DNA of 64,000 nt, taken from positions 8,967,338 to 9,031,337 of the forward strand of contig OZ004581.1 in NCBI GenBank assembly GCA_963924555.1, read 5' to 3'. The notes under the pieces were generated by a model. It did not search any database and was not told the DNA's origin. It was given only the letters and a program-made list of their open reading frames with translations. Positions 1 to 64,000 of this stretch are shown here, in pieces; position 1 is the stretch's first letter; each line of letters begins with the position of its first letter. Position numbers and translations under genes: made by a program. The DNA comes from Crambe crambe. Lineage: Eukaryota; Porifera; Demospongiae; Poecilosclerida; Crambeidae.

Positions 1-3000
1 AATAACTTACTTTCTGAAGGAATGAAATTAAGCATCAAAATACGACAGTGAAGGTACGACAGGATAAGAGAATAGACAGCATGTAAGTCACAATGCAGAG
101 AATGAGTACGTTCAGAATAACTTACATCCTGAAGGAATGAAATTAAGCATCAAAATACGACAGTGAAGGTACGACAGGGTAAGAGTATAGACAGCATATA
201 AGTAACAATGCAGACAGTGAAGGTACGACAGGACAAGAGAATAGACAGCATGTAAGTAACCATGCAGAGAATGAGTACGTTCAGAATAACTTACCACCTG
301 AAGGAATGAAATTAAGCATCAAAATACGACAGTGAAGGTACGACAAGGTAAGAATATAGACAGCATGTAAGTAACAATGCAGAGAGTGAGTACGTTCAGA
401 ATAACTTACCAACTGAAGGAATGAAATTAAAGTATCGAATACGACAGTGAAGGTATGACAGGATAAGAGAATAAACAGCATGTAAGTAACAATGCAGAGA
501 GTGAGTACGTTCAGAATAACTTACCGGCTGAAGGAATGAAATTAAGCATCAAAATACAACAGTGAAGGTACGGCAGGGTAAGAGAATAGACAGCATGTAA
601 GTAACAATGCAGAGAGTGAGTATGTTCAGGATAACTTACATACTGAAAAAATGAAATTAAGCATCAAAATATGACAGTGAAGGTACAACATGGTAAGAGA
701 ATAGACAGCATGTAAGTAACAATGCAGAGAGTGAGTTAGTTAAGAATGACTTACCGTCTGAAGGAGTGAAATTAAGCACCAAAATACGACAGTAAAGTTA
801 TGACAGGGTAAGAGAATAGACAGCATGTAAGTAATAATGCAGACAATGAAGTTACGACAGGGTAAGAGAATAGACAGCATGTAAGTAACAATGCAGAGAG
901 TGAGTCAGTTTTAAATAACTTACTTTCTGAAGGAATGAAATTAAGCATCAAAATACGACAGTGAAGGTACGACAGGATAAGAGAATAGACAGCATGTAAG
1001 TAACAATGCAGAGAGTGAATATGTTCAGAATAACTTACATTCTGAAGAAATGAAATTAAGCATCAAAATATGACAGTGAAGGAACGACAGAGTAAGAGAA
1101 TAGACAGCATGTAAGTAACAATGTAAAGAGTGAGTCAGTTCAGAATAACTTACTCGCTGAAGGAATGAAATTAAAGGATAAGAGAATAGACAGCATGTAA
1201 GTAACAATGCAGAGAGTGAGTACGTTCAGAATAACTTACCGACTGAAGGAATGAAATTAAAGTATCGAATACGACAGTGAAGGTACGACAGGATAAGAGA
1301 ATAGACAGCATGTAAGTAACCATGCAGAGAATGAGTACGTTCAGAATAACTTACATACTGAAAAAATGAAATTAAGCATCAAAATACGACGACAGGGTAA
1401 GAGAATAGACAGCATGTAAGTAACAATGCAGAGAGTGAGTCAGTTCAGAATAACTTACCTCCTGAAGGAATGAAATTAAGCATCAAAATACAATAGTGAA
1501 GGTACGACAGGGTAAGAGAATAGACAGCATGTAAGTAACAATGCAGAGAGTGAGTATGTTCAGAATAACGTACCTCCTGAAGGAATGAAATTAAGCATCA
1601 AAATATAACAGTGAAGGTAAGACAGGGTAAAAGAATAGACAGCATGTAAGTAACAATGCAGAGAGTGAGTACTTTCAGAATATCTTACCTCCTGAAGGAA
1701 TGAAATTAAGCATCAAAATACGACAGTGAAGGTAAGACAGGGTAAGAGAACAGACAGCATGTAAGTAACAATGCAGAGAGTGAGTACGTTCAGAATAACT
1801 TACCTCCTGAAGGAATGAAATTAAACATCAAAATGCGACGACAGGGTAAAAGAATAGACAGCATGTAAGTAACAATGTTGAGAGTGAGTCAGTTCAGGAT
1901 AACTTACCAGCTAAAGGAATGAAATTAAGCATCAAAATATAACAGTGAAGATATAACAGGGTAAGAGAATAGACAGCTTGTAAGTAACAATGCAGAGAGT
2001 GAGTCAGTTCAGGATAACTTACCGGCTAAAGGAATGAAATTAAGCATCAAAATATAACAGTAAAGATATGACAGGGTAAGAGAATAGACAGCTTGTAAGT
2101 AACAATGCAGAGAGTGAGTCAGTTCAGGATAACTTACCGGCTAAAGGAATGAAATTAAGCATCAAAATATAACAGTAAAGATATGACAGGGTAAGAGAAT
2201 AGACAGCATGTAAGTAACAATGCAGAGAGTGAGTACGTTCAGAATAACTTACCTCCTGAAGGAATGAAATTAAGCATCAAAATATAACAGTGAAGGTAAG
2301 ACAGGGTAAAAGAATAGACAGCATGTAAGTAACAATGCAGAGAGTGAGTCTGTACAGAATAACTTACTCGCTGAAGGAATGAAATTAAGCATCAAAATAC
2401 AACGGTGAAGATACGACAGGATAAGAGAATAGACAGCATGTAAGTAACAATGCAGAGAGTGAGTACGTTCAGAATATCTTACTCGCTGAAGGAATGAAAT
2501 TAAGCATCAAAATACAACAGTGAAGATACGACAAGATAAGAGAATAGACAGCATGTAAGTAACAATGCAGAGAGTGAGTACGTTCAGAATATCTTACCTC
2601 CTGAAGGAATGAAATTAAGCATCAAAATACGACAGTGAAGGTAAGACAGGGTAAGAGAATAGACAGCATGTAAGTAACAATGCAGAGAGTGAGTACGTTC
2701 AGAATATCTTACCTCCTGAAGGAATGAAATTAAGCATCAAAATACGACAGTGAAGGTAAGACAGGGTAAGAGTATAGACAGCATGTAAGTAACAATGCAG
2801 AGAGTGAGTACGTTCAGAATAACTTACCAACTGAAGGAATGAAATTAAGCATCAAAATACGACAGTGAAGGTAAGACAGGGTAAGAGAATAGACAGCATG
2901 TAAGTAACAATGCAGAGAGTGAGTACGTTCAGAATAACTTACCAACTGAAGGAATGAAATTAAGCATCAAAATACGACAGTGAAGGTACGGCAGGGTAAG

Positions 3001-6000
3001 AGAATAGACAGCATGTAAGTAACAATGCAGAGAGTGAGTCAGTTCAGAATAACGTACTTGCTGAAGGAATGAAATTAAGCATCAAAATACAACAGTGAAA
3101 GTACGGCAGGGTAAGAGAATAGACAGCATGTAAGTAACAATGCAGAGAGTGAGTCAGTTCAGAATAACTTACTCGCTGAAGGAATGAAATTAAGCATCAA
3201 AATACGACGACAGGGTAAGAGAATAGACAGCATGTAAGTAACAATGCAGAGAGTGAGTACGTTCAGAATAACTTACCTTCTGAAGGAATGAAATTAAGCA
3301 TCAAAATACGACGACAGGGTAAGAGCATGTAAGTAACAATGCAGAGAGTGAGTACGTTCAGAATAACTTACCAACTGAAGGAATGAAATTAAGCGTCAAA
3401 ATACGAGGACATGGTAAGAGAATAAACAGCATGTAAGTAATAATGCAGAGAATGAGTACGTTCAGAATAACTTACTTCCTGAAGGAACATCAAAATACGA
3501 CGACAGGGTAAGAGAATAGACAGCATGTAAGTAACAATGCAGAGAGTGAGTAGGTTCAGAATAACTTACCAACTGAAGGAATGAAATTAAGCATCAAAAT
3601 ACGACAGTGAAGGTACGGCAGGGTAAGAGAATAGACAGCATGTAAGTAACAATGCAGAGAGTGAGTCAGTTCAGAATAACTTACAAACTGAAGGAATGAA
3701 ATTAAGCATCAAAATACAACAGTGAAGGTACGGCAGGGTAAGAGAATAGACAGCATGTAAGTAACAATGCAGAGAGTGAGTCAGTTCAGAATAACTTACT
3801 CGCTGAAGGAATGAAATTAAGCATCAAAATACGACGACAGGGTAAGAGAATAGACAGCATGTAAGTAACAATGCAGAGAGTAAGTACGTTCAGAATAACT
3901 TACCTTCTGAAGGAATGAAATTAAGCATCAAAATACGACGACAGGGTAAGAGCATGTAAGTAACAATGCAGAGAGTGAGTATGTTCATAATAACTTACCT
4001 CCTGAAGGAATGAAATTAAGCATCAAAATACGACAATGAAGGTAAGACAGGGTAAGAGAATAGACAACATGTAAGTAACAATGCAGAGAGTGAGTCAGTT
4101 CAGAATAACTTACTCGCTGAAGGAATGAAATTAAGCATAAAAATACAACGACAGGGTAAGAGAATAAACAGCATGTAAGTAACAATGTAGAGAGTGAGTA
4201 CGTTCAGAATAACTTACCAACTGAAGGAATGAAATTAAGCATCAAAATACGACAGTGAAGGTATGGCAGGGTAAGTAACAATGCTGAGAGTGAGTACGTT
4301 CAGAATAACTTACCTTCTGAAGGAATGAAATTAAGCATCAAAATACGACAACAGGGTAAGAGAATAAACAGCATGTAAGTAACAATGCAGAGATTGAGTA
4401 CGTTCAGAATAACTTACCTCCTGAAGGAATGAAATTAAGCATCAAAATATGACAGTGAAGGTAAGACAGGGTAAGAGAATAGGCAGCATGTAAGTAATAA
4501 TGCAGAGAGTGAGTCAGTTCAGAATAACTTACTCGCTGAAGGAATGAAATTAAGCATCAAAGTACAATGACAGGGTAAGAGAATAGACAGCATGTAAGTA
4601 ACAATGTAGAGAGTGAGTACGTTCAGAATAACTTACCTCCTGAAGGAATGAAATTAAGCATCAAAATATGACAGTGAAGGTAAGACAGGGTAAGAGAATA
4701 GGCAGCATGTAAGTAATAATGCAGAGAGTGAGTCAGTTCAGAATAACTTACTCGCTGAAGGAATGAAATTAAGCATCAAAGTACAATGACAGGGTAAGAG
4801 AATAGACAGCATGTAAGTAACAATGTAGAGAGTGAGTACGTTCAGAATAACTTACCAACTGAAGGAATGAAATTAAGCATCAAAATACGACGACAGGGTA
4901 AGAGCATGTAAGTAACAATGCAGAGAGTGAGTATGTTCATAATAACTTACCTCCTGAAGGAATGAAATTAAGCATCAAAATACGACAATGAAGGTAAGAC
5001 AGGGTAAGAGAATAGACAACATGTAAGTAACAATGCAGAGAGTGAGTCAGTTCAGAATAACTTACTCGCTGAAGGAATGAAATTAAGCATAAAAATACAA
5101 CGACAGGGTAAGAGAATAAACAGCATGTAAGTAACAATGTAGAGAGTGAGTACGTTCAGAATAACTTACCAACTGAAGGAATGAAATTAAGCATCAAAAT
5201 ACGACAGTGAAGGTATGGCAGGGTAAGTAACAATGCTGAGAGTGAGTACGTTCAGAATAACTTACCTTCTGAAGGAATGAAATTAAGCATCAAAATACGA
5301 CAACAGGGTAAGAGAATAAACAGCATGTAAGTAACAATGCAGAGATTGAGTACGTTCAGAATAACTTACCTCCTGAAGGAATGAAATTAAGCATCAAAAT
5401 ATGACAGTGAAGGTAAGACAGGGTAAGAGAATAGGCAGCATGTAAGTAATAATGCAGAGAGTGAGTCAGTTCAGAATAACTTACTCGCTGAAGGAATGAA
5501 ATTAAGCATCAAAATACGACGACAGGGTAAGAGAATAGACAGCATGTAAGTAACAATGCAGAGAGTGAGTACGTTCAGAATAACTTACCAACTGAAGGAA
5601 TGAAATTAAGCATCGAAATACGACGACAGGGTAAGAGAATAGACAGCATGTAAGTAACAATGCAGAGAGTGAGTACATTCAGAATAACTTACCGACTGAA
5701 GGAATGAAATTAAGTATCAAAATACGACAGTGAAGGTAAGACAGGGTAAGAGAATAGACAGCATGTAAGTAACAATGCACAGAGTGAGTACGTTCAGAAT
5801 AACTTACCTCCTGAAGGAATGAAATTAAGCATCAAAATACGACAGTAAAAGTACGGCAGGGTAAGAGAACAGACAGCATGTAAGTAACAAAATGCAGAGA
5901 GTGAGTTTATTCAGAATAACTTACCTGCTGAAGGAATAAATTAAGCATCAGTGACAGTATGATAGGGTAAGAGAATAGACAGCATGTGAGTAACAATGTA

Positions 6001-6520
6001 GATGTGAGTTGGTTCAGAATAACTTACCCCCTGAAGGCATCAAAATACGACAGGGTAAGAGAATAGACAGCATATAAGTAACAATGCAGAGAGTGAGTTT
6101 ATTCAGAATAACTTACCCGCTGAAGGAATGAAATTAAGCATCAAAATACGACAATGAAGGTATGACAGGGTAAGAGAATAGACAGCATGTGAGTAACAAT
6201 GTAGAGTATGAGTTGGTTCAGAATAACTTACCATCTGAAGCATCAAAAACAACAATGAAGGTACGACAGGGTAAGAGAATAAACAGCATGTAAGTAATAG
6301 TGCTGAAAGTTGTCAAGAATAACTCACACCTGAAGGATCTAAATATGTCAATGAAGGTATGACAGGGTAAGATAATGAGAAGTGATAAAACAATATGTTA
6401 ATGAAGTATAAGTAATAACTTACCAGGAGAAGGGGTAATAAGTTCCAACATCAAATTGAGTGTGTATGGTGTGAAAGAACATGATGCCAAATATAATGTC
6501 AGTCTTGAATGACTCACCTC
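1..6520 (-). repeat. Array A: tandem ~115-bp units, each with a candidate single-codon microexon
   Basis: Sixty units are visible and the array runs off the left edge. On the minus strand each unit reads branch-like CTTAAT, pyrimidine tract, TTCAG, three variable bases, GTAAGT. Unit spacing is 115 or about 104 bp. Lowest base and minus-strand triplet: 11 AAA, 126 GAT, 295 GTG, 410 TTG, 525 CCG, 640 TAT, 755 ACG, 924 AAA, 1039 AAT, 1154 CGA, 1240 TCG, 1355 TAT, 1459 GAG, 1574 GAG, 1689 GAG, 1804 GAG, 1908 CTG, 2023 CCG, 2138 CCG, 2253 GAG, 2368 CGA, 2483 CGA, 2598 GAG, 2713 GAG, 2828 TTG, 2943 TTG, 3058 CAA, 3173 CGA, 3277 AAG, 3372 TTG, 3476 GAA, 3570 TTG, 3685 TTT, 3800 CGA, 3904 AAG, 3999 GAG, 4114 CGA, 4218 TTG, 4314 AAG, 4418 GAG, 4533 CGA, 4637 GAG, 4752 CGA, 4856 TTG, 4951 GAG, 5066 CGA, 5170 TTG, 5266 AAG, 5370 GAG, 5485 CGA, 5589 TTG, 5693 TCG, 5808 GAG, 5925 CAG, 6028 GGG, 6117 CGG, 6232 ATG, 6328 (only two bases, GT), 6424 (no AG acceptor), 6518 GAG. 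Donors at 1574 and 3058 are GTACG. The repeat structure is certain; that the triplets are spliced exons is inference. Confidence 0.85.
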
Positions 6521-6855
6521 CTGAAAGAAAATATTGATACACATACTAATAACATCATAACATAATTCAGCACTTTCTAATCAATAAATATTCCAGACAC
6601 AATCTTGAAACCTCCTTCCTTTTTTGGTAAAGGGTTGACAAGTGAGAATTGGCCCCACCCGTACGTACACATGGGCCACATAGGCACACTGCAGTACAGC
6701 ACAAGCTGCACTTCAGGTGAGGAAGGAATGAGCTTCCAAGTCATTACCAGTGGGTTGCATTGGTACACCCTCTATAATCAATACTCCACAACTAAATGAG
6801 CTGTCACACCCTAGACCCTAGTCCCTAGCTACCTTTTTCATGTGAATACACTCAC

Positions 6856-6930
6856 AAAATATGGTTCAGCTCTGCTAGAAGTAGCCTTCTTCTCTGCTTC
6901 TTCATTCTCTTCACCTTTTTTATCACTCAT
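6856..6930 (-). CDS. First coding exon of gene A (MSDKKGEE...AEPYF)
   Basis: A 75-nt exon starting at ATG (6930-6928) and ending TAT TTT before donor GTGAGT, so 25 codons ending in phase 0. The peptide begins MSDKKGEENEEAEKK, is Lys/Glu-rich and hydrophilic, and ends SSRAEPYF. Near-identical exons of the same length and frame precede arrays B and C; residue 12 is Ala here and Thr in B and C. Conservation of frame, length and donor in three copies is the evidence that it is coding. The next candidate exon is GAG at 6518, across an intron of about 335 nt. The ROC-COR part of this gene would lie left of the window. Confidence 0.75.
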
Positions 6931-8597
6931 GATGTGATCCAGTAAATATTTCTTACCTGATCCAAAAGTCTGTGGGTCAAAGGTTATGATTCACTACGCA
7001 TGCGCAAGATGCAAGTGGTTTCTGCACATAAATAAATCTGAAATGGTCTCAAAATTAATGTCTAACCTAGATGAGTGAATGGTTTTAAGAAAGCATAAGT
7101 AGACAACATGATAAGCATTAAGTGATACCTGCATGTGAAAAGGGGAAAGTCATTCAGCCTGCAGTGTGAAATAATGTCACACTGATCCGTCCTTCTTTAC
7201 TTCTCTCTATTTATTACACAGGTGCACATGTCTGCATCCTTCTCAATATAATTATCAGTCTGTAAAGGATGCAGTATATGTATATCTACCTGTAGCACCT
7301 GTGTGATAGAGAGAAGTTATTAAAGAGGGATGGATCAGTGTGTCTATTCACGACACACTAACATAGAACCTCATTTATTTACTCATAGATTGAAGAGCCT
7401 GAGTGAATACATTCACACTTTTTCTCTATCTGACCTCTCACCCACTTCTCTCTCATCCACCATCTAACCGCTCACCCACTTAATTCCTTCTTCTCCATTT
7501 AACTTCTCACCCACTTCTCCATGCATCCTCCACTTTTTCTCCATCAAACCTCGCACCCACTTCTTCTCCATCTAACCTCTCACCCACTTCTTCTATCCTG
7601 TCACATACTTCCTCTCCACCTAGCCTGTCCCACAATTTTTAGCCTGCCACCCACTTGATGGAGGAACTCTTTCAGAGTTCTGACCGTGACCAAAGATGTC
7701 GGTCGACAACATTCAATGCACTGCAATATGAGCACTTTGACAAAGCATGTGACGTATCACTCAAGTCATGTGTTGAGGACAGACTCCTGTACAATTCAGT
7801 AATGTTTCTGCAAGAAAAGGTCAGCTAACTATACAATTATTATGGGGGGGGACAGGGGGGGGGGGGGGGGGTGCACCCCCTCTGATTTCAATTAAAAAAA
7901 TAACTAGCAGAATAACACTGAGGCAATGACTTATCCTGTTTTTGCTTCCCAAATACCAGATGTAATAATAATTATAAGAAAACTCTAAAATTTTCCCAGG
8001 GGAGCATACCCTAGTTGGCAGGCCTTGCATGCTGTGTAGCCTACCTTCAATTCCTCAATGGAACCCAGATTTGGTACCCCCAATATTTCGTAGTGGATTT
8101 TGTACCCATGCGAAATATCATAGTTGATTTTGCACCCCCACACCAAATATCCTTGAATTCTCCAGTGGTTTTGGTTTGATATCCCCATGGGTGCAAAAAT
8201 CCCTAAGTAGATTCAAAATCCACTACCACATCTTTTCAGTGGATTTGGTATGGGGGTGCATAATAATTCACTAGTGGATTAGGTAGGGGGTACGAAAAAA
8301 GGGGTGCCGAATTTCCTGACACCATACCTGGTCTTACACCTTAAGTTACAGTATACATGGGCATCATGCCCCCCCCCCCCCCCCCCCTTCAAATTCCTAG
8401 ATCCACCCCTGTACATAAGCAAGAAGATTTTTCTGTTGTAAATGTAATTTCTATGTCATATATCTAATGGTACAGTACATATGTACATGTTAACCTCCTT
8501 TTTCTCGAGGATGGGCATAGGCGCCGCCAGACTAGACGTGCAATGTGGTCTTAATAATAATCATTGTTATGATAATACCATGGATATTACAAAGCAT
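6931..8597. other. Upstream of gene A: no gene seen; foldback and CT-rich repeats
   Basis: The first ~400 bases resemble the sequence upstream of genes B and C. Bases 7178-7342 form a hairpin-like inverted repeat (arms starting CACTGATCC and ending GGATCAGTG) that is absent at this spot in B and C, so it looks like a small foldback insertion. Bases 7430-7660 are CT-rich, with imperfect repeats around CACCCACTTCT. A G-run near 7846-7871, a C-run near 8371-8388 and repeated GTGGATTTTG-type words at 8040-8310 are low-complexity. I see no credible exon here. Confidence 0.5.
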
Positions 8598-10854
8598 TTA
8601 AATACACAACTCCTGATCTGAAATGAAGTGAGACGCTAAAGGCATCTCAGGAACAATCAGTTCACAAGGTTGTGGCCCAGCCCCATCCATTTCTTTCACA
8701 GCTAAATACTGTGAATGTGATGAGCTGTAATCTGGGAGATCTTCATCACTGAAGGAAACGTCAAATTCGTTCCCAGAATACTCTTCACTGGAGCTGGCAG
8801 TAGAATCTTCATTGGAGTAGATACTCCCCTCATTTCCACTCATCTCAGGAGGTACTTCGTGGGACGGCTGGTAAGTGGTGCAAGCACGAAGAGAAAATGG
8901 CATTGTGATCACAAACTCATCTCCCTCAACATAAACAGCATTCGCTTCAGGGAGAAGTGGCATAGCATAGCTGCCATCTTGTGTCTCAGTGGCCTCATCA
9001 CTCGCATCATCAGCTGCTTCAATAATCACTATGGCATTGTTTGGACCAAGACCAAATAAAAAGCACAAATATTTGTAAAGACGTGAAAAAAACTGGCCGA
9101 CAAGGATAGTGATTCTCCATCTGTTCTGATTTAATGGAGCTTGGAATTCAGATGATGCAGAATCGACTGAGTAATGAGGTGTAACGTCAGAAGTCTGAAA
9201 GTGATGAGAGTCAAGTCATTACCAGGTGAGGTGAGGCCTGAGCATGAAAAGATTTCAAGCACACTGGGAAGGATTCCGAAGTATTGGACAACCAAGAGGA
9301 TTCAAGTAGCAACTCTTGATCGTTTAACGCACCATTTCCACCACCATTCAATCGTGCTAGTTCTCTGTTTAGCCTGTCACCCACTTTTTGGCGAGGAACG
9401 GAGAAAGATTCGTGGTGAGTGGCTTGCATGCTGGCATATCTCTGAAGTAGTTCCTCTACAGGATTGGGAGAGAATTGTGGAAGATAAGACTGTACATTTT
9501 GATGGAGAGGGTTGATGGTTTTTATACCGAATATGTCGATGAGAGTTAAAGTATAGCGATACAAGCACTTGGAGAGGTCACGTGCCGAGGATCGGTTCGA
9601 TAGTCGGACTTCTTTGCAATTCTGTAGATGATTCTGCAGGTAGGTAGAAAAATGAATTTATCAAATGGATGTGTAATCTGCTCATATAGTTTCATTGCTG
9701 CTGAAACATAGTTTATAGTTCACCCAACAGTGAAAATAAGGATAAAACACTTCACAGTGAAATCTCTGAACAAGGGGCCAAATTCAGCCAAACTGAATGG
9801 AATGAAATGACCTTTCCTAACCTCCGGAAAGGGCCAACCTCTCTACAAAGATCAAAAAAATAATAATCTGTCCCAAACATTGAACCTGGCTGTTGTTCAG
9901 TATGTGCACATCTGCTCTCAATCCCCTCAGAACCTCCCTTTATACTCTCAATCCCCTCGGAACCTCCCTTTATACTCTCAATCCCCTCAGAACCTCCCTT
10001 TATCCACTCTCAATCCCCTCGGAACCTCCCTTTATCCACTCTCAATCCCCTCGGAACCTCCCTTTATCCACTCTCAATCCCCTCGGAACTTCCCTTTACC
10101 CACTCTCAATCCCCTCGGAACCTCCCTTTATCCACTCTCAATCCCCTCGGAACCTCCCTTTATCCACTCTCAATCCCCTCGGAACTTCCCTTTACCCACT
10201 CTCAATCCCCTCGGAACCTCCCTTTATCCACTCTCAATCCCCTCGGAACTTCCCTTTATCCACTCTCAATCCCCTCGGAACCTCCCTTTATCCACTCTCA
10301 ATCCCCTCGGAACCTCCCTTTATCCACTCTCAATCCCCTCGGAACCTCCCTTTATCCACTCTCAATCCCCTCGGAACCTCCCTTTATCCACTCTCACTCT
10401 TAACTGTTGTCTTGGAAGAACCAACTCACACAATGGACACACCACTAGTGGAACCATAGCAACAAATCCATTACACCTGGCATAATATGGAAGTTCCAAT
10501 ACCTGCAGTAAGATAAGCAGTTGTGAGTTAGCTGTACAAGATCTGAACGAGGTCCTAGACATGACGTAATCTATGCTTACATGTGTCTGCGACCAACGAC
10601 TGTGATCTATCGTGCCATGCCTTCCAAGTATCATCTCACACTTTAGCTATTTAACTCTAATGACTTACCCTGCTGGCTACATCATCGAGCAGCCTTTTGT
10701 TTCGAGCATTGTAATCAGATAGCTTCTTTCTTTGGCCACGGCTTGTATACGTATTGTTATAAGATCGGCAATGCTGAATTCGAAGTTGCTTAATAACTGA
10801 CATGGTTGGAAAGCTAGGTAACTCATAGAAGACTAAACTATCGGATATACTCAT
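8598..10854 (-). CDS. Gene G: unidentified multi-exon protein, about 397 aa
   Basis: Exon 1 is 10854-10669 (ATG, 62 codons, starts MSISDSLVFYELPSF, donor GTAAGT, phase 0). Exon 2 is 9633-9223 (acceptor TGCAG, reads NHLQNCKEVRLSNRSS, 137 codons, phase 0). Exon 3 is 9194-8598 (198 codons plus stop). All three join in frame. The first part is basic and helix-like; exon 3 carries a hydrophobic stretch around RITILVGQFF and FLFGLGPNNAIVII, then an acidic Ser/Glu/Asp-rich tail (NEDSTASSSEEYSGNEFD). The gap between exons 2 and 3 is only 28 bases but looks like an intron (GTAATG to TTTCAG). An open stretch at 10502-10430 (VLELPYYARC) with good splice signals may be an alternative exon, but its phase does not fit the next exon. 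I do not recognise the family. Confidence 0.6.
9915..10397. repeat. 32-bp minisatellite in an intron of gene G
   Basis: About 15 head-to-tail copies of a 32-bp unit (TCAATCCCCTCGGAACCTCC plus CTTTATCCACTC). The first copies are shorter and read TATACTC. Copies differ by a few substitutions such as TTCC for CTCC. On the minus, transcribed strand the unit holds GGGAGG and GGGG runs. It is open in more than one frame only because it is a repeat with few stops. Confidence 0.9.
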
Positions 10855-11007
10855 TCGAGCGTATTAATTTTTTTTAATTTAACCGCGAACCCAGCGCCAT
10901 TCTTAATCGCACCTGCGGGTCAACCTGATTGCATATTAAACTGGTAACAGGATGGTGGGTGTTGTTTTGATATAATATACAGCAGCCATGGTCTGAGGAT
11001 ATGCACA

Positions 11008-11174
11008 CTATGCAGCCATGGGGTCCTCCTGTTCAGCTTGTAGGCTTCCATTTCTTCTTCAGTGGGTTCCCGACACTCCCCATCCCTCTTCAGAGAGTTG
11101 TATGGTCTCTTCCTCTCATCCATCACCATCAGTCTCTCCATCTTCCCCTCTCGGTCCTCCTCAGCCAGTAGTGC
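11008..11174 (-). pseudogene. SLU7-like: SLU7-like C-terminal exon relic
   Basis: After a CTCAG acceptor the minus strand reads [16 protein letters not shown], then [12 protein letters not shown] and [14 protein letters not shown]. The DERKRPYNS and [10 protein letters not shown] blocks are the hallmark C-terminus of the splicing factor SLU7. Right after KLNR the frame slips by one base; the other frame gives EDPMAA and a stop, the expected family ending. One frameshift plus incomplete upstream exons make a relic more likely than a working gene. Confidence 0.6.
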
Positions 11175-12665
11175 CTGAGGGTGGGGGAGGGGAATAGATC
11201 AGGTGATTTTATCAAAGCTGAAAGATACTGATTATGGTACAGTAAACTCCCTCCTTAATTAACAAAACCTTCTGAATTCCTATTAAGAGCCATTAGTTAT
11301 TAATTGGATAGAGAAAACATGACTACATTTTTGAGAAATAACAACACTTTATTTTTTGAAATTCTTCATTTTCCTAACAATAATTCTTTCAATTTAGTGT
11401 GACCTGATAACATAGATGTCAATATGCAATTTTCCCCACTTTGGAATTTCACCAATTTTCATAGCAACAAATACCACCAAGGATTAAACAAAGAGGGTTA
11501 TACAATAGAATTACTCAAACCCACCCCAAGGCAATTGCACTTCATTATGGTGATGGCATTGTGTCATCACCTGCCAGACGTGTGACAGTGGAGGGTAGAA
11601 ATCTTTTGAAAAAAGACTCACCAGTGACCTCAGCTACCCAATTAACCCTACCAGTGAGGTAAGATAGCTCTTAGATCCACAGAAACCTTATAGACCAGAT
11701 AAAGGGAATCTTCCCCTGCTATCCCCCTAAAAACCACTAATTCAATGATTATTTAATAGGACCTAGACACAATAAATCTAGAAAACTATTATAATTATTG
11801 TGTATCCATACACCAGCCACTACTATGATATTCCACACGAATAGTTCAACATCATCCTTATACGACATCCACTTCCTATAGGATTAGCTATAGGATTAGA
11901 CAGCTGCTACTAATAATGACAGGGACAATCACAGGAGGAGGGAGGGCATGTTAGAGTCTTGCTACTAATAATCACATGACCTTGAGTTCCCATAGTATAA
12001 AAATGACTAACACTGTGTTGCCTTGGAAACCCCAGGCAGATATTAGCCTTATACCTGATGTTACCAAGGACAACGGAATTATGAATATTCCAACTAGAAA
12101 CAGCATGTTAACAATTTCCTCCATGTGGTAGATTGCCTGAGGATACAGAGCTATGAAGTGGGTCCAACCCAAATAATATGGTTGTGCATACTAATACTGT
12201 TCCTGATTGTTCAAGCCGTAGTAAAGATGAAACAACTTAATTAGTAAACAACTGAGAAAAGTGGAATACAAATAGACTATTGCCACAAAGAATGAATAAA
12301 TAAATAAATTTCTGAGATAAATTTCAATTTATGGCCAAATAAAATTAATGGCCACTTCAAATTCATCAACAGTTAACTTGAGCCACGTGCCAGAACATGC
12401 TGTGGACCTGATTATTAATTGTTCAGAACACTTGTATGAATAATATAAAATGGCTCATTGGCTCAAGTTACTTGTTGAATTAGACCACTTTTCTCTGCTT
12501 TTGAGAGATCCTTAGTGCAAAGGTCATCATGATATTCACACTCTTGCAGTTAGTGAATTTCTCTCCAGTTTTGGTTCAAGGTTTTTTTGCATGAGGTGTT
12601 CTAGAGGTCTTTTGCATGAGGTGTTCTAGGGGTACTCTCTCTCTCTCTCAGCTAACTTAACTTAC
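11175..12665. other. No gene seen
   Basis: AT-rich DNA with no exon I can support. It lies between two SLU7-like exon relics on the same strand, so it may be a decayed intron. Confidence 0.4.
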
Positions 12666-12793
12666 TGAGTGATTGTTTGGGAAGATGTCTTCTTCATAAC
12701 ATGACTTAGCAATGGCTTTCTCTTGTCCCTTGATGACATTGCCAGAGCGAGAATACTCCACATAATTCTCAACAACAGTTCATTGGGTGGTAC
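12666..12793 (-). pseudogene. SLU7-like: SLU7-like internal exon relic
   Basis: Minus-strand reading gives PPNEL and then, after a one-base slip, [19 protein letters not shown] and [12 protein letters not shown] before a GTAAGT donor. The blocks YVEYSR, VIKGQE and KYEED-like followed by NNHS match SLU7, where they precede the C-terminal exon seen at 11008-11174. The order agrees with one gene on the minus strand. The one-base frame slip suggests a pseudogene. Confidence 0.6.
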
Positions 12794-13934
12794 CTACACA
12801 ATGACAAATACGCATACCATATAAGGTAGCAGTAATATATCATAGCTCCAGCCAAGACCCACAGAATAGCAGCAAAGAAAAGGGAAAGAGCAGTCAGTGA
12901 AGTCATCATTATTGTTGGGACCAGATATTATGCTGTGAGCAAATGTGTGCGAAATTTTCAGAGAAACCAACCAATCAGCATTGGACTGCAGTAAAGCAGA
13001 AATATCTCAGAGGCACAGTCAATTTGTTTGTATGGCAAATGAGGCTCCAGTATGACTATTGCTTTGAAAGTCCTGTGTGCCTACGAATCTTGATACAATT
13101 AGGCCCTGAAGGAGGCAATGTGTGATAGCTAACTACATCACTTCTTAAACCAACAAACTTCTGGCCTAGCCCAAGAATCCATTTTCTTGGTCTGGCCAGG
13201 AGCGTTAATGGATTGTATTATACATGTTTATCGTATCACACTATTTTTATCTTTGTTTATATTTCCTGATTTGAGCAAGCTAAAATCAATGATTGAATTC
13301 CTAGCAGGATTAGAATTGTGGAGATGTCTTGCCACCTGTACCTAGAGCACACACCACACCACACCACACCTCTGTCAATACCATACCACCTGCAGGCTAG
13401 CACCTAGAAAACAGTCCAGATAGTAATCATCACTATTGCCCCATCCCTCATTGGACCTGTTGCATTGGACTACATGATTGGTTTAGAAAACTCTTTGGTC
13501 AAGTCAGTGCCCAGTCACTTGACCATTACAAGAAGTGATTATGCCCACAAAGTGCCTATTATGATGCTCCCTAACTAATTATAGAAGCATGTCTAACGAG
13601 GTTAGTGAATTAGAACCATGGAAACAGAGGAGGGGGGAATATTATTATAACAAAGTGGCTTATCATATGACCTGGGAGTCCAGGAAAAGCATGTCACCCA
13701 CACCATAATTCTTATTTGCCTAACAAAATTAGAAATTAGTGTGACCTGAAAACCGTAGGACACAGGACAAACATCATCATGACTTCCTACTACACTCATG
13801 CAAATTCTTCATTCTCATGGTCTTCTAGCATGGTCTCTCATGTACACATCTGTCATGATTATTATGTATGTCTGTCATGACTGTCTCCCACCCTCTGCAT
13901 GTAATCCTTGGTTCTAATGATCTTCTAGCATGGG

Positions 13935-13972
<38 letters not shown>

Positions 13973-14729
13973 CCTCCTCCATAGTAAGCAAGTGCAACAA
14001 AAATACCACTTAGGACTTACAACCACCAGTAACCACCCAAGAAATAGCAACTTCCTGGTTGTAACAGTGTACCTCCCCGAGGCAATCCATTATGGGCATA
14101 AACCAAGTTCATAAGGTCACTTTCAGGCATGGATATACTTTCTTCCATCATTGTTGATGTGTTTAGAGGTATGTGACCTACCCATGCAATGGTGACAGAC
14201 AAGATGTACACATGATAAGGTGACCTTTCTCTCACATGTACAGTATCTCTTCTCTCAAAGTGAGCTTGCTATATGTTATACATGCTCCCTTCACAGTCTG
14301 TCTACATATTCCAGTGTTTCCTCCAGTATACTAAATGCAGGGTGGGCCACTCTGTTGGGATATAGAACTTCAAAGAAAGTGGGCTGGGTCTATGGCACTA
14401 ATTGGATTATATTTCATGAATATACTTAAGGACCCTGTTTGAAAGTACAGCTAGGGGAGACTCTGATATTCCCTCATTCTGTGCTGAATATTAACCATTA
14501 ACCATAACAAAACAACAGATTCCAACAAAGTGCAATACTCTAACATGGACTGCTTGCGATTCCCTAATATGGTGACTATTAAGGCTCTCTTGATCTGTCT
14601 GTCATGTGATGTGGCTACCACCTGCCAGGACAGACCTACCATGCCATACATAACATACACTTGCTATGGAAACTCAGATCTGTCATCTCATCAGACATGG
14701 AACATGCATGTCTCATGCACTGCACTCAC
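12794..14729. other. No firm gene; CT microsatellite
   Basis: A (TC)n run lies near 13937-13970. A short open stretch near 14080-14180 on the minus strand (MMEESISMPESDLMNLVYAH) has a GTACAC donor-like end and might be an exon of gene F, but the phase does not match exon 2 of F, so I do not call it. Confidence 0.35.
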
Positions 14730-15113
14730 AGCTAAGTCCAAGTCTTCATCTTCCCCCTCCCACTGCTCCCCCTCTCCTGCAAAGCCTTTCTCCACATCAA
14801 AGTCATCAGCATCTGAAAATACCACATAAAACGTAACTCAAGCTGACCAATCAGAATCTTCACTGCTGATATCACCAACCATTCAGTAAACTGAGGGGGC
14901 TTTATTTGCAAGACTATGACTAGGGCCAACCCTCTGGTCCACACTGTAATCCACCCTTTATTTAAAATAGTTGGGAGATTGAAGATATGTAGCAAACCCA
15001 TTTACACATGACATGTTAGCGGCAAACTAGTTGGCTGGAGATTTAGCTAGAAGGCAGCTGATGTCTAAAGTGAGTACTAAATATTGTCACTTACCCCAGA
15101 AGTCTTCTGACAT
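14730..15113 (-). CDS. Gene F: start of an acidic protein, two exons
   Basis: Exon 1 has ATG at 15113 and reads MSEDFWG, donor GTAAGT at 15094. Exon 2 (14812-14730) follows a TTTTCAG acceptor, joins in frame and reads DADDFDVEKGFAGEGE, QWEGEDEDLDLA, then GTGAGT. Just upstream the DNA is rich in CpG (GGCGCGCGCGC near 15170), as at a promoter. The acidic Trp/Asp/Glu composition recalls linkers of coat proteins, but I cannot name the family and see no certain later exon. Confidence 0.4.
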
Positions 15114-15432
15114 CTCTGTAGTTTTATCAATCGGTAAAGGATCGATTTTCGCGCCGATTCTTATTTGGCGCGCGCGCATATAAACAATAATGAATCATAG
15201 CTACAGAACTGTTGATGCCATGGCCAGTCTGAGACCAAGCAGTGGGGTCCTCTTGCTAGGAGTATGCTATCTTCCTCCCTCGCTCTGCCAGTGGTTCCTG
15301 AGGGAGAGGAACACACATAATTTAAACAAGATGGAAGTTGATGGAACCTCTGATTGAAATAGACTGGAATTTCTGGAGGTTGTTGAGAGATACACCCATT
15401 ATACTTAAATTACCCACCACATCACTCACACA

Positions 15433-16526
15433 TCATATATCTTCCACCTCCTTCTCCCAAATATCAGTACAACCTACCACACTGTACTTTTGTTCGATAC
15501 TAGATGCAATATCTTTGCGATCGACAAAAGGATCTCTGAGGGCTGTGCAGAGACTGTTCCAAGATGGTGGCTGACTTCCCTTCATCTTCAGCCACTGTTT
15601 GATGAGTTCTCTCATGCATCCATTGATGTTATTGGGGTTGTCAACTTCTATCTTCTCAACTTCAGCATCTGATAGTCCTAGGACGACTCCAAGGTCCTCC
15701 CATTCCTTCACTATGTCAATCAATGCTGTCCTCACATTGCGATAGGCTGCATGCAGGCAAACACCCAATGGCATGACTCACAGCTATGTTGCTAGGTAGC
15801 TCACTGAGTATAACTATACATGTGCATGAGATATACTATCCACTCACTCAAGGTGTCATCTTTAACTTGACTTGCTTCAACTGATTTTCTTGTTGGTTCA
15901 CTCTATAGACATACACAATGGAGGTTGTCTTTAAATCATAGAAGATGATGTTCTTTAACTTACATCAGGAGCACTGCTTGTTCCTAGTGGTTGAGGTTTG
16001 CTGGTCAAAGTTGTGGACTGAGTAGGTGCTGGACTGCAACCAGGTTGAAGTTGAGGTGCACTTTGCAACTGGTTCAATGCTGAGATGGAAACATAATATT
16101 AATAACTACCAGCAGTGACAGGTCAGGGAATTTGTGAATACACACCATTAGAGGTAACAAACCAGGTGGGTCTTTCACTTCTGTCCTCTGAGATAGTTTG
16201 GCAGCTATCTATCTACAGTATCTAGTCACAACCCACCCACACCATGTAACACTGGATGGGGCCCCCACTTCAGCTAGCTAGCATCTTTTACAAACATTTT
16301 TGAACACAATGGTAGCTACCCTCAGTCATCATGTTATAGCTCTGGGCCACGATATAAAATATTGTGACTAGACCTATAAAATTCATTATTCATTGTACTA
16401 GTAACCTAATATTATTCACCCTAACACACACTCTGATCCAATGATTACCTGTATGAGCAAATTGTGAGGATTGATGGTGTCTATTAGACTCTGTCAAAGG
16501 TTGTTCGTCTATTAAAGATCGTTTGC
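15433..16526 (-). CDS. Gene B 3' part: linkers and terminal Death domain
   Basis: Four exons join in frame: 16526-16449 (KRSLIDEQPLTESNRHHQ, phase 1 at both ends), 16079-15964 (ALNQLQSAPQLQPGC, Pro/Gln/Thr-rich), 15902-15848 (SEPTRKSVEASQVKDD) and 15746-15433 with TGA stop. The last encodes a Death-domain fold: hydrophobic heptads, LGLSDAEVEKIE, then LIKQWLKMKGSQPPSW, a Trp and the closing DIASSIEQKY. Such domains recruit partners by homotypic contact in apoptotic or immune signalling. No further exon lies before the gene F promoter, so this is the C-terminus. Confidence 0.7.
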
Positions 16527-17278
16527 CTATCAGAGAATACCAAGATCATGTGACAATTAGAATGCTGTATACTGTAGGCACAGGAAACTGTTAAGATTAA
16601 AACTGAAAATAATTTTGGGATCAACTAAGCTATAATTATTTGAAAAAATAATTAACCAAATTCCAATTTCTGCTCCAAGCAGAATTGATATACTGTCTAT
16701 GCATAAATAAACATGTATCAATTTATAAAATAAAGGAAGAATAGAATTAGTTAACGGGCATATCATGCTACGAAAATAGTTGGGGAGACGGTTCATATTG
16801 CAAAAATTCATCTGGTGACATAAAATTAATGGTCCCTCAAGGACCGCAATTTGAGGGTCCCTCCTTGCCAGGGGACAATTTTTATAAAATGAACACAAAT
16901 CAGAGTTCTCCCTAAAGGGTGGTAGAGTGGTGCAGCACCGCTCTGATGGGTCCCATTTTTATTTCATGTGGTTAAAAGAATGTATTTTAATTGCCACAAG
17001 AACGTCAAAATCCTTTAATGTAGTGTTCAAGCACCGCTCTGATCAATTTTTCTGGGGAGAACCCTGTAAATAATAAAGTCCATAATCACTCGATCCCTCT
17101 GAGGTGGTAAAACATGCAAGTACGAATTTCTTGCTTGTATGAATACACAGTGATGTGGATGTCACACTGTGGTGGTGTCACATTGTGGTGGTGTACCATT
17201 GATGATTGTCCAATTATCATTCCATGAGCAGACAAACAGCTGCTAGATCAAGACTAGTGGTCTAATTGTATAACTCAC

Positions 17279-18589
17279 AACGAATCACAGTGTCTCTAAT
17301 AGATTTAGCAAGTTGGTTCAATCCAATATCTTCCAGCACAGACACCAGAGTCTCCCAGGACACAGGCTGTCTGCCTTTCCCTTGCAGCCATTCTTGAAAC
17401 ACTTGATAGTTGATGTTTTCAGCATTCTTCATCAATTCTTTTTCAAGGGCACTGATGTGAGCTCCAGTTTGGTCTTCCAGGAGGAGTATTCCGAACTCAG
17501 GGTACTTTTTTCCCACTTCTTTAGTCAAGTTCACTTTAGAGTCTTGTAAAGGGAAGTTGATGATGTTTATCATGGTTGGAGAACCTGCAATTAAAGCCCC
17601 ATGAAGTTTCAGGAGATGAGAGTCAATAGTCCCTGGGACCCTAATAATAGTCTACCCTGACTAGCTGGACCCACTCAGGGGCAGATCCAGGAATTTTGAA
17701 AGGGGGGATTTCAGATCTGCACTTGCGCATAGAAATTTTTTTTTTCAAAAACCATGCCTTTTTTAAATTAGAAATGCCCACTTTCAAATGATGTGCTTTA
17801 TTTCAAAGTTCATAAACAAGCCTTGTCTGGCTGCATGAGCGAAGGTTTGCTAGTTAGGCTACCACAACTTACAATAGTTAGCTAGAAAAGGGGGGGCATC
17901 TTCCCCCAATGCCCCTCCCATGGATCTGCCCCTGCCACTTTGAACTTTGAGGTACACACATACAGTACATGTACTGTAGCTATGACAACTGCATTGTTAG
18001 CCTAGTGCCTGGATGAATTGTATTGCTAGCACTATGAGTCAGAGGCAGTTGTCAGCTCATCTAAACGGTTCATACTGAAGTCAGAGAGATTATGCAAATA
18101 CAGTCTAATCAGACCACCCTGTGATGAGACCACCTAGCTCTTTATTATTAATGGCCTGTCTAAACAGCACCTATTTTAGCTACAGTGAAACCTGACCACC
18201 CTATAATGAGAGCTCTCTATTAAAGCCACTCCGTCATGTCCCAACAGCACCTATTCCAATTATTTTGACCTCCCTAAAGACACCACATCCCTACTTGTTC
18301 CTGGTCCATAGGTGGTCAAAATTTATAAGTTAGCTATACTAGCAAACTATCCACTCACTCAAGGTGTCATCTTTAACTTGACTTGCTTCAACTGATTTTC
18401 TTGTTGGTTCACTCTATAGTAAAAGTTGTCTTTAAATCATAGAAGATGACATTCCTTAGCTATAACCACTTACATCAGGAGCACTGCTTGTTCCTAGTGG
18501 TTGAGGTTTGCTGGTTAAAGTTGTGGACTGAGTAGGTGCTGGACTGCAACCAGGTTGAAGTCGAGGTGCACTTTGTAACTGGTTCAATG
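17279..18589 (-). CDS. Gene B: Pro/Gln linker, SEP linker and first Death-like domain
   Basis: Exons 18589-18474 (ALNQLQSAPRLQPGC), 18413-18359 (SEPTRKSVEASQVKDDTL) and 17584-17279 join with matching phases. The 306-nt last exon encodes SSPTMINIINFPLQDSKV, an LTKEVGKKY helix, GILLLEDQTGAHI, FQEWLQGKGRQPVSW and LNQLAKSIRD; the pattern of W, LxxxL and LAxxI fits a Death-fold domain. Near-copies occur at 42535-42840, 39000-39301 and 35130-35425. Both ends are phase 1, which allows cassette shuffling. Confidence 0.7.
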
Positions 18590-18678
18590 CTGAGATGAAA
18601 ACATAATCATAACAATCATAATTGCTATCTACCATCAGTGACAGGTCAGGGAGTAGTTTTAGTTCACTACACCAGTAC

Positions 18679-18803
18679 CTTTCTCCAATTCTTTCTTTAA
18701 CTGATCAATCTCCTTGTTCTTTTCTTGTATTTCTCTGTCCTTTAAACTCAGTTGCTGCTCATAGTGTTCCTTGTGAGTCTGCTCAAACTTTTGATAAAAC
18801 AAT
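18679..18803 (-). CDS. Gene B coiled-coil exon
   Basis: A 125-nt exon with acceptor TTCCAG and donor GTACTG. It reads LFYQKFEQTHKEHYEQQ then LSLKDREIQEKNKEIDQ and LKKELEK, a clear coiled coil with heptad L/I. It joins the preceding exon in phase 2 and the next in phase 1. The same exon, also 125 nt, is at 51201-51325 in gene C. It probably mediates self-assembly of the protein. Confidence 0.75.
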
Positions 18804-18912
18804 CTGGAAAAACAACAACAACAACAACAACAAAACAACAAATAAACAAACAAACAAACAAAACCCATGCATGGGTATAGTACAAGTTAGTCAATACAGT
18901 CATCACAAGTAC

Positions 18913-19142
18913 TTTTTCTGCATGTCTTGAATGCCTATAGTGCTCAGATGTTGGAGGAGGTGAGGTCTGGATACCATCTCAATCTCTTCCTGCCACAGGT
19001 CTAGCAGAATCTTGGCATTATTGTTGATGTACTCCAAGTGTTCTGACATCTCCAAGACTTCTGCCAGTTCCTTCACCTTCTCACACTTCTGAACCTCCAT
19101 GGCAATAACCTCAAGTTCAGAAGGAGAGACAATAGCAATCTC
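18913..19142 (-). CDS. Gene B helical exon after the COR domain
   Basis: A 230-nt exon, acceptor TTTTCAG. It reads EIAIVSPSELEVIAMEVQ, CEKVKELAEVLEMSEHLE and LLDLWQEEIEMVSRPHL, all helical. It may be a degenerate six-helix fold: the SRPHLLQHL segment and the final IGIQDMQKK look like the end of a Death-like bundle. The donor (GTACTT here, GTATAC in gene C) is weak, but the exon length and phase are identical in both copies. Confidence 0.65.
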
Positions 19143-19207
19143 CTGAAAAAACAACAATAACGACAACAACATTAATTAACACCCACTTATCGTAGTTAGC
19201 TACTCAC

Positions 19208-21213
19208 CTGTCGAATACTCAACCAGAAGTTTTGGTCAATATTTAATTTTATCCGAACACTTTTTTCACAAACTAGTGTAGGATTAGAAATGGTGGCATC
19301 CTCTGGAAGGATGATGAAATGATCTCTCTGTGGACAACCTTCACACTTCAATGCAAAATTGATGCCAATCCCTGGCAGCCATTTCTTGATTTCTGTGAAT
19401 GACTGTTGAATGATTTCAAGTATGGCATGACATGAACTTATGAAGGTGGGACATTTATATTTCCTTGAGTCAATACGTTGTACGTCAATTCTCACACTAA
19501 ACTTTTCCTCTGTAATGAAAAGTCTGTCCAGTTGCTGTCCAGGAGATCCAAACAAGAATTGGATTTGATTTTGATACATTTTCTTATCAACTGGTAGATG
19601 ACATTTAGGATGCTTTGACATGACTGCTGCCAGTTGAGTGAAGAAGCCTGGAGGCAAGTAGTTGGTGCTGAAAACAAGATGCAATGGAATTGCAGAGTTG
19701 ATGGCAGTGCTAGTTGAGTGTGGATCATCAACTTTCGGTAAATGAGGTAACATGGATGGAACAAAATACTTCAAACCAGGACCTTTATGCTTTTCAGTAC
19801 TGATTTTAGCAATAATCAAAAAATGCTCCAATAGATCCACAATCTGTTGAGGTTCCAACTTTTTTTGAGCTCTCAATACTTTTTGGTATAATGATTCTAC
19901 CAGTATTCCATCCTTACGCAGCAATTTCCAGAGACGACTGTTTCTATATTCTTCTCGCCCTTCCAGTGCCAACAAACGGGCTATTTGTTTGACAAGCCAT
20001 TGAGGGTCAGCAATGACACAAGATTTCAAGCTGGGGATGTCAGAGTAGTGAAAGAACACGGCAAGATCGTGATAAAATGTGAGAATGCTAGTAAGAGTAT
20101 CTTCAGGGATTAGACATGCTCTACATAATTCCTTCACTTCCTCTAAAGGAACTACTGGCTTCTTTTGAGATCTGGTATATCTCTGGAACACTTTCCTGAA
20201 CAGCAACCAAGTGATTGGAGTACGAATAGCTAAATCTTCAGTTGCAAAGTCACTGACAATCGTACGAATGAACTTAAAAGTGTCATCTTCAAGCTCTCCC
20301 ATACCAGCTGTTGTGTTATCGACTATTGCTCCATCCAGAACAATGTCAGAAAAGGCTTTACCTGTTAATTCTGAAGAAAGCTTTTCAAGAATCTCATGTT
20401 TTCTTTCCTTAACAGAAACATCGTCACCATGTGAACCAACAGGCAGAACGAGAGGATACTTGGGGACTTCTTCATCTTCATCACTTTCTTTATCTATAAT
20501 GAGCCTCTTATTCGAGAGAGTAGCATGAATGGTGGATATCCACTGCACCATCAAGTCAAGTGTGGATATATCTTCTAGATGCTCAGTGGCTCTTCCTTTA
20601 AAATAGGTAAGACACTGATACTGATCATGGAGATCACACCTGGCATCAAACATTAAGAGAAACAATGTCCTCGCAGTTAGAAAAGCAGGAAGAATTTTAA
20701 GAAAGACTGGCTGGCCTCCACAATCCCACACATGCAGATAAACTTCCTCTCTGATAAATGGGTCACCAGTGGTTATAACAGAAAGAATCTCTTTCAAAAT
20801 CCCCTCAATTAATGGGTGGTCAAACTTGGGGGCAGTTTTACTAGGTTGAATCTCACCACTGCTCACATCACTTTCACTGCTTGTATCACTTCCACTGTTC
20901 GCATCACTTCCTGTGGCAGAATTGGAATCTTTGTAGTCAAGAATAGTTTGTATCAACTGAGCAAGTCCTTTGATTTCATCAGCATCAGTTATTTTTGTCC
21001 AGAATTTTCCTTCCTGGCTGCAGGCCCAGTAACTCTCAGTGGGGCGGAGGGAGAACGTGTCAGCAACCTGGGTGCTGTAGGCTTCACAGGGAAGGGGCAG
21101 ATTCATCAAGCCATTGAGTAAACTGCTCTTGCCCACACCTCCAGGACCAACGATCATCACACGAGCATATGCAACCTTCGTTTCACCATGCCCCAGGGCA
21201 TTCAGGTAATCCA
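19208..21213 (-). CDS. Gene B ROC-COR GTPase exon
   Basis: A single 2006-nt exon entered in phase 1 and left in phase 0 (SIRQ, GTGAGT). Ras-of-complex features: P-loop GPGGVGKSS near residue 23-31, G3-like VWDCGGQPVF near 165, G4-like PVGSHGDD near 255. COR-like features follow: TPITWLLFRKVFQRY, the DLAVFFHYSD segment, ADPQWLVKQIARLL, and a C-terminal LKCEGCP motif. ROC and COR occur together in ROCO proteins, GTP-controlled scaffolds. A Ser/Asp-rich insert (GSDTSSESDVSSG) lies between P-loop and G3 and is shorter in gene C. The first true residue is encoded across the intron (G plus TG), so the apparent start in this exon is not a start codon. Confidence 0.9.
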
Positions 21214-21265
21214 CTGAAAATCAAAAGTACAAAATAATTAATATCTATCAAAATAAAAATATTAC

Positions 21266-21287
21266 CTTCAGTCCTTGAGGCTCGAAT
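21266..21287 (-). CDS. Gene B 22-nt exon joining the array to ROC
   Basis: Acceptor TTTTTTATTGAG, then codons for IRASRTE and one extra G, donor GTAATA. Entered in phase 0 and left in phase 1, it supplies the G that completes GTG at the ROC exon (V DYLNALG). The gene C copy (53705-53726) has the same length, phase and sequence except for one residue (TRASRTE). This exon fixes the frame of the array: the upstream triplets must be whole codons. Confidence 0.75.
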
Positions 21288-21374
21288 CTCAATAAAAAAG
21301 AATTCAACATGGAAATTCAACATGGAAACGAAGTTGATTCAAAAGTGAATTATGCACAAAAGACATACACTCAC

Positions 21375-24300
21375 CACCTGAAAATATGAACACCACAACA
21401 GTGAAAGTATTATGAGATTAAGTGTGAGCAAACACAGGGAGAAAGCTGACTCTCAGGTCATGACTCAATGTACGTGTTATGATTAACAATGCATTAATTT
21501 TGGTAGACAACATGTAAGCAACAATGCAGAGAGTGAGTCAGTTCAGGATAACTTACTGACTGAAGGATGAAATTAATACGACGACAGCATGAGAGAATAG
21601 ACAGCATGTAAAGGTAAGAGAATAGACAGCATGTAAGTAACCATGCAGAGAGTGAGTACATTCAGAATAACTTACTGGCTGAAGGATGACAATGAAGGTA
21701 CGACAGGGTAAGAGAATAGACAGCATGTAAGTAACTATGCAGATAGTGAGTATGTCTAGAATAACTTACCATCTGAAGGAATGAAATTAAGCATCAAAAT
21801 ACGACAATGAAGGTATGACAGGGTAAGAGAATAGACAGCATGTAAGTGACAATGCAGGGAGTGAGTCAGTTCAGAATAACTCACCAACTGAAGGAATGAA
21901 ATTAAGCATCAGTGAAGGTACGACAGGGTAAGAGAATAGACAGCATGTAAGGGTAAGAGAATAGACAGCGTGTAGGTAACAATGCAGAGAGTGAGTCAGT
22001 TCAGAATAACTTACTCCCTGAAGGAATGAAATTAATCAAAATATGACGACAGCATAAGAGAATAGACAGCATGTAAGGGTAAGAGAATAGACAGCATGTA
22101 AGTAACCATGCAGAGAGTGAGTACGTTTAGAATAACTTACATCCTGAAGGAATAAAATTAAGCATCAAAATACGACAGTGAAGGTACGACAGGGTAAGAG
22201 AATGGACAGCATTGCAGAGAGTGAGTCAGTTCAAAATAACTTACTATCTGAAGGAATAAAATAAAGCATCAAAATACAACAGTGAAGGTACGACAGGGTA
22301 AGAGAATGGACAGCATGTAAGTAACAATGCAGAGAGTGAGTCAGTTTAAAATAACTTACCAACTGAAGGAATAAAATTAAGCATCAAAATACAACAGTGA
22401 AGGTACGACAGGGTAAGAGAATAGACAGCATGCAAGTAACAATGCAGAGAATGAGTCAGTTCAGAATAACTTACATCCTGAAGGAATGAAATTAAGCATC
22501 AAAATACGACGACAGGGTAAGAGAATAGACAGCATGTAAGTAACAATGCAGAGAGTGAGTCTGTACAGAATAACTTACTCGCTGAATGAATGAAATTAAG
22601 CATCAAAATACGACAATGAAGGTACGACAGGGTAAGAGAATAGACAGCATGTAAGTAACAATGCAGAGAGTGAGTATGTTCAGAATAACTTACCTCCTGA
22701 AGGAATGAAATTAAGCATCAAAATACGACAGTGAAGGTAAGACAGGGTAAGAGAATAGACAGCATGTAAGTAACAATGCAGAGAGTGAGTACGTTCAGAA
22801 TAACTTACCTCCTGAAGGAATGAAATTAAGCATCAAAATACGACAGTGAAGGTAAGACAGGGTAAGAGAATAGACAGCATGTAAGTAACAATGCAGAGAG
22901 TGAGTGCGTTCAGAATAACTTACCAACTGAAGGAATGAAATTAAGCATCAAAATACGACAGTGAGGGTAAGACAGGGTAAGAGAATAGACAGCATGTAAG
23001 TAACAATGCAGAGAGTGAGTACGTTCAGAATAACTTACCTTCTAAAGGAATGAAATTAAGCATCAAAATACGACAGTGAAGGTAAGACAGGGTAAGAGAA
23101 TAGACAGCATGTAAGTAACAATGCAGAGAGTGAGTGCGTTCAGAATAACTTACCAACTGAAGGAATGAAATTAAGCATCAAAATACGACAGTGAGGGTAA
23201 GACAGGGTAAGAGAATAGACAGCATGTAAGTAACAATGCAGAAAGTGAGTACATTCAGAATAACTTACCTCCTGAAGGAATGAAATTAAGCATCAAAATA
23301 CAACAGTGAAGGTACGGCAGGGTAAGAGAATAGACAGCATGTAAGTAACAATGCAGAGAGTGAGTTAGTTCAGAATAACTTACTCGCTGAAGGAATGAAA
23401 TTAAGCATCAAAATGCGACAACAGGGTAAGAGAATAGACAGCATGTAAGTAACAATGCAGAGAGTGAGTGCGTTCAGAATAACTTACCAACTGAAGGAAT
23501 GAAATTAAGCATCAAAATATGACAGTGAAGGTAAGACAGGGTAAGAGAATAGACAGCATGTAAGTAACAATGAAGAGAGTGAGTACATTCAGAATGACTT
23601 ACTCTCTGAAAGAATAAAGTTAAGCATCGAAATACGACAGTGAAGGTAAGACAGGGTAAGAGAATAGACAGCATGTAAGTAACAATGCAGAAAGTGAGTA
23701 CATTCAGAATAACTTACCTCCTGAAGGAATGAAATTAAGCATCAAAATACAACAGTGAAGGTACGGCAGGGTAAGAGAATAGACAGCATGTAAGTAACGA
23801 TGCAGAGAGTGAGTTAGTTCAGAATAACTTACTCGCTGAAGGAATGAAATTAAGCATCAAAATACGACAACAGGGTAAGAGAATAGACAGCATGTAAGTA
23901 ACAATGCAGAGAGTGAGTGCGTTCAGAATAACTTACCAACTGAAGGAATGAAATTAAGCATCAAAATACGACAGTGAAGGTAAGACAGGGTAAGAGAATA
24001 GACAGCATGTAAGTAACAATGAAGAGAGTGAGTACATTCAGAATAACTTACTCTCTGAAAGAATAAAGTTAAGCATCGAAATACGACAGTGAAGGTAAGA
24101 CAGGGTAAGAGGATAGACAGCATGTAAGTAACAATGCAGAAAGTGAGTACATTCAGAATAACTTACCTCCTGAAGGAATGAAATTAAGCATCAAAATACA
24201 ACAGTAAAGGTACGGCAGGGTAAGAGAATAGACAGCATGTAAGTAACAATGCAGAGAGTGAGTACATTCAGAATAACTTACTCTCTGAAAGAATAAAGTT

Positions 24301-27300
24301 AAGCATTGAAATACGACAGTGAAGGTAAGACAGGGTAAGAGAATAGAAAGCATGTAAGTAACAATGCAGAGAGTGAGTACGTTCAGAATAACTTACCTTC
24401 AGAAGGAATGAAATTAAGCATCAAAATACGACGACAGGGTAAGAGAATAGCCAGCATGTAAGTAACAATGCAGAGAGTGAGTACGTTCAGAATAACTTAC
24501 CGACTGAAAGAATGAAATTAAGCATCAAAATACGACAGTGAAGGTACAACAGGGTAAGAGAATAGAACAGCATGTAAGTAACCATGCAGAGAGTGAGTAC
24601 GTTCAGAATAACTTACCTCCTGAAGGAATGAAATTAAGCATCAAAATACGACGACAGGGTAAGAGAATAGACAGCATGTAAGTAACAATGCAGAGAGTGA
24701 GTACGTTCAGAATAACTTACCTCCTGAAGGAATGAAATTAAGCATCAAAATACGACAGTGAAGGTACGACAGGGTAAGAGAATAGAACAGCATGTAAGTA
24801 ACAATGCAGACAATAAGTCAGTTCAGAATAACTTACAGTCTGAAGGAATGAAATTAAACATCAAAATACAACATTGAAGGTACGACAGGGTAAGGGAATA
24901 GACAGCATGTAATTAACTATGCAGAGAGTGAGAAACTTACCGACTGAACAAATGAAATCAAGCATCAAAATACGACAGTGAAAGTAAGACAGGGTAGGAG
25001 AATAGACAGCATGTAAGTAACGATGAAGAGAGTGAGTACATTCAGAATAACTTACCCCCTGAAGGAATGAAATTAAGCATCAAAATACGACAGTGAAGGT
25101 ATGACAGGGTAAGAAAATAGACAGCATGTAAGTAACAATGCAGAGAGTGAATCAGTTCAGAATAACTTACAAACTGAAGGAATCATCAAAATACGACAGT
25201 GAAGGTATGACAGGGTAAGAGAATAGACAGCATGTAAGTAACAATGCAGAGAGTGAGTACGTTCAGAATAACTTACGATCTGAAGGAATGAAATCAAGCA
25301 TCAAAATATGATAGTGAAGGTATGACAGGGTAAGAGAATAGACAGCATGTAAGTAACAATGAAGAGAGTGAGTCTGTACAAAATAACTTACGAACTGAAG
25401 GAATGAAATTAAGCATCAAAATAATATGATAGTGAAGGAACGACAGGGTAAGAGTATAGACAGCATGTAAGTAACAATGCAGAAAGTGAGTCCGTACAGA
25501 ATAACTTACTGTCTGAAGGAATAAAATTAAGCATCGAAATACGACAGTGAAGGTACGACAGGGTAAGAAAATAGACAGCATGTAAGTAACAATGCAGAGA
25601 GTGAGTACGTTCAGAATAACTTACAATCTGAAGGAATGAAATTAAGCAAATATGACAGTGAAGGTATGACAGGGTAAGAGAATAGACAGCATGTAAGTAA
25701 CAATGCAGAGAGTGAGTACATTCAGAATAACTTACATTCTGAAAGAAAAAATGAAGCATCGAAATACGACAGGGAAGGTATGACAGGGTAAGAGTATAGA
25801 CAGCATGTAAGTAACAATGCAGAGAGTGAGTCTGTACAGAATAACTTACTTTCTGAAGGAATAAAATTAAGCATCGAAATACAACAGTGAAGGTAAGACA
25901 GGGTAAGAGAATAGACAGCATGTAAGTAACAATGCAGAGAGTGAGTATGTTCAGAATAACTTACCGACTGAAGGAATGAAATTAAGCATTAAAATACGAC
26001 AGTGAAAGTATGACAAAGAATAAACAGCATGTAAGTAACAATGCAGAGAGTGAGTCAGTTCAGGATAACTTACCGGCTAAAGGAATGAAATTAAGCATCA
26101 AAATATGACAGTGAAGGTAAGACAGGGTAAGAGAATAGACAGCATGTAAGAAACAATGCAGAGAGTGAGTACGTTCAGAATAACTTACAGCCTGAAGGAA
26201 TGAAATTAAGCATCAAAATACGACAGTGAAGGTAAGACAGGGTAAGAGAATAGACAACATGTAAGTAACAATTCAGAGAGTGAGTACGTTCAGAATAACT
26301 TACAGCCTGAAGGAATGAAATTAAGCATCAAAATACGACAGTGAAGGTAAGACAGGGTAAGAGAATAGACAACATGTAAGTAACAATGAAAAGAGTGAGT
26401 ACATTCAAAATAACTTACTTTCTAAAAGAATAAAATTAAGCATCGAAATAGGGTAAGAGAATAGACAGCATGTAAGTAACAATGCAGAGAGTGAGTACGT
26501 TCAGAATAACTTACTTCCTGAAGGAATGAAATTAAGCATCAAAATACGACGACAGAGTAAGAGAATAGACAGCATGTAAGTAACAATGCAGAGAGTGAGT
26601 ACGTTCAGAATAACTTACTAACTGAAGGAACTAAATTAAACATCAAAATACGACAGTGAAGGTAAGACAGGGTAAGAGAATAGACAGCATATAAGTAACA
26701 ATGTAGAGAGTGAGTCAGTTCAGAATAACTTACTCGCTGAAGGAATGAAATTAAGCATCAAAATACAACAGTGAAGGTACGGCAGGGTAAGAGAATAGAC
26801 AGCTTGTAAGTAACAATGCAGAGAGTGAGTCAGTTCAGGATAACTTACCTTCTAAAGGAATGAAATTAAGCATCAAAATACGACAGTGAAGGTAAGACAG
26901 GGTAAGAGAATAGACAGTATATAAGTAACAATGCAGAGAGTGAGTACATTCAGAATAACTTACCAACTGAAGGAATGATCAAAATACGACAGTGAAGGTA
27001 CGGCAGGGTAAGAGAATAGACAGCATGTAAGTAACATTGCAGAGAGTGAGTCAGTTTAGAATAACTTACCTCCTGAAGGAATGAAATTAAGCATCAAAAT
27101 ACAACAGTAAAGGTACGGTAGGGTAAGAGAATAGACAGCATGTAAGTAACAATGCAGAGAGTGAGTACGTTCAGAATAACTCACCTCCTGAAGGAATGAA
27201 ATTAAGCATCAAAATACGACGACAGGGTAAGAGAATAGACAGCATGTAAGTAACAATGCAGAGAGTGAGTACGTTCAGAATAACTTACCTCCTGAAGGAA

Positions 27301-27794
27301 TGAAATTGAGAATCAAAATATGACGACAGGGTAAGAGAATAGACAGCATGTAAGTAACAATGCAGAGAGTGAGTATAACTTACAAACTGAAGGAATGAAA
27401 TTAAGCATCAAAATACGACGACAGGGTAAGAGAATAGACAGCATGTAAGTAACAATACAGAGAGTGAGTCAGTTCAGAATAACTTACTCGCTGAAGGAAT
27501 GAAATTAAGCATCAAAATACGACAGTGAAGGTATGACAGGGTAAGAGAATAGACAGCATGTAAGTAATAGTGCTGAAAGTTGTCAAGAATAACTCACATC
27601 CTGAAGGATCTAAATATGTCAATGAAGGTATGACAGGGTAAGATAATGAGAAGTGATAAAACAATATGTTAATGAAGTATAAGTAATGACTTACCAGGAG
27701 AAGGGGTAATAAGTTCAAACATCAAATTGAGTGTGTATGGTGTGAAAGAACATGATGCCAAATATAATAATGTCAGTCTTGAATGACTCACCTC
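21375..27794 (-). repeat. Array B: 58 units with candidate single-codon microexons
   Basis: Same unit as array A. Lowest base and minus-strand triplet: 21375 GTG, 21557 TCA, 21676 CCA, 21770 ATG, 21885 TTG, 22015 GGA, 22141 GAT, 22245 ATA, 22360 TTG, 22475 GAT, 22579 CGA, 22694 GAG, 22809 GAG, 22924 TTG, 23039 AAG, 23154 TTG, 23269 GAG, 23384 CGA, 23488 TTG, 23603 AGA, 23718 GAG, 23833 CGA, 23937 TTG, 24052 AGA, 24167 GAG, 24282 AGA, 24397 AAG (acceptor mutated to CTG), 24501 TCG, 24617 GAG, 24721 GAG, 24837 ACT, 24941 TCG, 25056 GGG, 25171 TTT, 25277 ATC, 25392 TTC, 25510 ACA, 25625 ATT, 25736 AAT, 25850 AAA, 25965 TCG, 26074 CCG, 26189 GCT, 26304 GCT, 26419 AAA, 26515 GAA, 26619 TTA, 26734 CGA, 26849 AAG, 26964 TTG, 27070 GAG, 27185 GAG, 27289 GAG, 27384 TTT, 27488 CGA, 27598 GAT, 27695 (no AG acceptor), 27792 GAG. 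Several donors are GTGAGT (21375, 21885, 27185, 27598, 27792). It lies between the first coding exon and the 22-nt exon of gene B, both in phase 0. Confidence 0.85.
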
Positions 27795-28147
27795 CTGAAA
27801 GAAAACATTGATACACATACTAACTAAAGGTCATGATAATTCAGCACTTTCTAATCAATAAATATTCCAGACACAATCTTGAAACTTCCTTCCTTTTTTG
27901 GTAAAGGGTTGACAAGTGAGAATTGGCCCCACCTGGTATACCCGGTACCCATACACATGGGCCACATAGGCACACTGCAGTACAGCACAAGCTGCACTTC
28001 AGGTGAGGAAGGAATGAGCTTCCAAGTCATTACCAGTGGTGGATTGCATTGGTACACCCTCTATAATCAATACTCCCCAACTAAATGAGCTGGTGTCACA
28101 CCCTAGCCCCTAGCTCCTAGCTACCTTTTTCATGTGAATGCACTCAC

Positions 28148-28222
28148 AAAATATGGTTCAGCTCTGCTAGAAGTAGCCTTCTTCTCTGTCTCTTCATTCT
28201 CTTCACCTTTTTTATCACTCAT
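28148..28222 (-). CDS. First coding exon of gene B
   Basis: ATG at 28222, 25 codons starting MSDKKGEENEETEKK and ending AEPYF, donor GTGAGT, phase 0. Same length and frame as in genes A and C. It encodes a charged, probably disordered N-terminus. If all parts join, gene B would encode about 1,220 residues: 25 from this exon, up to 56 from the array, then ROC-COR, coil and two Death-like domains. Just upstream (28249-28257) is a pyrimidine tract ending CAG directly followed by GTAAG, which could be a 5'-UTR splice site. Confidence 0.75.
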
Positions 28223-29729
28223 GATGTGATCCAGTAAATATTTCTTACCTGACAAAAAAATCGCATGAGTCGTCGATCCAAAGGTCTGTGGATTCAAAGG
28301 TTATAATGATTCACTATGCATGTGCAAGATGCAAATTGTGTACAGTACAGGAGAGAAGTAATGATGGATCAGTGTGTCTATCCACAACACAATAACCTCC
28401 TCATAGATTGAAGAAGGCATACACTCACACACAAAAAGGAAAAAAAGAAATCTAAACTCTCACAGTATTGGAATCTGCAACTGTGAAAAGGTCATGTAAC
28501 CAAGGGTCCAAAGTGATTTATTATGGCATGGAGACAAAGAACGGAGAAATATTGGCCTATTAATAATGAAGCTGAAGATTTTCAGAATTTCTTTTTGAGC
28601 TATAAAAATTAATTACATTTGGGAATGCAATGGAAAAAAATGGAGGAAGGCACTTGCGTGCTAGCTAAGCATTAGCTAGCATGCAGGTTCTGTGCGCATG
28701 CGAGAGCCTGCATGGGGATGAGGCTAAGCATTAGCTGGATTGTAGCTACTGATCAATTTAATGTAGCTGTATCACATTTTAGTAGTTTATTTCAAGAATA
28801 TCAGCAATAGCAATAGCTAGAAGATTCACTGGCAGGTAGGTTAACTCTATGTACTTCTGGTAGCAGCACATCTACTAAGGCCACTGGAAACATTCCTATG
28901 GTATGAAATGTCTATCACCAAGGTATTGTGTTATCAACTTTAGCTAGCTATGTACTTCATGGCAGCACACATGTTTAGCTTTAGCTAATTAGAGCATGAA
29001 ATCACCCTTGTCCAAGTTATGCAGGATTTTAATGGTGACTTAGGTAAGGGGTCTAATACTTGGACAGTACCAAATCATTAAAAGCACTGAGCCAGCCCAC
29101 ATGTTTTAAGTTCTAATTAGAGCTCATCCCATAGTCTTCTTGCAGTGTTCAGTTCAAGAGTGAGATCAAGCTTTTGTTTACATAGCTAAGAGAGTGTTGT
29201 TTTAAGAATTGATACATGACTAACCACAAATACAAAACATGTCATTTTGATTAGTGACTCATATACTTTTTCATTAGCTTACTCCATTTTTACTTTTTTT
29301 AAATTTATATAAGAGTAGCTCTGTACCAAATAATGGACAGGTCAAAATTTTTACAGGATATTTGATGGTAGACGGGATTGGACACCTGAAATCTTCAGGC
29401 TGCACTTACAGCTATACTAAATGATAAACTCTCCCTTAGAACTACTTTTGGTGTGCCTAAAAGAAATTGGAAGCTGAGTGGAAAAAGATGGAATGACAAC
29501 ATGAACAAGGACAGAGCATATGGTCAGGGATGACGAGGAAAAGCTATGAATCGTGTTGCTTTATACAGAATCCATGTCTTCAAGTGACTCCAGCGATGCC
29601 GAGAGTAATGAAAGAGATGAAGGGTGTGATCTTTTGTCAGCTGACGAGAGCAGTGATGCTGCAGTTGAAAGTTGATTATCAATGTATCATTTGTGGGAAT
29701 TCAGGATTGTGTTGCCTGTGATGAGTATA

Positions 29730-29876
29730 GGTTATTGCACGAAGTCGAGGAGTTTCGCTATTTTAGAACCTGAGAGCTGTTGCTAATATGGTGACCGAGG
29801 GTGAAGCCCGAGGTCATCATAGGCAACAGCTCGAAGGTCCTAAAATAGTGAAACTCTGAGGCTGAGGGCATTAACC
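29730..29876. repeat. Foldback element, ~147 bp (copy at 58312-58460)
   Basis: Imperfect inverted arms of about 55 bp: left arm with GCTATTTTAG and GAGCTGTTGC, right arm with GCAACAGCTC and CTAAAATAGT. The short middle reads ATGGTGACCGAGG. It resembles a non-autonomous foldback transposon. Confidence 0.7.
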
Positions 29877-30144
29877 TACTTAGACTATGGCGGCAAGTGG
29901 GTTACAACACAATGCAGCTTCAATGAGTCCCTTTTATACTGCCAAATGTTCAGCAGTCTTGTTGTACAGGATGTAATTAGTGATCATGAATATGATTAAT
30001 TTTTATTTTTCTGTGCACTTTTCTACACTTTTCAACCAATTCAAGTATGTAGTTTTTGATACCACTATTTATTAGTAAAATTTAAAGCAATGCAAAATAT
30101 AATCATATTCATTATACAAACAAGTGAGCACAAAAATTTCTTCT

Positions 30145-30320
30145 AGGGATAGCCTAAAATCTAGCTGGGCTGTATAATGTACTGCAGCCTCGTATGAAAA
30201 CAATCCCTACATTTACATCCACTACCTATAGCTAGCTATGGGCCGTTGTAAAAGTAGGGATTGTTTTCATACGAGGCTGCAGTACATTATACAGCCCAGT
30301 TCGATTTTAGGCTATCCCTA
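30145..30320. repeat. Foldback element, ~176 bp (copy at 58726-58900)
   Basis: Near-perfect inverted arms of about 65 bp starting AGGGATAGCCTAAAATC and ending GATTTTAGGCTATCCCT, with a ~45-bp spacer. Flanking AAATTTCTTCTA and TAGAAGAAATTT extend the symmetry. This is a MITE-like element. Confidence 0.8.
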
Positions 30321-30917
30321 CTTAACTTTTTATTTAGAAGAAATTTTTGGTGCTCACTTGTTTCTATCCTTTTTTTGAAAGTAAGTTTGTATAAGTAAAG
30401 AATTGAGGGTGGCAGTATTGATTGTCATTTGAACTGAGAGTATGCAGTGATTATTAATGGTACTATAGTCTATACAAAGTCAGCTCTACATAAACCTATC
30501 TTTTTTTCTTTTGTAGGCACATACACAGTCTCTGGAAGAATTTATTTAGCTATTTAAGTTTTATCTATTATTTAATATAAGACTTTACAGCAACAGCAAT
30601 GTAAATGACATGTGCATGGCATGGTAAAGTGAGCTGACTACACTACAGCCAAGTGCTGGCTCTATAGGATGAGCATCTGTACTGCAATGCAGCAAGGAGT
30701 GTCAGGAAGATCATCAGATAAGAATAAATAGCTAGCTAAACGATTAAACTGAAGACTTAGCTTAGCTACTAAACTGATTAGGCTGCACCGTAGGCCTTAT
30801 ATGTGGCTCCACCCATATGCTCCACCCCCTACTGACGTGCGCTTCAAAATGGCGTAGAAAGATTAGCCGAGTGCTGATTTGTGAAGTAGCGCTTTAGTCA
30901 AAACTAATAGCAAAAGA

Positions 30918-31231
30918 TCAGCCTCTAGGTGCCGCTCTAACAGATGGCCAAAGCAGAATTTTGATGACTATAGCCAGTAAGTCGGTACGTCGATCTGATT
31001 ATTATAAAGAAAAAGAACAAAAGTCAATTTTAGAACTCGTTTTTTTCTTATGTTAGCGAATGAATTTTTGGTTTTGAACAGTCTCCTTTCTTCTTTGTAG
31101 ATGTAATAATTCACTGTAGCCTTCTGAGAAAGTAGAGTAAGGGTAGAAGAGAAGGAAGAGTTTTAGTTTATACAGTCTTATGACCTTTGACCCGCCATCC
31201 CTACTTAGAGATAGCGCACTCTCGATAATTG
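30918..31231. repeat. Dispersed ~310-bp repeat, three copies in the window
   Basis: The stretch from GATCAGCCTCTAGGTGC to CATCCCTACTTAGAG recurs at about 59460-59780 in the same orientation (within the segmental duplication) and in reverse at about 49025-49310. The inverted third copy outside the duplication shows it is an independent mobile or formerly mobile repeat. Confidence 0.65.
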
Positions 31232-31527
31232 CATTCTTTTAAAAACACAATGAAACCTATTGAAAGGTCTGAGAGTTTGACACTATAAAAACAGCCCTGG
31301 TTATTATTAGTTTAGAGATGGTAGTTTCACTGTTTTAAAAACCTCATTGTGGTCAAAACTTCAATACCCGAGGGGTGGGAATATTTCACAAGGCCATAAG
31401 CCAGAGTGAAATAATTATGCCCAACCAAGGGATCTGATATTCAACAAAGGAGTGTGCAATAAGTATTTTATCATATATAAGTGGATTCTACAGTTTCCAG
31501 CCAGGCAGCTACATATGCGTGTATAGT

Positions 31528-31962
31528 ATGGCGTAGCGGCGACCCTTACCAACCTAAGGGAAGGAAAAGGGTCTGGGGACATTAGCATCAACGACTTGTC
31601 ACTTTGGAACGTTAATTTACAACAAGATTATCACATGCACGGTATAATCATAATTTTGCGCGCATCAAGAGCCTTGCTCAAATTCTGGTGGATGACCTGT
31701 AGTGAAGTTGCTAAATATAACTAGATAGCTTATATTAAAACTTTGACTAGATACCTCTAGTTTTTTCTTAACTTTGACATAGCTATTAAAGCATTTTCTA
31801 CATAAATCTATCATCTTCTTGGCCCTTGTCTCTTGCAAATTTTCCATCAAGCGATCTGATTGGTGGCGTCAAAATCTTGACGTGAGACACAAGTCGTTGA
31901 TGCTAATGTCCCCAGACCCTTTTCCTTCCCTTGGGTTGGTAAGGGTCGCCGCTACGCCAGAC
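31528..31962. repeat. Foldback element with ~75-bp arms (copy at 60079-60456)
   Basis: Left arm GGCGTAGCGGCGACCCTTAC through GTCTGGGGACATTAGCATC; right arm is its near-exact reverse complement ending GTCGCCGCTACGCC. The interior of about 280 bp is AT-rich and about 60 bp shorter in the second copy. No transposase is visible. Confidence 0.8.
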
Positions 31963-32878
31963 TAATGCGTGTAGGAAGTTGTAATGTGAACCTGTAATAC
32001 TTACCACATTCGATAAGCCTATCAGCCCACCAGACCTACAAACAACTAAGATAAGCCAATGCACTTTGACAAACCGCTGTAGAATTTAATTAAGCTTGCC
32101 TATCATCTTCAGAAATGTCTGCCAAAAATGTTGCTAGGCTAGTGTGCGCATGCATAGACAATGCATTGAATAATGCCATTGCATGAATACCGTGGGTAAC
32201 GGACCAATCAGATTGCTTGAATCCACATATAGACTGGTACTGTGTGGATACCAAGGACTAGATATCCTTTCTGAGTATTGACATTACATTGACTATATCA
32301 ATAGTCAATACAGGGTTCTATCTAGGATTTTTTAATAGGGGGAAGAATATCTGTGTGGGAAAATTTTTACCTTGGCCATGCCCACTTTTGCCCTTCTCGG
32401 ATATCAAACCATGCCTACTTGTAAAAATAATACAAACAATGACTTTTAGCTAGCAGCTGCAATTGTTGACATGAGATTAAGATTACACTCCTAACCCCCC
32501 AGTAGATAGAACCCTGCAATATTGTTTGTTCAATGGGTATTGGTGTACAATACTCAAACTGTGTGTACAAAAATTAGTTCCAATGTCCAATAATTGGTCC
32601 AAATATTTTTTTGTAGAAAAGGGTGGGTTTAAGTTGGAGTCAAAAAATGAGTAAAATTCACTGTTTCCAATACCACTCAGTAAACCTTAAGTGTCCAAAA
32701 TATGGCCCTTTACATCTGGCTACATCACTCACAAAATATAGTCCAGCCCTACTAGAAGTATAGCCGCCTTCTTTCTCTTTCTTCTTAATCTTTACTTGAG
32801 GTTTTACGCCCCCTTTTTATGGGTCACGCCCAGCTAGTTTTTACGTGCAGACTGCGCAGGCGCATGTTGCTACGTGTA

Positions 32879-34056
32879 ACCTTAGATAATTAGACTACGT
32901 ACGTAGTCTAATCATAGATATACTAGACTACGTACACAGGATTGGAAACAGGTCACGTGCGCCCATAACGACAATACTGACAATCCGTGTAGGCAGCTGT
33001 TCGTGCTAAATTGCCCCAAACAAACAGGGGAGGAGAAGTAGTGTGCCAAATTTCTGCTAAACTATAGCCAATTGGTAAGTTCAAAGAATGCAAAGAGTGG
33101 GCTAGTATAGTGCTAAACAAGCATAGTTCTTAAAAAGGCTGGTTTCTCAAGTGTTAGAGGGTATAATTGCGAGTAACAATGGTAGTTCGACTTTGTGGAG
33201 CTCTGGAGCTTGGATATTAAAAGTATAGTCTCTTTTTCCCCACTAATCTGTTAGGTAGTGATCATTTATATGTACATATGTACTTTTTAGAGGTGCCTGT
33301 AAAAAAATCATGTCCATGTTACTGTTTCTTCAGATTACCCATGGCTGGCTGTCAAGAAAAGCTATAGTAAAGAAGGATACTATAATGTAACAACTAATAC
33401 TGTCACTTTACACATATTTCCTTTCATATTATAATAAAAAATGATAATAACAAGTACTGATAGTGCACTGCTGAACATCCAATTCATCGAGAGATTTGTT
33501 GTGATATACTTGTTTTGAGGGATCAAGATGAAGAGTAAAGCTGCCCCAGTGTATCCTTTCCTGCCCCTGATACAAGAAGGTATCTCATCTCCTCATATAA
33601 GAACAACAACATAGAGTGAAATGGCTTCTTAAACCATCAATGGCAAATGGCATGCCATCTCCAGCCCTGCACAAAATTAAAAATACTTGAGTACGTATGG
33701 TCAACTAGTATCTTTCATTTTATACCAAAAGTAAGGCAGCTAGACTTCTATTTTAGTAGTAGGAGTGCCACAAAACTTTTCAGTCACCTGTTTCCACGTT
33801 TTTCTTCCATAGCAACAGTAAATAGACTAAACTGACATGATAAACTACTAGAGCTATAGGTCATTGAGCCTTTTCACTTATAATCATAATTATTGCTGCG
33901 CTAAATACCTTGCCTTTCATCCTCTTTCTTATTTTGTGTAAGATTTCTCTGTTCGCCAGGTACCTACACGGATGGTCTATAAATTCTACGCGCGCATGCC
34001 CTGTTTCCAATCCTGTGTACGTAGTCTAGTATATCTATGGTCTAATTATCTAAGGT
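32879..34056. mobile_element. Non-autonomous DNA element with inverted ends, ~1.2 kb
   Basis: Left end ACCTTAGATAATTAGAC and right end GTCTAATTATCTAAGGT are inverted, followed inside by a second inverted block (ATAGATATACTAGACTACG, then CACAGGATTGGAAACAGG). The left end also has a small palindrome GACTACGTACGTAGTC. No transposase is seen in the interior. Absent at the paired position near 61310. Confidence 0.65.
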
Positions 34057-35129
34057 GTAACCCAAAACTGTGCATTTTTGCACATCCAGTTATCCGGGAG
34101 AAAAACGGGAAATTTCCTGCTAATGAATATTCATTGTCGGCATGTAGGCACTATCAGTAAATAGAGATCTCAGTGAACAATAGAAAGATCGATAAGCGCT
34201 TTGATTCAAGTGCCTTTGCTTTGAAGAAGCTTTGATGTTTGCTTTCATCACTCCTTTTTTTTTTTTTTTTTTTTTTTCAAAGGAATGACTAGACATGCAT
34301 GCCTCTACTTGCCTACGTAGCCCATAGTTGTTTGGAGGTGTTAGCAGGAGAAGAAGCGGTGGAAAGGAGTGGCTCGACGTCGTGCAGCTCGAGCTGCAAG
34401 TCAGGTTGCCATGGGGAGCATCGATGACGTAGGATTGGCCGTCCAATTTGCCACTGGTGTGTCGATCCTTTCTCGAGAGAAGAAGACTGCACTACTGAAG
34501 GTAAAGGGGTAAGGGATTGGAAACCCGCCCCCGCATCCGTACATATACTCCTTGTCCGAGAGAAGTTTGCATGCAGTTGTTATTATGGTTTCAGACCCCC
34601 CTGACCTATACAAACTCTGGATCACAGAAACACTACTCTTTAAGTCTGTGGCACTGTAGCTACAGTTAAGTGGATGTTTACACAATCACATATCACATGC
34701 GTCAATCTATGAATCTATGCAGGAGTATTTAGCAGGTCGAACTGTTGCCAATTTGACTTACTAGCATCCATTGCACTGTAATAATAGAGCTCTCATTGAA
34801 ATGCCTAATTTTTCAGTCACCTTCAAACTTCATCTATAAAGTTGGGGGGAAATTACTATGACTGTACAAATTTTTACATTTGGATACATCAGTGATACTT
34901 GTGATAGCTACTATCTTCCATGCTTGTTCTTATTCCTATGCATGCAATTTTAACAAACACACTTGGTGGCTGACATGAATAATACAACACAAGGAGATGC
35001 TACACAACAAGGTTGTCTTCAAGGTGTGAGATTTGACATTAATTTCCTATAATTATTATTACACTAGTTGGATCAATCAAGATAATGCACACCACCTCTA
35101 CCAGCCCCACCCTTCAAATAATGCGCATG
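34057..35129. other. No firm gene
   Basis: A T-run lies at 34254-34277. A plus-strand open stretch at 34410-34500 (MGSIDDVGLAVQFATG, SILSREKKTALLK, then GTAAAG) could be a first exon, but no second exon is seen. Confidence 0.3.
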
Positions 35130-37440
35130 CACAAAAAGTTAACATCTCTAATAGATTTAGCAAGTTGGTTCAATCCAATATCTTCCAGCACAGAAATCAG
35201 AGTCTCCCAGGACACAGGATGTCTCCCTTTCCTTGAAACACTCAGTAGTTTGATGTCTTGTGTGTTCTTCATCAGTTCTCTCACAAGGGCACTGATGTGA
35301 GCTCCAGTCTGGTCTTCCAGGAGGAGAATCCCAAACTGACGGTAATTTGTTCCCACTACTTTAGAGTCTTGTAAAGGGAAGCAGATGATGTCCATCATGG
35401 TTGGGGGACTGCAAGAACAACCTGCAATTAAGAGCCCATGAAGTTTCACTCAGATAAGGGAGTCTATAGTCCACCCAACCCACTTTGCCAGTGTATGCTT
35501 TGAGGTACACACATGCTTGTACATGTACATAATACTGTAGCTATGACAACTGTAGTGATAGGCATTCCTGCCTATGATCGCATCACACTGTGTTGAATTG
35601 TATTGCCAGCACTATATACGAGTCAGAGGCAGTTGCCAGCTCATCTAAGGCACTGGAAGTATGGTTCATATCAAAGAGTCAGTGAGATTATGTGACTGTG
35701 CAGTGAGATGAGAACATGCACCTAGCTCTCCATTAAAGCCACTCCGCAATGTCCTATTCCAACCATTTGACCTCCCTAAACCTCCTTATTAAGCCTGGCC
35801 CATATAAAATAAATAAATAAATAAGGCAAACCAATAAGAATGTGGTCACAGTAACAGTGCCCTTGAAGTGCATGTTGTGATTCACCAACTGAAATGCCTG
35901 CAAACTGCCATTATGAAGTACTAGTTCTACTAACCATTTATATAATCATTCTCCCTATTAAATACCGTATAGCGTGATATTTTCGTGGATAAAAATTTTC
36001 ATGGTTAATACACGAGAATAAGGGAATTTATATGGTTCACACATCAATATTATTTTGCAAAATCACAAAATTTTTGCGCTATATAGACCCTTTGCTCACT
36101 AGTGGATTATTATAGAGAGAACAGACTGTACAATTATAGCAACCACCTCTGGGCCACCAAAAGGTGGTCTCTTAATGGAGATGGTAATGGAGGTGGTCTC
36201 TTAATGGAGGTGGTAATGGAGGTGGTCTCTTTACAGAAGTCAAAATCAATGGTACAAGCACTATTGGGACATAACCAAGTGGTCTTTGAAGGGAGGTGGT
36301 CTCATTTCATTGTATCCACTCACTCAAGGTGTCATCTCTAACTTGACTCTTTGACTGATTTCCTTGTTGGTTCACTCTATAGATATACATGGTGGAGGTT
36401 GTTTCATAAGAATGACATTCTTTAGTCATAGCCACTTACATCAGGATCACTGCTTGTTCCTAGTGGTAGAGATTTGCTCAAAGTTGTGGACTGAGTAGGT
36501 GTTGGACTGCAACCAGGTTGAAGTTGAGGTGCACTTTGCAACTGGTTCAATGCTGAGATGGAAAACATAATCATAATATCTACAATCAGTGACAGGTCAG
36601 AGAATAGACATAATACATTATCATTACTAGTTCACTACCTTTCTCCAATTCTTTCAACTGATCAATTTCCTTGTCCTTTTTGGCTCAGTTGTAGCTGGGA
36701 CTTATTCAGAAGCACTGCAATTACCTGGTCACAACATGAAGAGTCAGCGGAGAAGAAGTATAGTCAGAAAAATTATTGTTAATACAGGTACATCCCAACA
36801 CCTGCACGTGAAGTAAATTGTGCACTTATGGCTGATTGAGTTTGAGTATCCATCTATAGCTAAACTACACACTTCACCTTTCTCCAATTCTTTCTTTAAA
36901 TGATCAATCTCCTTGTTCTTTTCGTGTAAACTCAGTTAGTGTTCCTTGTGAGTCTGTCAGCTCATACTTGTGGTAAATCAATCTGGAAAAAACAACAAAA
37001 AAAAACAAACAAACAAACAAACAAATAACCATTGGGTAGTACAAGTAGCTAATACATGCTATGCTGATCAGATGCTAGAGGAGGTGATACTATCTCTATC
37101 TCTTCCTGCCACAGGTCTAGCAGAATCTTGGCATTATTCTTCTTGATGAATAATAAGTGTTCTGAGATCTCCAAAGCTTCTGCCAGTTCCTTCACCTTCT
37201 CATACTTCTAAACCTCCATGGCGTTGTACATCAATTCTCATAGTGAAGGTACAATAGGAGACAGCATGTAAGTAACAATGCAGAGAGTGAGTATGTTCAT
37301 GTATCCTGAAGGAATGAAATTAAGCATCAAAATACAACAGTGAAAGAATAGACCACATGTAAGTAACAATGCAGAAAGTGAGTCGGTCAGAATAACTTAC
37401 CTACTGAAATAAAGGATCAAAATATGACAGTGAAGGTGAT
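35130..37440 (-). pseudogene. Decayed fourth array-ROC-Death locus
   Basis: Pieces in gene order: two array-unit relics (about 37250-37440), a few bases of the ROC-COR exon (CGTTGTACATCAATTCTCA near 37225) joined directly to the helical exon (37215-37070), coiled-coil relics (about 36985-36880 and 36700-36640), the ALNQLQSAP linker (36552-36440), the SEP linker (36376-36324) and a Death-like exon (about 35425-35130). Damage: most of ROC-COR is deleted; the SEP exon is 53 instead of 55 nt and so frameshifted; one array unit has lost its donor and the other has the stop triplet TAG at 37401-37403. The Death exon itself is still open (QDSKVVGTNYRQFG). Confidence 0.7.
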
Positions 37441-37592
37441 TCTTACGGACCAATGCAATGCCTGCCAAGAAACGACCTTCAACATCTTCAGCAATGGCGT
37501 ATGGTTCTTCATGCACACACAAAGGTGGAAAGCTAACAAAAGAAAGGAGTGGTGTCACCATAGAGATGACCTGAAAACTCAATCCCTCGCAG

Positions 37593-38792
37593 ACAATCTC
37601 AGAAAATCTGGTTCGAAGTTATGCAAGATGTTTATGATCTATCAAAAGAGGAAGACACATTCCTTATAGCGAAGAAATCAAAGTCTACAGAGAAAGTACA
37701 GCTCAGTCCAATGATTGTGCTCAGTCCTTCCACTGTTCCCCTGTCCTGTCCAGTAGTGATTCCCATGCCACACAGTTTGCCATACCAGAACAATTCCTGG
37801 CACTTTCAGATGCTTGGACGTGCCTCCAAGGACAGTGGCGAGTGGACAGAGGTCATGAACGTGATTGGACACATTCAGCTCCCTGTAAAGAGGAACAGGT
37901 TCCAACAAGTCTGCCTATCAAATGCACTTGGACTATGTCCAGATCAAGACCAGTCAACTAGGCTGCTTCAAATTGGTAATTCATTAGAGCTAGCCACATC
38001 TTTTTCAATAAACACTTTAGATATACATAGCTATAAGTTTGTATTCTATGATTATGTAAAAGTATAAAAGTATTGAATCTCAACTTCTTGCTGTGTCACC
38101 TGACCTTGCAGGTTGGATATAGCTATGCTGCTAAAAGATGGTTGCTTTAGTCTATTCCAAATTGTCAACAATGCCATTGAAGATAAGTTAACTTTCAAGA
38201 CTAACTGTAAGTATGACAAAAAAAAAAAAAAGAAAAGGTTCACACCATTATCAAAATAGTTTAGGCACAATAACTAAGACTCATCCTCAGGTGCTGAATA
38301 GATCTCTTACCTTGCATGGACATACACCCCTTGTGAGAAACTCTGCTTCGTAGATGGCAAAGACATGGGGATAACGCTTAGTAATGACAGCAACTCAGTA
38401 ATCATGGGAACAAAGGTGAGACTTCTATCAAAGTTTGAACTATGGGGAGTTATACAATACAGTGGAACCTCTGACCAGCTAGCTAGCTACATCCATTCAG
38501 ATACATGCAGTGGACTCCATCTAATCCAGCCACCTTCGGGTGTACTAATTAGAGGGTGGCCTCATTTCAGGGGTAAATTAATTATGAAGTACTTTTACAG
38601 AAGTGACCTGAATACAAGGGTGACCTCATTTCAGGGTCCTGATTAGAGGGAATTCACTTTATGTATGTCAAGACGCCTTCCCTCACTGTACAGGCTATTC
38701 CTTTTGGACAGTTTTGGCAGTACAATAAAGTTGGTCAGCTGCATGTCATCTTTGATATTGAAACTGATCTGGTGGAGGATGATCAGACTTGA
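37593..38792 (+). CDS. ZU5/UPA-like gene or relic, plus strand
   Basis: Exon 37593-37975 reads QSQKIWFEVMQDVYD, then VQLSPMIVLSPSTVPLS, CPVVIPMPHSL and a W-x-x-V segment DSGEWTEVMNVIG; the SP-I-x-L-SP...P-V-x-I-x-x-PH pattern resembles a ZU5 domain, found with UPA and Death domains in UNC5, PIDD and ankyrins. Exon 38123-38206 (AMLLKDGCFSLFQIV) joins in phase 1. Open stretches at about 38293-38415 (ISYLAWTYTPCEKLC) and 38694-38792 (AIPFGQFWQYNKVG, stop TGA) join each other in phase 0 but not the exon before them, so an exon is missed or the gene is broken. The upstream exons are not resolved. Confidence 0.45.
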
Positions 38793-38999
38793 AGGTACAG
38801 CAGGCCCAAACTCTTTCATGAGACTAACTCAACTTCTTTCTGCAAGATATAGCTATAGCTAGCTAGCTGACTCTTTCATGAAACAAACTTCCTTCTGCAA
38901 AATATATTCACTGCATGTACAATAGCTGTAACTACAATACTGTATGTTTTATAAATAATAATTAAATAATAAAAAGGGGAATTTAAAGTACTAATATAG

Positions 39000-40169
39000 C
39001 TACATGCAAAGCTTAGCTTCTATCGATCTTGCAAGTTGGTTGAGTTCACATTTTTCCAGTACAGAAATAAGAGTTTCCCAGGACGCAGGGTTTTCCCCTC
39101 CCCCCTGTACCCACTCTTCAAAGATTTGAAGATTGATTTCTTTCGCATTTTTCATTTTTTCTCGTTCTATGGCTCTGATATGTGCACCAGTCTTGTCATC
39201 CAGGAGAAGTATTCCAAATGAATAATACTTGTCCCCCACCTCTTGAGCCAACTTCAATCGGATGATATCAGGCATGGATGGGGAGCTGCAGAGTCCTGGT
39301 CCTATGAATTAATGGTTATGATAGGTAAACCTATCACAATGCACAGGCTACCATACAGCGTACATACATAATTACAAGCTGAAAATAACTTTGGGATCAA
39401 CTTAAGTTATAATTATTTGAAAGACGATTAACCAAATTCCAATTTTTGCTCCAAGCAGAATTGATATACTCTCTATGCATTAGTAACTATCCACTCACTT
39501 AAGGTGTCATCTTTAACTTGACTTGCTTCAACTGATTTTCTCATTGGTTCACTCTATAGACATACACAATGGAGGTTTAGAAGATGATATTCTTTAACTT
39601 ACATCTGATTCAGGAGCACTGCTTGTTCCTAGTGGTTGAGGTTTGTTGGTCAAAGATGGTGTGGACCAAGAAGGTGCTGGACTGCTACCAGGTTGAAGAT
39701 GAGGTGCACTTTGCAACTGATTCAATGCTGAGATGGAAACATAATATTAATAACTACCATCAGTGACAGGTCAAGGAATTTGTGAATACACACCATTAGA
39801 GGTATCGGATCTCTGGATCTTTCACTTTCTGTCCTCAATGATAGTTTGGCACAATTTGCATGCTATTTACAATATCTAGTCACACAACCCACCCATACCA
39901 TGTAACACTGGATGGGCCCCCACTTCAGGAAGCTATAATAACATTAGCATCCCATAAAATTTAATTTTTTGAGGACAAACATTTTTGAACACAATGGCAG
40001 CTACCCTCAGTCATCATTAAATATTGTGACTATGACCATTATTCATTGTGCTAGTAATCTACCCTAACACATGCTCTGATCCAATAATTACCTGTATGAG
40101 CAAATTGTGAGGATTGATGGTGTCTACTAGACTCTGTCAAAGGTTGTTTGTCTATTAAAGATCGTTTGC
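39000..40169 (-). CDS. Gene H 3' part: linkers and terminal Death-like domain
   Basis: Exons 40169-40092 (KRSLIDKQPLTESSRHH), 39727-39603 (ALNQLQSAPHLQPGSS), 39553-39499 (SEPMRKSVEASQVKDD) and 39301-39000 join in phase. The last, with TAG stop, reads MPDIIRLKLAQEVGDKY, GILLLDDKTGAHI, FEEWVQGGGENPASW and LNQLARSIEAKLCM: a Death-fold domain diverged from the 17279-17584 type. The stop makes it the C-terminus. Confidence 0.65.
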
Positions 40170-40721
40170 CTATCAGAGAATACCAATATAAGATTTATGT
40201 GAATAACATAATGCTCTGTACTGTAGGTAAAGGAAACTGTTAAGACAAAAATTACAAGCTATATTAAAACAGAAAATAACTTTGGGATCAGTAATATTGA
40301 ACTAAGTTATAATCATTTGAAAGATGATTAACCAAATTCCATTTCTGCTCCAAGCAGAATTGATATACTGTCTATGCATAAATAGCTAAACAAATAGCTA
40401 TCAACATTGTCAATGACACAAAATTAAATAGTTAGGGAGATGCAAAAACTCATTTGCCAACATAAAATCAATGTCCCTCTAGGACTGAAATTTTGCTCCC
40501 TCCTTGCCATAATGATAATGGGGGTAAAGAGAATGGTCTCCTCCCATTTGCCACAAAATAAGAAAGTCCATAACCACTCAATCCCTCTGAGGTGGTAAAA
40601 CATGCAAGTATGAATTTCGGACAAACAGCTGCTAGATCAAGACTAGTGATCTCATATAACTCACACCATCCCATAAAAAAGTTACAGGAAGTGTTAGGTA
40701 CCACCGAGGGAGGGAGGGAGG

Positions 40722-40782
<61 letters not shown>

Positions 40783-40955
40783 AAAACAAAGAAAAAATGA
40801 TGAACCTTGTGGAGTGTGTGCTTCTTTTGAAATAGGAAGGGTGGATGCTGAGGTGAATTGCAGCAATACTTATTTAAAAGGTGATACCATAAAACTACAC
40901 ATCTATACATGATTCAAAACACCATTGCAATTAAGTTACAAAAATCTAAGTTTAC
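40170..40955. other. Intron of gene H with a (GA)n microsatellite
   Basis: A GGGA run followed by about 50 bp of GA dinucleotides lies at 40712-40780. Apparent Ser/Leu or Arg/Glu repeat peptides here are reading-frame artefacts of the microsatellite. The rest is AT-rich intron sequence shared with the other cassette introns. Confidence 0.75.
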
Positions 40956-41831
40956 CTTCATACTTTCCATGGATGGAACATTTCTCAGCATTGAGAGCTG
41001 TTTCTAGATCTGCTGCCAATTCTTCCTGTCGGCCATCTTTCAACAAGTTGTATAAGCCCCTCCATTTCTCTGAGTAGCGTTTGCAGTGGGGCATTTGGGG
41101 AGCATTGGCCAGCCATTCTCCAATCACATCTCGTAAGCAATCAACATCTGACCCTTGCTTCGCTATGGACTTGATGCGATAAGGTGGGATGCCAACAAGC
41201 TCAGCTATCTTCTTCCAGTAGGGAGCCAAGTCATCCAGGATTCTGATTTCTCTGTGCTTGCCAGTTTCACGGTCAAAGTACTTGATCAGTTGTAAGCTTT
41301 CAATGGTTGCATCTTCATCCCAAAGAGGACTTGTACCAACTGTTGTAAAGATAATAACCACATGTTCACATTATACTGTAGTGGATTATAATCATGACTG
41401 CATGGCTACATATATATATACCTTGCTTGCTAACTTATACTACTAAATCCATGCACACTAACAATACTAGGGGCCCCAGCTTTCTGGGTATATAATATTT
41501 AGCATCCCATAAAATATACCTTGTTTGCTAACTTACATACTAACCACACTAACAATACTAACACTGGATGGGGCCCCCACTTTCTGGCACCCCAGGTTTT
41601 GAAAACCAATATTTTTGAGCAGAATGGTAGCTACCCTCAGTCATCATGTTATAGCTCAAAAGTGGATTAGGAGGCGATATAAATATTGTGACTAGACCTA
41701 TAAAATTCATTATTCATTGTGCTAATATTATTCACCCTAACACACGCTCTGACCTGTATGAGCAAATTGTGAGGATTGATGGTGTCTATTAGACTCTGTC
41801 AAAGGCTGTTCGTCTATTAAAGATCGTTTGC
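40956..41831 (-). CDS. Gene H: linker and second Death domain
   Basis: Exon 41831-41754 (KRSLIDEQPLTESNRHH; donor GTCAGA is non-ideal) joins exon 41339-40956 in phase 1. The 384-nt exon reads VGTSPLWDEDATIES, LDDLAPYWKKIAELVG, IPPYRIKSIAKQ, VIGEWLANAPQ and WRGLYNLLKDGRQEELA: a canonical Death-domain helix pattern (W...LA..LG, I..I, W....L...L). It differs from the other Death-like cassettes, so the gene carries at least two Death-fold types. Confidence 0.65.
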
Positions 41832-42534
41832 CTATCAGAGAATACCAAGATCATGTGACAATTAGTATACTGTAGGCACAGGAAAAATTTTGGGATCAAC
41901 TAAGCTATAATTATTTGAAAAAATAATTCCAATTTCTGTTCCAAGCAGAATTGATATACTCTCTATGCATAAATAAACATTGATCAATTTATAAAATAAA
42001 GGAAGAATAGAATTAGTTAACGGGCATATCATGCTACGAAAATAGTTGGGGAGATGGTTCATATTGCAAAAATTCATCTGGTGACATAAAATTAATGGTC
42101 CCTCAAGGACCGCAATTTGAGGGTCCCTCCTTGCCAGGGGGCAATTTTTATAAAATGAACACAAAATTAAATCAGAGTTCTCCCTAAAGGGTGGTAGAGT
42201 GGTGCAGCACCGCTCTGATGGGTCCCATTTTTGTTTCATGTGGTTAAAAGAATGTATTTTAATTGCCACAAGAACGTCAAAATCCTTTAATGTGGTGTTC
42301 AAGCACCGCTCTAATCAATTTTTCTGGGGAGAACCCTGTAAATAATAAAGTCCATAATCACTTGATCCCTCTGAGGTGGTAAAACATGCAAGTATGAATT
42401 TCTTGCTTGTATGAATATACAGTGATGTGGGTGTCACACTGTGGTGGTAGACCATTGATGATTGTCCAATTATCATTCCATGAGCAGATAAACAGCTGCT
42501 AGATCAAGACTAGTGGTCTAATTGTATAACTCAC

Positions 42535-43840
42535 AACGAATCACAGTGTCTCTAATAGATTTAGCAAGTTGGTTCAATCCAATATCTTCCAGCACAGACA
42601 CCAGAGTCTCCCAGGACACAGGCTGTCTGCCTTTCCCTTGCAGCCATTCTTGAAACACTCGATAGTTGATGTCTTCAGCATTCTTCATCAGTTCTTTTTC
42701 AAGGGCACTGATGTGAGCTCCAGTTTGGTCTTCCAGGAGGAGTATTCCGAACTCGGGGTACTTTTTCCCCACTTCTTTAGTCAAGTTCACTTTAGAGTCT
42801 TGTAAAGGGAAGTTGACGATGTTTATCATGGTTGGAGAACCTGCAATTAAAGCCCCATGAAGTTTCAGGAGATGAGAGTCTAATAATAGTCCACCCTGAC
42901 TAGCTGGACCCACTCAGGGGCAGATCCAGGAATTTTGAAAGGGGGGATTTCAGATCTGCACTTGCACATAGAAAAAAATTTTTTCAAAACCATGCCCATT
43001 TTAAATTAGAAATGCCCACTTTCAAACGATGTGCTTTATTTCAAAGTTCATAAACAAGCTTTGTCTGGCTGCATGAGCGAAGGTTCGCTAGTTAGGCTAC
43101 CACAACTTACAATAGTTAGCTAGAAAAGGGGGGGGGGCATCTTCCCCCAATGCCCCTCCCATGGATCTGCCCCTGCCACTTTGTACTTTGAGGTACACAC
43201 ATACAGTACATGTACTGTAGCTATGACAACTGATTGTTAGCCTAGCGCCTGGATGAATTGTATTGCTAGCACTATGAGTCAGAGGCAGTTGTCAGCTCAT
43301 CTAAACGGTTCATACAGATTATGCAAATACAGTCTAATCAGACCACCCTGTGATGAGACCACCTAGCTCTTTATTATTAATGGCCACTCCACCATGTCCA
43401 AACAGCACCTATTTTAGCTACAGTGAAACCTGACCACCCTATAATGAGAGCTCTCTATTAAAGCCACTCCGTCATGTCCCAACAGCACCTATTCCAATTA
43501 TTTTGACCTCCCTAAAGACACCACATCCCTATTAAGGCCACTTGTTCCTGGTCCATAGGTGGTCAAAATTTATAAGCTAGCTATACTAGCAAACTATCCA
43601 CTCACTCAAGGTGTCATCTTTAACTTGACTTGGTTCAACTGATTTTCTTGTTGGTTCACTCTATAGACATACACAATGGAGGTTGTCTTTAAATCATAGA
43701 AGATGACATTCCTTAGCTATAACCACTTACATCAGGAGCACTGCTTGTTCCTAGTGGTTGAGGTTTGCTGGTTAAAGTTGTGGACTGAGTAGGTGCTAGA
43801 CTGCAACCAGGTTGAAGTTGAGGTACACTTTGCAACAATG
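42535..43840 (-). CDS. Gene H: linker cassette and first Death-like domain
   Basis: Exons 43840-43731 (LLQSVPQLQPGCSLAP, two codons shorter than in gene B), 43660-43606 (SEPTRKSVEPSQVKDD) and 42840-42535 (QDSKVNLTKEVGKKYPE, QEWLQGKGRQPVSW). The whole block, introns included, is a near-copy of gene B 17279-18589. Phase 1 at the start fits the GTPase exon at 45612 if its internal GTAAGC donor is used. Confidence 0.65.
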
Positions 43841-45579
43841 CTGAGATGAAAACATAATATTAATAACTACCATCAGTGACAGGTCAGGGAAGTTATGAAT
43901 ACACACCATTAGAGGTATCAGATCAGGTGGGGTCTCTGGATCTTTTACTTTCTGTCCTCAAAGATAGTTTGCATGCTATCTAGTCACAATCCACCCATAT
44001 ACCATGGAACACTCCATATATGGACGGGGCCCACGCTTTCTGACACCCCTGATTATGTTGAATTAATTTTTTGAGGACAAACATTATTGAGCAGAATGGT
44101 AGCTACTCTCAGTCATTGTGTTATAGCTCAAAAGTGGATTAGGAGGCTCTGGGCCACAATATAAATATTGTGACTATACCATTATTCATTGTGCTAGTAA
44201 CCTGATATTATTCACCCTAACACACACTCTGATCCAAAAATTGTGAGGACTGATGGTGTTTATTAGACTTTGTCAAAGGTTGTTCATCTGTTTGCCTATC
44301 AGAGAATTTTATGTGAAAATCAGAATGCTCTATACTGTAGGTTACCATACATGTATACACTGGAACCTCTGAATAAAAGACACTTACATACTAGAGGGAA
44401 AGACTTTAGTTGGAGTTACACTTCGTACTGTTTTCATATAAAATATAAGTCTCTGATAAATTAATCATTGCTTTGAAAAGTAGTCATGATGATGTGCTTT
44501 CCTTAAAAGGAGGTGATTTGCTTCTCACCAGCAGGCATTACTGTCTGCTTACTCTATGATGCTCTATGTCTAAATGTTCAGTCTGCCTCCAAGACTGAGA
44601 AGCTCAAGATTAGCTAGTTAGCTAGCTATGTGCTTAATTATGGGTGTGGTTCATGGGTGTGGTCAAATGTCCACTTTTTGGAGGCACTCTTTAATTCTTT
44701 TGGACATCAAGCGTCCATTGTCCAGAGTTTGAGGGTAATCTGGTTTTAAATACACTATAGCTAGCTAGTTCTGTACAATCAATGGTTATCCGTTGTCTGC
44801 TTCTGGGAAGATCAAGAGATATACGTACGTGCATACATACATTACACACATCATACATACATAAGTTATATTCTCACCTAGATTTGTGCTTGTAATGCTT
44901 TCCTTAGGAGTCTTTAACAGAGCTACAATGTCATAATGACAATAGTAAAGATAGTGGCATTTACAATAATTCAGCAAGCGAGCTCAGCAAATGACTCCAA
45001 TGTACGCATGTTGCAATAGACAAGCTATATATGACAGCTTTTGTATCTAAACCACTTGCATTCTAGATCCAACTGAATCTACGCTAGCAATAAATTGAAG
45101 AAACTGGAGTTGAAGCTTATTGGCTCAAAAGATCTTGCTTGCTCACTTGCTAAATGTACATTGCCCTGGTTTTAGTCTTATCAAAACAAGTGAAACACAA
45201 TGAAGTAATTCTTTCCACATAACTAAGAATCAAATTCAATGCTCAGCTAACTACACTAAAGGCATATATGAGTGGTGTTACTACACCATGAATTTCCAGC
45301 ACAATATACAGATTTTCAATGGGATCATAGGAAATATATATTGCATCTCTGGTTTGGAATATTCTACTGGGTCCACACTATGCATGCATGCACTATTATG
45401 AGAAATTAGCTTTTGTTCATTTGCATTTTACTTCTCTATTTTATCCATAATGAGGCTGCCAATTGCACGGCCCAGTAGGATATTCATCCAGAGATGCAAC
45501 ACATTTCCTATGATCTCTGTATATCATGTTGGAAATTTTTATGGTGTAGTAACACCATTCATCTCTGTAACCACTACTT
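43841..45579. other. Intron or 3' region of gene H; no gene seen
   Basis: AT-rich sequence without supported exons. The first few hundred bases resemble other cassette introns. If gene H ends at the stop at 45580 this is intergenic; if the donor at 45611 is used it is an intron of 1.8 kb. Confidence 0.4.
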
Positions 45580-47912
45580 TCAGTGTCCACCACCCTTATA
45601 GTATCGCTTACCTCCACCAAACCAATTTCTTCCTTCCTTGGGAATACGTTTCGGACGTGTAACACCACACTGATACTTCTTTCCTTTTATTATTTCATGA
45701 AGTCCAGGACATTCCTTACATTTTAAGCATATGATAGGTTTAACTCTCTCCTCCTTATAATGTAAATTTTTTGAAGATTTCTTGATAGACTCCTTTAGGA
45801 TAAAAAGGATAGTGCTGCAAATATCTTGCACAGAGGCAACTTCATTGTCGTCATCATCATCATCATCATCTGAGGATGATGATGAGGGGGTGGAGGAGAA
45901 AGGATCAAATATGATCTCAAAATTGGAAGGATGCATTTTGATCGACATTATACCATGTTTTATTCCACAATGCTCAACAGTAAATGTGACTTGATCTCTG
46001 AATATCCCTTCTTCTTCAAGATGGAATTTAATATCGCAAAAATCATTTCTTATATCTGACTCTGGATTCATAATCTGAGTGACTAAGACACCAAATATGC
46101 CTTTTGGACAATGTTGACTTGGAAATTTAATAAATGATGAAATCGTTGAGCTTGAGCTAACCATTTTACCTTCCGGAACATGGTTTAGAATGCATGGAAT
46201 GAAAATTTTTTCTTCATTATCTGTTGTAAATTGAGCAACAATGCGAAGGTGGACTAGGAGACCTAGATACTTTTCTGAGCTGATTTTATCATCTCCTTTT
46301 GTGGCATTTTTAAATACAGATAATGAGAAAATACCCTTCTCTTTTAAATTTTTTTTTTCCTTAGTGGTAAGAGATCCGGTTTTGGAGAACGTTTCAATGA
46401 TAAGTTCAGTGACTTTATCGAAAAGAACTTGAGGATCCTTAACAATAATGTTGTTTAGGTGTTCCACATTGAAGTACTGAATGATGCCAATTCTGGAGTG
46501 GAGAAACTTCAAGAGTTCAAACACTTCATCATCAATAATCATATACACTTTGGCCATTTGCCTGATTTCCTCGAGAGTAAGAATACACTCTTTTCTGGTT
46601 CGTAAGTCTAGACAGAACATCAGATAAGTGATGGGAAATGGGACAGTGAAATCTTTACGTCCTTTGATTAAATCAGTGACTCTTGATCGAATGTACTCAA
46701 ACACACTATCACTATCAGATATATTGTCCACTTCAAACATGACCTTTTTTTTATCTGCATCATAATATTGGACAAGATCTTCAAAATCATTATCATTAGA
46801 TATCAATGAATTCAAGTGCTTATTCATTTCATTGGTTTTGGTATTCCTCTGGTCTTCAGGAAGTTTGTCCATGTGTGTGGCTACAATGAACACAAAAGGC
46901 TTGAGATCACCTGATATATCCATGGCAGATACAGTAGACAAGCATTGAAGAAGGGCTTTTTCATTGGTGATAGAGGATTGATAGCAGTTAATTGACTCAG
47001 TAGGATTAATCCTATACTCGAGTCTACATTCCATCGTCAATCCACGAGTGATATCAAAGAGAAAAAAGAATAAGGATGGACCAGAAACCAGAAGACCCAA
47101 TAACTCATGGAATTCAATCTGGCCTCCAGCATCCCTGAGATATAGGGAAAAAGTTTTTTTCATATCTTTCTTGAATTCCTTAAACCCCCCTCTTTTTTTA
47201 ATTATAGAATAGCAATTGGTCTCACGAAACCTTTTAGGCTTGCCTTGCTTTCCATCCATAGCCTGCTTAGCTTCTTTAGAATCACTTGACTGTATGTTTT
47301 CTTCATTAGCACTAGCAACTTCTTTGAAATTACTCAGCTGTAAGCTTTCTTCATTAGTACTAGTAACAGTTACTTCTTTAGAATCACTGGACTGTATGTT
47401 TTCTTCATTGGTATCAGAAATTTCTTTATAAGTATCAGCAACCTCTTTAGAAACACTTGGCTGTATGCTTTCTTCATTAGTGTCAGTATCATTGACTTTA
47501 ATGCCTTTGCTTTTACTACACTTAGGGCGTGTCGCTTGTTCCATTTGACTAATGAAGGAATCTTCACATTCCACTGGATTCCATGAGTTGGTGCCTGTTA
47601 TGTCAGCAGACTGAAGATCAGATGACTTGGCCAAGTTAATATCAACTATAATAACACTGCTACTTATACCAGTGGATGGAGAGAATTCCTCTACCTTCTT
47701 ACCAAGCAAACGTTTCATAAATGAAGTCTTACCAGACTCTGGAAGACCAACAAATGTTGAGTGAGCAATTTTTCTTTCAATAGTTTCTTTATTATTAGCA
47801 GCTTCCTCAATATTTCTTAGGATTTCAGAATCATCCATGGCTGCTTGGTCATCAGCATCATTATCGACTTTTGGTGAGATTTTATCGGCACCATTAAAAC
47901 CCGATTGGTTCT
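45580..47912 (-). CDS. Gene H GTPase exon (ROC-COR-like)
   Basis: A 2.3-kb exon after acceptor TGTGCAG. P-loop GLPESGKTSF, G3-like DAGGQIEFHELL, hydrophobic SLFFFLFDIT, G4-like VATHMDKL, then COR-like TYLMFCLDLRTRKE, FLHSRIGIIQYF and KDPQVLFDKVTELI. Near the C-terminus a Ser/Asp homopolymer tract precedes CLKCKECPGLHE, the counterpart of LKCEGCP in gene B. Between P-loop and G3 is an insert with four imperfect copies around NEENIQSSDSKEV. Two ends are possible: read-through to the stop at 45580, or use of the GGAG/GTAAGC donor at 45612, which joins in phase 1 to the 43840 exon. I favour the second because it attaches the Death cassettes. There is no array in this gene. Confidence 0.8.
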
Positions 47913-48377
47913 CTGCACAAAAAATGAATTAGCATTATGTGATCACTTAGTACATGTGACACACCATATGCATAGAGCCGGATATCTTCAAGGCTTATAA
48001 AAATTAATATCAACTAAAAAATCTCCTTGAAACTACTCTCATGATTGGGGCAAACAAGGTGAGCCCCAATTAACACTATAGCAAGTCAACTGAGGGATTT
48101 CTACTACAGCCATTTTTCAGGGAGAGGGGAAATAATAGGGCCTGGTATACACTGTTTGCACATCTCATGTGCCAGATTTTCCTGGAATTCTGGGAAAATA
48201 GGATACATTGTACTATCGTTATACGGCCTGGGCTATTACATAATAGAATGGGTGTGGTATAAAGATGGCTATTGTTTTGCTGCTGCTGTTTGCCTTGGAG
48301 ATATCGAGAAGCATTTTAGCGTACCAAGAGACGATGGACACAAAGGATCCCACTTGTATTAGTAGTTGTGATCTTAC

Positions 48378-48430
48378 CTTTCTGAAAGCCTGTTCCCGAA
48401 TAACGTAAAGACTGAGGGATGCCCAGAATA
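48378..48430 (-). CDS. Gene H upstream exon
   Basis: A 53-nt exon reading ILGIPQSLRYSGTGFQK with donor GTAAGA; it joins the 47912 exon in phase 1 (K|E NQSGFNGAD). The start codon must lie in an exon further upstream that I could not identify. Confidence 0.45.
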
Positions 48431-49769
48431 CTAGAGAATCAAGAGGAGAAGCTAGCTAGCCATCATCGCTTGTGATCTAACAATCATCATTTTTTGTCAT
48501 TGCCCTGCGTACAAGGCTGAAATTTTGGTGCTGTTTTGAAGATCACAAAATCGTGAAAATTTTAAGTCTTGAAATTTCCTTCAATAAAATTAATATCATG
48601 GTAATTACAGAATGATCAACTCAACTTCGCTCTAGCTATTATTATTGACTTGAGCAGTGACTCTAATGGTCATTAATTTTGCCAAATGAAGTTCATAACT
48701 CCATTGCTTAATTATGCAGATGTATACAGCATGCTAAATGCATTCATGGCAGAAGAAGCGGAACCACTGATTTTGAGCTACGTAGTAGACATTGTTCTTT
48801 TCTTGCTATTATTAAATTCCCTGATGTATACCTACCTGAAAAGTTTTGGTGTGCTAGCCTTAGGTAATCCTGTTTTGAAGGACTTTGGCCTAATTGGTGC
48901 AAGTCCTTGGTACTGAATAGGTATTCCTGTTTTGAAGGACTTTGGCTGAGTGTTTGCTAATTGGTGCAAATCTTCATGTAGTCCTTCCAGTACTTGCATG
49001 CAGCCATACCTTAATTCTTACCAATATCGAGAGTGCATTAGCACTCTCTAAGTAGGGATGACGGGTCAAAGGTCATTAGACTGCAGAAACTCTTTCTCTT
49101 CTACGCTTACTCTACAGGTTCTCAGAAGGCTACAATGAAATACTATATCTACACAGAAGAGGGAAGAATGTTAGAATTCATTTGCTAACATAAGGAAAAA
49201 AATTGACTTTTCTTTATAAGTAATAATAATGAGATCGACGCACCGACTTACTGGCTATAGTCATCAAAATTCCATCTGTTAGAGCAGCACCTAGAGACTG
49301 ATCTTTTCCCTACTTAACCTTTTTATTTAGAAGAAATTTTTTACATTCAAACTCGTAAGAGTGGAAGAAAAGTTCTGTCAGTAAGTGGTAAGAATCACCA
49401 GCCTTGCTCCTGTTGTGGTTGTCTAGTATAGCTAGTTTGGTTCTAGCTCTGAAGGTTCTACAGAGTTAAAAGCCATCTCTACTTATACAGTCCAGCTATT
49501 AAAAAGGACCTGCACTGTTCATTCAGGCTGGGGTCACACTTTTAATAGCAGTGAAGTGCTAACCCTCAGTGCACACTAAGAGTCAATAATATAGCTAATA
49601 GTCTGTAGCGGAAATATCTGAGTGAATATTCATTTCTGGGAAAAATTGGTGCATGCGCAAACAGTGGATACCAGGCTAATCTCGTCCCCAGACCATACAG
49701 AGGTTATCAAAGCCAGACAGGTGGTGCGGTGTACCTGGGAAAGTTCTTTTAGATCATTGTTGCTCAAGT
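48431..49769. other. No firm gene; inverted copy of a dispersed repeat
   Basis: Bases 49025-49310 are the reverse complement of the ~310-bp repeat at 30918-31231. The motif TTTTTATTTAGAAGAAATTTTTT at the right also flanks the foldback at 30320. Short open frames here have no coding support. Confidence 0.5.
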
Positions 49770-50423
49770 ATGACCCCAAGCTTGATATCTCTCATGTTTA
49801 TATCAGCAAGCAAGAAAACTTTCTCGATCATTCCTGTGACAGCTCCAGTCTCCCTGTGTGAACAGTTTAGCTGTAAGCATGTGTGCATCTACTTGAAGAG
49901 AGGCAAGGAAGCTGAGCCTTCTACTACTCGAACAGTACTAATGGAAGCAAGCCGTGAGAGAGTTCTTCCAGATCTCATACATGCTCTCTGTGAATTGAAA
50001 CATGTTGAAGACTCTCGTCTATACATCTGCGGTGCCTCCCTAATTCCCGAGGGTGCTATGCTAGCTGAACTGGTAGTAGTAAGGCAGGCAATAGTTTGCA
50101 GATCACCTATTGAATCACAGTACCACAATTCTGTGCTCGTAAGCTTTCCTCTTGTCTGCTACTACTGTGGGGCTGTTGAAGAATGTCTCATGGATGATGA
50201 AGAAACACGCCAGTTAAAGCAGTCTATCCCATCTGTTTTCTGTGTAAAAGTGATGGTAAAAACCCTTTTACAAAATACCCTCCAATGTGACAAAAAAGTG
50301 ACGATCATCTTGTGTGCTCTTTATCTTAATGACTTTTATGCTCTTTTTTTTCCCTGCCTGCCAGGTATCATTTTTCTTCCGGGGAATCTGAGAAAAATAA
50401 TAATATTGGTATGGCCTTCTTAA
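49770..50423 (+). CDS. Unidentified open frame, plus strand
   Basis: A 217-codon open frame, the longest on the plus strand outside repeats. The most protein-like part is 49860-50260: CKHVCIYLKRGKEAE, EASRERVLPDLIHALCE, VEDSRLYICGASLIPEG, CYYCGAVEECLMDDEE. A CxxC-type pair (CYYC) is visible. No family is recognised, no start is fixed and splice ends are not clear. It could be a domesticated or decayed transposon fragment. Confidence 0.3.
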   Translation: MTPSLISLMFISASKKTFSIIPVTAPVSLCEQFSCKHVCIYLKRGKEAEPSTTRTVLMEASRERVLPDLIHALCELKHVEDSRLYICGASLIPEGAMLAELVVVRQAIVCRSPIESQYHNSVLVSFPLVCYYCGAVEECLMDDEETRQLKQSIPSVFCVKVMVKTLLQNTLQCDKKVTIILCALYLNDFYALFFPCLPGIIFLPGNLRKIIILVWPS

Positions 50424-50649
50424 CACATTCCTCGCAGCAAGCTGTGTTGGAGTCCTGGTGACTTCATCTTGATCTGTAGCTGTATGTACTATATAGTATA
50501 TACTAGCTAGCTAGCTGTGTGTCATGATAATGGTCAGCTGATTTCATGAGCTCACCACGCGTCATCCCTGAAATCTATTTTTTGTAACTTCCAGCATTTT
50601 GGTGGCAATACAGGCTGTACGGGAGTTGCATGCCCTCTCCCCACCTTTC

Positions 50650-51065
50650 TTTTGAGAGCTTTTGTACTTAGTTACAACTTTACACCCCCCATAGCTATAT
50701 GGAAGACCTGACATGACCTCAGAAATTAAAATTTTTTTGTAAAATTACCACATACTTAGGACTCCTATCATAGCTTCTATGGGCCTAGCTGCTTTGAATG
50801 AACGATGGGATTTCAAGGGGGGGTATGGTTTCAAAAATATGTAAGAGAAAGTGTAAAAAGTGTCGTTTCTGAACATTCACCTCCATATTTTTGAAACCAT
50901 ACCCCCCCTTGAAATCATTCAAAGCAGCTAGACACATAGAAGCTATGATAGGAGTATCAAAGGCCTCTAAGTATGTGGTAATTTTATTAAAAAATTTTTT
51001 AATTTCTGAGGTCATGTCAGGTCTTCCATATATGGGGGGTGGTACACTATTGGAAAGCTCTCAAA
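50650..51065. repeat. Foldback element, ~415 bp, just 3' of gene C
   Basis: Arms of about 150 bp: GAAGACCTGACATGACCTCA ... GTATGGTTTCAAAAATATG on the left and its near reverse complement on the right. The ~40-bp loop includes GTGTAAAAAGTGTCG. Small differences between arms suggest an old insertion. Confidence 0.8.
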
Positions 51066-51200
51066 GAGAGCTCTCTTTTGAGACCTAAATCAAGCTTATA
51101 GGGGGTAGTATAATGAAGATATGGACGCTTTAAAATTTTTACTTTTTATGGTACCGGCCTCCCTCATTGAGTATCCATCTAGCTAAGCTACACACTTCAC

Positions 51201-51325
51201 CTTTCTCCAATTCTTTCTTTAACTGATCAATCTCCTTGTTCTTTTCATGTATTTCTCTGTCCTTTAAACTCAGTTGCTGCTCATAGTGTTCCTTGTGAGT
51301 CTGCTTAAACTTGTGATAAAACAAT
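51201..51325 (-). CDS. Gene C coiled-coil exon
   Basis: The 125-nt counterpart of gene B 18679-18803, reading LFYHKFKQTHKEHYEQQ and KEIDQLKKELEK, donor GTGAAG. No Pro/Gln linker follows within the next 7 kb. The foldback at 50650-51065 lies just downstream, so gene C may end here by read-through (about 20 residues to a stop at 51139), or splice over gene H to the cassette at 43840, which has the right phase. Confidence 0.65.
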
Positions 51326-51415
51326 CTGGAAAAAAACAACAAACAAACAAACAAACAAACAAAACCCATGCATGGGTATAGTACAAGTTAGTTAATACAG
51401 TCATCACAAGTATAC

Positions 51416-51645
51416 TTTTTCTGCATGTCTTGCATGCCTATACTGCTCAGATGCTGGAGGAGGTGAGGTCTGGATACTATCTCCATCTCTTCCTGCCACA
51501 GGTCTAGCAAAATCCTTGCATTATAATTGATGTCTTCCAAGTGTTCTGACATCTCCAAGGCTTCTGCCAGTTCCTTCACCTTCTCACACTTCTGAACCTC
51601 CATGGCAATAACCTCAAGTTCAGAGGAAGAGACAATAGCAATCTC
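51416..51645 (-). CDS. Gene C helical exon
   Basis: 230 nt as in gene B, reading EIAIVSSSELEVIAMEVQ, VKELAEALEMSEHLEDI, WQEEMEIVSRPHL and QDMQKK. Donor GTATAC. Differences from gene B are mostly conservative, which supports coding function. Confidence 0.65.
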
Positions 51646-51694
51646 CTGAAAAAAATACTGTTAAATAACACCCACTTATTATATAACTACTCAC

Positions 51695-53652
51695 TTGTCG
51701 AATACTCAACCAAAAGTTTTGATCAATACTTAATTTTATCCGAACACTTTTTTCACAAACTAGTGCAGGATTAGAAATGGTGGCATCCTCTGGAAGGATG
51801 ACGAAATGATCTCTATGTGGACAACCTTCACACTTTAATGCAAAATTGATGCCGATCCCAGGCAGCCATTTCTTGATTTTCATGAAAGACTGTTGAATGA
51901 TTTCAAGTATGGCATGACATGAACTTATGAAGGTGGGACATTTATATGTCCTTGAATCGATACGTTGTACATCAATTCTCACACTAAATTTTTCTTCTGT
52001 AATAAAAAGTCGGTCCAGTTGCTGTCCAGGAGATCCAAACAAGAATTGGATTTGATTTCGATATATTTTCTTATCGACTGGTAGATGACATTTAGGGTGC
52101 TTTGACATGACTGCTGCCAGTTGAGTGAAGAAGCCTGGAGGTAAGTAGTTGGTGCTGAAAACAAGATGCAATGGAATTGCAAACTTGATGGCAGTGCTAG
52201 TCGAGTGTGGATCAGCAACGTTCGGTAAATGAGGTAGCATGGATGGAACAAAATATTTCAAACCTGGACCCCTGTATTTTTCAATACTGATTTTAGCAAT
52301 GATCAAGAAATGCTCCAATATATCCACAATCTGTTGAGGTTGCAACTCTTTTTGAGCTCTCAATACTTTTTGGTATAATGATTCTACCAATACTCCATCC
52401 TCGCGCAACAACTTCCAGAGACGGCTGTTTCTATATTCTTCTCGGCCTTCCAGTGCCAACAAACGGGCTATTTGCTTGATGAGCCATTGAGGGTCAGCAA
52501 TGACACAAGACTCCAAGCTGGGGATGTCTGAGTAGTGAAAGAACACAGCAAGATCGTGATAGAATGTAAGGATGCTAGTAAGAGTATCTTCAGGGATAAA
52601 ACATCCTCTGCATAGTTCCTTCACTTCCTCTAAAGAAACTACTGGCTTCTTTTGAGATCTGGCATATCTCTGAAACACTTTCCTGAACAGCAACCAAGTG
52701 ATTGGAGTACGAATAGCTAAATCTTCTGTTGCAAAGTTACTCACAGTTTCACGAATGAGCTTAAAAGTGGGATCTTCTTTCATCTCTCCTTTACCAGCTG
52801 TCGTGTTATCGACTATTGCTCCATCCAAAACAATATCAGAAAAAACTTTATCTGCAATTTCTGAAGAAAGCTTTTCAAGAATCTCGTGTTTCCTTTCCTT
52901 AACAGAAATATCATCACCATGTGAACCAACTGGCAGAATGCGAGGATATTTGGGGACTTCTTCATCTTCTACAATTTCTTTATCGATAATGAGCCTAGCA
53001 TGAATGGTGGATATCCACTGCACCATCAGGTCCAGTGTGGATATATCTTCTAGATGCTCAGTGGCTCTTCCTTTCAAATACGTGAGTGACCGACACTGAT
53101 CGTGGAGATCACATCTGGCATCGAACATTAAGAGAAACAATGTCCTCGCTGTTAAGAATGCAGGAAGAATTTTAAGAAAAACTGGCTGGCCTCCACAATC
53201 CCACACATGCAGATAAACTTCCTCTTCAATAAATGGGTGATCAGTGGTTATAACAGAAAGAATCTCTTTCAAAATCCCCTCAATCAATGGGTGGTCAAAT
53301 TTGGGGGCAGTTTTACTAGGTTGATTTTTGTCACTGCTCACATCACTTCCTGTGGCAGAAATGGAATCTTTGTGGTCAAGAATAGTTTGTATCAACTGAG
53401 CAAGTCCTTTGATTTCATCAGCATCAGTTATTTTAGTCCAGAACTTTCCTTCCTGGCTGCAGGCCCAGTAACTCTCAGTGGGGCGGAGGGAGAACGTGTC
53501 AGCCACCTGGGTGCTGTAGGCTTCACAGGGAAGGGGCAGATTCATCAAGCCATTGAGTAGACTGCTCTTGCCCACACCTCCAGGACCAACGATCATCACA
53601 CGAGCATATGCAACCTTCGTTTCACCATGCCCCAGGGCATTCAGGTAATCCA
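51695..53652 (-). CDS. Gene C ROC-COR GTPase exon
   Basis: 1958 nt; ortholog-like copy of gene B 19208-21213 with the same phases. P-loop GPGGVGKSS, VWDCGGQPVF, PVGSHGDD and ADPQWLIKQIARLL are intact, as is LKCEGCPHRDHF. It is 48 nt shorter, having lost part of the Ser/Asp-rich insert after the P-loop and three codons near ARLIIDKE, always in multiples of three. The donor after RQ is GTGAGT; read-through would add a hydrophobic tail. Confidence 0.9.
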
Positions 53653-53704
53653 CTGAAAATCAAACTTACAAAATAATTAATATCTATCAAAATAAAAATA
53701 TTAC

Positions 53705-53726
53705 CTTCAGTCCTTGAGGCTCGAGT
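53705..53726 (-). CDS. Gene C 22-nt exon joining array to ROC
   Basis: Acceptor TTTTTTATTGAG, codons for TRASRTE plus G, donor GTAATA. Same length and phases as at 21266-21287; one amino-acid change (Ile to Thr). Confidence 0.75.
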
Positions 53727-53811
53727 CTCAATAAAAAATTCAACATGGAAATTCAAACATGGAAATAAAGTTGATTCACAAGTGAATTATGCACAAAAGA
53801 CATACACTCAC

Positions 53812-56383
53812 CACCTGAAAATATGAACACCACAACAGTGAAAGTATTGTACAGAGAGAAAGCTGACTCTCAGGTCATGACTCAATGTATGTGTTATTAT
53901 TAACAACGCATTAATTCTGGTAGACAGCATGTAAGTAACAATGCAGAGAGTGAGTCAGTTCAGAATAACTTACCAACTGAAGGAATGAAATTAAGCATCA
54001 AAGTACAAGAGTGAAGGTACGACAGGGTAAGAGAATAGACAGCATGTAAGTAACAATGCAGAGAGTGAGTACGTTCAGAATAACTTACCTCCTGAAGGAA
54101 TGAAATTAAGCATCAAAAGACGACAGTGAAGGTATGGCATGATAAGAAAATAGACAGCAATGTAAGTAACCATGCAGAGAGTGAGTCAGTTCAGAATAAC
54201 TTACCAACTGAAGGAATCATCAAAATACGACAGTGAAGGTACGACAGGATAAGAGAATAGACAGCATGTAAGTTATAATGCAGAGTGAGTCAGTTCAGTA
54301 TAACTTACCGACTGAAGGAATGAAATTAAGCATCAAAATACGACAGTGAAGGTACAACAGGGTAAGAGAATAGACAGCATGTAAGTAACCATGCAGAGAG
54401 TGAGTACGTTCAGAATAACTTACCAACTGAAGGAATGAAATTAAGCATCAAAATACGACAGTGATGGTACAACAGGGTAAGAGAATAGACAGCATGTAAG
54501 TAACTATGCAGAGAGTGAGTACGTTCAGAATAACTTACCGACTGAAGGAATGAAATTAAAGCATCGAATACGACAGTGAAGGTACAACAGGGTAAGAAAA
54601 TAGACAGCATGTAAGTAACCATGCAGAGAGTGAGTACATTCAGAATAACTTACCGACTGAAGAAATCATCAAAATATGTCAGTGAAGGTACGACAGAGTA
54701 AGAGAATAGACAGCATGCACGTAACAATGCAGAGAGTGAGTCAGTTCAGAATAACTTACCCCCTGAAGGAATGAAATTAAGCATCAAAATACGTACAACA
54801 GGGTAAGAGAATAGACAGCATGTAAGTAACCATGCAGAGAGTGAGTACGTTCAGATTAACTTACCAACTGAAGGAATGAAATTAAGCATCAAAATACGAC
54901 AGTGAAGGTACAACAGGGTAAGAGAATAGACAGCATGTAAGTAACCATGCAGAGAGTGAGTATGTTAAGAATAACTTACCGACTGAAGAAATCATCAAAA
55001 TACGTCAGTGAAGGTACGACAGAGTAAGAGAATAGACAGCATGTAAGTAACAATGTAAAGAGTGAGCCAGTTCAGAATAACTTACTGGCTGAAAGAATGA
55101 AATTAAGCATCAAAATACGACAGTGAAGGTACAACAGGGTAAGAGAATAGACAGCATGTAAGTAACCATGCAGAGAGTGAGTACGTTCAGAATAACTTAC
55201 CAACTGAAGGAATGAAATTAAAGCATCGAATACGACAGTGAAGGTACAACAGGGTAAGAAAATAGACAGCATGTAAGTAACCATGCAGAGAGTGAGTACG
55301 TTCAGAATAACTTACCAACTGAAGGAATGAAATTAAGCATCAAAATACGACAATGATGGTACAACAGGGTAAGAGAATAGACAGCATGTAACAAAGTCAG
55401 TTCAGAATAACCTACCTCCTGAAGGAATGAAATTAAGCATCAAAATACGATAGTGAAGGTACAACAGGGTAAGAGAATAGACAGCATGTAAGTAACCATG
55501 CAGAGAGTGAGTACGTTCAGAATAACTTACCGACTGAAGGAATGAAATTAAAGCATCGAATACGACAGTGAAGGTACAACAGGGTAAGAAAATAGACAGC
55601 ATGTAAGTAACCATGCAGAGAGTGAGTACGTTCAGAATAACGTACCGACTGAAGGAATGAAATTAAAGCATCGAATACGACAGTGAAGGTACAACAGGGT
55701 AAGAAAATAGACAGCATGTAAGTAACCATGCAGAGAGTGAGTACGTTCAGAATAACTTACCGACTGAAGAAATCATCAAAATACGTCAGTGAAGGTATGA
55801 CAGAGTAAGAGGATAGACAGCATGTAAGTAACAATGTAAAGAATGAGTACGTACAGAATAACTTACCAACTGAAGGAATGAAATTAAGCATCAAAATACG
55901 ACAGTGAAGGTACGACAGGGTAAGAGAATAGACAGCATGTAAGTAACAATGCAGAGAGTGAGTTTATTCAGAATAACTTACCCGCTGAAGGAATGAAATT
56001 AAGCATCAAAATACGACAATGAAGGTATGACAGGGTAAGAGAATAGACAGCATGTGAGTAACAATGTAGAGTGTGAGTTGGTTCAGAATAACTTACCATC
56101 TGAAGCATCAAAATACAACAATGAAGGTACGACAGGGTAAGAGAATAGACAGCATATAAGTAATAGTGCTGAAAGTTGTCAAGAATAACTCACATCCTGA
56201 AGGATCTAAATATGTCAATGAAGGTATGACAGGGTAAGATAATGAGAATGGTTAAAACAATATGTTTATAAGTAATGACTTACCAGGAGAAGGGGTAATA
56301 AGTTCCAACGTCAAATTGAGTGTGTATGGTGTGAAAGAACATGATGCCAAATATAATAATGTCGGTCTTGAATGACTCACCTC
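53812..56383 (-). repeat. Array C: 24 units with candidate single-codon microexons
   Basis: Lowest base and minus-strand triplet: 53812 GTG, 53974 TTG, 54089 GAG, 54205 TTG, 54309 TCG, 54424 TTG, 54539 TCG, 54654 TCG, 54760 GGG, 54865 TTG, 54980 TCG, 55086 CCA, 55201 TTG, 55316 TTG, 55416 GAG (donor GTAGG), 55531 TCG, 55646 TCG (donor GTACG), 55761 TCG, 55867 TTG, 55982 CGG, 56097 ATG, 56194 GAT, 56284 (no AG acceptor), 56381 GAG. Shorter and less varied than A and B, dominated by Leu and Ser codons. Terminal units GAG, degenerate, GAT at the 5' side and GTG at the 3' side match array B exactly; ATG and CGG match array A. Confidence 0.85.
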
Positions 56384-56686
56384 CTGAAAGAAAACATTGA
56401 TACACATACTAACTAAAGGTCATGATCATAATTATAATTCATCACTTTCTAATCAATGGTAAAGGGTTGATAATTGAGAATTGGCCCATGGGCCACATAG
56501 GCACATTGCAGTAACAGTGCAAGCTGCACTTCAGGTGAGGAAGGAATGAGTTTCCAAGTCATTACCAGTGGTGGGTTGCATTGGTACACCCTCTATAATT
56601 AATACTCCACAACTAAATGAGCTGGTGTCACACCCTAGTCCCTAGCCCCTAGCCCCTAGCTACCTTTTTCATGTGAATGCACTCAC

Positions 56687-56761
56687 AAAATATGGTTCAG
56701 CTCTGCTAGAAGTAGCCTTCTTCTCTGTCTCTTCATTCTCTTCACCTTTTTTATCACTCAT
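56687..56761 (-). CDS. First coding exon of gene C
   Basis: ATG at 56761, 25 codons starting MSDKKGEENEETEKK and ending AEPYF, donor GTGAGT in phase 0; peptide identical to gene B. The intron to the first triplet (56381) is about 300 nt. Confidence 0.75.
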
Positions 56762-59700
56762 GATGTGATCCAGTAAATATTTCTTACCTGACAAAAAAAT
56801 CGCATGAGTCGTCGATCCAAAGGTCTGTGGATTCAAAGGTTATAATGATTCACTATGCATGTGCAAGATGCAAACTGTGTACTGTACGGGAGAGAAGTAA
56901 TGATGGATCAGTGTGTCTATCCACAACACAATAACATAACCTCCTCATAGATTGAAGAAGGCATACACTCACACACAGAAAAAAAGAAATCTAAACTCTT
57001 ACAGTATTGGAATCTGCAACTCTGAAAAGGTCATGTAACCAAGGGTCCAAAGTGATTTATTATGGCATGGAGACAAAGAACGGAGAAATATTGGCCTATT
57101 AATAATGAAGCTGAAGATTTTCATAATTTCTTTTTGAGCTATAAAATTACATTTGGGAATGCAATGGAAAAAAATGGAGGAAGGCACTTGCGTGCTAGCT
57201 AAGCATTAGCTAGCATGCGCATGCGAGAGCCTGCATGGGGATGAGGCTAAGCATTAGCTGGATTGTAGCTACTGATCAATTTAATGTAGCTGTATCACAT
57301 TTTAGTAGTTTACTTCAAGAATATCAGCAATAGCTAGAAGATTCACTGGCAGGTAGGTTACACATAGCTTTCCAACTCTATGTACTTCTGGTAGCAGCAC
57401 ATCTACTAAGGCCACTGGAAACATTCCTATGGTATGAAATGTCTATCACCAAGGTATTGTGTTATCAACTTTAGCTAGCTATGTGCTTCATGGCAGCACA
57501 CATGTTTAGCTTTAGCTAATTAGAGCATGAAATCACCCTTGTCCAAGTTATGCAGGATTTTAATGGTGACTTAAGGTAAGGGGTCTAATACTTGGACAGT
57601 ACCAAATATTGGCAATGGCAACTTCATTGTGTTAATAATCATTAAAAGCACTGAGCCAGCCCACATGTTTTATGTTCTAATTAGAGCTCATCCCATAGTC
57701 TTCTTGCAGTGTTCAGTTCAAGAGTGATTAAGCTTTTGTTTACATAGCTAAGAGAGTGTTGTTTTAAGAATTGATACATGACCAACCACAAATACAAAAC
57801 ATGTCATTTTGTGCTCATTTTGATTTAATGACTCATATACTTTTTCATTAGCTTACTCCATTTTTACTTTTATAAAATTTATATAAGAGTAGCTCTGTAC
57901 CAAATAATGGACAGGTCAAAATTTTTACAGGATATTTGATGGTAGACGGGATTGGACACCTGAAATCTTCAGGCTGCACTTACAGCTACACTAAATGATA
58001 AACTCTCCCTTAGAACTACTTTTGGTGTGCCTAAAAGAAATTGGAAGCTGAGTGGAAAAAGATGGAATGACGACATGAACAAGGACAGAGCTGGTAAAGG
58101 ATATGGTCAGGGATGACGAGGAAAAGCTATGAATCGTGTTGCTTTATACAGAATCCATGTCTTCAAGTGACTCCAGCGATGCCGAGAGTAATGAAAGAGA
58201 TGAGGGGTGTGGTCTTTTGTCAGCTGACGAGAGCAGTGATGCTGCAGTTGAAAGTTGATTATCAATGCATCATTTGTGGGAATTCAGGATTGTGTTGCCT
58301 GTGATGAGTATAGGTTATTGCACGAAGTCGAGGAGTTTCGCTATTTTAGAACCTGAGAGCTGTTGCTATTATGGTGACCGAGGGCGAAGCCCGAGGTCAT
58401 CATAGGCAACAGCTCGAAGGTCCTAAAATAGTGGAACTCTGAGGCTGAGGGCATTAACCTACTTAGACTATGGCGGTAAGTGGGTTACAACACAATGCAG
58501 CTTCAATGAGTCCCTTTTATACTGCCAAATGTTCAGCAGTCTTGTTGTACAGGATGTAATTAGTGATCATGAATATGATTAATTTTTATTTTTTCTGTGC
58601 ACTTTTCTACACTTTTCAACCAATTCAAGTATGTAGTTTTTGATACCACTATTTATTAGTAAAATTTAAAGCAATGCAAAATATAATCATTCATTATACA
58701 AACAAGTGAGTCAAAAATTTCTTCTAGGGATAGCCTAAAATCTAGCTGGGCTGTATAATGTACTGCAGCCTCGTATGAAAACAATCCCTACATTTACATC
58801 CACTACCTATAGCTAGCTATGGCCGTTGTAAATGTAGGGATTGTTTTCATACGAGGCTGCAGTACATTATACAGCCCAGTTCGATTTTAGGCTATCCCTA
58901 CTTAACTTTTTATTTAGAAGAAATTTTTGGTGCTCACTTGTTTCTATCCTTTTTTTGAAAGTAAGTTTGTATAAGTAAAGAATTGAGGGTGGCAGTATTG
59001 ATTGTCATTTGAACTGAGAGTATGCAGTGATTATTAATGGTACTATAGTCTATACAAAGTCAGCTCTACATAAACCTATCTTTGTAGGCACATACACAGT
59101 CTCTGGAAGAATTTATTTAGCTATTAAAGTTTTATCTATTATTTAATATAAGACTTTACAGCAACAGCAATATGCATGGTAAAGTGAGCTGACTACACTA
59201 CAGTCAAGTACTGGCTCTATAGGATGAGCATCTGTACTGCAATGCAGCAAGGAGTGTCAGGAAGATCATCAGATAGCTAGCTAAATGATTAAACTGAAGA
59301 CCTAGCTTAGCTACTAAACTGATTAGGCTGCACCGTAGCCCTTATATGTGGCCTCACCCATATGCTCCACCCCCTACTGACGTGCGCTTCAAAATGGCGT
59401 AGAAAGATTAGCCGAGTGCTGATTTGTGAAGTAGCGCTTTAGTCAAAACTAATAGCAAAAGATCAGCCTCTAGGTGCCGCTCTAACAGATGGCCAAAGCA
59501 GAATTTTGATGACTAAAGCCAGTAAGTCGGTACGTCGATCTTATTATTATTATAAAGAAAAAGAACAAAAGTCAATTTTAGAACTTGTTTTTTTCTTGTT
59601 AGTGAATGAATTTTTGGTTTTGAACATTTTCCTTTCTTCTTTGTAGATGTAATAATTCACTGTAGCCTTCTGAGAACCAGTAGAGTAAGGGTAGAAGAGA

Positions 59701-61310
59701 AGGAAGAGTTTTAGTTTATACAGTCTTATGACCTTTGACCCGCCATCCCTACTTAGAGAGTGCTAGCGCACTCTCGATAATTGTATTCTTTTAAAAACAC
59801 AATGAAACCTATTGAAAGGTCTGAGAGTTTGACACTATAAAAACAGCCCTGGTCATTTATTAGTTTAGAGATGGTAGTTTCACTGTTTTAAAAACCTCAT
59901 TGTGGTCAAAACTTCAATACCCGAGGGGTGGGAATATTTCACAAGGCCATAGGCCAGAGTGAAATAATTATGCCCAACCAAGGGATCTGATATTCAACAA
60001 AGGAGTGTGCAATAAATATTTTATTATATATAAGTGGATTCTACAGTTTCCAGCCAGGCAGCTACATATGCGTGTATAGTCTGGCATAGCGGCGACCCTT
60101 ACCAACCCAAGGGAAGGAAAAGGGTCTTGGGACATTAGCATCAACGACTTGTCACTTTGGAATTCCAGGAACGTTAATTTACAACAAGATTATCACATGC
60201 ATGGTATAATCATAATTTTGCGTGCATCAAGAGCCTTGCTCAAATTCTGGTGGATGACCTGTAGATACGACATAGCTATTAAAGCATTTTCTACATAAAT
60301 CTATCATCTTCTTGGCCCTTGTCTCTTCCAAATTTTCCATCAAGCGATCTGATTGGTGGCGTCAAAATCTTGACGTGAGACACAAGTCGTTGATGCTAAT
60401 GTCCCCAGACCCTTTTCCTTCCCTTGGGTTGGTAAGGGTCGCCGCTACGTCAGACTAATGCGTGTAGGAAGTTGTAATGTGAACCTGTAATACTTACCAC
60501 ATTCGATAAGCATATCAGCCCACCAGACCTACAAACAACTAAGATAAGCCAATGCACTTTGACAAACCGCTGTAGAATTAAGCTTGCCTATCATCTTCAG
60601 AAATGTCTGCCAAAAATGTTGCTAGGCTAGTCTGCGCATGCATAGACAAGGCATTGAATAATGCCATTGCATGAATACCGTGGGTAACGGACCAATCAGA
60701 TTGCTTGAATCCACATATATTAGGATATTGACTGGTACTGTGTGGATACCAAGGACTAGATATCCTTTCTGAGTATTGACATTACATTGACTATATCAAT
60801 AGTCAATACAGGGTTCTATCTAGGATTTTTTAATAGGGGGAAGAATATCTGTGTGGGAAAATTTTTGCCTTGGCCATGCCCACTTTTGCCCTTCTCGGAT
60901 ATCAAACCATGCCCACTTGTAAAAATAATACAAACAATGACTTTTAGCTAGCAGCTGCAATTGTTGACATGAGATTAAGATTACACTCCTAACCCCCTCC
61001 CCCCCAGATAGAACCCTGCAATATTGCTTGTTCAATAGGTATTGGTGTACAATACTCAAACTGTGTGTACAAAAATTAGTTCCAATGTCCAATAATTGGT
61101 CCAAATATTTTTTTGTAGAAAAGGGTGGGTTTAAGTTGGAGTCAAAAAATGAGTAAAATTCATTTTGATACTGTTTCCAATACCACTCAGTAAACCTTAA
61201 GTGTCCAAAATATGGCCCTTTACATCTGGCTACATCACTCACAAAATATAGTCCAGCCCTACTAGAAGTATAGCCGCCTTCTTTCTCTTTCTTCTTAATC
61301 TTTACTTAGG
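56762..61310. repeat. Segmental duplication upstream of gene C (pairs with 28223-32870)
   Basis: Collinear with the sequence upstream of gene B and holding the same foldbacks (58312-58460, 58726-58900, 60079-60456) and dispersed repeat (about 59460-59780). No gene is supported. Shared insertions show that the elements were present before the duplication. Confidence 0.85.
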
Positions 61311-62389
61311 TTTTACGCCCCAGTCGAATGGCCATATATGGCCAGAGACCGGAAGTTCCATTATAGCGCGTACAATGTTACTTTTTATATATAAATAACG
61401 ATTACGTCATTAAAGAGCTGATAACAAAATCCACGTGTTTCGTGGGCTATGTTTAGTTCATTTTTTCTAAGTGACTAGGTGATCCTTTGTAAAAGTATCT
61501 TGGCAGAAAGGGAGAACAGTGCAAGAAGATCATGAAAGGACAAAACTTATCTCCTAATGAAAAAGAATAGAGGCATCAGACAGCTTAGAAAAAGGTAGGT
61601 TCTGAAAGGATCAGCTTGATATGGTTATAATTCTCTGTTCAAACATTAGTTCCCAAGGCTTCCCATATTAGATAAGCTGGCCTAAGAACATGCAGTCAAT
61701 GTTTTTAACTAGGATGCAGTTTGTAGTTTGTTCCCTGTAGGTGGTTACAAGTTATTGTAGCTCAAATTTCAGGAAAATTTCAATTTTATACATAGAGTTT
61801 CATCAATGATAAGAGTCTTTCAGTTGATTGTGTTTGTATCTTCATTATAATCGAAGTCACCAAAAACTTCCATCATTATATCATCAACAGACATGCTGCC
61901 AAAAGTGTGATCTTCAGTATGGTCATCTTCATCTTCTGAGCTTGAGTCACTGTCAGTTGTCTCCAAATCAGTATTCGAGGGATGGCTGGTAGCCTGTAAA
62001 GGCAGGTTAGCACATCCACTGCATTTGCATCCTACACCACAACATTAATGTCTTTTCTTGCATTTACAGTGGGCTGTGTGGCATCCAGTTTTGCAACCAC
62101 ATCCCTTACAAATGAGGTCAACCCTTGATCGTATCTGGGAGACATTACTCTCGCTATCCCAGTCAATGGAGAGCGTGTTTTGGTCAGGCTGTTTCCATCC
62201 ATAATCGTTTAATGGTGGATATGTGATATGATTCGAAGTTGATTGACTCCATACAGAACGTACCCAGCATGATCGCTTCCAGTGTCTCAGAAGTGCATCG
62301 TATGAAGGAATCATTTGATCTTCATACTGTATTCTTGTCCATATTTTTTCCCTTATTGTGTCATGCCATATGTGTGATAACTTTGTCAC
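61311..62389 (-). pseudogene. CXC (tesmin/TSO1-like) domain gene relic
   Basis: On the minus strand 62360-61820 reads IPSYDALLRHWKRSCW, PPLNDYGWKQPDQNTLS, then cysteine motifs CKGCGCKTGCHTAHCKCKK, an in-frame TAA at 62047-62045, then CCGVGCKCSGCANL and an acidic tail to a stop at 61820. The CxCxxGC and CKC pattern is a CXC domain, often seen in transposon-linked genes of invertebrates. The upstream part is cut by the LTR element, whose end forms the first residues of the open frame. Bases 61311-61800 lack coding signal; a short inverted word GGCCATATATGGCC lies at 61330. Confidence 0.6.
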
Positions 62390-62555
62390 AACTTAGGACC
62401 ATAGAGTATAGTAATCGCACTTACTTTTGACAGACTAATAACAATTACAATTTACATGACACACACACAGGTATATATATAAAAAGGAGGCGCAGAGGCG
62501 CCCAAAATAAGGACATATGCCACGTGGCAGGAAATGACGATAATAAGTACACTAC
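62373..62555 (-). mobile_element. 3' LTR of a gypsy-like element
   Basis: The first 103 bases (TGTGATAACTTTGTCACAAC ... ACACAGGTATA) are repeated almost exactly at 63839-63941. The sequences then diverge, so the outer limit at 62555 (minus-strand TGTAGTG) is a guess. The insertion site is inside the CXC-gene relic. Confidence 0.6.
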
Positions 62556-62629
62556 ACTCCTCACCACTAAAATGAGAGTACAAATCAGATAATGAATAAT
62601 GACAAAAATTAAATAAGTAAGTCTCACTG

Positions 62630-63346
62630 TTAATGCCATTGATGTGCATGATACCAGTTTGGAGTCTGGCGTGAACGACTTGGGTATTCTCGTCGTTCCA
62701 AAGTGTCAGATGGGGTAGACGCTGGCGGGGCCGCAACTGGATTGGGAGGAGGTAATGCAGGTTCCTCAGTAGGTTCAGGTTGCTCCTCTGGAGGAGGAGG
62801 AGAGTCATTCCGAGGCAAGAGAATAGCCATTTCGTCAGGTTCAGGTGAGTCTCTATCGGATATAACTTCTTGAGTGTGGACGGCATGCAGAGCACTCGAT
62901 TTGGTAGAACTATCAGTCAGAGAAGGCGGTTTCTCCTCGATTGACTTGAGCTGGTCAGCATGCCTTTTCCATATTTGGTCTCGGCCGACATCAATCAGGT
63001 AAGTGACAGGTCCCAGTATCTCCACTACCACTCAAGGAATCCAATCTGATCCAGGACGTAGGTTCCATACCATAACTCGTTCTCCAACATACCACGACCT
63101 ATCTCGACAATGCTGATCTTTATGCTCCTTCTGAAGACCTTGTTTCTCCATCACATGTCGTTCACAACTGGGTCTCAACAAGTCAAATCTGGTATGCAAG
63201 TTCCTTTTCAAGAACAATGTACATGGAGCAACTCCTGTAGTGGCATGGGGTGTGCTTCTATAAGAGAGTAGATAGTTGGATACTCTATAATTCAAAGAAT
63301 GCCCACTATTACTGGTGGTTTTTAGAGATTGCTTCAAGGATTGCAC
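62630..63346 (-). pseudogene. Gypsy-like integrase C-terminal remnant
   Basis: Minus-strand reading shows integrase end features: NYLLSYRSTPHATTGVAP, a DRSWYVGERVMVWN segment, an in-frame TGA at 63034-63032, then GPVTYLIDVG and KRHADQLKSIE, followed by a Pro-rich tail. Protease, reverse transcriptase and the catalytic integrase core are missing. Confidence 0.7.
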
Positions 63347-63365
63347 GAATCTCTCAGCAAGGCCA

Positions 63366-63821
63366 TTACTGGCAGGATGATAAGGAGCAGTCCTTATATG
63401 TTTTATCCCACAAACCGCAAACTAGACGGTCACGTAGAGCTTGTTCTAGAAAGTTTTCGAACTTGCACTCAGCGGCCAGCTTCCTCAGGGTAGCCACGAA
63501 TTCTGCAATAGTTTCTTCTGCTTCCTGATTCCGTCGATAGAAGCGAAACCTCTCAGCGATTACTACGGCTTTCGGCTCAAAATGGCCCTTCAAAACCTGT
63601 TTAAGTTCAGCGTAGGTCTTGTCTTTAGGCAGAGTAGGGGCAACGAGCCCCCTCAGCAGAGTGTAGTTCTCCGCTCCAATGACAGTCAACAAAATTGGCA
63701 CCTTCTTTTCTTCGGCGATGCCGTTGGCTTCAAGGTACAGACTTAGCCGTTCCAGGTAGGCTGAAATAGTTTCCTTTTCTGGGATGAACGGTTGCATTCG
63801 ACCATAAACAGTTGTAGCCAT
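63366..63821 (-). CDS. Gypsy-like gag fragment
   Basis: Reads MATTVYGRMQPFIPEKE, the SAYLERLSLYLEANGI segment and FRFYRRNQEAEETIAEFV, typical of Ty3/gypsy gag capsid. It runs into integrase sequence within about 20 bp, so the element has a large central deletion. A primer-binding-site-like TGGCGACGAGACGGG directly follows the LTR on the minus strand (about 63823-63837). Confidence 0.7.
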   Translation of the reverse strand: MATTVYGRMQPFIPEKETISAYLERLSLYLEANGIAEEKKVPILLTVIGAENYTLLRGLVAPTLPKDKTYAELKQVLKGHFEPKAVVIAERFRFYRRNQEAEETIAEFVATLRKLAAECKFENFLEQALRDRLVCGLWDKTYKDCSLSSCQ

Positions 63822-63838
63822 CCCGTCTCGTCGCCACT

Positions 63839-64000
63839 TGTGATAACTTTGTCACAACTTAGGACCATAGAGTATAGTAATCGCACTTACTTTTGACAGA
63901 CTAATAACAATTATAATTTACATGACACACACACAGGTATAATTATACAAGTAAAGAAAAAACATTTATTCGAATAAATGAAGGTGATGTAGGGATGACT
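63839..64000 (-). mobile_element. 5' LTR of the gypsy-like element, cut by the window edge
   Basis: Begins TGTGATAACTTTGTCACAAC and matches 62373-62475 with one difference over 103 bp, then departs from it (AATTATACAAG...). The high identity suggests a recent insertion; the later divergence suggests a rearranged or chimeric LTR. Confidence 0.65.

Follow-up and report, generated by a model that had tools for sequence, protein, structure and literature searches.

Tandem arrays of predicted one-codon exons within a ROC-COR gene family of the sponge Crambe crambe

Can a segment of a protein be encoded one residue at a time, each codon constituting an exon of its own within a tandem repeat? This question is raised by the 64,000-bp stretch of DNA analysed here, referred to as the window (C1:8967338-9031337, part of a searched genome of 143 Mb in 119 contigs), which contains three tandem arrays (A, B and C) of ~115-bp units, all on the minus strand (Table 1). 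Read on that strand, the consensus unit consists of a branch-point-like CTTAAT, a pyrimidine tract, a CAG, three bases and then GTAAGTTATTCTGAAC; the donor at each unit is GTAAGT and the predicted introns are ~112 nt long. We consider it highly probable that the triplets of array B are spliced and translated as in-frame one-codon exons, and the evidence bearing on this proposal, as well as the alternatives to it, are set out below.

Table 1. Positions of the main features in the window (position 1 is its first base)
Feature	Positions	Strand	Description
Gene B coding exon 1	28148..28222	-	MSDKKGEENEETEKKATSSRAEPYF; 75-mer, C1:8995485-8995559; phase 0 end at GTGAGT donor
Array B	21375..27794	-	58 units of ~115 bp; 56 intact predicted 3-nt exons, 56 residues
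Array B, first predicted single-codon exon	27792..27794	-	GAG, E
Array B, last predicted single-codon exon	21375..21377	-	GTG, V
Array B, defective unit	24397..24402	-	Codon AAG, acceptor CTG instead of CAG, donor intact (C1:8991733)
Array B, defective unit	27695..27700	-	Donor intact, AG acceptor absent
Gene B post-array exon, 22 nt	21266..21287	-	IRASRTE + one base
Gene B ROC-COR exon	19208..21213	-	VDYLNALGHGE...SIRQ
Death-domain open frame	15433..15777	-	PF00531, E 1.1e-7
Array A	1..6520	-	58 units in the window; runs ~2.1 kb past the left edge
Gene A exon 1	6856..6930	-	C1:8974193-8974267, 97%
Array C	53976..56383	-	22 units
Gene C exon 1	56687..56761	-	Same sequence as gene B exon 1; C1:9024024-9024098, 100%
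Gene C ROC-COR exon	51695..53653	-	C1:9019032-9020990, 92%

The frame 19196-21220 of gene B contains, above the Pfam cut-off, a Roc domain (PF08477, E 3.2e-9) followed by a COR-A domain (PF16095, E 2.3e-16), i.e., the ROC-then-COR order that characterizes the ROCO protein family, and the Death-domain open frame probably represents a downstream exon of the same gene that would share its transcript. The exon preceding the array, the array units and the exon following it are all in phase 0, and the predicted join reads AEPYF-EDRFEEELKRLEK...GLMPSV-IRASRTEV. An earlier note on this DNA, made from the letters alone, had listed exactly three bases between acceptor and donor in 56 of the 58 units of array B; the coordinates of these units proved exact and the two defective ones could be located. 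A strict scan counts 55 units, the V unit, read in the sequence, bringing the total to 56, and upon rechecking all 56 codons turned out to be sense codons in the very order first listed. The first unit is followed by a gap in each of the nine arrays for which the start was read. In array A the second unit has two bases between acceptor and donor (C1:8973664) and, if used, would shift the frame.

The spacing between acceptor and donor was examined with the generic pattern YYNYAG-N(k)-GTRAGT, k ranging from 1 to 12, on both strands. Within the arrays of the window, 127 of the 128 matches on the gene strand have k=3 and the remaining one k=2, the other ten values of k being unrepresented, and the opposite strand yields two matches, both with k=3. 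Beyond the arrays, three matches at k=3 and two at k=9 were obtained on the gene strand, and one at k=3 and three at k=7-8 on the other. The same spacing prevails among units with a recognisable acceptor in larger stretches of the genome (468/479 in stretch R1, 186/189 in R2, 71/71 in P1, 75/75 in P2 and 54/54 in C11), these counts referring to whole stretches and not just to the arrays, with 31 further units having weak acceptors. That the fixed 3-nt spacing is no by-product of uniform repeats can be deduced from the intron lengths of array B, 24 of 52 of which differ from the modal one, with 15 distinct lengths being represented.

The variability of the units is likewise concentrated in the triplet. 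For 431 introns of exactly 112 nt, the diversity at the three triplet positions is 0.737, 0.724 and 0.570, respectively, that of the 112 intron positions having a mean of 0.099 and a median of 0.046, with only two of the 112 above 0.55; at intron positions 20-85, most of which were not used in selecting the units, diversity is 0.085.

Whether the triplets are constrained as codons can be judged from the occurrence of stops. The genome contains 2,837 exact matches to a unit pattern of 19 places; TAA and TAG are absent from these and TGA occurs once, whereas TAT and TGG, which are one-base neighbours of stops, are found 91 and 68 times, respectively, and antisense stops, counted as TTA and TCA, number 97. 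An intronic satellite devoid of coding function would display no strand- or frame-specific constraint on its triplets; here, a single stop is opposed to 97 antisense stops, a contrast to which the proportion of synonymous changes given below adds nothing. In 871 units of the fetched C1-type arrays only two apparent stops are found, whereas column shuffles lead one to expect 120 (lowest value in 2,000 shuffles, 97), and both are artefacts of register, AG-CCA-GTAAGT having been misread as AG-TAA-GT. Register artefacts also account for two “TAA” units at array ends and for two more that appeared in P1 and P2 under loose thresholds. The shuffle expectation takes no account of kinship among units; a nearest-neighbour estimate lowers the expected number of stops to between 1.2 (29 distinct one-step pairs) and 5.9 (100 pairs), none being observed. 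Furthermore, splicing alone might disfavour stops, since an overlapping donor arises with TAA or TGA and a further acceptor with TAG. The comparison with TAT and TGG matters precisely because stops would disturb the splice sites and because the shuffles ignore unit kinship, and the abundance of these two triplets indicates that splice-site disturbance is not the sole reason for the shortage of stops.

Confinement of hypervariability to the triplet, fixed spacing and avoidance of stops together strongly support the reading of the triplets as in-frame one-codon exons, dozens of which would stand consecutively from the N-terminal exon to ROC-COR. A fourth sign pointing the same way is the phase 0 shared by the array units and the exons on either side of them. 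On the other hand, no preference for particular residues emerges. Of the 100 single-base codon changes that separate nearest-neighbour pairs, 26 are synonymous vs 27 expected at random, a proportion that gives no sign of individual residues being favoured or disfavoured by selection. In 16 independent pairs of young blocks, changes are found at 7 of 351 codon sites vs 56 of 12,726 intron sites, so that codons change at least as quickly as introns; four codons have changed, in every case nonsynonymously. The sequence testifies to the avoidance of stops and to a diversity of codons; it does not show that any given residue is retained. Hydrophobic periodicity at 3.4-3.7 residues does not exceed that of shuffles in any of 12 arrays (P 0.12-0.94; one 13-unit array was left out, being too short), and a coiled-coil or helical order for the array peptides was consequently dropped. 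The charged helix and beta-like core that the earlier note had read into the array B peptide are not supported, the periodicity test being negative and the other arrays differing in composition. An apparent avoidance of cysteine (0/871 units) was overturned by a Cys/Trp-rich array.

How could such a transcript be processed? Each ~115-bp unit would comprise one complete intron and one single-codon exon. An exon of 3 nt is too small to be bound simultaneously at both of its ends, and sequential, intron-defined splicing would for this reason represent the simplest route; thus, the spliceosome would most likely remove the ~112-nt introns successively, by intron definition, every step adding one codon and exposing the next GTAAGT, in the manner of a ratchet point that carries three bases. 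The product would contain a 56-residue segment linking the 25-residue N-terminus to the ROC-COR and probably the Death domains. With introns in phase 0, units can be gained, lost or skipped without any effect on the frame, and on account of this frame neutrality the arrays can evolve like satellite DNA, by block duplication and unit loss, each paralogue having its own peptide.

Other explanations dispense with part or all of this scheme. The array might be a long noncoding repeat lodged within an intron, its splice-like motifs being decoys kept alike by concerted evolution. The arrays are tandem repeats indeed, two-unit fragments of them exist elsewhere, on C6 and C10, synonymous changes stand at the random level and, exon 1 and the IRASRTEV exon being phase-0 compatible, skipping of the whole array would also keep the frame; yet both the hypervariability confined to triplets at a fixed spacing of 3 and the single stop against so many TAT and TGG triplets would be left unexplained, and we regard this possibility as highly improbable. 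The random proportions of synonymous and nonsynonymous changes could also be accommodated by a kinetic device, in which the chain of introns would serve mainly to delay or limit mRNA output and the peptide would be a tolerated, little-constrained linker; codon change is not slowed in young blocks and peptide composition drifts widely among paralogues, as would befit such a linker. Delay alone, however, would need no triplet exons, and array length is not constant among paralogues (22 to at least 175 units), so that a purely kinetic function appears quite improbable. A further proposal accepts the exons but not their constant use, the triplets being cassette exons of which a subset would enter each mRNA or cell, generating Dscam-like self/non-self tags. 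The units are frame-neutral, a transcript would have to go through 56 to at least 175 splicing steps in a row, so that low rates of skipping would already yield mixed products, and array B holds intact and defective units side by side; the splice signals of the units are nevertheless almost equally strong (which was in part a criterion for their selection), so that no subset code is visible, and a combinatorial generator of this type is unlikely. Isoform diversity as such, in the vast numbers envisaged by the earlier note, is a possible consequence of phase-0 frame neutrality.

The proposal that the triplets are coding gains in support and in scope from the distribution of the family, since the pattern reaches well past gene B. 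Copies of exon 1 occur at 37 loci (39 rows, two loci being split in two), all on C1, 35 of them between 8.16 and 9.37 Mb, the opposite strand carrying the remaining pair at 6.64 and 6.71 Mb; 31 of the 37 are full-length, with 89-100% identity. At least 23 close copies of ROC-COR, 84-100% identical, lie on C1 (66 of 452 candidates scored). In the copy at 6.6 Mb, exon 1 and the start of the array match those of gene B and the array is rich in Glu, Arg, Lys and Leu. Between the conserved exons, the array peptides of the paralogues have only modules in common and their contents differ greatly: EEKKKEEKK repeats, SSLFESSR repeats and EPDLPDLPDSDDRSILDEF are found, as are Ser-rich, Asp/Pro-rich and Gly/Ala/Tyr-rich compositions and the aforementioned Cys/Trp-rich array, PCWQCWQLFWPQC, which holds the only real TGA. 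An outgroup cluster on C11, with 40-47% identity in near-full-length ROC-COR matches (66 of 452 candidates scored), has arrays in both loci read, Asp/Tyr/Ser-rich or Gly/Ala/Tyr-rich; its codons are mostly T-ending (49 of 55 in the first array), and in that array just 0.75 stops would be expected, so that the stop count there says little. A distant ROCO gene on C3 lacks the 3-nt pattern in its 5 kb of upstream sequence, and upstream of the second ROCO gene of the window there is one isolated CCA match and no array. Viral and prokaryote contigs, each scanned once, revealed no relative, which is what one would anticipate of a family confined to eukaryotes.

Array residues are likewise missing from the protein entries compared. 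A search with a 757-aa model protein gave 605 matches, and among the 16 examined of the best 120 no entry covers the array; with a 190-aa N-terminal query, all 12 matches lack array residues. These entries appear mostly to be single genomic frames and not spliced products, so that the missing array means little there. One of them, P0089 (1,027 aa, 41%), has a single frame uniting an N-terminal portion with ROC-COR and Death, with no recognisable array. A ROC-COR family that is clustered and has Death domains suggests diversifying pressure on a segment acting as sensor or adaptor, and we tentatively propose that the hypervariable segment could be the sensor or adaptor region of a Death-domain signalling protein belonging to an expanded, immune-like family. 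A rather unlikely extension would see in the satellite repeat a device that writes protein at one residue per unit, germline repeat dynamics (block duplication, unit loss) and stochastic skipping in the transcript both diversifying a receptor-like segment in a large family of Death-domain GTPases, so that receptors could be diversified without recombinases or mutually exclusive exons.

Several known systems share individual features with these arrays. Runs of frame-neutral micro-exons are described for the micro-exon genes (MEGs) of flatworms, which PMC7653826 defines by micro-exons of <70 nt and divisible by three, in genes that have seven or more exons of which half are micro, with runs of four; in PMC10526429, MEG exons are given as 3-81 bp, introns as up to 5 kb and the products as secreted proteins. 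The 56 predicted exons of gene B, at 3 nt each, are below 70 nt and divisible by three, and gene B, if its exons are as predicted, is very likely a micro-exon gene as there defined. According to these descriptions, however, the MEGs of Schistosoma and tapeworms have micro-exons of anything below 70 nt, whereas the sponge arrays would consist of 22 to at least 175 consecutive single codons, separated by tandem, mutually homologous introns of ~112 nt and hosted by a ROC-COR gene. Accordingly, the statement that no gene family of this kind has been described had to be narrowed: in view of the flatworm genes it can stand only for the uninterrupted one-codon form with homologous introns, and no description of arrays of one-codon exons was found in the titles and abstract openings of the matches listed from the open-licence literature.

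The recursive splicing ratchet points of Drosophila Ubx, kuz and Bx, in which the acceptor abuts the donor and a 5′ splice site is presented at the junction (PMC8605326), resemble the sponge units in that each step would present a 5′ splice site at the junction. As described there, a ratchet point leaves no base behind, its cryptic exon being skipped, and serves to subdivide a long intron, whereas in the sponge one codon would be left per step and the introns are short; AG directly before GT is in fact not what the arrays contain, three bases intervening in 127 of 128 pairs. As for minimal exon size, 1-nt exons are spliced in plants (APC11, VPS55), as documented by RNA-seq and RT-PCR in PMC8831610, and two 3-nt exons are reported in one gene, the fungal lipS of Dactylellina haptotyla (PMC5639578). 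The plant examples are, as described there, single exons, and the two of lipS are mentioned in passing in a passage silent on tandem homology, whereas the sponge has arrays of homologous units in tandem. Introners are many near-identical introns of one genome dispersed over its genes; the sponge introns, by contrast, are in tandem, belong to one gene family and would occur every 3 coding bases.

Should the coding reading be correct, a new way would be at hand by which a genome can build and quickly reshape a protein, single-codon exon size extending across a whole protein segment in dozens of genes. Concepts of exon recognition would be challenged, for the spliceosome would have to read at least 175 consecutive 3-nt exons; tandem-repeat evolution would turn straight into in-frame protein change, and this apparent sponge innate-immune family would become a candidate for hypervariable recognition. 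Segments made of single codons would be hard for standard aligners and gene finders, and other cases may therefore hide in sequenced genomes.

As to the origin of the arrays, colinear blocks of 6-31 units with <2% intron difference are found within and between arrays (21 of the 193 blocks found), and it is because units duplicate in such blocks that words like GSTEES, RERLRE, LSENLIP, PREQHSLL and APSKNITF recur. Codons and introns do not, however, always travel together: in unit pairs whose flanks diverge at 3-9 of 100 bases, the share of differing codon sites has already reached 0.56-0.66, and among 192 pairs of identical 112-nt introns the upstream codon differs in 25, in 18 of these by 2-3 bases. 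Either recombination separates the codon from its intron and selection maintains codon diversity, or the intron was inserted between existing codons. In the latter case a single introner-like intron type would have entered successive codon boundaries of a once-continuous exon, as opposed to duplication of a codon-plus-intron unit followed by mutation of the codon; both codon comparisons just mentioned would agree with serial insertion, and the two-unit fragment on C6 adjoins an apparent donor of another gene, with GGTGC (by eye) on both sides. We nonetheless hold serial insertion to be rather unlikely, since block duplication is directly visible and recombination between units could by itself uncouple codon from intron. 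Growth from a seed unit would also fit a homologue on C20, whose exons are of the usual kind except for two isolated 3-nt candidates (CCT and TGG) flanked by introns unrelated to those of the arrays; one-codon exons may thus have preceded the arrays.

The ROC-COR protein of a copy of gene B lying 0.68 Mb away (C1:8304576-8306582, on the same contig as the window) is 100% identical to that of gene B itself, and the array of this copy, of which 9 kb were read, the start not being reached, encodes a largely different peptide; within these 9 kb the only parts common to the peptides of the two arrays are the modules APSKNITFI and GSTEES.

In the second unit of array A (window 6327, i.e., C1:8973664), acceptor and donor are separated by just two bases, the unit occupying the corresponding second place in other arrays encoding D; this two-base unit may be skipped or, alternatively, gene A may be frame-shifted. 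The sole real stop unit found is a TGA near C1:8828830, located within the Cys/Trp-rich array of locus L034 (C1:8826401-8833400) in the residue context WPQC-TGA-QCRLPLQWQCCLKCCCF; this triplet may represent a mutated Cys or Trp codon, a sign of early decay or a recoded TGA. As to codon endings, T-ending codons predominate in the arrays of the outgroup paralogues on contig C11 (L029 and L035; C11:7.15-7.17 Mb), whereas G- or A-ending codons predominate in the C1 arrays.

A two-unit fragment of the array (TTG, TTG) is present on contig C6 (L027; around C6:1097865-1097980), where it adjoins the apparent donor site of another gene and is flanked on both sides by the letters GGTGC, an arrangement that looks as if the fragment had been inserted; another two-unit fragment is found on contig C10 (L028; C10:3199192-3199307). 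The array-less homologue on contig C20 (L030; C20:3823494-3830493) contains two lone 3-nt exon candidates, CCT and TGG, at locus positions 6131 and 6235, just upstream of ROC, both having good splice sites and unrelated introns.

Other features of the window are collected in the table. Pfam yielded no match for the two frames near the second ROCO gene, and the integrase core frame is probably a retroelement remnant.

Additional features of the window and their positions
Feature	Window position	Remarks
32-bp minisatellite, 15 copies	9915-10396	Open in more than one plus frame; NPLGTSLYPLSIPSEPP repeats
Frames near second ROCO gene	40936-41370, 42518-42913	By-eye resemblance to Death-like frames
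Second, different ROCO gene	45580-47928	Roc and COR-A both below cut-off
Integrase core frame (rve_3)	63032-63421	Right edge
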